NCBI GenBank assembly: GCA_026988315.1
Contig: JALSLJ010000079.1
Location: 1-43,847 of the forward strand
Reading direction: 5' to 3'
Source: Sulfurimonas sp.
GTDB taxonomy: Bacteria > Campylobacterota > Campylobacteria > Campylobacterales > Sulfurimonadaceae
Length of the DNA stretch: 43,847 bases
The translations under genes were made by a program, and so were the position numbers. The notes under the pieces were generated by a model. The model saw only the letters and a program-made list of their open reading frames with translations. It was not told the DNA's origin and searched no databases. Of this stretch, positions 1 through 43,847 are shown piece by piece. Within the stretch, counting starts at the first letter, position 1. The number at the start of each line of letters is the position of its first letter.

Positions 1-380
1 TCACTTGAGCTAATCGAAAGTGTATCTACTCTCTCTCTTATGCTTGATACACGCTCTCTTGATTGTGCTAAATAGTTGTCACCACAACAATCCAAAGAGC
101 CTTGAATCTTTATATCTGTTCGTTTTTTTTGATCAAATACTTTCTTTTTAAAACCTTTAGTACTGTTTCCTAAGTAACCGCTTACTAAGCCTCGCTCTTT
201 TTGCAACTCTTGTATGAGCATAAGTAAGTTATTTGTTTTTTTTGATATATCTTTTACATTTTTGAATTGATTTATTTCAAGATACGCTCTGTTAATACTA
301 AAAACTAAAACAATAACTATTATAATTAATGGTAACAAGGTCAGTAAAAAAAGTTTTTTTATAATTATTTTTTCATTCAA
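1..380 (-). CDS. NIT-domain membrane sensor, 5' part only (3' end outside window)
   Basis: This reading frame runs off the left edge of the window, so only about the first 126 residues are visible. After a short basic start there is a strong hydrophobic helix (about residues 10-28), then a periplasmic stretch with the pattern IQELQKERGLVSGYLG. That pattern is the hallmark of the NIT (nitrate/nitrite-sensing) domain and is also seen in the receptor at 8099-10165. The start chosen is TTG at 380: in-frame stops lie just upstream and GAAGAA precedes it by a short spacing, but TTG is not certain. The output domain is outside the window; a methyl-accepting, GGDEF or kinase output are all possible. 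It is divergent from rpsF. Two adjacent cysteines at about residue 99 are unusual for a NIT domain. Confidence 0.7.
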   Translation of the reverse strand, partial: MNEKIIIKKLFLLTLLPLIIIVIVLVFSINRAYLEINQFKNVKDISKKTNNLLMLIQELQKERGLVSGYLGNSTKGFKKKVFDQKKRTDIKIQGSLDCCGDNYLAQSRERVSSIRERVDTLSISSS

Positions 381-498
381 ATGTATTTCTTCTGTAATTT
401 ATCATATTTAATTTATTAATGTATTATACTATATTTTTAATTACAAAAATGTTAAGTAAAAATCGTTTTCACTATGTTAATTTTAAGTAAAATTTATA

Positions 499-504
499 TA
501 TAAT
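499..504 (+). promoter_or_regulatory. Candidate -10 box for rpsF-ssb-rpsR
   Basis: A perfect TATAAT lies about 105 bases before the rpsF start, in a very AT-rich stretch (381-560) that separates rpsF from the divergent NIT gene. No convincing -35 box is present at 17-base spacing, which is common in Campylobacterota. It would give a leader of roughly 100 bases. No other gene is visible in 381-609. Confidence 0.45.
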
Positions 505-548
505 TTCGAGTTCCTTTCTCTTTGTATTACTTATTGCAGTAATATATA

Positions 549-612
549 CATATCCGAAAGGGAAACAATGCCTACAAATAGGCAACATACCAAAAGGAGA
601 TCATACTATATG
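549..612 (+). promoter_or_regulatory. Structured rpsF leader, candidate S6:S18 autoregulatory element
   Basis: The leader holds a perfect 6-bp hairpin (TGCCTA 569-574, loop CAAA, TAGGCA 579-584), preceded by a CCG triplet at 554-556 and followed by the AAGGAG ribosome-binding site. CATAT (549-553) can pair with ATATG (608-612), which includes the start codon of rpsF. Known S6:S18 leader motifs contain a bulged CCG next to a stem, mimicking the 16S rRNA site, so this could be the feedback site of the operon. The pairing was done by eye and the assignment is an inference. Confidence 0.35.
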
Positions 613-1068
613 AGACACTATGAAAACTTAGTAATTGTAAAACCTACATTTACAGCAGAAGAGATTCAAGCTAGCATTAAAGCTATCGAAGAAGTTATTA
701 CTTCAAACGGTGGTGAGATTGCTACAACAAGCGCAATGGGAATGAGAAAATTAGCTTACCCTATTGATAAAAATGAGCGTGGTTACTACCATGTTATCTA
801 TTATACAATTGCACCATCTTCAATTTCTGAAATTGAAAGGCGTTTCCGTATCAATGAAGACCTTCTTCGTTTTGTAACTATCAAATATGACACAAACCGT
901 GAAATAGCTGCATGGAATAAGTTAGTTGAAAAAGCTCAAAAAGCTTCAGCTGCCCCAGCAAAAGAGGAAACACCAGCGGCAGAAACAGAAACTCCGGCAA
1001 CAGAAGCACCAGCAGCGACAGAAGCACCAGTTACTGAAGCTCCAGCAACTGAAGCAGCAACAGAGTAA
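610..1068 (+). CDS. rpsF: 30S ribosomal protein S6
   Basis: S6 binds 16S rRNA as a heterodimer with S18, whose gene is two genes downstream. The protein opens with MRHYENLVIVKPTFT and carries the family core (residues about 1-95, including the GMRKLAYPIDKNERGYY stretch and RRFRINEDLLRF). After residue 110 there is a low-complexity Ala/Pro/Thr/Glu tail of about 40 residues with repeats of the type EAPATEAP, probably disordered. I chose ATG 610 because AAGGAG stands about 10 bases upstream and the family starts M-R-x-Y-E. The frame is open to an earlier ATG at 568, which would add 14 basic residues not found in S6 proteins. It is first in the operon with ssb (32-base gap) and rpsR. Confidence 0.95.
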   Translation: MRHYENLVIVKPTFTAEEIQASIKAIEEVITSNGGEIATTSAMGMRKLAYPIDKNERGYYHVIYYTIAPSSISEIERRFRINEDLLRFVTIKYDTNREIAAWNKLVEKAQKASAAPAKEETPAAETETPATEAPAATEAPVTEAPATEAATE

Positions 1069-1100
1069 TTAGCATCAGCTTAAACAATTAAGGAAGACTC

Positions 1101-1682
1101 ATGTATAACAAAGTTATTTTGGTTGGAAACCTAACTCGCGATATTGAACTTAGATACTCTCAGGGTGGAATGGGTATAGCAAAAACTGCTATAGCTACTA
1201 GCCGTAAATTCACTAGTAATGGTGAGAAAAAAGAGGAAGTATGTTTTGTTGACATCACATTCTTTGGTCGTAGTGCAGAGGTTGCTAACCAGTATCTTCG
1301 TAAGGGAAGTAAAATTCTTGTTGAAGGAAGACTTAACTTTGAACAATGGGTAGATCAAAATGGACAAAAGCGCTCTAAGCACTCTGTAACAGTTGAAACT
1401 ATGCAAATGCTTGACTCTAAAGGGGATAACCAAGGCGGTGCATATAATGCCCCTGCAAGTAATGCTCCAGCGGATAGCAATATTCAAAACAATAGCTATG
1501 CGCCACAACAAGGGCAACAACAAAGCTATCAACAACCACAGCAACAACAGCAAAGTTATCAACAGCAACAAAGCCAACAGCAAAGTTACAACAATAATCA
1601 AGCTAGTGCGCAGAGTCGTGAGATGCCAAGTAGTAACTCAGTTCCTGTGATCGACATTGATGAAGATGAAATTCCATTTTAA
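1101..1682 (+). CDS. ssb: Single-stranded DNA-binding protein
   Basis: This 193-residue protein has the N-terminal OB fold (about 1-105) with the family start MYNKVILVGNLTRD and the VDITFFGRSAEVANQYLRKGSKILVEGRL segment split across strands 3-4. A glutamine/asparagine/serine-rich linker (about 115-180) follows, with repeats of SYQQ type, and the acidic tip DIDEDEIPF, which is the docking peptide for replication and repair partners. It protects single-stranded DNA during replication, repair and recombination. AAGGAAG lies just before the ATG. The position between rpsF and rpsR is the usual bacterial arrangement. The linker is strongly repetitive at the DNA level (CAA/CAG-rich), so its length may vary between strains. 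Confidence 0.96.
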   Translation: MYNKVILVGNLTRDIELRYSQGGMGIAKTAIATSRKFTSNGEKKEEVCFVDITFFGRSAEVANQYLRKGSKILVEGRLNFEQWVDQNGQKRSKHSVTVETMQMLDSKGDNQGGAYNAPASNAPADSNIQNNSYAPQQGQQQSYQQPQQQQQSYQQQQSQQQSYNNNQASAQSREMPSSNSVPVIDIDEDEIPF

Positions 1683-1703
1683 TAGATAATAAAAGGTAAT
1701 AAC

Positions 1704-1967
1704 ATGTCAGAAAAAAGAAAATATAAAAAAAGATATTGTAAGTATTGTGAAGCAAAAGTTGACTTCATGGATTATAAAGAAGTAGGAGCATTGCGTTTCT
1801 CACTTTCTGAAAGATATAAAATCATGCCTCGCCGTTTAACAGGGAACTGTAAGCGTCACCAAGATATGATCTCTGCAGTTATCAAAAGAGCTCGTGCAGC
1901 AGCACTGGTTCCATACACTGTAACTCGTAAAGCAGTTGTAACGCAACCGTTTGAAAACCTAAGATAG
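1704..1967 (+). CDS. rpsR: 30S ribosomal protein S18
   Basis: This 87-residue, very basic protein is the partner of S6 on the platform of the 30S subunit. It shows the S18 features [19 protein letters not shown], then the core with [10 protein letters not shown] and the conserved [11 protein letters not shown] near the C-terminus. The CxxC in the N-terminal part resembles the zinc-binding type of S18, though only part of that site is visible. The gene begins 21 bases after ssb with AAAGG upstream and ends inside a hairpin that probably terminates the operon. Confidence 0.97.
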
Positions 1968-1994
1968 GTTTTCCCCTCCCCTTTTTTAGGGGAA
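1953..1994 (+). terminator. Hairpins closing the rpsF-ssb-rpsR operon
   Basis: A perfect 9-bp stem with a 3-base loop (GAAAACCTA 1953-1961, loop 1962-1964, TAGGTTTTC 1965-1973) contains the rpsR stop codon. A second 7-bp stem, TTCCCCT 1971-1977 with AGGGGAA 1988-1994, follows with a T-rich loop. The six T residues (1982-1987) lie nine bases after the first stem. The two stems share three bases and could be alternatives. Termination is inferred from position and structure. Confidence 0.6.
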
Positions 1995-2075
1995 CTTCAA
2001 AAAATTTCACCTCCAGCAAAATATATACTTAAGTATAGGAATGTTTATTGCTTTTAGAAGCATAAAAGTGCTTTC

Positions 2076-3818
2076 ATGAATTATATTTTACTTTCGCTAC
2101 TCCTCCTCGCATCACTTTGGGCAAAAGAGTCTGATTTTTCACTCATAATAGATAAGCCATACGATAATGAACTATTTGATATAACTCAAGATTACGATAG
2201 ACATATTAGTGCGGTAGGATTTTCTAATAACTATAAAAACTCCTCTGCTAGAAATAATATAGAATACTCAAACCCTTTTGACTATCTCGCAAGCCTCTCA
2301 AATAAATACGGTTCAAAAATAAATTTCATTAAAATAGATGATAATGCAAATATTTTACTAGATAAAACACTCAATGTCCCTATGTTTCATACAGCTGTGT
2401 CAGTTCTTAAGACACCATCAAATGGTTACTTTGTTGGGGGATATACTCAGGATGGTTCACTTATAGTTCTCAAATTAGATGCAAATGCAAATGTTATTTT
2501 TAACAAATCATTTGGAACTAAAAACTACGATAAGATGAATACTCTCATTAGCCTAAGAGATGGTGGAGTTTTGGCAATTGGTTCATCTGTCAGTTCAAGG
2601 TTTACAAATGATGATCTCTATAAAAATGGACTTGGTGGAAACGATATCTATATAACAAAGTTTTCAGCTACAGGGGAGGAGCTTTGGAGTAGAAAGTATG
2701 GAACAGAGTATGATGATATTGGGATAGATGCTGTTGAGGCAAATGATGGCAGTATAATTGTTCTCAGCACCACCAAAAACAACTCTTATAAAGATATTTC
2801 ACTTATGCGCATAACTGAAAATGGAAATAAGATATGGCTTAAAAACTATGAATTTAAAACAACAACTACTCCCCATAAAATAATCAGGCTGCAAGAGAAT
2901 AATTTTCTAGTTTCCTTATCTCAAAAAAACAGCGTTCACAAAAACCAGATAAGACTCTTAAAATTTGATTTACACAATAATCTTCTCATAGATAAAAATA
3001 TCTCTACAACATATGCAAGTGGTTTAAAAGATATAAAAGAGTACGCCAATGGAGATTTAATGGGTGTTGGTTTCGTAAAAGATACTTACAATAATGATGG
3101 TTTAGTGATGGTTTTAAGCAGTGAACTCAAACTTATATGCCAAGAGCATTTTGGAGGGGAGAGTTATGATATTTTCAATTCTGTGTCTATACTTCACAAC
3201 TCTCAATCAGCTGTATCAGGTATATATACATCTCAAAACTCACAAGAGTCAAATATGTGGATTGCAAAATTAAATAGAGATTGTACCATGGCACAACTTC
3301 CTCTCAAATCGATAGATATTTATGAAGAGTTAACGAAGTTGTTTCAAGAGGAGATAGATGCAAATAAACTTCTTATAAAAAAAGATTTAAGCATAGAGTT
3401 TATAGATTATTCTCTCTATTTTAAACTTTCAAAATATAAACTCTCAAAAACACAAAAAGAGTTTTTAAATAGATTTCAAAAGAAACTTATACCCTTTTTA
3501 TATAGCATCAAAAATGAGATAAGTGTTTTAGAGATCAATGGACAAACATCAAGTGAGTGGGGCAATGCAAACTTTAGTGACACCTATGTAAATAATGCAA
3601 ATCTATCTATATATCGTGCTTACAGCACATTGAGTTACATTTTTAAAGCCCAAGATGCGCAAACACAAAAATGGCTTACAAAGGTACTCAAAGGGAGTGG
3701 GAGCAGTTACTCACAAAGAGTAATGCTGGGTGAACTAGAAAATAGAGAAAAATCCAGAAGAGTTTCCTTTAAAATAATTCTAAATACTCAGGCTAAGAGT
3801 CTTGTGAACTCGCTCTAA
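2076..3818 (+). CDS. Exported protein: beta-propeller-like repeats plus OmpA-like C-terminal domain
   Basis: I do not recognise a named family. Residues 1-16 are a signal peptide (cleavage likely after LWA). Residues about 30-400 hold repeated units of about 50-60 residues with the pattern 'GGYTQDGSLIVLKLDANANVIF' or 'NDIYITKFSATGEELW', each ending in a Lys/Trp-containing strand followed by 'YG/FG…YD'. This is typical of beta-propeller blades of the PQQ/delta-60 kind. Residues about 435-580 resemble the OmpA-like peptidoglycan-binding fold, with a beta strand LEINGQTSSEWG, a helix LSIYRAYSTLSYIF and the closing NREKSRRVSFKI. A periplasmic or outer-membrane protein anchored to the cell wall is therefore likely. 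No clear ribosome-binding site precedes the ATG. Its end overlaps the convergent small gene by 26 bases. Confidence 0.7.
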   Translation: MNYILLSLLLLASLWAKESDFSLIIDKPYDNELFDITQDYDRHISAVGFSNNYKNSSARNNIEYSNPFDYLASLSNKYGSKINFIKIDDNANILLDKTLNVPMFHTAVSVLKTPSNGYFVGGYTQDGSLIVLKLDANANVIFNKSFGTKNYDKMNTLISLRDGGVLAIGSSVSSRFTNDDLYKNGLGGNDIYITKFSATGEELWSRKYGTEYDDIGIDAVEANDGSIIVLSTTKNNSYKDISLMRITENGNKIWLKNYEFKTTTTPHKIIRLQENNFLVSLSQKNSVHKNQIRLLKFDLHNNLLIDKNISTTYASGLKDIKEYANGDLMGVGFVKDTYNNDGLVMVLSSELKLICQEHFGGESYDIFNSVSILHNSQSAVSGIYTSQNSQESNMWIAKLNRDCTMAQLPLKSIDIYEELTKLFQEEIDANKLLIKKDLSIEFIDYSLYFKLSKYKLSKTQKEFLNRFQKKLIPFLYSIKNEISVLEINGQTSSEWGNANFSDTYVNNANLSIYRAYSTLSYIFKAQDAQTQKWLTKVLKGSGSSYSQRVMLGELENREKSRRVSFKIILNTQAKSLVNSL

Positions 3819-4107
3819 ATGCGTAACGCACCTTATGTTGTTTCATCTTTTTATAGAGTTTATTTTTAGCAGTTTCGAGCTCTTCATCACTGTAGTTGCA
3901 CTCTTTTTGTATAGTTTCAGCGCTCAATTTAGCACTCTCCATTGCAAAAAGTTTTAACTCTTTTTTCGTTAATTTTGCTTTGAGCACACCATAAAGCTCT
4001 TTTTCATCATTGATTATCTCTAATGTATCTACGCCATAAAGTTCACTGAGTATCTCTTTAACATTATTCTCATCGTGGAATTGTCTCCACACTGTATTTT
4101 CAAGCAT
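3793..4107 (-). CDS. Small conserved-looking protein of unknown function, coupled to serB
   Basis: This 104-residue, highly charged, mostly helical protein has no signal peptide or membrane segment. The middle (about 65-90, with LSAETIQKECNYSDEELETAK) looks like a helix-turn-helix of the sigma-factor region 4 kind, and the tail is basic. I do not recognise a family, and DNA binding is only a guess. Its ATG follows the serB stop codon directly (TAA then ATG on the minus strand), which strongly suggests translational coupling and a shared transcript. The 3' end overlaps the convergent OmpA-like gene. Confidence 0.65.
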   Translation of the reverse strand: MLENTVWRQFHDENNVKEILSELYGVDTLEIINDEKELYGVLKAKLTKKELKLFAMESAKLSAETIQKECNYSDEELETAKNKLYKKMKQHKVRYAFRASSQDS

Positions 4108-4731
4108 TTATATTTTCTCCAATATTTGCGTTAAATCTTTTGTTTTTATAATTATGTTTGCCTCTTTTTCTAAAATAGGTCTTGCACAAAAAGCGACTCT
4201 TGTTCCTGCGTGAGCAAACATAGACAAATCATTTGCTCCATCACCACACACCATTGTCTCCTCTTCACTCACACCTAAAATATTTTGAAGTCTCACTATC
4301 ATGTCACCCTTAGAGAAGTTAAACATCATATCCCCACCAACAAAACCTGTAAGCTTTCCATCTTTATGATGCAATACATTTGAAAAATCTGCATCGTATC
4401 CTAGGATATCTTTTGCATAAGAGGTAGCAGTTCTAAATCCACCACTAAAGCACACAACAGTGATACCTCTTTTTTTAAGCTCTGCAATAGTCTCAACTGC
4501 ACCTGGCATATATGGTAAGTTTTGGCTGATTTTCTCAACTACTGAGAAATCAAGCCCTTTTAAAAGCCCTACTCTTTGTTGCAATGATTCAAAAAAATCA
4601 AGTCTTCCCGACATCGCTTCTTCAGTAATTTTTGCAACCTCTTCACCAATCCCTAACTCATCTGCGAAAAAATCTATAGTTTCTCCATCCATCAAAGTCG
4701 AATCAAAATCAAAAACAGCTAGTTTTAGCAT
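4108..4731 (-). CDS. serB: Phosphoserine phosphatase
   Basis: This 207-residue HAD-superfamily enzyme catalyses the last step of serine synthesis, removing phosphate from L-phosphoserine. The motifs are all visible: DFDST near residues 8-12 with the nucleophile and acid/base aspartates, the serine of CFSGG in motif II, the lysine of SKGD, and VCGDGANDLSM in motif III. Substrate-cap residues (MDGETIDFF, SGRLDF) match the SerB family, and the length is normal for the form without an ACT domain. I start at ATG 4731, which has AGAGAG eight bases upstream. The frame is open further upstream, but that 22-residue extension would cover the promoter region. Confidence 0.93.
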   Translation of the reverse strand: MLKLAVFDFDSTLMDGETIDFFADELGIGEEVAKITEEAMSGRLDFFESLQQRVGLLKGLDFSVVEKISQNLPYMPGAVETIAELKKRGITVVCFSGGFRTATSYAKDILGYDADFSNVLHHKDGKLTGFVGGDMMFNFSKGDMIVRLQNILGVSEEETMVCGDGANDLSMFAHAGTRVAFCARPILEKEANIIIKTKDLTQILEKI

Positions 4732-4749
4732 AAATAATCTCTCTTTTGT

Positions 4750-4767
4750 TATAATGTCGCAATTATA
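4750..4767. promoter_or_regulatory. Divergent -10 boxes between serB and metF
   Basis: The 53-base gap holds TATAAT at 4750-4755 on the plus strand (towards metF) and TATAAT at 4767-4762 on the minus strand (towards serB). The two hexamers face away in an overlapping, back-to-back layout, so the two promoters probably compete or share a regulator. The -35 boxes are not obvious. Confidence 0.55.
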
Positions 4768-4784
4768 GCGAATTAGGACTTTTT

Positions 4785-5696
4785 TTGTTTGATACACTTA
4801 TAGATAAATTAAAAAACGATACATATATTACACTAGAAACCACCCCTTCACACTCTCCTGTGTTTACTCCAATAGTAGATAAGATAGAGCTCTTAGGGCT
4901 CCATGAACTTGTAGATGGGTTTTCAACTACTGATAATCCTTTGGCAAAATTAAAATATAGCTCTTTATTTGCCGCAAAAATACTTCAAGATAGATTCAAT
5001 AAACCTGTAATTGCAACTATGAGCATGAGAGATAGAAATAAGATTGCACTTCAGTCTGACTTACTCGGTGCAAATGAGGTTGATGTTAGAGCTATACTAG
5101 CACTCACTGGTGACCCTGCTACTATCTCTGACCAGCCACATACAAAAGGTGTTTTTGAGTCTGATAGCTCACTTCTGCTTGAGATTATCTCATGCTTTAA
5201 TTCAGGTATAAATTTTGCAGGAAAACCACTTGCCTTAAAGCCAAAAGAACTCTATCCATTTGCAGTTGTAAACTCCTATGCTAAAAACCCTAAAACTCTT
5301 CAAAAAAAGATGCAAAAAAAGATAAATCATGGTGCGATTGGGATTATCACGCAACCTGTATATGATTTAGAGAGTGCAAAAAGGCTTATAGAGCTAAAAG
5401 AGGCCGCAAATAAAGAGTGTTGTTCCCAAAACAGAAGTGCTGAACTGATTTTAGGACTATTTCCTATCACAAAACTGCGTACAGCTCAGTTTTTAGCTTC
5501 TCATGTTCCAGGTATCAATGTTCCAAATAATTGGATAGAACTTTTACGAGATGCAAACGAAAAAAGTATTGAAGAGGAGTATAAAGTTGGATTTGAACTC
5601 AGTAAAAAACTTTTTGATGAGATTAAAGAGTTCCACCCAAAGATTCATCTTATGACTGCGAATCAATTTCAAATTGCTAAAGATATTTTAGCCTAA
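4785..5696 (+). CDS. metF: Methylenetetrahydrofolate reductase (MetF-like)
   Basis: This 303-residue protein is of the FAD-dependent TIM-barrel family that reduces 5,10-methylenetetrahydrofolate to 5-methyl-tetrahydrofolate for methionine synthesis. Family signs are the glutamate near the N-terminus (TYITLETTPS), the LALTGDPA loop that contacts flavin, the GINFAGKPLALKPKE region and the GAIGIITQPVYD strand. The N-terminal motif departs from the usual SFEFFPPK, so this is a divergent branch. The start is TTG at 4785, preceded by AGGA at good spacing, with no ATG nearby. It is divergent from serB and its last 20 bases overlap the decayed GGDEF/EAL gene on the other strand. Confidence 0.85.
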   Translation: MFDTLIDKLKNDTYITLETTPSHSPVFTPIVDKIELLGLHELVDGFSTTDNPLAKLKYSSLFAAKILQDRFNKPVIATMSMRDRNKIALQSDLLGANEVDVRAILALTGDPATISDQPHTKGVFESDSSLLLEIISCFNSGINFAGKPLALKPKELYPFAVVNSYAKNPKTLQKKMQKKINHGAIGIITQPVYDLESAKRLIELKEAANKECCSQNRSAELILGLFPITKLRTAQFLASHVPGINVPNNWIELLRDANEKSIEEEYKVGFELSKKLFDEIKEFHPKIHLMTANQFQIAKDILA

Positions 5697-6588
5697 AAGA
5701 GTGAACAAATTTTCTAAATAACTCAAAAGGTAAAGGCTTGCTAAAATAGTACCCTTGCACCTTATAGCATTTTAAAAATTTCAGAGCTTCTACTTGTCCT
5801 ATCGTCTCTGACCCTTCAGCCACAACCTCTTTGCCCAATGATTTACCCATGCCAATAATAGCTTCGATGATCGAGTGATCATCTTCACCTTTTTCTATCT
5901 CATATACAAAACTACGATCAATTTTAATAGTCTCAGCAGGTAATTTTTTCAGGTAACTCATCGATGAATAACCCGTGCCAAAATCATCAACAGAGATTTT
6001 AAACCCTTTTTTATGCAATGCTCCCTGAAATCCATTTTTGCCAGATTTTTTCACCTGATACATCGCTATATCAGATCTCTCCATAAGCTCTTCATAACTG
6101 GTGGCATCATCAGGATAAATGCTAATGCCAATACTTACACCTGAGTATAGTTTATTTCCAGCTATATGTCCATAGGTGTCATTAACATTTTTAAAATTAT
6201 CCATATCTATAAAAAGAATAGCCATTTTTTTATTGTTACGCTTTAGTGCAGCAATTCTCCCTTTGACTCTATCTTCAAATAATACTCTGTTTGGAAGCTT
6301 CGTAAGTGAATCGTAATAGGCAAGACTATGTAAAAGTTTTTCATTTTCTTTAGGAATATTTAATAACATCCCCAAAACACCTGCAAATTTTCCATCTTTA
6401 TAGAATGGTTTTTTAATCACCCTGAATATATAAGTTTTTTCACCGATAAGAACTGACTCTGTCTTGTCAATAAACTCTCTGTTTTTAATAACAGCAAAAT
6501 CATCATCTGCAAATCTTTTGGCAAGCTCATGAGAAAAGAATTCATAATCACTTTTGCCTATAATCTCTGATGGCTTAGAAGAAAGTAG
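5677..6588 (-). pseudogene. Decayed PAS-GGDEF-EAL cyclic-di-GMP gene with internal deletions
   Basis: The frame reads, in order, the C-terminal part of a PAS domain (from about 6585, with IGKSDYEFFSHELAKRF), the start of a GGDEF domain (YYDSLTKLPNRVLFEDR, then FIDMDNFKNVND), a direct jump to its last third (SGVSIGISIYPDDA), and then the second half of an EAL domain (FKISVDDFGTGYSS to QGYYFSKPLP). The G[GS]DEF catalytic loop and the EAL motif itself are both absent, so neither synthesis nor hydrolysis of cyclic-di-GMP is possible. The PAS end stops at an in-frame TAG (6589-6591) with no start codon in a sensible place. The 247-codon open stretch from GTG 6420 is what remains without stops or frameshifts, so the deletions are in frame. 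It is probably a relic next to serS. Confidence 0.8.
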
Positions 6589-6609
6589 CTATGCTTTAGT
6601 ATATTTTGA

Positions 6610-6615
6610 TATAAT
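6610..6615 (+). promoter_or_regulatory. Candidate -10 box for serS
   Basis: TATAAT in the context TTTTGATATAATCGCA lies 36 bases before the serS ATG. No good -35 box is visible. It sits immediately after the point where the pseudogene frame closes. Confidence 0.5.
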
Positions 6616-6650
6616 CGCACTGCTAATTTATTAAATATATTGGGAAAATT

Positions 6651-7907
6651 ATGATTGATTTAAAACTACTACAAAAAGATTTTGAGAGTGTGAGTGCAAA
6701 ACTGATGCGTAAAGGTGTGGACGCTACACTGATAGAAAATTTAAAACTCAAAAACGGAGAGTTAAAAAAAGCAAAGGTAAATTTTGAAACCCTTCAAGCA
6801 CTTCAAAACTCAATGAGTAAAGAGTTTGGTGCTTATAAAAGAGAGGGTAAAGATATTAGTGAACTCAAACAGAGAGTAGATGCAAATAAAATTGTAATTG
6901 CTGAAGCCCTAGATATTCAAAGAGTTGCACACGAAGAGCTTGAGGCTATCGCTATGGCTATCCCTAACATGCCTGATGATAGTGTTCCAGATGGTATAGA
7001 TGAAGATGATAATATAGAGATTAAAAAAGTGTTAACGCCAAAAGAGTTTAGCTTTACCCCAAAAGAGCATTGGGAGTTAGCAGAACAAAATGGCTGGATA
7101 GACTTTGAGCGTGGTGTAAAACTAGCTACAAGCCGTTTTAGCGTATCTTTTGGCATGGGTGCGAAACTTGAGCGTGCTCTTATAAATTTTATGCTTAACT
7201 TTAATGCTCAAAGAGGTTTTGAGGAGGTGAGTGTTCCTGCACTTGTAAACCGTACTGCCCTAGAAGGAACGGGACAACTTCCAAAATTTGAAGATGATCT
7301 TTATAAGATGGAGGGGCAAGAACTTTTTTTAATCCCAACAGCAGAAGTGCCCCTTACAAATCTTTTCCAAGATGAGATTTTAGCATCTGAGCAACTACCT
7401 ATAAAAATGACCGCTTATACCTCATGTTTTAGAAAAGAGGCAGGTGCAGCAGGTCGTGACACAAGAGGGATGATTCGACAACACCAATTTCACAAAGTTG
7501 AATTAGTAACTATCGCTAAACCTGAACAAAGTGAAGAAATTTTTAACGAGATGGTACAAACAGCATCTGATATATTAACAGCACTAGAGCTTCCCCACAG
7601 AATCGTAAATCTTTGTACTGGAGATTTAGGCTTTTCTGCTGCACATACAACAGATATAGAAGTGTGGCTACCAGGACAAGACCAGTACCGTGAAATAAGC
7701 TCAATAAGCAATACAAGAGATTTCCAAGCAAGACGAGCAAAAATAAGATACAAAGATGGCAAAAAGAATCTCTTTGTAAATACACTAAATGGTTCATCTT
7801 TAGCAGTTGGAAGAACATTAGTAGCTATAATGGAGAACAATCAAAATGAAGATGGAAGTATAGATATTCCTGAAGTTTTGAAGCCTTATTTAGACATGAG
7901 TGTTTAG
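6651..7907 (+). CDS. serS: Seryl-tRNA synthetase
   Basis: This 418-residue class II aminoacyl-tRNA synthetase charges tRNA-Ser. The N-terminal arm (about 1-110) is a long charged coiled coil that grips the tRNA. The catalytic core carries TAEVPLTN for serine and ATP binding, motif 2 [16 protein letters not shown], and motif 3 [13 protein letters not shown] near the C-terminus, so all catalytic elements are present and the length is normal. GGGA precedes the ATG. It is followed by hairpins and the convergent receptor gene. In C. jejuni, as I recall, serS lies beside the pflB gene (Cj0390); here a receptor pair sits between them. Confidence 0.97.
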
Positions 7908-7923
7908 AAGTTTGAAGAGTTCA

Positions 7924-7946
7924 ACTGATATAACTATTATATCAGT
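7924..7946 (+). terminator. Hairpin after serS
   Basis: A perfect 10-bp stem (ACTGATATAA 7924-7933, loop CTA, TTATATCAGT 7937-7946) begins 17 bases after the serS stop. No long T run follows, so it may be a weak terminator or an mRNA-stabilising stem. Confidence 0.5.
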
Positions 7947-8058
7947 CAACCTATAAATTTTCATTATGTATGTATAATATTCTATATTTTGACATCTGTA
8001 AGTGTTTTATATGAAAAATATGCCCTTTTTTGGATGCTGCGTACAAAATGCTGGTATT

Positions 8059-8085
8059 TGGCATCTTTTTATTATAAAGATGCCA
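8059..8085. terminator. Hairpin between convergent serS and the receptor gene
   Basis: A perfect 10-bp stem (TGGCATCTTT 8059-8068, 7-base loop, AAAGATGCCA 8076-8085) lies 14 bases beyond the 3' end of the receptor gene. It could end transcription from both sides. The rest of the 191-base gap (7908-8098) shows no gene that I can support. Confidence 0.5.
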
Positions 8086-8098
8086 TTAAAACTAAATA

Positions 8099-10165
8099 TT
8101 ATAATTTAGAAAATTTATTCTTCTGCACATCATCTAAAATTGATGATGACATCTCTTTGACTTCACTCGCTACAATACTCACTTCATTCGTAGTTTGTGC
8201 ATCTAATTTAGTGCTTTGATCTATCTTTGATATTACTATGTTAACTTCCGATACAGCTTTACTTTGTTGATCAATACTAGCACCTATATCGGAGATTGAC
8301 TGTGTTAATATATTTATATTTGTATTGATTTCAGCTAGTGATTTTTGTGTACGCTCTGCTAATTTTCTTACCTCATCAGCAACCACAGCAAATCCGCGTC
8401 CATGTTCACCAGCGCGTGCCGCTTCTATAGCTGCATTTAGTGCTAGTAAGTTAGTTTGATCAGCAATATCACTAATAATTTCCACTACATGTTTAATATC
8501 ATCTGATTGTGCTACAACCTCTTGAGATCTTTGGGATGTATCTTCAATAGAGTGTGTAATTTGTTCCATTGAAGTTGCCGTTTTTTCCAATCTTGCAGAT
8601 TGTTCCAATGTCGATGCACTTAAAGATTTCATTTTTCCTTGCAGGAACTCTGATTTTATTAAAAGCTCATTTGAACTCTCACAAGAGTTATTGAGCATCT
8701 CTGTTATAGCAGAACCAAGCCTATTTATATTATTTACAATATCTTTTGTCTCTCCATCTATTTTGTTATCTAAATCAATTTTATTGATGTAGTTATATTT
8801 GGTATATTCGTTAAGAACAGATAAAATATCACTCATAATAGATGATTGGGTATCCAACATTTTGTTTATTGTAGTTACCAATGTCTGAATTTGCGGATTT
8901 GATGCCTTAGAATGAACTCGGCAATTAAAATATCCTTGTTCCATTTTGTTGAGTGTTAAAATCGCTTCCCCAACACACAACATATCATTTTCAATCTCAT
9001 CATTGATTTTATCTATATTTTTATTGATCATCTGAGCCACAATTGCCATCTCATCTCTGCCCGATAAGTCAATCTTCTCAATTAGATTATGTTGACGATT
9101 TAAAAACTCTAAAAACTGTTTCACCCCATCGTTTATCTTAGAAACTGAGCCAGAGATATCTCTCGTTATAAAAAATGATAATACTAATGTTATCAGTATA
9201 ACAATAATACTAATAACTATATACAAGATAAGACTTGTTTGCTCACTTATATATTTTGAGTGAGCATTCTCAATCAACCTTTTACTAATATAATCATCAA
9301 CTTCTTTAAGTAGATCTATTTTTTTACTAATTGCATCAAACCAATGGGAAGCATCCACACTAAATCGATCTAATTCTTTTGAAGCAAAAAGGATACTCCT
9401 CATTTGATCAACATCTTCTACAACTTTACTGTTCATAGTATTTTCTTTAAAGAGTACAATATTTTTTGAAGCTAATGTATCAAAACTATCCATATAAGAA
9501 TTTTGTTCAGATATTAGTGATTCCAACTTTGATTGCGCCCCTTTTGCAAATTTACCATTTGTAAATGTTGCACTTCCTATTGCTCTTTCTATCCCTGCAC
9601 GCTCTTTTGATTGTAAAAAGTTGTAATACGCAAGAGTGTTATATGTTAATTCTGAATCAACAGCTAAGTGAGATGTTTTAGCTATAAAGTTTAAAAAGCC
9701 CTTATTCATTAGCGTATAGTAAGCAATGGCATTTTTTGAATTGATACTCAAAGCTCTAACTTGAGAACGAATACTTTTTATCTTTTTTAACTCAATCATA
9801 GCGCTGTTCAATGATTGTAAAATATCTCCATTGAGTAGTTTTTTTAGATCTGATTTTTTCATAAAATCTTCAAGTTCTAAAGAGAACTTATCAGTATTTT
9901 TATATTGTTGTGAGAGTTTTTGTATAAATTTTTCACCCTTAGAACTTATATACCCTACTGTATAACCACGCTCTTTTTGTGTTTCATGTAGTAGCTTTGA
10001 TAGGATCACATCTAGTTTCACAACTGTATCAAAAGTTTTATACTCTTTACTTTTAACACTATGCCCTTGTATAGTAATAAGAGCAATGATTACAACACTT
10101 ATAATTGGAACTATAACATTGAGCAAAAGCTTGTTTTTAATTGTAATATTTTGCAACAAGTTCAT
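8099..10165 (-). CDS. Methyl-accepting chemotaxis receptor with NIT sensor domain (CetA-like partner)
   Basis: This 688-residue transmembrane receptor sends signals to CheA through CheW. Residues about 14-32 form the first membrane helix. Residues about 50-300 form an all-helical periplasmic NIT domain ([17 protein letters not shown], and a second [17 protein letters not shown] pattern), the fold linked to nitrate/nitrite sensing. Residues 311-333 are the second membrane helix, followed by a HAMP-type linker and a coiled coil. Residues about 555-612 are the conserved signalling hairpin with [34 protein letters not shown]. There is no CheR-binding pentapeptide at the C-terminus. It starts one base after the stop of the PAS gene upstream, so the two are co-translated. 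The pair resembles the split energy-taxis receptor CetA/CetB, but CetA has no NIT domain as far as I recall. Confidence 0.9.
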
Positions 10166-10166
10166 T

Positions 10167-10571
10167 TTATTCCTTCTGCGCTTTCATCTCTGTATAAAGA
10201 GCTGTATATTTTTCCGCTTCTTTTTCGGATACTTTTCTTCTGCAAGAGATATAACCTTTTGTTCCATCACAAGACATAAATGGATATACAGTTGCAAAAA
10301 CCCAATAAAACTTCCCTTGCTTTGTTTTATTTTTAACAAACCCTCTCCATATATTGCCACTCTTTACTGTATCCCACAGATCTTTAAATGCTGCCCTTGG
10401 CATATCTTCATGCCTTACTATATTGTGAGGTTTACCAACCAAGGCTTCTATAGTGTATCCTGCATATCTGCAAAATTCATCATTAGCAAAGCGAATTATC
10501 CCTTTTTCATCTGTTTCTGATACTAAAAAAGCTGTATCTTCTAAGAGTACTTCTTTATTTAATATATCCAT
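10167..10571 (-). CDS. Aer-type PAS domain protein (CetB-like)
   Basis: This 134-residue soluble protein is a single PAS domain. The motifs [55 protein letters not shown] and the [10 protein letters not shown] strand match the FAD-binding PAS of Aer and CetB, redox sensors for energy taxis. A short charged helix closes the protein. It has no membrane segment or output domain, and its partner is probably the receptor encoded one base downstream. AAGG lies upstream of the ATG. Flavin binding is inferred from family likeness. Confidence 0.85.
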
Positions 10572-10658
10572 AAATGGCCTTAATGTTAAAAATCTTTATG
10601 TATTGAAATTCCTCTAAATTATACAATAATAATATTTATATATGATGTAATCTGAAAT

Positions 10659-10690
10659 AAAGTTACAATTTTTATCTACTTAGTAACTTT
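10659..10690. promoter_or_regulatory. Inverted repeat in the gap between PAS gene and pflB
   Basis: AAAGTTAC (10659-10666) is mirrored by GTAACTTT (10683-10690) with a 16-base spacer. The position between two divergent genes (10571 and 10766) is where a regulator would bind, but a simple chance repeat in AT-rich DNA is possible. Nothing else of note is visible in this 194-base gap. Confidence 0.3.
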
Positions 10691-10765
10691 TATACTATTT
10701 AAAGTGACTTATGGTACCTTTTTTGCTTATTTATAAGCTACAAAACACTCGAACTAAGGTATATA

Positions 10766-13099
10766 ATGACAGAGCCTATTGAAGAGATAATCATTATAAA
10801 TGATAGTGAAGCAGCTAATTACGATACTTCTGATAAACAAGAAAAGCTATCTTTAGATAAAGGTGGTTCTAAAAACAAACTTGTCATCTTTGGTGCTATA
10901 GGGGTTGGACTACTCACAATAATTATTATAGTTATACTTTTATTATCTAGCTCTTCAAAAAAACTAGATGAAGTCTCTATCGATTTTATAGAAGAACAAC
11001 TCGATAAAAACACCACTAAAACTATAGAGCCGAGCAAACTAGAAAATATGATAGCAAAAGCAAACTACCTTTATTCAAGTGGTTCTAAAGATGAGGCTCT
11101 ATTTTTATATGAAAAAATTGCTCTCTACAGTGAAGCAATTTCTCACTATAACTTAGGTGTAGCACAACTAAAAGATGCTCAATACTCTCTAGCACTCAAC
11201 ACCTTTCAAAAAGCAATAATGAATGATGAAAAAAGATGTGTGAGTGCAATCAACGCAGCAGTTTGCTCCTTACATCTTAAAGATCAAGAGAGTTTTAAAT
11301 ACTATATTGATTTAGCACATGCTTATCTTTCCCATGAAATTAATTCACCTCTTTACTCTTACTATTATGCTCTTATTAGCTATTATAACAACAACTATAT
11401 TGAAGCTTTGAGCGCTTTGAAAAATGCAACATCCAATGAATATCCAAATGTTCAAAAGCATCTCAGCGCTAAAATAAATGCTTTATTTGGCAATAATTAT
11501 GATGCTATTGAAGTTATGGAAAAAAACTATATTGATGAGGATACTTTGAGCATAGGTTTACTATACGCCAATATAGGAGATCTTACTCTCGCTCAAAAGC
11601 ATTTACAAGATGCTATAACCAAAAATATTGAACCTCTAAAGGCAGGTGTTGCACTTGGACTTGTAAATCTCAAAGCTGGTAAAGTATCAACCGCAGCAAC
11701 ACAACTTAAAAATATTACAGATATGTTTCCAGAGGAAGTATATAAGCCATATCCTATAAAAGTAAAGCTCAAAAATTCCCTTTTTGATCCGCAAAAAGCC
11801 CAACATAGATATAGAGATACACACAACAATAGCAAATCGATTACATATCAAAAAATATTTTATTTCTCCCCTTACAAAATATTCAATGCCAACCAAACTA
11901 TCAGCTATATACGAAAAGGGAATGCTAATATATTTATAGATAATGTTGCAAGCGCCAAAAAATACCTGCAAAAAAGTGCCTCTGCATCCAATGTAAACCA
12001 AGGGATTACAAAAGCAATAAAACAAGCACTTTCATTTAAAATAAGGAAAGCTAATGAAGAGCTAAAGCGATTAATAACTATACAGCCAAAACACTCTATC
12101 TTGCACTACAACCTAGCCCTTACCTATGCACAACTAGGTGACATGACAAATGCCTATAAACATTTTTTACGCTCCTATCATCTCGATGCTAAAAACTATC
12201 TCTCAGGCATATACGCAATTATGGCAAGTCAAATTATTTCCAAAGATACTATAAAACTAAAATCAATCATAAAAGACTCTCTCCAACTAGAAGAGGAAAG
12301 TGAAGATATAAATCTATATAAAACATTGCTACACCTCAGTGAAGATAACTTTTTAGCTACTGTTGAGTGGCTAGATTATGATTATAAACAAAGACCACTA
12401 TACCTTGCATTAGACACCATCATTGCGCTCAGACTTAACAAGATAGATATAGCTAAAAAATCTTCCCAAAAGCTTACTATCCTTCTTCCAAATGATATAT
12501 TGTCACACCTTATGTATATAGATACTATTTACGATAATTTAAAAACAGACGAGTATGCTACTAAGGTTGCTAGCTATCTCAATAATCAAGATTTTAATTT
12601 TAATGATTTATACTTTGGTCCATATGTTACTAGGTATCTTTATATTCAGCAAAATCTTATTACGGGAAGGTTATATTTTTTAAGAGAACAACTTAGGGAA
12701 GTTTTAGAAACAACAACAGAAGATACGCATGAACTCACAAGTTCACTAGCTCTGGCATCTCTATATGATAAAGCTTTCGAAGAATCATACACACTATATA
12801 ACCAACTAGTTGATGAGTTGAAGGTAAGAGATGCACATACTCTGTTTTTAGCTGCAGTGGCATCTACAGCAGCTTCTCATCATGAAAATGCGATAGCCTT
12901 ACTAGAGCTATCTAAAATGAAAGATAGTGACTTTTTAGAGAGTAGATATGCTTTAGGTTTACTCTATCTCGAAGTTATGAACAACAAGGGTGCTGCTATT
13001 CAATTTGGAAAGATTAAAGGCAGTGGGTTTAACTCTGAGTTTTTCGATTTTGAGATAGATATAGACAAACTCACATTTGAAAAACAAAATCCAGAGTGA
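10766..13099 (+). CDS. pflB: PflB-like TPR membrane protein, flagellar motor scaffold
   Basis: The 777-residue protein has a short acidic cytoplasmic N-terminus (1-37), one membrane helix (about 38-60) and a large periplasmic part made of TPR helices. Clear repeats include NYLYSSGSKDEALFLYEKIA, YNLGVAQLKDAQYSLALNTF and HYNLALTYAQLGDMTNAYKH. This is the layout of PflB of C. jejuni, which with PflA builds the periplasmic disk and spoke structure that holds extra stator units around the flagellar motor. Supporting context is the PflA homologue at 19338-21695 and the nearness of serS, which as I recall is beside pflB in C. jejuni. The match is on architecture and context rather than sequence comparison. 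It is monocistronic, convergent with the Psd-like gene 16 bases downstream. Confidence 0.75.
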   Translation: MTEPIEEIIIINDSEAANYDTSDKQEKLSLDKGGSKNKLVIFGAIGVGLLTIIIIVILLLSSSSKKLDEVSIDFIEEQLDKNTTKTIEPSKLENMIAKANYLYSSGSKDEALFLYEKIALYSEAISHYNLGVAQLKDAQYSLALNTFQKAIMNDEKRCVSAINAAVCSLHLKDQESFKYYIDLAHAYLSHEINSPLYSYYYALISYYNNNYIEALSALKNATSNEYPNVQKHLSAKINALFGNNYDAIEVMEKNYIDEDTLSIGLLYANIGDLTLAQKHLQDAITKNIEPLKAGVALGLVNLKAGKVSTAATQLKNITDMFPEEVYKPYPIKVKLKNSLFDPQKAQHRYRDTHNNSKSITYQKIFYFSPYKIFNANQTISYIRKGNANIFIDNVASAKKYLQKSASASNVNQGITKAIKQALSFKIRKANEELKRLITIQPKHSILHYNLALTYAQLGDMTNAYKHFLRSYHLDAKNYLSGIYAIMASQIISKDTIKLKSIIKDSLQLEEESEDINLYKTLLHLSEDNFLATVEWLDYDYKQRPLYLALDTIIALRLNKIDIAKKSSQKLTILLPNDILSHLMYIDTIYDNLKTDEYATKVASYLNNQDFNFNDLYFGPYVTRYLYIQQNLITGRLYFLREQLREVLETTTEDTHELTSSLALASLYDKAFEESYTLYNQLVDELKVRDAHTLFLAAVASTAASHHENAIALLELSKMKDSDFLESRYALGLLYLEVMNNKGAAIQFGKIKGSGFNSEFFDFEIDIDKLTFEKQNPE

Positions 13100-13115
13100 T
13101 CTATGTGGATATTGT

Positions 13116-13760
13116 TTAAGAGAAGTAGCCTAGCAATGACTCTGAAGCTTTTATTTGGTTGCCTACATTGATATTGAGTCTAAAGTTTTGTGGCAAATAA
13201 ATTGTTGTGATGCCATGTAGCATTACCCCATATCTAGCGCCTTGTTGAAATTTCTGTTGCTTTAAAATATCTATTTTAATTCCATCAAAACTTTGTTGTA
13301 GCATATGAGATATTTTTAAGCTATTTTTGCTTTCATCCTCAAAAGTTATCTCTAAATTTTCATTCAACTTTTTGCTAAGCTTGTTAAATCTGGAGATTCT
13401 TGTTCCATGAGTTAAAGTAAACTCTTTTATCTTTGATGTAAAGGGGACTCTTAAAACAGATACATCCGTATATGTGGTATTTATCTCAATCTTGTAAGCA
13501 TATTCACTCTCTTTAAGCTCCTCTATGGAGAGAACAACTCCATCCACAGGGGAAACAACACTTTTCTCTTGATATATTGGAACTAAACGCTCAGGATTTC
13601 TATAAACAAAAAGGAAAAAGAGTGTCGCTAAAAAAACCATAAAAGCTAAAAATTCTAAATCAAGTATAGTAAATAAAAAAAACACTAAAACTGCTGATAA
13701 AACGAAACTCCAGCCCTCTTTAGCAACTGGCAATAGATTATTTCTCATCATCCTGCTCAC
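13116..13760 (-). CDS. Phosphatidylserine decarboxylase-like membrane protein lacking the cleavage serine
   Basis: This 214-residue protein has two hydrophobic segments near the N-terminus (about 15-52), then NPERLVP and VVSPVDGVV, the signature of the short Psd/archaetidylserine decarboxylase family, and near the C-terminus GVMLHGITTIYLP. In active enzymes the corresponding place is a Gly-Ser pair where self-cleavage creates the pyruvoyl cofactor. Here the codon after Gly is ATC (Ile), so that cofactor cannot form in the usual way. The protein is therefore probably a non-catalytic relative. It overlaps the end of ftsH by 23 bases. The frame opens at GTG 13760, with ATG at 13751 and 13748 as alternatives. 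As I recall, C. jejuni has a similar gene beside ftsH and pssA. Confidence 0.75.
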   Translation of the reverse strand: MSRMMRNNLLPVAKEGWSFVLSAVLVFFLFTILDLEFLAFMVFLATLFFLFVYRNPERLVPIYQEKSVVSPVDGVVLSIEELKESEYAYKIEINTTYTDVSVLRVPFTSKIKEFTLTHGTRISRFNKLSKKLNENLEITFEDESKNSLKISHMLQQSFDGIKIDILKQQKFQQGARYGVMLHGITTIYLPQNFRLNINVGNQIKASESLLGYFS

Positions 13761-15741
13761 TATCTTTATTTTCTAATTTTGGTATATTTTTTTTATCTAC
13801 CATTTTGGCATCTTGTTTGAGTTCCTCTTCAATTGCATCAGATACATCTGATACTTTAGATTCCATATTGTTCTCTTTTTCAAAATTTATAATTATATCT
13901 CTAACCTCTTCACCTGTAATATTTTCTTTTTTATAAAGCAAGGCAACCATATCTTCAATAGCATCACTATACTCTTCTAAGCGTGCAACAACTGTATCAT
14001 AACGCTCAGATAATGAGGACTTGATAAACTCATCCATATTCTCTGCCATCTTGTCACTATACTCACGAGAAGTTTGCTGTCCGCCACCTAAGAATGATTG
14101 TCTGCTTTTCTCTAAAACCATAAGTCCAGCTACATCACTCATACCGTATGTTTGCACCATCGATTTGATAATATCTGTAGCACGCTCAAGATCATTTCCT
14201 GCACCAGTAGAGATTTCACCAATAAACACTTGCTCTGCTGCGCGTCCACCAAGAAGTACATCCACTTCAGCCCACAACTCATGCTTCTGCATCATGAATT
14301 TATCTTCTTCTGGCTTATTAAGTGTATAACCTAGAGCTGCTAAACCACGAGGAACAATAGAAACCTTAGAAACTTTCTTAGCCCCTTCCGTTGTCTCAGC
14401 TAAAAGAGCATGACCACTCTCATGGTACGCAACAATTTTTTTCTCTTTAGGATTTATACGGCGAGATTTTTTAGCAAGTCCTGCGATAGCTCTCTCAACT
14501 GATTCAAAAAGATCAGTCTGTTTAACAGTTTTTTGAGTTTTTCTACCTGCTAAAAGGGCTGCTTCATTAATGATATTTGCTAAATCTGCACCAGCCAATC
14601 CAGCTGTTAACCTAGCTATCTCTTCTATCTCCACATCTTTATCCATTTTTACACTTTTCATATGCACTTTTAGGATTTTTATACGACCTTCAAAATCAGG
14701 CTTATCTACTAACACTTGTCTATCAAAACGACCAGGACGAAGAAGTGCGGCATCTAAAACTTCTGGTCTATTGGTCGCTGCTAAAATAATTACAGGAGTG
14801 TCCGTTCCAAAACCATCCATCTCAGCTAGAAGCTGATTTAGAGTTTGTTCCCTTTCATCATTACCACCCATCATTCCACCAGCAGCACGACTTTTTCCAA
14901 TAGCATCTATCTCATCTATAAAAATAATACTCGGCGCATCTTTTTTAGCTTGTTCAAACAAATCACGAACACGAGCAGCACCGACACCAACAAACATCTC
15001 TATAAAACTAGAGCCACTCACTGAAAAGAATGGAACATCTGCTTCACCAGCCACAGCTTTTGCGAGAAGTGTTTTACCTGTACCAGGGCTTCCTACAAGA
15101 AGTACCCCTTTAGGAATTTTTGCTCCAATTTCAACATAACGAGCAGGATATTTTAGGAAGTCAACAATCTCTTGCACCTCCTCTTTTGCCTCTTCTACAC
15201 CAGCTACATCATCAAATTTTGTTTTTGGTTTTTCAGAACTAACCATTTTTTTAGAGTTACCCATACCAAGGATACCACCACCCATACTTTTTTGCATCCG
15301 TCCAGCAAAAAACATCCAAATAGCAATAATGATAAGAAAAGGAAATAACCAGCCAAACATCTCAACAAACCAGTTGCTTTCGTTAAATCCTGTATATTCA
15401 ATCCCCTGCTTGTCAAGCTCCTCTATAAGCTTTGTATCACCCCTTACAATTCTTGTTGTATAAACAGTTCTACCATCTGAAGAGACAGATTTAATATATG
15501 TTTGACCTATATCTACTTTTTGAATCCCTTTGCTTGCTATTAGACTTTTAAATTCTGAATAACTTACTTGTTTTATTTTTGTATTGGTTCCTGCAACATT
15601 ACTATTAAGATTCTGCCCATCACCTACTAGGACTTTAAATACCAATATAATTACAACTGAAAAAATTGCAAAAGTAACTAATGGGTTTTTATTAAAAAAG
15701 TTATTGTTATTATCGTTTTTCTTTGGTTCTTGATTTGCCAT
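13738..15741 (-). CDS. ftsH: ATP-dependent zinc metalloprotease FtsH
   Basis: This 667-residue membrane-anchored AAA+ protease degrades damaged or regulatory membrane and soluble proteins. There are two membrane helices (about 21-39 and 130-146) around a periplasmic domain, then the AAA module with Walker A GSPGTGKT (217-224), Walker B IIFIDE (272-277), the second region of homology with [10 protein letters not shown] and RPGRFDR, and the zinc site HESGH (440-444). The acidic, low-complexity C-terminal tail is typical. All catalytic residues are present. It lies 15 bases downstream of prmA and overlaps the Psd-like gene, so all three are probably co-transcribed with cheY. Confidence 0.97.
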
Positions 15742-15756
15742 TCTATTCTCATTTTC

Positions 15757-16584
15757 CTATTTTTTATTTAAGACAAGTGTTACCCACTCATCCTCTATTA
15801 TTCTTTCGATAATTTCACAGTCTTTGTAAAAATTTAAAACTTTTTTTTCATATTTATCTAATATTCCAGAAAGCACTAAAACAGCATTTTCTTTTAGAGC
15901 GTTTTTTAAATCTTTTGCTATAAATGTTAAAACATCTGCGACTATGTTTGCTACGACGATATTATACTTTGTGTTTGTAACTGAACATGACCCTTCCCAA
16001 ATCTTTGAGAACGCAACACCATTCATTTTTGCATTCACTGTTGCATTTTGTACAGAAACAGGATCAGTGTCACAAGCATCTACAATTGCACCAAGCTTCA
16101 TAGCGCCAATACCAAGAATGCCACTACCACAGCCAACATCTATAAGTGTATCACCCTCTTTTACATATCTTGATATCGCTTTTAATGACGATGCAGTTGT
16201 TGGATGATGCCCAGTACCAAAGGCTAAAGCTGGATCTATCACAATATTTATCAAGTTCGGATTTTCTTCATCCCAAGTTGGATGGATGTAAAATTTTTCT
16301 ATCGTTACTGGCTGAATACTTTTTTGGTAAGATCCAACCCAATCACTATTTGTAAGTTTAGTCTGCTGAATGTCAAGTTCTATAACTTCACCTAAAGCTT
16401 TTTGTAGGGCTTCTTGAAATTGCTCTAATCCCCAAACTATAGTGTCTAGTTCATCTTCACTTCTTATAATGAAACCATCGTTAGTCTCTTCAAAACCAAC
16501 GGGAAGTGTATCACTTAAAAAATCAGCAAATAGCTCATGATGCGATGAAACTTTTACAACTAACTCAAAATAGTGCTCTTGCAT
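15757..16584 (-). CDS. prmA: Ribosomal protein L11 methyltransferase
   Basis: The 275-residue protein trimethylates ribosomal protein L11 using S-adenosylmethionine. The N-terminal substrate-recognition domain (about 1-110) leads into a Rossmann-fold methyltransferase with DVGCGSGILGIGA as motif I, the preceding AFGTGHHPTT characteristic of PrmA, CDTDPVSVQNA, and VVANIVADVL as the catalytic NxxA/P-type motif. The start codon overlaps the cheY stop by one base (TAATG), pointing to translational coupling. Confidence 0.93.
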   Translation of the reverse strand: MQEHYFELVVKVSSHHELFADFLSDTLPVGFEETNDGFIIRSEDELDTIVWGLEQFQEALQKALGEVIELDIQQTKLTNSDWVGSYQKSIQPVTIEKFYIHPTWDEENPNLINIVIDPALAFGTGHHPTTASSLKAISRYVKEGDTLIDVGCGSGILGIGAMKLGAIVDACDTDPVSVQNATVNAKMNGVAFSKIWEGSCSVTNTKYNIVVANIVADVLTFIAKDLKNALKENAVLVLSGILDKYEKKVLNFYKDCEIIERIIEDEWVTLVLNKK

Positions 16585-16958
16585 TACTCCGAAACGCCCA
16601 TTACAGCACCAAGCTTCTCTTTGAGAACTTGCGGAGTGAACGGTTTTACAATGTAGTTATTAACGCCTGCTTTGAGTGCAGTAATCACTTCCGCTTTACC
16701 ACCCTCAGTTGTCACCATAATAATTGGTAAATCTTTAAAACGCTCATCTGCACGCACTTTTTTAACAAGTTCAAGTCCATTCATCTCTGGCATATTCCAG
16801 TCAGTAATTAACATATCTACATTTGGGTTAGCATCAATAACATTCCAACCTTCAACGCCATCAGCACCCTCTAAAATATCTTTGTATCCTAAGCGAGCTA
16901 GAGTATTTTTTATAATACGACGCATTGTAGAACTATCATCAACAACAAGTAGTTTCAA
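16584..16958 (-). CDS. cheY: Chemotaxis response regulator CheY
   Basis: The 124-residue single receiver domain carries signals from CheA to the flagellar switch. It has the acidic pair DD near residues 7-8, the phosphorylation site in LITDWNMPEMNG (D53), the switch threonine in IMVTTEGG and the lysine in NYIVKPF. There is no output domain. The closeness to classical CheY (including the KLGAVMG-like tail) supports the name over other single-domain receivers. It has its own promoter, and prmA follows with a one-base overlap. It works with the receptors and motor proteins encoded elsewhere in the window. Confidence 0.93.
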   Translation of the reverse strand: MKLLVVDDSSTMRRIIKNTLARLGYKDILEGADGVEGWNVIDANPNVDMLITDWNMPEMNGLELVKKVRADERFKDLPIIMVTTEGGKAEVITALKAGVNNYIVKPFTPQVLKEKLGAVMGVSE

Positions 16959-16993
16959 GTGAAATCCTTTATATTTATATATTCCATTTAATT

Positions 16994-17022
16994 ATTATAC
17001 AATAATATCAAAAATATGTCAT
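16994..17022 (-). promoter_or_regulatory. Promoter for cheY-prmA-ftsH
   Basis: On the minus strand, ATGACA (17022-17017) is followed after 17 bases by TATAAT (16999-16994), a good fit to a housekeeping sigma-70 promoter, about 35 bases before the cheY start. An AAAGGA ribosome-binding site follows. This suggests cheY starts a separate transcript after hisA. Confidence 0.65.
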
Positions 17023-17030
17023 TTTTACTA

Positions 17031-17741
17031 TTAATCTAAGAGTTTAAACATTTTTACTAAGTCTAGTGTTCCCTCATAGTAAGCTTTCCCTATGATAACA
17101 CCGTCAACCTCTTTAGTAGCTATAAGCGTTTCAATATCGCTTTCATCTTTTACGCCACCACTAGCAATTGTGCTTATCCCACTAGCTCTTGCTATATCTA
17201 ATGTAAAATCAACATTCACACCTGCAAGCGTGCCATCTTTACCAACATCTGTACAAATAATTGCTGCTACACCAGCATCAGCAAACTCACGAGCTAAATC
17301 AGTCGCACGCATTGTGCTCACCTCTCCCCATCCCTCAACAGCCACAAAACCATCAATAGCATCAATCCCAACAGCAATAGGATACTTTGCTGCCATATCT
17401 CGTACAAACTGAGGATCTTTGACTGCTATAGAGCCAAGGATAATTCTATCTATCCCAATTTCTAGCATTTTTTGTATGGTTGCCTCATCACGAATGCCTC
17501 CACCTAACTCTAACTTAACATTACAATTCTGTCTAATTTTGATTATTTGTTCTAAATTTTTAGGCTCACCTGCAAAAGCACCATTAAGATCAACTAAATG
17601 AACCCACTCTGCTCCCATCTCTTCAAATTTTTTTACTAAGCTCCACGGCTCATCTGAATAAATTTTTGCACTATCCATCAAGCCTTTTGTAAGGCGAACT
17701 GCTTTTCCATCTTTTAAATCTATCGCTGGGTATAAAGTCAT
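17031..17741 (-). CDS. hisA: HisA, phosphoribosylformimino-AICAR-phosphate isomerase
   Basis: This 236-residue TIM-barrel enzyme catalyses the ProFAR isomerisation, the fourth step of histidine synthesis. It has the N-terminal [15 protein letters not shown], the catalytic aspartates in PAIDLKDG and [10 protein letters not shown], and phosphate-binding loops LGGGI and ASGGVKD on opposite barrel strands. It follows hisH with a 4-base gap, and HisH supplies ammonia to HisF, whose gene is not in the window. Confidence 0.96.
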
Positions 17742-17745
17742 TTTT

Positions 17746-18357
17746 TTACAATCCTATAAAATTTTCTAATATATGCAAGCCATTTTTATGACTCTTTTCT
17801 GGATGTGGCTGGATGCCCATAACATTATGATGAGCAACTGCTGATGTAAACTCATATCCATAATCTGTTTTCCCTATGATATCGCTCTTGTTTATACAAT
17901 TTACATGATATGTATGTACAAAATAGAGATAATGTTCCTCATCTAAATTCTCAAACAAAGGATGTGAGGTTGTAAACATCCTATTCCAGCCCATATGTGG
18001 AACCTTTAAAGGCTCACTAAACTTTCTTGCATCAAAGGGGGTAACACTCCCTTGAATAAGTCCTAAACCTTCATGAGTGCCAAACTCTTCACTCGTATCA
18101 AACAGTAGTTGCATCCCTAAACAGATACCAAGTATATATTTTCCACTATTTGCATATTCTTGTAAAGCTTCAATCATATTTCTCTCTCTTAAATGCTCCA
18201 TTGCATCACCAAATGCACCAACACCAGGCAGGATGAGCTTGTCGTAATCTTGAAATCTATCGGGGTCACTCTCAACAACAGTATCTGCTCCAAGTTTAGC
18301 AAATGCATTGCGTACACTTGCTAAATTCCCCATATTATAATCAACAATTCCTATCAT
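17746..18357 (-). CDS. hisH: HisH, glutamine amidotransferase subunit of imidazole glycerol phosphate synthase
   Basis: This 203-residue class I glutaminase supplies ammonia to HisF. It shows the start [18 protein letters not shown], the nucleophile in [12 protein letters not shown] (Cys about 79) and the His/Glu of the triad in QPHPEKS near the C-terminus. Also conserved are the oxyanion-strand [10 protein letters not shown] and VHTYHV. Its start overlaps the end of the PDC-domain gene by 4 bases (ATGA), so it is co-translated with that unrelated-looking membrane protein. Confidence 0.96.
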
Positions 18358-19259
18358 GAGTCATGCTCCACTTTTGTAAATCTTATATATATTGCCAAAC
18401 TTATCAGTAAAAGTGCAACACCAGCTATAATAAACATCGCGTACATTAATTGTTCAGGGTCAGTAATTGCAAATTTAAACACTAGCATCAATGCCTCAAT
18501 AGAGAGCGCTATAATAATGGAGCCTAGAAACCTTACCATTGTTTTGTGTGGTCCTGAGATATTTTGCTCTTTATGCCGTCCTAATATCTCCTCTTCTATA
18601 AGGGTTTTTGAAAGGTCAAATATGGCAAGTGCCAGTGTTAAAAGGATAGTAGCTTCAAATACATTTTTTATATCAAAATGCGCAGGTGTTATTTGATATG
18701 AAAAAAATGTCCCTATCCCCTTAGCAAAAAGCAAAAGGGCAACGGATATAAGAGCAAAAGCAAATACAGCATATGAATACTTAAAAAAGCGCCCAAAGAA
18801 AGTATCCATTGTGTTGAGATGAGCTATCTTTATAACTTCATCAAGAGGCATATCTAAACAAGCGATATATTTAAGATTTCCATCTTCACAATATATTGGT
18901 TGAGAGGCAGTAACAGTCAATTCACCTGTTATTAAAGATGGGTAAGGGTCGGTAATAGTACAACGCTTTTCTCTAACTGCACGATAATAATAGGCACGAT
19001 CTGCGCGGATTCTTCCTGCATCATCATCTATCTGCTTATCTGCTGTAAATGTTGGAGTAATTTGAACACCGCGAGTATCTAAAAGATATACACCCTCACA
19101 ATTTTCCAAATCGGCCTTTATTTTTAAAAGGCGAGGCATGATCATCTCTTGGGATAAAGATGGTAACCTATTTGGAATATTTTTTGAAAACAGATAGCAA
19201 AAATAAGCTCTTGCTTTTGTACGACTCTGAGAAAACTGTTGTATATCTAATGCAACCAT
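18354..19259 (-). CDS. PDC/Cache-sensor membrane protein, function unknown
   Basis: The 301-residue protein has an N-terminal sensor-like region without an obvious first membrane helix: residues about 50-165 include a PDC/Cache pattern (GVYLLDTRGVQITPTF, RAYYYRAVREKRCTITDPYPS, LTVTASQPIY, KYIACLDMPL). Four hydrophobic helices follow (about 183-207, 222-240, 266-285 and 274-297, partly overlapping estimates). The membrane part has an LAIFDLSKTLIEEE stretch that recalls the PsiE family, but this likeness is weak. There is no kinase, MCP or GGDEF output. It may report an extracellular ligand by a membrane mechanism. AAGGGGAAG precedes the ATG, and it leads a hisH-hisA transcript. Confidence 0.65.
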   Translation of the reverse strand: MVALDIQQFSQSRTKARAYFCYLFSKNIPNRLPSLSQEMIMPRLLKIKADLENCEGVYLLDTRGVQITPTFTADKQIDDDAGRIRADRAYYYRAVREKRCTITDPYPSLITGELTVTASQPIYCEDGNLKYIACLDMPLDEVIKIAHLNTMDTFFGRFFKYSYAVFAFALISVALLLFAKGIGTFFSYQITPAHFDIKNVFEATILLTLALAIFDLSKTLIEEEILGRHKEQNISGPHKTMVRFLGSIIIALSIEALMLVFKFAITDPEQLMYAMFIIAGVALLLISLAIYIRFTKVEHDS

Positions 19260-19292
19260 AAGTTTTCTTCCCCTTTGAAATAATTTAATGCA

Positions 19293-19301
19293 ATTATACC
19301 A
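19293..19301 (-). promoter_or_regulatory. Extended -10 promoter for PDC gene-hisH-hisA
   Basis: On the minus strand, TGGTATAAT (an extended -10 element) lies 34 bases before the ATG at 19259, followed by a strong AAGGGGAAG ribosome-binding site. The -35 region is poor, as expected for an extended -10 promoter. Confidence 0.6.
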
Positions 19302-19337
19302 AAGCTAGCTAAGAAAATAACGACTTATATAAAAAAT

Positions 19338-21695
19338 TTAAATATCCATTGCACCTTTTGCAAGTTGAGCCCACGGAGATGTTGCATCCGCATCAATAGC
19401 ATCTTGATATGCTTCTTTTGCTTCATCTTCTCTCCATAATTTTTCATAAATAGTGCCTAAAATATATTTTTGTCTCGCTCTTTGAGAGTTATTCAAATCA
19501 ATACTATCAAGAGCTTTTATAATCTCTAGTGCTTCATTATAGTTTTCTTTATTTACATATGCTTGATACACAGTAAACTCTACATAGGGGCTTTGAGCAT
19601 AAGAGTTTGAGTTATTTTGTATATTGAGCACTTCACTCCCGTATTTAATAATCAAATTATCATCTTTCATATCGTTACCTATGCTCATCACAGCGACATA
19701 TCTCTCTATATCCTTATAGTTACTTCCAAAAACCTCTTGAATCTTCACAATTGCATCTATCATATTGTTTGGTTCTTCTAGCCTATCATATGCGTCAAAT
19801 AATATCCTATATATATCTTTGTACTCAGAGTCTGTGTCATCTTCAATGAGTGCAATTAAATCTAATGATGCATCAACCACATTACTATAGTTACCAGTTC
19901 TAAAATCAACTTTTATATATCTATGCAACCATTTTTTTCTTTTTTCCAAATCTTTTGATTGTAAATGTTTATTTGCTATTTGTTTTGCTAATAAGAAATT
20001 CGCTCCCTTCATGGAACACTCATATACTCCATCATCCCACTCATCTGAAAGTGTAATGTTATAGTCTCTTGAGATGTCTAAAACTTTTTGACACTCTTTT
20101 GCTTGTAAAGCATTTTTCATAACGCCTACAGCAGAGTCTGTAATTATCTTATGAGTATTTTCATAAAGTTCACCATCCAACTCTAATAAAGAATCCTCTA
20201 TCATTAATACATCTTTATACATCTTATTTTTTACTAACAATTTTGCTTTTTCATACAGTGCTTTATTTCCTATACTATCACCTTTATATCTCTCTATTAG
20301 TTCATTATATTTTTTTAATTGTGTTGTTACATTTTCATCTATTGTGTCAAAGAAAAGTGAATCTTTTGCAATCTTAACTTCTGTAATAAATTCACCATTT
20401 TCAAACTTATCAATATAAAGATTTAAAGCATTGAGTGCCTCTTGTTTTTTGTCTGTTTTTGAGAGCCAAATACCTTTATCTTTTAGGAGTTTTTCGTAAT
20501 CCTCATCTCTATCGTTTATCTCATTTATTATTACATCTACAATAGCTGATGCAACCTCATACTCTTGTTCCTCTTTAAAAAAGTTCATTATTTTAATAGA
20601 TTGCTTATAATTATTCATAAAAAAATCAGGCTTTGCATTTATAATTTTCATCGTATATTTTATAGCTTCATCAGTTTTTGCATTTTTAATATAATAATTA
20701 ACAAGAGCATATGCCGCTGTTGCCGCAATTTCGATATCTTGTGTTTCTTGTAAAGCTTTATTAAAATAATATAAAGCTTTGCTAGATGCACCTGATGCAT
20801 CTAGCATATTTGCTTTATAAACATACCCCCATTGAGTAAAAGGGGAATCATAATGCTCACTAAAAAGCCTATCAAAAAAATAATCAGCATCACTATTAAT
20901 CCCCATCTTTGCGTATGCGTTAGCGGTCAATGCTAGCACTTCAGGAATATTCTCATTAGATGAATATTCTCTAAAATATACTTTTGAGACATCAATTAAT
21001 TGATCATACTCTTTGAGTTTTGAAAAAACTTTGATTTTATAAAAAAGCAGCTCGGAGATGAAAAGTGAATTTGGATATTGCTCTATTATTTCATCAATTA
21101 AATCTATACATCGCTCATACTTTTCATCCTTAAAGTAGCGTTTTATTTTAAGGTAGTCTGCAACATCTTGAATTTTTTTGATATGGACAGGGTTCCCCTT
21201 CAAATCGAGACTACCAATATACGGTAATTTATCTCCATTATGAAAATATGGAAAATTTATGCTTGTATCAGTAACTTTTTCTGTTTGTATAAATGGTATC
21301 TTATCTGCAAAACCTACCATCATCCAGTGATTTGACAATTTAACATCTGCAGTAAAGACAGTATCATCTTTAGTTAAATCAAAAATCATAGGAAAGAGTT
21401 TAATCTTTTGATAGGGGGTAATTATTAAAAAGAATGTTTTGTCTTTCACCTGTGCAACAATTTTAAAAAAGTCATTTTGGATTGTTCTGAATTTTTTAGA
21501 GGGTCGCTTAGAAAAAGCACACACAACTTTTGTTGTTATATCAAAGTCATTTTTGATAGCTTGACATAAAAAACTGTTTTTATTTTTAATATGGAGGATT
21601 GAATATTTTGCAAAATCTTCTTTTGCACCTTGAAGTGAAACTTCAAGAGCATAAAGATTAAAGCTTAAAAGGACAAAGAGGATGTATTTTAACAA
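19338..21695 (-). CDS. pflA: PflA-like periplasmic TPR protein, flagellar motor scaffold
   Basis: The 785-residue protein has a signal peptide (residues 1-16, cleavage after LYA), a beta-rich domain (about 17-160), and then a long superhelix of TPR-like helix pairs to the C-terminus, such as LKIKRYFKDEKYERCIDLIDEII, AYAKMGINSDADYFFDRLF and QKYILGTIYEKLWREDEAKEAY. Length and architecture match PflA of C. jejuni, which sits in the periplasm and, with PflB, forms the scaffold around the motor that positions stators; loss gives paralysed flagella there. The start is TTG at 21695. It follows nuoN by 36 bases in the same direction, so it may be read from the nuo transcript. Confidence 0.75.
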   Translation of the reverse strand: MLKYILFVLLSFNLYALEVSLQGAKEDFAKYSILHIKNKNSFLCQAIKNDFDITTKVVCAFSKRPSKKFRTIQNDFFKIVAQVKDKTFFLIITPYQKIKLFPMIFDLTKDDTVFTADVKLSNHWMMVGFADKIPFIQTEKVTDTSINFPYFHNGDKLPYIGSLDLKGNPVHIKKIQDVADYLKIKRYFKDEKYERCIDLIDEIIEQYPNSLFISELLFYKIKVFSKLKEYDQLIDVSKVYFREYSSNENIPEVLALTANAYAKMGINSDADYFFDRLFSEHYDSPFTQWGYVYKANMLDASGASSKALYYFNKALQETQDIEIAATAAYALVNYYIKNAKTDEAIKYTMKIINAKPDFFMNNYKQSIKIMNFFKEEQEYEVASAIVDVIINEINDRDEDYEKLLKDKGIWLSKTDKKQEALNALNLYIDKFENGEFITEVKIAKDSLFFDTIDENVTTQLKKYNELIERYKGDSIGNKALYEKAKLLVKNKMYKDVLMIEDSLLELDGELYENTHKIITDSAVGVMKNALQAKECQKVLDISRDYNITLSDEWDDGVYECSMKGANFLLAKQIANKHLQSKDLEKRKKWLHRYIKVDFRTGNYSNVVDASLDLIALIEDDTDSEYKDIYRILFDAYDRLEEPNNMIDAIVKIQEVFGSNYKDIERYVAVMSIGNDMKDDNLIIKYGSEVLNIQNNSNSYAQSPYVEFTVYQAYVNKENYNEALEIIKALDSIDLNNSQRARQKYILGTIYEKLWREDEAKEAYQDAIDADATSPWAQLAKGAMDI

Positions 21696-21731
21696 AGTCT
21701 CTGCCTTTTAATTCTACACTAATGTAGTTGA

Positions 21732-23240
21732 TTAATATCCACTGTTATATACAAATGCTGTAATAAACTCTAAAAGTGGATTTAGCATAACTATAGCAAA
21801 TATAGTTCCTATTGCCGCAAATCCAATAATTGATTTTAGTGGTAATGTAGCATTTGTAACATACACATGTCCATCATTGCCAGTTACTGGCTCTTTCATA
21901 AACATATATACAATCAGTTTCACATAGTAATAACCAGCAATTGCTGAGTTAAGAGCCATGATAAGTGCTAGTATTGTATAGCCACCAGTTACTGCTGAAC
22001 TAATCATATAAAGTTTTCCCCAAAATAGTGCAAATGGAGGAATACCTGCTAAACTTAGCATAAATAAACCCATAATTAACGCTGCTACAGGAGCAGTTTT
22101 AATCATACCTGCGAACTTATCAAAACTGTGGTCTGAGCTTTGGTAATCTGGTAGATGTTTTTGACGAGACATCCAAAGCATACTAAATGCTCCAAGGTTT
22201 GTGAAACTAAAGAGTACCCAATACAAGAAGAGTGCACTGTTAGCTTGTGTTGTAGCAATTAAAATTGCTGCCATTACAAAACCTGCATGAGAGATTGAAC
22301 TGTACGCAAGCATTCTTTTCACATCAGTTTGAACCAATGCCCAAATATTTGCAGCAGTCATAGTAACTACAACAAATACATACAGAACAACTTCAAGCCA
22401 AACAACACCACTGTGGATTAAGAATTCAAAAAGTCTCATAGTAACAACAAAAGCTGCTATTTTTGGAACAATAGACATATATCCAGCCATCGATGCACTT
22501 GCACCCTCATAAACATCTGGTGCCCAAGTATGAAAAGGAACAAGAGATAGTTTAAACGCAAAAGATGCTAGTAAAAATGTAACTGCAACTAAAACATAAC
22601 CTATGTCAGTATAGTTGTTTGCTTGTAGAACTGCCGCTATTTGATTGATTTCAATTGATCCCGTAAGAGCATACAGTACCATTGAACCAAAACTAAAAAA
22701 TCCAGCTGCTAATGCACCCATAGTAAAGTACTTCACTGCTGCTTCAAATGATTTGTCGCGGTTATGCATAGCGATTAAAGTATAGAGCGCTAATGATGCT
22801 GTTTCTAAACCAACAAAGATTAAGATTAAATTATCTGTTGCAACCATGAACTGGAATCCAGCAATCATAAATAAGAATAAAGCGAAAAATTCAGGATAAG
22901 AAAACTCATGAAATCTTTTATGTGTTAAAGCCAATGGTATAAATAGCATTGATGCTCCAACGATAATAAACTGAGAAATAATTGCTAAACCATCAATAAG
23001 CATCATATCGAAAACACCCATAACAGTGCCTGTTTGAGCAAATACACCTGCTGCATCTAGCAGTGTACCAAAATCCATTATCAGAAATAGCATACTAAGA
23101 CCAACATACAATGACTTATCTAATCCACCTTTAATTACATCAATAACAATAATTAAAAGTGCGCCAATGATAGGGATTAACATTGGTGCAAGAGTCATTA
23201 AATTTAATGACTCTAATGAAACATTTATTGGCTCTAACAT
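21732..23240 (-). CDS. nuoN: NADH-quinone oxidoreductase subunit N
   Basis: The 502-residue protein is one of three antiporter-like proton-pumping subunits of complex I, with about 14 membrane helices. Signatures are IFVGLETASLALYTLIAM with the conserved helix-5 glutamate, the KLSLVPFHTWAPDVYEG loop and VPKIAAF. The C-terminal end fits the family. Its start overlaps the last base of nuoM. It is the last nuo gene. Confidence 0.95.
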   Translation of the reverse strand: MLEPINVSLESLNLMTLAPMLIPIIGALLIIVIDVIKGGLDKSLYVGLSMLFLIMDFGTLLDAAGVFAQTGTVMGVFDMMLIDGLAIISQFIIVGASMLFIPLALTHKRFHEFSYPEFFALFLFMIAGFQFMVATDNLILIFVGLETASLALYTLIAMHNRDKSFEAAVKYFTMGALAAGFFSFGSMVLYALTGSIEINQIAAVLQANNYTDIGYVLVAVTFLLASFAFKLSLVPFHTWAPDVYEGASASMAGYMSIVPKIAAFVVTMRLFEFLIHSGVVWLEVVLYVFVVVTMTAANIWALVQTDVKRMLAYSSISHAGFVMAAILIATTQANSALFLYWVLFSFTNLGAFSMLWMSRQKHLPDYQSSDHSFDKFAGMIKTAPVAALIMGLFMLSLAGIPPFALFWGKLYMISSAVTGGYTILALIMALNSAIAGYYYVKLIVYMFMKEPVTGNDGHVYVTNATLPLKSIIGFAAIGTIFAIVMLNPLLEFITAFVYNSGY

Positions 23241-24796
23241 TAGTTTACCTCCTGCATAGAAGCTTGCACTAGATTAGGAATTCTAGTTTTTGCTTCTTCG
23301 GTTATAGATTTATCATGCATTAATTGAACAACATACTCTACACTATTATTGATTGGCTCTAATACCGGCTTAGGATAGATACCTAACCAGATAGTAATTA
23401 TTGTCAATGGAATCAAAGCAACAAGTTCTCTTTTATTTACATCTGGAAGATTTTTGTTCTTCTCATTTGTAACCTCTCCAAAGAAAAGTCTTTTGTATGC
23501 TGCTAGCATATAGATAGCACCAACAATAATCGCTATTCCAGCTAAAAGAGTTAAGATATGAGATTGTTGATAAAAGCCTAGAAGACTTAAAAACTCACCA
23601 ACAAAGTTAATTGTAAGTGGCATGCCAACAGAAGCCATGAGCATCACTCCAAAGATAGTTGCATAAATTGGCATAACGGACGCCAATCCACCAAACTCAC
23701 TCATCATCTTAGTGTGTCGTCTATCATAAATAACACCAACAAGAAGGAATAAAGCACCAGATACAACACCATGTGCAATCATTAAAAAGATACTTCCTGA
23801 GATACCCTCAACATTTAAAGCAAAAGTACCAAGAATAATAACACCCATATGTGAAACAGAAGAGTATGCTACAACTTGTTTGACATCCTCTTGTGCATAA
23901 GCAACCATTGCAGTGTATATAATCATGATAATCGCAATAATTGCAATTGGGAACATGAAATATACCGATGCATCAGGGAACATTGGCAACGAGAAACGGA
24001 TAAAAGCATATGTACCCATTTTAAGTAAAATTGCCGCAAGTATTACAGAACCGATTGTTGGTGCTTGACCATGTGCATACGGCAACCATGTATGGAATGG
24101 AAACATTGGTACCTTAATAGCAAAGCCCATGAAAAATGCTCCAAATAACCATAACTGATATGTTTCAGGTAAAATAAGACGATGCCAATCAAGAATAGCA
24201 AAACTCCAGATACCAACGCCTGTTATAGGATCAATTGTAGCTTGATAGTAAAAATAAGCCATAAAGAGCATACCAACTAACATAACAAGTGAACCAGTAA
24301 AAGTGTATAAGAAGAATTTAACAGAAGCGTATATTCTTTTTTCTCCACCCCATGCACCAATAATATAAAGCATTGGTACAAGAGATAGCTCCCAAAACAC
24401 ATAAAACAAGATAGCATCTAGCGCAACAAATACACCGATCATAGTCATCTGTAAAAACAGGAGTGTTATAATCATATTTTTAACTTTTTTAGTATCAGTA
24501 AGCGAAGCGATACCAATCAAAGTAAAAAATGATGCTAAGATAACTATAAACAGTGAGATACCATCCACACCAACAATATAGTTAATACCAAAGGCTGGCA
24601 GCAATGGAAGATTTTCCATAAACTGCATACCAGCTACATTTGAATCAAAAATAAACCACAACCACAAAGATAGTGCTAATTCGATAGCTGATACTGTCAC
24701 ACCATATGCCCGTATGCTATCTTTATGAATCATAAATCCAAACACTGCTGCCAATGCTGGAAAGAAAATTAAAGTCGATAAAATATAATCAAACAT
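23240..24796 (-). CDS. nuoM: NADH-quinone oxidoreductase subunit M
   Basis: The 518-residue antiporter-like proton-pumping subunit of complex I has about 14 membrane helices. The helix-5 glutamate is in FYVFWELSLVPMLYIIGAWG, and the family pattern FPFHTWLPYAHGQAPT is followed by an LKMGTYAFIRFSLP helix with its lysine. The ORF starts one base after nuoL ends and overlaps nuoN by one base, so the three antiporter subunits are translationally coupled. Confidence 0.96.
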   Translation of the reverse strand: MFDYILSTLIFFPALAAVFGFMIHKDSIRAYGVTVSAIELALSLWLWFIFDSNVAGMQFMENLPLLPAFGINYIVGVDGISLFIVILASFFTLIGIASLTDTKKVKNMIITLLFLQMTMIGVFVALDAILFYVFWELSLVPMLYIIGAWGGEKRIYASVKFFLYTFTGSLVMLVGMLFMAYFYYQATIDPITGVGIWSFAILDWHRLILPETYQLWLFGAFFMGFAIKVPMFPFHTWLPYAHGQAPTIGSVILAAILLKMGTYAFIRFSLPMFPDASVYFMFPIAIIAIIMIIYTAMVAYAQEDVKQVVAYSSVSHMGVIILGTFALNVEGISGSIFLMIAHGVVSGALFLLVGVIYDRRHTKMMSEFGGLASVMPIYATIFGVMLMASVGMPLTINFVGEFLSLLGFYQQSHILTLLAGIAIIVGAIYMLAAYKRLFFGEVTNEKNKNLPDVNKRELVALIPLTIITIWLGIYPKPVLEPINNSVEYVVQLMHDKSITEEAKTRIPNLVQASMQEVN

Positions 24797-26722
24797 CTAT
24801 TGCACTCCTAAAGTAGATAAGAAAAATTCAATTTCACTAGAAAATTTAACTGCTAAGCCAAAAACTACTGCTAAAGATAACAAACCAACAGCACCTGCAA
24901 CCATCCATTTAAGCATGGTTGATAAGTTACCGTTTTGCATATCTCTTGTGTTCTCACCTGTATTATAGATAGCTTTTGCTATCCCATCCACCGTTGCATC
25001 TACAATTTTCATATCAACTTCTTTCCAGAATGCTAATGATAATTCTCTATATGGTTTTACAAGGTAGTTTTCATAAAACTGTGGAATATAGTATTGGTTT
25101 TTAAGAAGTTTATACCCAAAGCTATTTTCCATAGCAGAAGTTCCATCTGGAACTTTAACCTCACTCAGTGCATATTTTTTATATGCAAAAGCGATAGCTC
25201 CTATAACAAACAACTGTGTACCAATAGTCATTATCCAGTAAACAACAGCACTATGAACATGATATTGAGTTGCTGGTAATACGATAGTTACCATATCAAA
25301 ATATGTACCTTTCAATGAACCAGCAATTATTGCCAATAGAAGTAATGGAGTCATAGCAACTAACATAAATTTATACGCTTCATGGGGATCAATACCAAAT
25401 AGTTTATATCTCTCTTCACCATGAAATATTAAAGCAACCAATCTAAATGAATAAAAAGCTGTTAAACCAGCAGTAAATAATAGTACCGTATAGATTATAT
25501 AGTGATTCTGAATAAATCCAACTTCTAAGATTAAATCTTTAGAGAAGAAACCTGCTAATGGGAAGATACCAGCTAAGGCTACAGAAGCAATGGTCATCAT
25601 AATAAATGTACCCTTCATAACCTTAGAGAGACCACCCATTTTAAACGGATCTAACTCATCATTCATCGCATGCATAACATTACCAGCTCCTAAGAATAAC
25701 AGAGCTTTAAAAAATGCATGTGCCATAAGGTGAAAGAGTGCAACCCAATAAGCTCCAAGACCAGCTGCAACAAACATATACCCTAACTGTGAAAGTGTAG
25801 AGTACGCAATAATTCTCTTCATATCACGATTCACAAGTGCCATCGAAGCAGCAAATAGTGCTACAAATGCACCAAGACTTGCTATAAACAATCCAACATG
25901 TGGAATTAAATCATAGAGTGGGTTAGCACGAACTATAAGATATACACCTGCTGTTACCATAGTCGCAGCATGAATCAATGCAGAAACTGGGGTAGGACCT
26001 TCCATCGCATCAGCCAGCCAAGTATGGAGTGGGAACTGAGCTGATTTACCCATAGCACCGATAAATAAGAAGATACCCATCCAAGTTAAAATATCAGTCT
26101 CTAAAGATGGCATTGCTGCAAAAGCTTCAACATACTGAAGTGTTCCTGTGTTCCAATACACTAAGAAGATACCTATAAGCATCCCAAGGTCAGCAATACG
26201 ATTCATAATAAAAGCTTCATTAGCAGCCCAAGTAGCAACCTCTTTATGATACCAAAAACCGATCAGACCCCATGAACACAGACCAACACCTTCCCAACCG
26301 ATAAAAAGACCAGCGAAGTTATCACTCATTACAAGAATCATCATTGAGAAAACAAATGCTGACAACCATGCAAAGAAACGGTTAAATGCTTTGTCATGAC
26401 TCATATAACCAATAGCATATACATGAACAACTGTTGAAACTAGTGTAACAACCATCATCATAGTTACAGAGACTTGATCAACCATAAAACCAAACGGTAT
26501 GTAAAGATCACCTGTAGCCATCCATGTCATCATCTCTACATGTATGCTACCACCAGTTTTTAATACATACGCTAATAAAATACTACTAGCTAAAAACGAT
26601 ATGAACAATAAAGCCGATGGAACTATACCAGCAATCAGTGTCTTTGGTGATGCACTAAAAAGTGCAGCAAACATAGACCCAACTAGTGGTGCAAATAATG
26701 CTATATATAAAAACATTTCCAT
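24797..26722 (-). CDS. nuoL: NADH-quinone oxidoreductase subunit L
   Basis: The 641-residue distal proton-pumping subunit of complex I has about 14 antiporter-fold helices, then the long lateral helix and a closing membrane helix near residues 605-630. Signatures are LFIGWEGVGLCSWGLIG with the helix-5 glutamate, FPLHTWLADAMEGPTPVSAL, and RDMKRIIAYSTLSQLGYMF. The length is normal. It follows nuoK by 4 bases. Confidence 0.96.
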   Translation of the reverse strand: MEMFLYIALFAPLVGSMFAALFSASPKTLIAGIVPSALLFISFLASSILLAYVLKTGGSIHVEMMTWMATGDLYIPFGFMVDQVSVTMMMVVTLVSTVVHVYAIGYMSHDKAFNRFFAWLSAFVFSMMILVMSDNFAGLFIGWEGVGLCSWGLIGFWYHKEVATWAANEAFIMNRIADLGMLIGIFLVYWNTGTLQYVEAFAAMPSLETDILTWMGIFLFIGAMGKSAQFPLHTWLADAMEGPTPVSALIHAATMVTAGVYLIVRANPLYDLIPHVGLFIASLGAFVALFAASMALVNRDMKRIIAYSTLSQLGYMFVAAGLGAYWVALFHLMAHAFFKALLFLGAGNVMHAMNDELDPFKMGGLSKVMKGTFIMMTIASVALAGIFPLAGFFSKDLILEVGFIQNHYIIYTVLLFTAGLTAFYSFRLVALIFHGEERYKLFGIDPHEAYKFMLVAMTPLLLLAIIAGSLKGTYFDMVTIVLPATQYHVHSAVVYWIMTIGTQLFVIGAIAFAYKKYALSEVKVPDGTSAMENSFGYKLLKNQYYIPQFYENYLVKPYRELSLAFWKEVDMKIVDATVDGIAKAIYNTGENTRDMQNGNLSTMLKWMVAGAVGLLSLAVVFGLAVKFSSEIEFFLSTLGVQ

Positions 26723-26726
26723 ATTA

Positions 26727-27035
26727 CTATCCTCTCATCGTTGACATATTATCTAGGTCAATATTGCCATGGCGTTTATGCCATACAATTAATAAACCAA
26801 GCCCTACAGCTACTTCTGATGCAGCGATTGCAATTACAAAAAATGCAAACATTTGCCCAGTTAAGTCACCATAATAATGTGAAATCGCAGCAAAAGCAAT
26901 ATTAACCGAGTTGAGTAATATCTCTGTTGCGAAAAACAATAAAAGAAGGTTCTTACGACGCATAACACCAACTAATCCTATAGCAAATAAAATAGTTGAT
27001 AAAACAAGGTAATGATTAAGTCCTATTTCCATCAT
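26727..27035 (-). CDS. nuoK: NADH-quinone oxidoreductase subunit K
   Basis: The 102-residue subunit has three membrane helices and sits in the E-channel region of complex I. The two conserved glutamates appear in LLFFATEILLNSVN (helix 2) and AASEVAVGLGLLIV (helix 3). The start overlaps nuoJ by 4 bases. Confidence 0.95.
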   Translation of the reverse strand: MMEIGLNHYLVLSTILFAIGLVGVMRRKNLLLLFFATEILLNSVNIAFAAISHYYGDLTGQMFAFFVIAIAASEVAVGLGLLIVWHKRHGNIDLDNMSTMRG

Positions 27036-27607
27036 GAAAGTACCTTTTTATTTTTTTCTTTTTTTACGTCTTTAATCTCAGCATCACTCATAAGAGTAAG
27101 AGATAAATCCATTTTCTTTCCTGCTAAAACAATTCCAGAAATCATTGCAACTAGTAACATAACCGCAGCAACCTCAAAAGGAATCAAATACTTAGTAAAT
27201 AGAACCATACCAACATCTTGCGTATTTCCAACACCCTCAGTCATAGGATAGAAAGCTACTATATTATCTGCTACCATAGGTGTTGCAAAAATAACAACCA
27301 CCAATATGGCTGCTAATGTACCTAAGCCAACTATAATCATCTTGTTGCCCTTCTTCTCTTTTACATCTCTTGTAGTATCAAAGAACATCATACCAAATGC
27401 GTAAAGAGCCATCACAGCACCTGAGTAAACAACGATTTGAATCGCACCTAAAAAGTCAGCACCTAAAATAAAGAAAAACGCTGAAATAAAAATCATCCCT
27501 GCTGCTAATGCCGTTAAAGCATATAACGCTTGTGATGTTGTAACTGCAATGAAAAACATTGCAATTGTTAAAAATGAAAACAGATAAAATGCTACCGCTT
27601 CAAACAT
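27032..27607 (-). CDS. nuoJ: NADH-quinone oxidoreductase subunit J
   Basis: The 191-residue protein has five hydrophobic helices. The third carries the QIVVYSGAVMALYAFGMMFF stretch, the conserved pi-bulge region whose rotation is linked to proton pumping. The C-terminal 25 residues are highly charged and lysine-rich. It lies 11 bases after nuoI. Confidence 0.94.
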   Translation of the reverse strand: MFEAVAFYLFSFLTIAMFFIAVTTSQALYALTALAAGMIFISAFFFILGADFLGAIQIVVYSGAVMALYAFGMMFFDTTRDVKEKKGNKMIIVGLGTLAAILVVVIFATPMVADNIVAFYPMTEGVGNTQDVGMVLFTKYLIPFEVAAVMLLVAMISGIVLAGKKMDLSLTLMSDAEIKDVKKEKNKKVLS

Positions 27608-27618
27608 AACCTAACTCC

Positions 27619-28236
27619 TTAATATGCTAGAGGTGTTTTTTTAACACGCTCATCTTCATGTGGTGTGATAGCACCAAAACCTTCAAACTCAAGCTGTGTT
27701 CCAGCTTTCATCTTGTCAAGTGGTGTTAACATATCTTCATATATTAAAAAGTGCTCTCTTTGATCACTAGCATTTTCGTACTCACCGCCGTGTGTAATTG
27801 CAAGCTCAGGACAAACTTCAGCACAGTATCCACAAAAGATACATCTACCAAGATTTATACTGTATTCGCTTACCTCTTTACGAGAATTTTCATCTATCTT
27901 TGTATCAATTCGGATACAGTTAGAGATACAAATTTTCTCACAAAGTCCACATCCGATACATCTCTCAGCATCTGATTCCCAAAGCCTCTTCATCTCATGC
28001 ACTGCACGATAACGAGGACCTATTGGCATCTTCTCTTGAGGATAGCTCACCGTGTGGATGTCAAATCTAATCATCTCACGCAGAACTACCCAAAGACCAA
28101 CAAAAAGTTCGCCTCTAAAAGTTCTCTTCACTACTCTTTTAAATTTTCCCCAACCATCAGTAGGATAATCTTCAATATCTACTAAATAGTAACCATTTTC
28201 ACTAACATCTCTGTTATTAAACTGTTCATTATTCAT
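27619..28236 (-). CDS. nuoI: NADH-quinone oxidoreductase subunit I (two [4Fe-4S] clusters)
   Basis: The 205-residue ferredoxin-like subunit passes electrons from NuoG to NuoB. The two ligand sets are CIGCGLCEKICISNC and CIFCGYCAEVCP, binding clusters N6a and N6b. Before them is the LRGELFVGLWVVLREM-type amphipathic helix that lies on the membrane and the YPQEKMPIGPRYRAVHE loop. All eight cysteines are present. The C-terminal tail is longer than in many relatives. Confidence 0.95.
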   Translation of the reverse strand: MNNEQFNNRDVSENGYYLVDIEDYPTDGWGKFKRVVKRTFRGELFVGLWVVLREMIRFDIHTVSYPQEKMPIGPRYRAVHEMKRLWESDAERCIGCGLCEKICISNCIRIDTKIDENSRKEVSEYSINLGRCIFCGYCAEVCPELAITHGGEYENASDQREHFLIYEDMLTPLDKMKAGTQLEFEGFGAITPHEDERVKKTPLAY

Positions 28237-28246
28237 TCATATCCCC

Positions 28247-29242
28247 TTAAAACATCATCACAAAGCCAGCGATTATAATATTAATCACAGCTATCGGCAT
28301 AAGTACTTTCCAACATAACCACATCAATTGATCTGGTCTTACATCTGGCCAAGCAGCTCTAGTCCATAAGAAAAAGAAAAAGAAAAATGCAACTTTTCCA
28401 AGTAATGCCATAGCACCTAGGAAACTTCCATCACCATAACCACCTAAGAAAAGTAAAGGGATAACAAAAGACAGAAAGAACATATTTGCATACTCACCTA
28501 TAAAGAATAGCCCCCATCTCATACCAGAATACTCAGTACCAAATCCGTCAATAATCTCATGATCATTAGCAATCAGGTGGAATGGTGTACGGCCAGTTTC
28601 AGCAAATGCAGCAATCCAAAATAAAATGAATGCCACAAATCCAACTCCATACATATTAAATATAATCCAGCCATTTTCAATTTGGTAATTATTAAAATCA
28701 ATAAGGGATAGTGAACCAACCATCATTATTGGAGCTAAAATCGACAAACCAGTAATTACCTCATAAGAGATAAATACAGCAGCACCACGAGCAGCAGAAA
28801 GTAATGAGAACTTATTTGCTGAAGCCATACCACCTAGAAGTGGACCATAAAGACCAACACCCATGATTCCAAGTATATATAAGATACCAACATTTATATC
28901 TGCTACAATTGGATGTACTTCATATCCAAACAGTGTAAATGATGGTAAAAATGGAATTGCTGCTGCTGCCATAAATGCTGTTGCAGCAGTAATTACAGGT
29001 GCAATCTTAAAGATAGGTCCAACAACATTTGTGGGGATAATATCCTCTTTTGTAAAAAGTTTAACACCATCCGCGGCAACTTGTAACAACCCATAAGGTC
29101 CAACATTCATCGGTCCTAAACGGCGTTGCATAAATGCAAGCACCTTTCTCTCAAAGTAAGTACCAATACCTGCTAATGCAGAAAAGACAAGTAAAACTAC
29201 AACGACCTTTATAATCGTTTCAATTAAATATGCTGAATCCAT
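28247..29242 (-). CDS. nuoH: NADH-quinone oxidoreductase subunit H
   Basis: The 331-residue membrane subunit forms most of the quinone-binding chamber, together with NuoB and NuoD. It has eight or nine membrane helices, the first cytoplasmic loop ERKVLAFMQRRLGPMNVGPY, and acidic loop residues around FAETGRTPFHL and EYSGMRWGLFFIGEY. It lies 3 bases after nuoG2 and 10 bases before nuoI. Confidence 0.96.
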   Translation of the reverse strand: MDSAYLIETIIKVVVVLLVFSALAGIGTYFERKVLAFMQRRLGPMNVGPYGLLQVAADGVKLFTKEDIIPTNVVGPIFKIAPVITAATAFMAAAAIPFLPSFTLFGYEVHPIVADINVGILYILGIMGVGLYGPLLGGMASANKFSLLSAARGAAVFISYEVITGLSILAPIMMVGSLSLIDFNNYQIENGWIIFNMYGVGFVAFILFWIAAFAETGRTPFHLIANDHEIIDGFGTEYSGMRWGLFFIGEYANMFFLSFVIPLLFLGGYGDGSFLGAMALLGKVAFFFFFFLWTRAAWPDVRPDQLMWLCWKVLMPIAVINIIIAGFVMMF

Positions 29243-29245
29243 ATA

Positions 29246-31729
29246 TTACACCTTTTGTATCGAAGCTGTTGCAAAGCGATAAGCGCTAAACAAAGCCTCT
29301 GAGTTTATTTTAGAATCAAATGTTGGTAGATATGCTATATCACCAGCGATTTTATTATCACTAATAATATTCACAACCAACTCACCATTATCAGTTTTGA
29401 TAGTAACACTATCCCCCTCATTTAGGTCAGATTTACTTAAATACTCTTCACTCATATAGATACCACCATCTTGATTGATGTTAGTATTATTAGTAAATGG
29501 AGTAAATTGTTTCACTGGGTTTGCTAAATAGATAAGTGTTCCTTCTAATCTAGCGTCACTAAACTTCTCTACATTTTCATCATCACTAACACTTACCGGC
29601 ATGTTCTCTAATACATAGCCTCTCACCTCTGTTCCATCATTTTCATAATGGTTTGGTAAATCATCAAAATTTTGAGATTTAAAACCAGCACTTAGCGGTA
29701 ATAATGGCGTATAATCAATCACATTTTCTGCACTTAAACCAAGTACATTCGCAATATCATTCAATTCATACCCTTTATATTCTAAAGCAGCATTAGTTGG
29801 GTTAACACGCTTGTTTATTGATGTCAATGTTCCCTCTTGCTGATTCATTGCAGGCATATCAATATCACCATCACCTAAAGCTGATAAAGTAAAGTCTGCT
29901 TTAGTATTATATCCGATTGTATATGAGCCTTTGCTGTCATCTAAATCACAAATAAGAGCTACCCCAAGTGAGTTTGTCAAAGGTGGAATCATAGTGATTT
30001 CAAACTTACTATATTTCTCTATTAATGCAACTAAACGGGCTAAATTTTTAGAGTTTGGATGGGTGTATAAATCTGGGCCAACAACAAGTGCAAATCTATC
30101 CTTTTTCTTTAAGTTTTTCTCTAATGTCTCTTCAAAATTTGCAGGTGCATTGAGAATCTCTAAAAGTGCGTTATCATCAACTTCTATCTCTTTAGATACT
30201 TTTTTAGGAACCATTTTAGATTTCTCGACTTCAATCTCTTCCTCTTCGCCTGTTTCTTCATTCACTTTCATCTCTTTAACAATTTCAACAATTTTTTCTT
30301 TTATTGTTTCTGTTACTGTTACTGTTTTTAGAGAGTGAAAAGATGCTAAGTATTCAACTACTTCAGTTGGTAACTTAGACTTATCAGCAAATAGATCTAA
30401 AACTAAGTAAAGAGCCGCCTCTTCTTGAAGTGGAGCATGCTCTATCGTCATACTTCCCTTAGCTAAACCTTCTATAATCGGATCTTTTACTGGATGAAAA
30501 TAGATACCAGCACCTTTATTAACAGTCATTGAATTATTAAGTGCGTATCTAGCATTTGGATTATCTGTTTTTAAAGCACTACCAACAGAAATAACAAAGT
30601 TTGAATTATGAACCGCTTTTAAATCACTACCATAAAGAGAAGTGCCACTAATTTCACTATAATCTTTTAAGAAAGTTTGAAAAGATTTCGCTTCATTATT
30701 TACAAGCTTGTAACCATGTTTTTCTTTTAAAGTTTGAAGGATATATGCTTCTTCATTTGTAATAGTTGAAGTGAACTCTATTGTATCAGCTTTTTTGAAA
30801 GCTTCTATAGCCTTTGAAAAAGCTTCTTCATCTTTACCCTCTACTCTATTTTCATAGTTATAAGCATATCTACCAGCGCCACAAAGTGAAACATAGTTCC
30901 ATTCATTCATCACACGGTAAATTTTATCTTCTGGGTTCTCAATACTTGTATGTTTAACATCATAAGATATTTGACACCCAGCAGAACAGTGTCCACAAGT
31001 TGCAGGAATCTGCTTCAGTTCCCAAGCGTTAGACTTATACATAAAGTCGGTATCAACTAATGCACCAACTGGACAAACAGCAGCACACTCACCACATGAT
31101 GTACAATCAAGCATCTCTTCACCACTTGTTAAACCGATAAGAGATTTGTTCAGTTTATTCCACATGCTATAAGCATCTTTTGGCATACTTGCTTTATAAT
31201 CTGCATCCAATGCATCTGCACCACGGGCAACAGTTTTAAGGGAGTTGTCACCAATCATATCTTTACATGCTGTAACACACCTCTCACATACTATACATAA
31301 ACCTGGATCATAGTGTAAATGACCCCAATCTATTGCTTCACGAGCAACATCTTTAACAGCATAGCTTTGAGAATCCACACCTATCTCTAAAGTATAGTTT
31401 TGCAGTTCACATTCACCAGATTGATCACATACACCACATTGAAGTGGATGATTTACATCATATACTTCCATAATTGCGCGTTTTTCAACTTCAATTGTTT
31501 GGGTAGATGTTGTAATATTCATCCCATCTTTAGATTTTGCATTACAAGCATATACCTGTTTTCCATCTGCTTCAACTAAACAGATACGACAAGCTAATGT
31601 TGGGCTACATCTTGTTAAATAACAAATTGCTGGAATAAAAATATCATTTGCACGGGCAGCATTTAAAATAAACTCACCCTCTTGCGTCTGAACCTCTTTC
31701 CCATCAATATTTATAGTAATATTACTCAT
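29246..31729 (-). CDS. nuoG: NuoG, second copy (cluster-rich, with charged insertion)
   Basis: This 827-residue protein is the larger of two tandem NuoG proteins. Ligands for one [2Fe-2S] cluster are C37, C47, C50 and C62; the His-Cys3 cluster site is H94-C98-C101-C107. CIVCERCVTAC (145-155) and CTSCGECAAVC (209-219) each give a full CxxCxxCxxxC set. An N7-like set, CGHCSAGC (245-252) plus a later CGAG, leads into a molybdopterin-oxidoreductase fold with no visible cofactor motif. A lysine/glutamate-rich insertion at about 470-516 (KEKIVEIVKEMK to KKVSKEIEVDD) is absent from the other copy. The start overlaps nuoG1 by 8 bases. It could be a structural subunit or a second electron wire. Confidence 0.9.
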   Translation of the reverse strand: MSNITINIDGKEVQTQEGEFILNAARANDIFIPAICYLTRCSPTLACRICLVEADGKQVYACNAKSKDGMNITTSTQTIEVEKRAIMEVYDVNHPLQCGVCDQSGECELQNYTLEIGVDSQSYAVKDVAREAIDWGHLHYDPGLCIVCERCVTACKDMIGDNSLKTVARGADALDADYKASMPKDAYSMWNKLNKSLIGLTSGEEMLDCTSCGECAAVCPVGALVDTDFMYKSNAWELKQIPATCGHCSAGCQISYDVKHTSIENPEDKIYRVMNEWNYVSLCGAGRYAYNYENRVEGKDEEAFSKAIEAFKKADTIEFTSTITNEEAYILQTLKEKHGYKLVNNEAKSFQTFLKDYSEISGTSLYGSDLKAVHNSNFVISVGSALKTDNPNARYALNNSMTVNKGAGIYFHPVKDPIIEGLAKGSMTIEHAPLQEEAALYLVLDLFADKSKLPTEVVEYLASFHSLKTVTVTETIKEKIVEIVKEMKVNEETGEEEEIEVEKSKMVPKKVSKEIEVDDNALLEILNAPANFEETLEKNLKKKDRFALVVGPDLYTHPNSKNLARLVALIEKYSKFEITMIPPLTNSLGVALICDLDDSKGSYTIGYNTKADFTLSALGDGDIDMPAMNQQEGTLTSINKRVNPTNAALEYKGYELNDIANVLGLSAENVIDYTPLLPLSAGFKSQNFDDLPNHYENDGTEVRGYVLENMPVSVSDDENVEKFSDARLEGTLIYLANPVKQFTPFTNNTNINQDGGIYMSEEYLSKSDLNEGDSVTIKTDNGELVVNIISDNKIAGDIAYLPTFDSKINSEALFSAYRFATASIQKV

Positions 31730-33962
31730 TTATTACTCTCACTATTTTGGATTTTTCAAACCTATACTTACTTGCATCTACAACACTGTCAAATGTAGGA
31801 TTTAACGCAATTGTACCCTTTAAGTCAGTTTCTAGTTTGAAATTTCTGATTACAGTTTCACCATCAAAACTAATCTCTACAGTATCACCGTCAGAGATTC
31901 TAGCAGCAGCAGCAAACTGTGCAGAACCTCTTAATGTTCTATCTTTTTCTAATTGCTTAGAGTTATTTGTATATGTGTTAAACTGTAAAACTGGATTTGA
32001 ATGATAAATCACAGTTCCATTAAATTCTGGTAAATCATCAAGCTCTTCAATTGTGCCATCTGCTTCACATACAACCTCATCAAGTAGATATCCTCTTTCA
32101 TCCTCGCCATATGGTGTTAAGAAATTTTCTAGGTTATCAAACTCAATATTTTTAAAGCCTCTATTTGGATTTAATTCTTTTGTATAATCGATAGTGTTTT
32201 CACTACTAATTCCACAAGCAACAGCCAAATCATTTAAAGTATAGCCATCAAATGAAAGAGCAACATTTGTTGGTAATACTCTATTATCTATATTTACAAA
32301 AGTTCCCTCTTGAGAATTGAGAGCTGGTACCGAAAGGTTAGCATATTCAAAACAAGAGATAGCAAAGTTACCTTTTGCATTGTAACCTACAACATCAATA
32401 ATATCTTCATCTTTATCTAAAGTATTTATCAGTGAAACTCCAATAGTATTTACTTCACTTGGAACCACAACTAAAGAAAAATCACTATACTTTTCTATAA
32501 GTGCTGCAAGTTTCGCAATATTTACAGCGCGTTCATGTGCCATTAAATCATTACCAAGAATAAGAACACGATTCTTAGCTCTTTTAAATGATTGCATCAT
32601 ATCGCGCAACTCTTCATCACCAATATTGCTCTCAGCATAAAGATAGCCTAGATCCAAATCATCAAAGAACGATCGTTCATCTTCTGATAAATCAGCATCT
32701 TGTAAGATGGCATCCGCTAAAACAGCGATAACGCCCTCTTCCGTTCCAACTTCATATTTCATAAACTGTGTTACAATATTTTGGACTAGAGTATCTTCCA
32801 TCGGATGCGCATATACTATTTTTGCCCCATTGTGTTTAGAAGCAGTTGTGAGTGCATACCTTACTGCTGGGTTATCAGTAGCAATTCTACTCCCTATTAT
32901 AATAGCTGCATCAGTTTGCTTAATAGCATCTAAAGAACCACTATGGTGTAGTTTACCACTAACAGAACTATATGCAGTCATAAACTCTTGAAATTTTCTT
33001 GCGTCCTCGTTAAATAATTTCAATCCAAGTTTCTCTCTTAAAAGCTCTAAAATATGTGCTTCTTCATTTGTAATCATTGATGAAAAACGGATAGCTTTTG
33101 CAGATTTAATCGCTTCTACTGCTTTATTAAATGCCGCTTCATCTTTCTCTGCTTGATTATTAAAATCAAAACCAAAGCGACCTGCACCACAAAGGTTAAC
33201 AAACTCATAGTTATTCTTTACTCTATAAATAGAATCAGCACCATTAATTCCTGAGTGTCTTGTTTCATACTCCAGTGAACATCCAGCAGAACAATGTGTA
33301 CAAGTAGCAGGCACACGAGAAAGTTCCCATGCATTAGCACTATATTTAAAGTCAGAGCTTACAAGTGCTCCTACTGGACACACTGCTATACATTCACCAC
33401 AAAAAGTACAATCAAGCGTATCATTATTTTTAGGAATAATAGTTGAACTATATCCACCAAACTTAACCTCGATAGCATCATCACCAATCACTTCATTACA
33501 TACATGAACACATTTTTCACATAAAATACATAAAGATGGGTCATAATTGATGAGTCCCCAATCTTCTATTTTACGAGACTGATCACGAGCTGAAAAGTTT
33601 TGCTGGGAGACGCCAAACTCTAGTGTTTTATTTTGTAAATCACACTCACCAGATTTATCGCATACGCCACACTCTAAAGGATGGTTAACATCATATAACT
33701 TCATAATATTAACACGCTCATTTTCTAAAGCACTTGTATTTGTTGTTATTTCAATACCCTCTGTTGGAGGAGTATTACAGCTGAGTATAAAACCTTCAAC
33801 TCCCTCCGCCTCAACAACACACATACGACACGATGCACATGGAGTTGTTTTTGAGATATAACACATGGTAGGAATATAGATGTCATTTTTGCGAGCTACT
33901 GTTAAAATAGTTTCACCTTTTTGAGCTTCTACAGAGATACCGTCAATTGTAAAATTAATCAT
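31722..33962 (-). CDS. nuoG: NuoG, first copy
   Basis: This 746-residue protein has the full NuoG cluster set: C34, C45, C48 and C62 for the [2Fe-2S] cluster; H94, C98, C101 and C107 for the His-coordinated [4Fe-4S]; CILCEKCVHVC (145-155) and CTFCGECIAVC (185-195) for two more; and CTHCSAGC (221-228) with a later CGAG for an N7-like cluster. The remainder is a degenerate molybdopterin-enzyme fold. It carries electrons from the input flavoprotein towards NuoI. Residues 90-230 are closely like those of the next gene, while the C-terminal parts diverge. It begins 12 bases after the NuoF-like gene. Confidence 0.92.
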   Translation of the reverse strand: MINFTIDGISVEAQKGETILTVARKNDIYIPTMCYISKTTPCASCRMCVVEAEGVEGFILSCNTPPTEGIEITTNTSALENERVNIMKLYDVNHPLECGVCDKSGECDLQNKTLEFGVSQQNFSARDQSRKIEDWGLINYDPSLCILCEKCVHVCNEVIGDDAIEVKFGGYSSTIIPKNNDTLDCTFCGECIAVCPVGALVSSDFKYSANAWELSRVPATCTHCSAGCSLEYETRHSGINGADSIYRVKNNYEFVNLCGAGRFGFDFNNQAEKDEAAFNKAVEAIKSAKAIRFSSMITNEEAHILELLREKLGLKLFNEDARKFQEFMTAYSSVSGKLHHSGSLDAIKQTDAAIIIGSRIATDNPAVRYALTTASKHNGAKIVYAHPMEDTLVQNIVTQFMKYEVGTEEGVIAVLADAILQDADLSEDERSFFDDLDLGYLYAESNIGDEELRDMMQSFKRAKNRVLILGNDLMAHERAVNIAKLAALIEKYSDFSLVVVPSEVNTIGVSLINTLDKDEDIIDVVGYNAKGNFAISCFEYANLSVPALNSQEGTFVNIDNRVLPTNVALSFDGYTLNDLAVACGISSENTIDYTKELNPNRGFKNIEFDNLENFLTPYGEDERGYLLDEVVCEADGTIEELDDLPEFNGTVIYHSNPVLQFNTYTNNSKQLEKDRTLRGSAQFAAAARISDGDTVEISFDGETVIRNFKLETDLKGTIALNPTFDSVVDASKYRFEKSKIVRVINE

Positions 33963-33974
33963 TTATCCCCCTTC

Positions 33975-36008
33975 TCATGTTGCTACCATAGCGATATAGT
34001 AACAACGCATACAGCGATCAGCTTCACTCATCGCCTCTTCTTGTGTAAAACCTAAGTTGACTTCTTCATTGTTATATTTTCGAGTATCCACATCTAATAC
34101 AGTTGAGTGCTGACGAGGTAAACCAGGCAACCACCCTGTTACTTTCTCTTTCTTGTCATAAACTTTTAGTTTACGAAGGTGATCTTCCATTATCTCATCA
34201 TCACTCAAAGTTATTTCACCTGTATGAATATACCTACTCATAACTGAAGCTGCTCTTTTTGCTTGACCAACAGCATTAACAATGGTCATTGGACCATATT
34301 CACAATCACCAGAAGCAAAAATACCCTTGCGAGATGTCATATAGTCTTTGCCATTTGTTTTAATAGTAGCCCAAGATGTCATATCTAGTTCCCACTCTTC
34401 AGGTAAAAAAGCCAAATCAGCGGACTGAGAAACAGCAGGAATTAAATAATCAAACTCTATAGTTTCAGAAGCGCCCTCTATCTTGACAAGTTGAGCACGA
34501 CCACCATCTGGATCTGGAACTAATTCAAACTTATCAATCACTAAAGCCTTCAAAACATCATCTTCATCAATAATCTCATTTACAGCTGAGTGAAAAATAA
34601 ACTCTACGCCCTCTTCAACAGCTTCGTGATACTCTTCATATGTTGTATTGCGAATTATAGTTTTTTCATCACGACGATACAACATAACTACCCTCTTAGC
34701 TCCTGCTCTAATCGCACAACGAACAACATCCATAGATGTAAATCCACCACCAACACAAGCAAGAGTTTTACCAGTTAAATCTACAAAATCCGCATCTATA
34801 GCATACTCTTGTTTTTGTGCTTGTGTTAAAGGGATATCAAACTTTTCATATAAATTTACGCGATCAAGAAAATCAATAGCTCCCCAATAACCAGTAATCT
34901 CTGGTCTCTCGTTTGCACAACGAACAGCCTTTGAGATACGAGTACCAGAAGCGATCATTGTTGCATCATATGATTTTTCAAACTCTCTCATCTCATCAGC
35001 AGAAACTTTATGGTTTACAATAAAGTTAACACCCATATCTCTAACACATTCAATATCTTGAAGATATTTATCCCATGGCATTCGGTATTCAGGAACACCA
35101 ACGGTCACCTCACCGCCAAGAACTGGGAGCTCCTCATAAACATCAACTTCAACTCCATCAGCTGCTAAATAATAAGCTGTTGTAAGGCCCGCAGGACCTG
35201 CACCGATTACTGCGACTTTCTTGCCATTAGCTGGTTTCTTTTTCATTGGATGAAAAAAATCATACCCATGATCAGTTTCCCAATCAGCACCTAAACGCTT
35301 CAGTGACATTATAGATATAGGTTCATCAATATTTGTACGACGGCAAGCATCTTCACATGGATGTGGGCAGACACGACCACACACATGAGCAAGTGGCATA
35401 GTTTGGCGTGTAGCTTCAAGAGAATCATCAAATCTTAAATCTCTAACACCCTCTATATATCCAGGGATATCAACATGGGCTGGACAAGCATCCGCACAAG
35501 GAGATGTTATCTTAGCGATATACCCAACAGTGTCATTATAATGTCTCGATGGCTTTTGCTCATCAATACACGCCATAAATTCAGCTTCAAAGTGTGTCAT
35601 CAAATCAAGTATAGGATTTGGAACTGTTTTACCAATCTCACACTTTGAAGTAATTTGCATACTTTTACCAATCTCTTTTAAGTGATCCAAATCAGCTATA
35701 TTTCCTTCACCACGAGCAATCTTATCTAATTGGTCATATAAAATCCGACCACCCCAACGACCAGGTGCACATCTTCCACATGCCTCAGAATACTCTTGAT
35801 ACTGTGCAGCATATTCCATCGCCAAACGGATTACATCTACATCGGCATCAAATAATGCGACACCATCCCAACCTATAAAGGCTTTAGAATCACGATGATC
35901 ATCATACTGTGCTGGTAAGTTATAAGCTGATTCTTCCCACTCATCTTCTGGCTTATTAATATTGTTAATTAATTCACCATTCCAAGTAGAAAAATAGACT
36001 TTACTCAA
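33975..36008 (-). CDS. NuoF replacement: N3-like domain fused to GltD-like FAD/NAD(P) oxidoreductase
   Basis: The 677-residue protein occupies the NuoF position. Residues about 55-150 resemble the C-terminal N3-cluster domain of NuoF (EYSEACGRCAPGRWGG, then SKCEIGKTVPNP), but the third cysteine of the CxxCxxC pattern is Gly at 83; ligand candidates are C77, C80 and C123. Residues about 165-245 are the GltD-type cluster domain (C171, C175, C210, C214, C218, C222). From 263 follow two Rossmann units: GAGPAG (269-274) for FAD, and GGGFTSMD (420-427) with VVMLYRRDE for NAD(P). A CMRC motif lies near the end. The NuoF FMN/NADH domain is missing. It probably feeds electrons from NAD(P)H to the NuoG pair; the real donor is unknown. 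Confidence 0.85.
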   Translation of the reverse strand: MSKVYFSTWNGELINNINKPEDEWEESAYNLPAQYDDHRDSKAFIGWDGVALFDADVDVIRLAMEYAAQYQEYSEACGRCAPGRWGGRILYDQLDKIARGEGNIADLDHLKEIGKSMQITSKCEIGKTVPNPILDLMTHFEAEFMACIDEQKPSRHYNDTVGYIAKITSPCADACPAHVDIPGYIEGVRDLRFDDSLEATRQTMPLAHVCGRVCPHPCEDACRRTNIDEPISIMSLKRLGADWETDHGYDFFHPMKKKPANGKKVAVIGAGPAGLTTAYYLAADGVEVDVYEELPVLGGEVTVGVPEYRMPWDKYLQDIECVRDMGVNFIVNHKVSADEMREFEKSYDATMIASGTRISKAVRCANERPEITGYWGAIDFLDRVNLYEKFDIPLTQAQKQEYAIDADFVDLTGKTLACVGGGFTSMDVVRCAIRAGAKRVVMLYRRDEKTIIRNTTYEEYHEAVEEGVEFIFHSAVNEIIDEDDVLKALVIDKFELVPDPDGGRAQLVKIEGASETIEFDYLIPAVSQSADLAFLPEEWELDMTSWATIKTNGKDYMTSRKGIFASGDCEYGPMTIVNAVGQAKRAASVMSRYIHTGEITLSDDEIMEDHLRKLKVYDKKEKVTGWLPGLPRQHSTVLDVDTRKYNNEEVNLGFTQEEAMSEADRCMRCYYIAMVAT

Positions 36009-36021
36009 ATTACAATCCTAT

Positions 36022-36243
36022 CTATTTTTTTGCTACGATAGTCCAATCGACTTCGTTAAACTTTAAAGAGTTCATCAACTCATAACCACTTTTCTTTACC
36101 AAATCAGCAGATCTTTGAACTGATGTAAAATCACCAATTTCAAATAAAAAGATTGCCACTTCACCCGCACTGTGCGTTCCAAGAATTTCTTTCATTCTAG
36201 GTTCAAACTCTGTTTTTAAATGTCTTAAATCATATCTTTTCAT
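36022..36243 (-). CDS. NuoE replacement, small subunit of epsilonproteobacterial complex I
   Basis: The 73-residue protein lies in the slot normally held by nuoE, between nuoD and the NuoF-like gene. It has no cysteines at all, so it cannot bind the NuoE [2Fe-2S] cluster. The start MKRYDLRHLKTEF and the GEVAIFLFEIGDF strand recall the small proteins (Cj1575c in C. jejuni, HP1264 in H. pylori) that stand in for NuoE. A structural or adaptor role to the input module is likely. Confidence 0.8.
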   Translation of the reverse strand: MKRYDLRHLKTEFEPRMKEILGTHSAGEVAIFLFEIGDFTSVQRSADLVKKSGYELMNSLKFNEVDWTIVAKK

Positions 36244-36251
36244 ATAAATCC

Positions 36252-37493
36252 TTATCTATCAACTTCGCCGAATACTATATTGGTTGTACCAATAATCGCA
36301 ACAACATCCGGGATATAATGACCTGGTAAAAGGTCAGTTAAAATTCCTGTATGCCAAAAAGATGGAGCACGAACCTTCAATCTATATGGATATGGTCCAC
36401 CCTGAGAGTTGATAAAATAACCAAGCTCACCTTTTGGTGATTCAGTTGCTATATACACCTCTCCAACAGGAGGTCTCATCCCTTGAGTTACTAGCACAAA
36501 GTGTTGCATAAGAGAGTAGTTTTGCGTCATGATATCAAGCTTTGGAGCTGATACATATTTGGGAGCGTGAGCCATTAGCTCAGTTTGCCCTTTTTGAACA
36601 CACTCATCATACATATCTATTGTTTGATAAAGAATCTTAGCACTCTCTCTCATCTCTTCCATATAGATACGGTAACGAGCAAAGTTATCACCTTTATCAG
36701 ACCAAGGGACATTAAATTCAACTTCATCATATAGCTCGTATGGCTCCTCTTTACGGATATCCCAAGCTACTCCAGATGCACGCAGCATTGGACCTGTACA
36801 ACCCCATGACAGTGCCATCTCAGTAGATATTACACCTACCTCTTCCATTCTCATTAACCAGATACGGTTAGTGTCAAGAAGATCTTCATAATCTTTAATA
36901 TTTTGAGGTAACTTATCTAAAAAATCTTTTAGTTGAGCAATAAATGTATCTTGAATATCTAAAGGAACACCACCGATACGGATAGCTGAATGAGTAAGTC
37001 TAGCTCCACAATAGCCCTCGATAATATCCATAAGATACTCTCTCTCACGAAATGCATAAAGGAATACAGTCATAGCACCAATATCTAGTGCAGTTGTCGC
37101 TAACCAAAAAAGGTGAGACATTAAACGGTTTATCTCTAAAAGCATCATTCTAATAACTTGTGCACGACGAGGAACTTCTAAACCTACAAGCTTCTCAACC
37201 GCAAGTGCAAAGCCATAGTTGTTTGAAGATGAAGCGATATAATCCATACGGTCAGTTGTAGGCATAAATTCATTATATATCATATTCTCAGCCATCTTCT
37301 CCATACCACGATGTAAGTATCCAACATCTGGATGTGCTTTTACTATTTGCTCTTGTTGCAAGTGAAGCATCAAACGCAATTGTCCGTGAGCGGATGGATG
37401 CTGAGGACCGAAGTTTAGGATAAGCTCATTATCTTCTCTATCAAAAGTTATATTTTCAAAAAATGGTGATAATCTATTTTTTACCTGTGCCAT
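36252..37493 (-). CDS. nuoD: NADH-quinone oxidoreductase subunit D
   Basis: This 413-residue hydrogenase-like subunit forms the quinone site with NuoB. It has [16 protein letters not shown] near the N-terminus with the quinone-binding histidine, [13 protein letters not shown], the [19 protein letters not shown] stretch, and the C-terminal [27 protein letters not shown] end split around the conserved aspartates. The nickel ligand cysteines of hydrogenases are absent, as normal for NuoD. It lies 8 bases before the NuoE stand-in. Confidence 0.97.
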
Positions 37494-37505
37494 ATTTTTA
37501 CCACC

Positions 37506-38312
37506 TTATCTTTGTGGATCATCAACGATGACCGAATTTTCTCTATCTATTTTCTTAATCAAGAATACACCCTCTTCTTCTTGGTAACTTTGAACTATTT
37601 TTGGCTCATCGCCAGTAATTTCAGTTCCTTTAGGTACTTCATGCCCTAAACGAGCAAATCTCTCTGAATCATAACGATCAACTCTAGCAGTGTCACGGAT
37701 TTCAGGACCAATTGCCTCTCTTGCTTCTTTACCGTAAATCTTATCTACTTCATACCAAGCAGCAAACTCGTCACCCTCTAGTGGATAAGTTTTAAGAAGT
37801 GGATACCCTTGCCAATCATAAGGCATAAGGATTCTTTTCATAAACGGATGTCCATTTGCTTCGATCCCGAACATATCGAACATCTCTCGTTCTGACCAAT
37901 CTGCAGAACGGAAAAGCTTCTCTACAGAATCAACAGCTTGCCCTTTATTGATGAAAAATTTAATGCGAATTCTCTTGCGTTTATTCATACTTAACATCTG
38001 ATAAAATATCTCGAAAGTATTATCTTTAGCTAACCAGTCAATAGCACTAAGCTCTGAGAGTTGTGTATATTCTAATTCATCTCTCATAAGCTCTAAAACG
38101 CCATAAATATCACCTGCATTGATATAAACTACCATCTGCTCAACTTGAATAAAAGCTTCTTTTACTTCAAACTTTGCTTTAATTGCTTCTAAATCTGCAG
38201 CAAATACTGCATCACTCTCTACATCTTGCTTTGGAACCTGAGGTGCCACATAATATCTATCTGTGTAGTAAGCTTTTGCTTGAACATCATCTTTAGGTGT
38301 ATAAGCTCTCAT
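37506..38312 (-). CDS. nuoC: NADH-quinone oxidoreductase subunit C
   Basis: The 268-residue protein is the 30-kDa-type subunit that packs on NuoD. The family signature is in the middle: [18 protein letters not shown], then [19 protein letters not shown]. An N-terminal extension of about 45 residues and a C-terminal tail after the signature make it longer than the core. It overlaps nuoB by one base (TAATG) and is separate from nuoD, unlike the E. coli nuoCD fusion. Confidence 0.95.
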
Positions 38313-38821
38313 TACATTAACCTTTTTGCTTTTTGTGCTTTAGACGCATGGTTAGCACGAATTTTCTTTTGTAGCAACATAACTCCATACTGAAGTGTCT
38401 CAGGACGAGGAGCACAACCTGGAAGGTATAGATCTACAGGGATAACACGATCAACACCTTGAACCGTTGCATAAGTGTTAAACATTCCACCAGTATTTGC
38501 ACATGAACCCATTGAGATAACCCATCTAGGTTCAGTCATCTGGTCGTGAAGTCTTTTGATAAATTCAGCGTGTTTTTTCGTAAGCGTTCCCGCTACAATC
38601 ATCACATCTGCTTGACGAGGTGAAGCTCTAAAAATCGTACCAAAACGGTCGAAATCAAACCTTGATGCCCCTGAAGCCATCATCTCAATACCACAACAAG
38701 CCAAACCATAAGTAAGTGCCCAAAGTGAATTTGAACGACCCCAGTTTACAATCTTGTCAATACTAGTAAGTGCTACTGGTAAACCACCATCTTGCGTATA
38801 ATTTATCTTATGTTGTGCCAT
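38312..38821 (-). CDS. nuoB: NADH-quinone oxidoreductase subunit B
   Basis: The 169-residue protein holds the terminal [4Fe-4S] cluster N2 next to the quinone. The ligands are in LACCGIEMM (adjacent cysteines), [10 protein letters not shown] and PGCAPRPE. The start at 38821 is fixed by AAGGAG about eight bases upstream, inside the end of nuoA, giving a 19-base overlap. Confidence 0.97.
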
Positions 38822-39192
38822 TCAAGCGCTCCTTTTTTCCATGCATATATAAAACCAATTGTCAATAGTAAAATAAACATTAACATCTCAGCGAAACCAA
38901 ACCAACCTAATAGTTTAAAATCAACCGCCCATGGAAACATAAATACGATCTCTACATCAAACAATAAGAAAAGAAGTGCAAACAGGTAAAACTGTGGTGA
39001 TACTCTATTTGGTTGTTTTGTTATCTCTGGTCCACATTCGTAAACAGATAATTTAATTTTTTCAGCATCCTTAGCAGCTAGTGCGCGACTCGCTAGTCGG
39101 GCGATAACCGTTGTTGCAGCGAATGCTCCAAATGTTATAACAAAAAGTACAAATACCCCAAAATACGGATTTGCAGTTGCGATGTGCTCCAT
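38803..39192 (-). CDS. nuoA: NADH-quinone oxidoreductase subunit A
   Basis: The 129-residue membrane subunit of complex I has three hydrophobic helices (about 12-34, 67-91 and 97-119). Family signatures are YECGPEI in the loop, then [22 protein letters not shown]. It is the first gene of the nuo run, with AAAGGTAGG upstream of the ATG. Confidence 0.96.
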
Positions 39193-39213
39193 ATAACCTA
39201 CCTTTATTTTTAA

Positions 39214-39219
39214 ATTATA
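39214..39219 (-). promoter_or_regulatory. Candidate -10 box for the nuo operon
   Basis: On the minus strand TATAAT (39219-39214) in the context GCAGATATAATTTA is 21 bases before the nuoA start. The region upstream is nearly pure A/T and further TATAAT matches occur at 39231-39236 and 39244-39249 on the plus strand, so the choice is uncertain. Confidence 0.35.
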
Positions 39220-39380
39220 TCTGCATAAGATATAATTTTTTTTTATAATTTGTTTTCTAAAGATCTAGAACCAAAGCGAGAGAGCCACTTTAGGCGTTAA
39301 AATCATTAGAAAAAACAGTTACTTGCACTATAACGAAAAGAGTATTAAACAAAAGATTCTGCAAGAGTAAGTGGGGGTAG

Positions 39381-39413
39381 ATGTCACTAAAAGGAACACT
39401 GCTTTAGTGACAT
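39381..39413. other. Strong hairpin in the 291-base gap between nuoA and the OlsF gene
   Basis: ATGTCACTAAA (39381-39391) and TTTAGTGACAT (39403-39413) form a perfect 11-bp stem with an 11-base loop. The gap 39193-39483 has no coding frame that I can support. The hairpin lies downstream of the OlsF gene (minus strand), about 70 bases after its stop, where a terminator or a processed 3' end could sit. No T run follows on the minus strand. A small RNA or a mobile-element remnant is another possibility. Confidence 0.5.
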
Positions 39414-39483
39414 TTATTGATGTGTGTAGAATCGTAATCCAGCATCAAACAATAGAGTTATAAATTATGAAAATATAATTTAA

Positions 39484-41196
39484 TTAACCTAAATATCTCT
39501 TTCTTTTATGCGGTTTTAATTTATGTGTGTCAACAACTAAAAAGCCATCAACACAATTGTCAAACTCTTTATCTATACCAAAATCCATAAACTCTACACC
39601 ATTATCATCACATAGATCAGCATATTGTTTATAGAGAGTTGGGATTGCATATCCTAACATTTGAAGCTCATTTTTTAAAGTCACAAGATCTTCTCTGTAA
39701 TTATCATTTAAAAATATATTTTCAAATTTTATTATATTTTTGCCTGATATTTGATAGTTGTCGCGATGAAATACACTTTGATTTTTTGCACCAAAATAAT
39801 TTTTATAAAAATATATCAAAAGTGAAACTGCTTCATCACTATAAGAACGAGATATACTCACACCACCAAACATATAGCGGATACTCGGATGTGCTTTTAA
39901 ATAAGCACCTATCCCTTGCCAGAGATAATCTAAGGCTCTCGAGTTCCAATATTTTGGCTGGATGAAACTTCGACCTAACTCTATACCGTCTTTAAAATAT
40001 TTACCAAACTCTTCCTTATATTCAAAAAGAGTAGATGTATAGAGTCCCTCAATATCTAGGGCTTCAATCACCTCTTGAGCTTGAGCAATTCGGTAGGAGC
40101 CTACTATCTCTAAATCCTTCTCATCCCAAAGAACTATATGCTCATAAATATAATCGAACTCATCTATATCACGCTTTTTACCACTCCCTTCTTTAACCTG
40201 TCTAAAACTTATCTCTCTAAGGCGACCAATCTCTTTTATAATGACATTATCTTCAGTATTAAAATATAGATAAATCTTTTTTCCATCACTTGTTTCTCCA
40301 AGTGGCTGTGCATTTTGTAGTTCATGTTTCAGCTCTTGTCTATTTTCTGCCAAGGCTATTGAGTTGTGTGTTTTAAAGATGCCACGGTTATTTTTCGAAA
40401 CTCTGTAAAAGTGTTTACGAAACAATTTCACCTTGTCAGCAATTGAAAATGATGGTATATTGTAGCTCTCATAGGGGATGCTTTTACCTATACTAAAAGC
40501 AATTTTCTTATCTTGATATTTAAACATCTCATGTGGTATAGTCGCTGTTGCTAAAGACTTGTTTATCATAGACAACATATAAAAGTTTTTAGAGTTCTTT
40601 GCTTCTATATATATGGGAAGAATAGGAGCTTGCATCTTCTGAGCAACTTTTAAAAATCCAGTACGCCATCTTGTATCTTTTATCCCATTCGGTCTTGCAC
40701 GACTCACTTCTCCAGAGGGGAAAATTATAACTGCCTGCTCTTTTTTCAGGGCATCATAAATAGCCTCTACGGAACTTCTCTCCATTTTCCCCTTAATGTT
40801 ATCTATGGGGATGAGCACCTCTTGTAAGTTCTCAAAACTACTTAAAAAATTTGAAGCAACAATTTTCACATCTTTTCGAACATCGGCAATCACATGAATC
40901 AAAGCAATAGCATCCAAAGCGCCAAGTGGATGGTTAGCAATAATTACACATTTTCCATATGATGGGATACGAGCAAGTTGATTTTTATTAATTGCTATAT
41001 CAAGATTAAAATATTCTAAAATTGCCTCAGAGAAACTAAACGCGTCTAAGTTCTTATTTGTATTTAAAAATGCGTTAATCTCATTTTCGTGAAATATGCT
41101 TTTAAACAGAGTGATGATACTTTTACGGACTAGATCTGGAAATTTTTCAAATGATGGATAATTATGAGTAAAATAACTCTCTACTGAAATTGCCAT
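39484..41196 (-). CDS. olsF: OlsF-like bifunctional ornithine lipid synthase (acyltransferase plus N-acyltransferase)
   Basis: The 570-residue protein fuses two acyltransferase types. Residues about 60-260 are PlsC/OlsA-like, with ANHPLGALDA (H89, D95) and FPSGEVSR (159-166). Residues about 320-500 are OlsB/GNAT_5-like (REISFRQVKEGSGKKRDIDEFD, YEHIVLWD, GSYRI, ELGRSFIQPKYW), the fold that acylates the alpha-amino group of ornithine. The combination is that of OlsF, which makes phosphorus-free ornithine lipids and is reported in several bacterial groups including epsilonproteobacteria. The order here (O-acyltransferase first) agrees with OlsF as I recall it. The spacing H-x5-D differs from classical PlsC H-x4-D. 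It follows a 59-aa ORF by 3 bases. Confidence 0.75.
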   Translation of the reverse strand: MAISVESYFTHNYPSFEKFPDLVRKSIITLFKSIFHENEINAFLNTNKNLDAFSFSEAILEYFNLDIAINKNQLARIPSYGKCVIIANHPLGALDAIALIHVIADVRKDVKIVASNFLSSFENLQEVLIPIDNIKGKMERSSVEAIYDALKKEQAVIIFPSGEVSRARPNGIKDTRWRTGFLKVAQKMQAPILPIYIEAKNSKNFYMLSMINKSLATATIPHEMFKYQDKKIAFSIGKSIPYESYNIPSFSIADKVKLFRKHFYRVSKNNRGIFKTHNSIALAENRQELKHELQNAQPLGETSDGKKIYLYFNTEDNVIIKEIGRLREISFRQVKEGSGKKRDIDEFDYIYEHIVLWDEKDLEIVGSYRIAQAQEVIEALDIEGLYTSTLFEYKEEFGKYFKDGIELGRSFIQPKYWNSRALDYLWQGIGAYLKAHPSIRYMFGGVSISRSYSDEAVSLLIYFYKNYFGAKNQSVFHRDNYQISGKNIIKFENIFLNDNYREDLVTLKNELQMLGYAIPTLYKQYADLCDDNGVEFMDFGIDKEFDNCVDGFLVVDTHKLKPHKRKRYLG

Positions 41197-41199
41197 AGC

Positions 41200-41379
41200 C
41201 TAAGCCACCATATACATATCAACAAGTTCTTGAGCAAGAGCTTCCACGCTTACATTATCAGATAAATATCTCTCTTCTATGTAGTCCCATTCATCTTCAA
41301 TTATCAATGATGCTTGTTGTATATTTATGTTGTATCTTTTAACGAGGTAATTCGTGAGTTTTATAGAGAAGGTTATCAT
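41200..41379 (-). CDS. 59-residue small protein upstream of the OlsF gene
   Basis: I do not recognise a family. The ORF runs from ATG 41379 to TAG at 41200. AAGGAA lies about seven bases before the ATG, and only 3 bases separate its stop from the olsF start, so it is probably translated in the same operon. The protein is helical and amphipathic, with acidic character (MITFSIKLTNYLVKRYN, then IIEDEWDYIEERYL and LAQELVDMYM) and no hydrophobic membrane helix. The rest of the stretch up to 41492 is AT-rich with no further gene. Confidence 0.6.
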   Translation of the reverse strand: MITFSIKLTNYLVKRYNINIQQASLIIEDEWDYIEERYLSDNVSVEALAQELVDMYMVA

Positions 41380-41492
41380 AGATTCGTTCCTTGCAAATAC
41401 ATTTAATTGTTGTATTTTGCACTAAGAATGTTGCAATACAATTACTTTAAAGCTACAATTGCATTACATTTTATAATAATTATACACAAAGG

Positions 41493-43229
41493 CTACTTAT
41501 TTAAAAATCCCATAGATTTTTCACTGTCAAAATTCCCCTCTTTCTCTCTGTTTATCTCTTGGATGAAATCTTGCAGTGAAAAGATTGGAGTCTCTCGAAC
41601 TGCTACTTTATAAGCTGTATTTTTGATGATTAAGTTTATTTGCCCGCCTGTTAACGAGTACTTTGCCAAAGGTTCAACTTCAAAACCTTCTTCATAAGGA
41701 GCATCAACTGGTAACATCATATCCCACAGCTCAATTCTTTGTTCTTCATTTGGTTTTTTGAACTCTATTTTATAATTGAAGCGTCTTGAAAATGCTTTGT
41801 CAATGTTTTCTAGTAAGTTTGTAGTGGCAATTAACATCCCTTTGAAGTTTTCTATCTGTTCTAAAAAAATATTTTGCATCTGGTTATGCATCTGGTCTGC
41901 ACTAGAAGTTATGCCACTTGAGCGTGAACTTAAAAACTGGTCTGCTTCATTTAAGAGTAAAATAGGTTCTGATTTTGTTTTTTCACTCAGTTCATAAAAT
42001 GTATCAAAGATTTTTCTAACATTTTTTTCACTCTCACCTACATACATAGATAAAATTTTAGAACAATCAAAAACAAGAACTTGTCTTTTTAAAGATTTTG
42101 CTAATGAATACGCAGTCATTGTTTTCCCTGTTCCTGCATGACCATAAAAGATGATTCTTGCATCTATGCCACTTTTTTTATCTTTTATGCCCCACTCAAC
42201 TAAGCGAGAAACCACCTCTTTATCTACCTGTCGCATTAGATTATGCAAAGTCTCTCTTGTTTTATCATTTAAAACTACATCATCTAGGGATGTTTCAGGT
42301 TCTACTAGCTCAAATATATCTTGAGTTTCCATAAGTGCATTAAGCTTTAAGCGACGAACTTTTTTATTTTTTTGTGGATGTATAATGCTTTGTAAAACAT
42401 CATCCACTATATAAAAAGCTCTTGAGATTCCACCAAAAGGGTTTAACATCTCTTCATAGTCAATTATTCCACCACTCAGTAAGTTTGAACCATCTTCAAG
42501 AAGTGAGCGGTTCTTAATTCGCTCATACTCATCAAAAGAGATTAAGTCTATGAGAGTATTCATCTCACGCAAAGATGCATCTGTAGCACTATACTCCTCT
42601 CTTAAAAGTGCTATAAAAATCACTTGTTCATAGGAGCTCATCTTTTTTTGTTTAAAGAACTTATCTAAAACAAGGTTTTCAGAGCTTTGCTCTACCCGTT
42701 CTTCTATCCGTTTTTCTAAGAGTTGCAGTTTATTTTGAACTCTATCTATCCCAAGAGAGTGTTCATGTACATTTTGACGGATGGCACTCATCTTTTGATA
42801 TAGCTCTATTCTGAAAAATTGATCCTGTAAGTACTCCAAATGGTCTGCATACGCTTTTACATCTGGTAAATCAGATTCTAATGTACCATCTTGAAGAAGT
42901 TTTAAAAATGATGGAGTAAGTCCAACTGCTGTGTTTAAAAGCTCAAGGGGTGTAACATCTGAGATTTTTAGCGGTGTAAAACTTTGCTGATGCAACCAGC
43001 CTAGTTCTAAGAGAGTTTTGAGTTCCTTTAAGTGGTCTAAATACTCAAAATTATCTCTAGTATATAGGTCTTGTATAATATCTAGAACAAGAACATCGTC
43101 TTGCCCTTGCAAATATTTTTTTGTTAAATACTGAAGCACAATAGCTTCAGCTTTATCACACTTTAGATGTATAAATATCTCAGAATTTTCTATTTTCTGT
43201 GTTTGTAAAAAATTGATTAATGTTTTCAA
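41493..43229 (-). CDS. AAA-family ATPase with variant Walker B
   Basis: The 578-residue cytosolic protein has an N-terminal region (about 1-300) of helices, probably coiled-coil and winged-helix elements, and a C-terminal AAA module (about 310-560). Walker A is GHAGTGKT (363-370). Walker B is ILLLNEAD, with Asn427 in place of the usual Asp before the catalytic Glu428. IATTNLLENIDKAFSRRFNYK gives the second region of homology and the arginine finger. The same LLxNEAD variant is, as I recall, seen in one branch of bacterial AAA proteins, so it is probably active. The substrate is unknown. It starts 8 bases before the 3' end of the FadL-like gene, suggesting one operon. Confidence 0.8.
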   Translation of the reverse strand: MKTLINFLQTQKIENSEIFIHLKCDKAEAIVLQYLTKKYLQGQDDVLVLDIIQDLYTRDNFEYLDHLKELKTLLELGWLHQQSFTPLKISDVTPLELLNTAVGLTPSFLKLLQDGTLESDLPDVKAYADHLEYLQDQFFRIELYQKMSAIRQNVHEHSLGIDRVQNKLQLLEKRIEERVEQSSENLVLDKFFKQKKMSSYEQVIFIALLREEYSATDASLREMNTLIDLISFDEYERIKNRSLLEDGSNLLSGGIIDYEEMLNPFGGISRAFYIVDDVLQSIIHPQKNKKVRRLKLNALMETQDIFELVEPETSLDDVVLNDKTRETLHNLMRQVDKEVVSRLVEWGIKDKKSGIDARIIFYGHAGTGKTMTAYSLAKSLKRQVLVFDCSKILSMYVGESEKNVRKIFDTFYELSEKTKSEPILLLNEADQFLSSRSSGITSSADQMHNQMQNIFLEQIENFKGMLIATTNLLENIDKAFSRRFNYKIEFKKPNEEQRIELWDMMLPVDAPYEEGFEVEPLAKYSLTGGQINLIIKNTAYKVAVRETPIFSLQDFIQEINREKEGNFDSEKSMGFLNK

Positions 43230-43237
43230 ATAATGCC

Positions 43238-43847
43238 TTAAAATTTATATCCTACACCTGCTGAAATCATAAGAGCATTTGTGTTTGAAAACTCTCCATT
43301 AATGCTATTGTCATTATTATCTGCAGATATAGTTCTATCTTCTTTCATAGAGTAAAGCATAGCTAAACCTGCACTCCATGATTTATCTATTTGGTATCTT
43401 CCACCAAAAGAGAAAGAGAAGGAATCTGCACCAGCTAGTTCATAGTTTAGTGTTTTTTCAGGAACGGGGGTTTCATCATAAAGCACACCACACATAAGAG
43501 TAAGTTTATCCAACTCCTGTGTTATACCTAAACGATAAGCATCTGCATCATCCCAGTTTTTCTCTATAGGGTCATCCATAGATGGTATAAGTATAGCAGG
43601 AATATCGCTATAGTAGTTAAAGTCTAGCTCCTTGTATGCAGACCAAAAATTTTTCTCATACACAAACTCTACAGTAGTCTTCGAGTCAAATGTATAAGCA
43701 ACTGCTACATTTAAAAGTGCTGGCAAAGGCACTGTTACACTTGCTCCCCCATCATAAACTTTTGGGCTTCCGATATAAAGCTTTGCATTTCCCTCTTCTT
43801 GCAAATCTACTTGTGAGCGATATGTCAAACCAAATTCCAATTTACTT
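43238..43847 (-). CDS. FadL/TodX-family outer-membrane transport protein, C-terminal part only
   Basis: The frame enters from the right edge and continues for about 203 codons, so the start is outside the window; the TTG at 43840 is internal. The visible part shows alternating strands typical of a beta barrel (TVEFVYEKNFWSAYKELDF, ADSFSFSFGGRYQ, ALMISAGVGYKF) and ends in an aromatic residue after GVGYK, as outer-membrane proteins do. The PLPALLNVAVAYTFD segment and the general pattern resemble FadL, a channel for long-chain fatty acids or hydrocarbons. Other barrels remain possible. It may be linked functionally to lipid uptake. Confidence 0.7.
   Translation of the reverse strand, partial: SKLEFGLTYRSQVDLQEEGNAKLYIGSPKVYDGGASVTVPLPALLNVAVAYTFDSKTTVEFVYEKNFWSAYKELDFNYYSDIPAILIPSMDDPIEKNWDDADAYRLGITQELDKLTLMCGVLYDETPVPEKTLNYELAGADSFSFSFGGRYQIDKSWSAGLAMLYSMKEDRTISADNNDNSINGEFSNTNALMISAGVGYKF

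Follow-up and report, generated by a model that had tools for sequence, protein, structure and literature searches.

A complex I is expected to contain a single NuoG, and an operon that encodes two different ones raises the question of what the second is for. Such an operon lies in the window considered here, the whole 43,847 nucleotide stretch of a Sulfurimonas sp. genome that was analysed. The first-pass annotation had noted two different NuoG proteins whose genes overlap by eight bases, both with complete Fe-S ligands including an N7-like set, and had suggested that they form either a longer electron wire or two alternative input modules. The ORF coordinates and the overlap are as it described, and every ligand set could be located, together with an additional [4Fe-4S] site. 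It was right about the pair itself, and it left aside the subunit Y encoded upstream, the fact that a large part of the Campylobacterota shares the tandem and the relationship of one of the two proteins to a shorter one found in other operons.

The nuo operon runs continuously along the minus strand from position 39192 to position 21732, in the order A-B-C-D-X-Y-G1-G2-H-I-J-K-L-M-N. It includes the core of a respiratory complex I (NDH-1), with NuoA (38803..39192), NuoB (38312..38821), NuoC (37506..38312) and NuoD (36252..37493; 572 bits against TIGR01962) upstream of the tandem, and NuoH (28247..29242), NuoI (27619..28236), NuoJ (27032..27607; PF00499), NuoK (26727..27035; PF00420), NuoL (24797..26722; PF00361/PF00662), NuoM (23240..24796) and NuoN (21732..23240) downstream of it, the last two being assigned from PF00361 and their position in the operon. 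There is a single NuoI and a single NuoB. NuoE and NuoF are absent from the operon, X and Y being found in their place, and neither the NADH/FMN domain of NuoF (PF01512) nor a flavodoxin (PF00258, Flavodoxin_1) was detected in the whole genome. With both of these missing and only one full-length complex I NuoD encoded in the genome, electrons have to come to this complex I from some other donor, for which Y is equipped. An ATP-citrate lyase is also present.

Two further 49-kDa-like proteins (PF00346) of around 370 aa (G000:C35:41676-42386 and G000:C86:23699-24412) point to a pair of membrane complexes resembling group 4 type hydrogenases at other places in the genome. Upstream of nuoA is a gene for the bifunctional ornithine lipid synthase OlsF (39484-41196); many relatives have an ORF of around 577 aa in this position, which may be the same gene. 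Directly downstream of nuoN, a protein with DUF7494 and TPR repeats is encoded (19338-21695).

The genes for NuoG1 (31722..33962, minus strand; 746 aa) and NuoG2 (29246..31729, minus strand; 827 aa) have the eight bases ATGAGTAA in common. Both proteins exceed the curated cut-off of 591 bits for NF006305, the Campylobacterota NuoG model, with scores of 917.9 bits for NuoG1 and 1174.6 bits for NuoG2, the latter being matched over its full length. Aligned by BLASTP, they are 46% identical in the first 430 columns and 38% identical in the last 295; hence they are paralogous over their full length, and neither is a recent copy of the other. The whole genome has exactly two N5 domains (PF10588), one in each of them, in departure from the single NuoG of a respiratory complex I. 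In the tree, NuoG2 is the orthologue of the one NuoG of Campylobacter and Helicobacter, and NuoG1 is a second NuoG paralogue within the Campylobacterota. The tandem arrangement is not a matter of chance, as in the 42 tandem operons where both genes are readable they either overlap (31 operons) or lie no more than 8 bp apart (11 operons).

Each of the two proteins has five sets of candidate Fe-S ligands. In NuoG1 these correspond to N1b (C34, C45, C48, C62), N5 (H94, C98, C101, C107), N4 (C145, C148, C151, C195), an extra cubane (C155, C185, C188, C191) and an N7-like site (C221, C224, C228, C258); in NuoG2, to N1b (C36, C47, C50, C62), N5 (H94, C98, C101, C107), N4 (C145, C148, C151, C219), the extra cubane (C155, C209, C212, C215) and the N7-like site (C245, C248, C252, C283). 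Hence there is room for five clusters in each, one more than the four of the E. coli and Thermus NuoG. The four extra cysteines turn the ferredoxin domain into an eight-cysteine, two-cubane domain of the type known from FeFe hydrogenases. An AlphaFold model of NuoG1, with a pLDDT of 80 overall and blocks of 36-70 in much of the Fe-S half, was most similar to formate dehydrogenase alpha and complex I NuoG among PDB structures.

When NuoG1 proteins from operons that also encode Y were aligned with NuoG2 proteins, the N1b, N5 and N4 ligands were found in 44 of 44 and 69 of 69 sequences respectively. The predicted N1b-N4-N5 through-path is thus invariant in both paralogues, and the side sites vary: the extra cubane ligands are present in 36 of 44 NuoG1 and 69 of 69 NuoG2 sequences, and the N7-like ligands in 43 of 44 and 42 of 69. 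With the former lost from eight NuoG1 and the latter from 27 NuoG2 sequences, neither can be universally needed. The N7-like losses from NuoG2 fall in most of the operons without Y and in some of the tandem ones, and the extra cubane, foreign to the classical NuoG, is kept by every NuoG2.

At the donor end, Y (33975..36008, minus strand; 677 aa) combines the N3 domain of NuoF (PF10589) with Fer4_20 and Pyr_redox_2 domains, as defined by Pfam and NCBIfam, and its GltD-type part matches StnC, NfnI and GltD in the PDB. It is a chimera of a NuoF N3 domain and a GltD/NfnB-like protein, and probably acts as an NAD(P)H-oxidising FAD subunit in place of NuoF. The eight Fer4_20-type cysteines (C171, C175, C210, C214, C218, C222, C666, C669) are present in 46 of 46 sequences, and the FAD and NAD(P)H motifs (GxGPxGL, GGGFTSMD and YRR) are invariant in 15 aligned sequences, the combination that characterises GltD/NfnB-like proteins. 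However, the N3 motif reads CGRCxPG rather than CGxCxPC, the third cysteine (residue 83), present in E. coli NuoF, being a glycine in 46 of 46 sequences, such that Y does not contain the four-cysteine CxxCxxC...C pattern of N3. Hence a normal N3 cluster may not form, and a wire passing through Y could break at this point unless another ligand is recruited; this three-cysteine site is the weakest link of the wire proposed below. X (36022..36243, minus strand; 73 aa) occupies the NuoE position and is homologous to H. pylori HP1264 (PDB 2lxr, E 3e-20), a protein known to bind FMN (PMC6269979).

The distribution of these genes was studied in 298 Campylobacterota genomes, 81 of which encode Y, and 72 related nuo loci were read. 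Two operon types were recognised. The full type, X-Y-G1-G2, is represented by 46 loci including the present one, in families f1, f2 (part), f4, f6, f7 (part), f8, f9, f11, f12 and f13; the truncated type, consisting of X, a short protein and G2, by 27 loci in families f3 and f10, parts of f2 and f7, and one instance in f4. The X-Y-G1-G2 arrangement between nuoD and nuoH is kept across at least ten family-level groups. A genome scan with an alignment of Y returned 590 relatives, the best 80 of which are all from Campylobacterota; the matches listed include Sulfurimonas, Sulfuricurvum, Sulfurovum, Nitratiruptor, Nitratifractor, Hydrogenimonas and one Helicobacter sp. Wherever Y occurs in the operons read, it does so alongside a NuoG1 bearing the Fe-S domain, and where Y is absent, a protein of 215-340 aa occupies the NuoG1 position. 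NuoG2 is present in every operon complete enough to tell, four loci (L043, L055, L102 and L103) being cut by contig ends or rearranged, such that not every locus shows every gene.

One truncated-type locus (L054) has an X that is 98.6% identical to HP1264 over 74 residues, and hence comes from H. pylori or a very close relative. A number of irregular loci were also encountered. In one genome (G218) the nuo operon is split, with Y-G1 followed by unrelated genes (L103) and G2-J on another contig (L043). Three loci of one genus (f2 g42; L098, L099 and L100) have long inserts, giving a Y of 732-962 aa, a NuoG1 of 813-1046 aa and a NuoG2 of 933-1012 aa. NuoG2 appears to be interrupted at two loci (L044 and L097), by an internal TAA in one f9 genome and, in an f2 genome, by a split into ORFs of 309 and 537 aa; these may be true breaks or assembly errors.

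The short protein at the NuoG1 position has no dedicated Pfam family. A profile built from the NuoG1 proteins of full-type operons matched all 26 short proteins (E 1e-67 to 7e-13), in each case with a higher score than that of the NuoG2 profile. The matches are confined to the same two blocks, at approximately NuoG1 residues 340/380-505 and 636-750; in the protein encoded by the window, the first is at residues 343-510 (32433..32936, minus strand) and is matched by 26 of 26, and the second at residues 636-743 (31734..32057, minus strand). The entire Fe-S half, residues 1-270 (33153..33962, minus strand), is missing from the short proteins. NF006305, the NCBIfam NuoG model, also matched seven of the eight that were tested, with a best E value of 6.6e-27. 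One of them was modelled (pLDDT 85.5); its fold is that of the molybdopterin oxidoreductases, and the model can be aligned to E. coli NuoG with a Z score of 16.6 over 244 residues. They also have in common with NuoG1 an acidic motif, LDxGYxxAExxxxxEE (residues 436-451; 32610..32657, minus strand), that is absent from NuoG2, and D437, G439, E444 and E451 within it are kept in 26 of 26. Hence the short protein is a cluster-free remnant of NuoG1 in which two C-terminal blocks are retained, and it is the 'NuoF/NuoY' protein (Cj1574c/HP1265) known from Campylobacter and Helicobacter, whose complex I is flavodoxin-linked. The protein at this position has been named NuoY in a review (PMC6682613), and in C. 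jejuni, Cj1574c reportedly mediates the passage of electrons from flavodoxin to complex I (PMC4178425). In blue-native data from the same species, one complex is listed with NuoG, NuoD and NuoC, and the remnant is not named.

A tree of NuoG N-terminal sequences, only weakly rooted owing to the great distance of E. coli NuoG, places NuoG1 and NuoG2 on opposite sides of a branch marked 100*, each spanning all of the families; hence the duplication predates the split of the families. Together with the 46% and 38% identity of the two blocks, this branch excludes recent identical duplicates, which would have undone the first-pass interpretation. On a tree of nine operon subunits, the distribution of the full and truncated types needs eight changes, at least seven of which are forced by starred branches. 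The remnants nest with the NuoG1 of their own family, f7 with f7 and f2 with f2, and the remnant of one locus (L104) groups with the NuoG1 of a locus from the same genus (L089) at 97*. The simplest reading is that a resident NuoG1 was truncated repeatedly; that one and the same Y-G1 pair was instead acquired in parallel is much less likely. By gene content, Y and the Fe-S half of NuoG1 have been lost together in several lineages of related bacteria, such as Helicobacter.

Two correlates of Y were considered. ATP-citrate lyase (PF16114) occurs with Y in 63 of the 298 genomes, 18 having Y only, 13 the lyase only and 204 neither; given the phylogeny, under which 1-2 of 7 independent contrasts are informative, a link between Y and autotrophy is unsupported. 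Flavodoxin is encoded by 45 of the 81 genomes with Y and accompanies 24 of the 27 truncated-type loci. Hence there is no clean exchange of one donor for the other, and the replacement of Y by flavodoxin is a trend without independent power.

We lean, if only slightly, towards the existence of one complex I with two different NuoG subunits, in which a detachable NAD(P)H module, made up of Y and NuoG1, feeds NuoG2. NuoG2 would be the core NuoG, from which NuoI and NuoB receive their electrons, as they do in the enzyme of Campylobacter and Helicobacter. NAD(P)H, with NADPH as a candidate donor, would reduce the FAD of Y, from which electrons would travel through its two Fer4_20 cubanes and the three-cysteine N3-like site to NuoG1, and then in series through NuoG2, NuoI and NuoB to quinone. 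The path would be reversible, and in a lithoautotroph the proton gradient might drive electrons the other way along the same wire, to yield NAD(P)H. Several lineages have dropped Y and the Fe-S half of NuoG1, and what they keep of NuoG1, its C-terminal domains, would be a cluster-free subunit with a structural or docking role in a flavodoxin-fed complex I. Because the C-terminal domains of NuoG1 persist beside NuoG2 without any cluster, we infer that NuoG1 is assembled with NuoG2 in one particle, and the joint presence and joint loss of Y and the Fe-S half lead us to regard it as the wire for Y. The longer electron wire of the first-pass annotation is consistent with, rather than proved by, the invariant N1b-N4-N5 paths and the restriction of the Fe-S half to operons with Y.

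Alternatively, Y and NuoG1 might constitute a separate soluble NADPH oxidoreductase, similar to StnC or Geobacter SfrAB, that is merely cotranscribed with complex I. The two proteins do make up the domain set of StnC (GltD and NuoG), divided over two genes, and it is StnC-type and Nfn proteins in the PDB that the GltD part of Y resembles best. However, in ten families or more these genes are part of the nuo operon, where they lie between nuoD and nuoH and overlap that for NuoG2; the truncated NuoG1 stays in the operon even when it has neither Y nor clusters of its own; the C. jejuni remnant acts in complex I (PMC4178425); and the N3 domain borne by Y is an interface of the complex I type. We consider this explanation rather unlikely.

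The suggestion of two alternative input modules sharing one membrane arm, with either NuoG1 or NuoG2 in any one complex, is improbable. Each has a complete N1b-N4-N5 path, which would be enough to serve NuoI alone, but the operon has only one NuoI and one NuoB to be served, and none of the operons complete enough to tell dispenses with NuoG2. Moreover, repeated truncations have left cluster-free NuoG1 remnants beside it, implying that the C-terminal domains of NuoG1 act together with NuoG2, not instead of it.

We give as little credence to a scheme in which the FMN of X and the FAD of Y bifurcate or confurcate electrons among NAD(P)H, ferredoxin and quinone. Y is closest to NfnB- and StnC-type subunits and retains, in an EYRMP motif, the arginine corresponding to Arg239 of StnC, and the X homologue HP1264 binds FMN (PMC6269979); however, StnC has the same arginine and has nevertheless lost bifurcation (PMC10482914), and the genome has no FMN bifurcating module of the HydBC type (PF01512). 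Finally, it is very improbable that the role of NuoG1 is chiefly structural in every species, with its clusters as decorative leftovers, since even though cluster-free remnants seem to function in Campylobacter, Helicobacter and others, the N1b, N5 and N4 ligands are invariant wherever Y is present and absent wherever it is not, which points to purifying selection tied to Y.

Should the proposed assembly of Y, NuoG1 and NuoG2 be correct, complex I could accommodate another complete NuoG together with a dedicated NAD(P)H module; the rule of a single NuoG in each complex would have to be revised, and the electron input of chemolithoautotrophic Campylobacterota would become directly testable. A more far-reaching version, which we put forward tentatively and think less likely to be true than not, is that the two NuoG proteins in series give the enzyme two ports, for NAD(P)H at Y and for ferredoxin at X/NuoG2, with the proton gradient used to reduce the two carriers for CO2 fixation; Campylobacter and Helicobacter would then owe their flavodoxin-fed complex I to loss, several times over, of the NAD(P)H port, the cluster-free stump of NuoG1 being kept. 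The hitherto unexplained 'NuoF/NuoY' (Cj1574c, HP1265) gains an origin, from sequence and trees, as a NuoG that has lost its clusters. No description of two complete NuoG proteins in a complex I operon, of the N3-GltD chimera or of the NuoG origin of Cj1574c/HP1265 was found in the literature searched, although two nuoG genes may be mentioned, at the level of annotation, in subscription genome papers outside that search.

Two of the systems with which this one can be compared, the NuoXY flavodoxin-type complex I and the StnC GltD-NuoG fusion, are already known. The former, in which NuoXY (Cj1575c/Cj1574c, HP1264/HP1265) replaces NuoEF in Campylobacterota, has the same operon order, the same X family and an orthologous NuoG2, and likewise has no NuoEF. 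Here, however, Y is added and a five-cluster NuoG1 stands at the position of the short, Fe-S-free NuoY, in a genome with no PF00258 flavodoxin to act as donor. The canonical complex I of E. coli and Thermus thermophilus shares the membrane subunits, NuoB, C, D and I, and a NuoG with N1b, N4, N5 and N7, but differs in that the present operon has two NuoG proteins, each with an extra cubane, and a GltD-type FAD subunit in the absence of NuoE and the FMN domain of NuoF. The Stn transhydrogenase StnABC of Sporomusa and Nso likewise combine a GltD-type NADPH domain with a NuoG-like protein. In these the two are fused in one chain, as in StnC (PMC10482914, PMC7483475), and accompanied by HydBC-like bifurcating partners, whereas Y and NuoG1 are separate chains encoded in a complex I operon, with N3 on Y, and HydBC-like StnAB are missing, there being no PF01512. 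The Nfn-type proteins NfnB, GltD and SfrB have the FAD and NAD(P)H fold with Fer4_20 clusters that is found in Y, to which Y has added an N3 domain and an RCxxC ligand pair at its C terminus.
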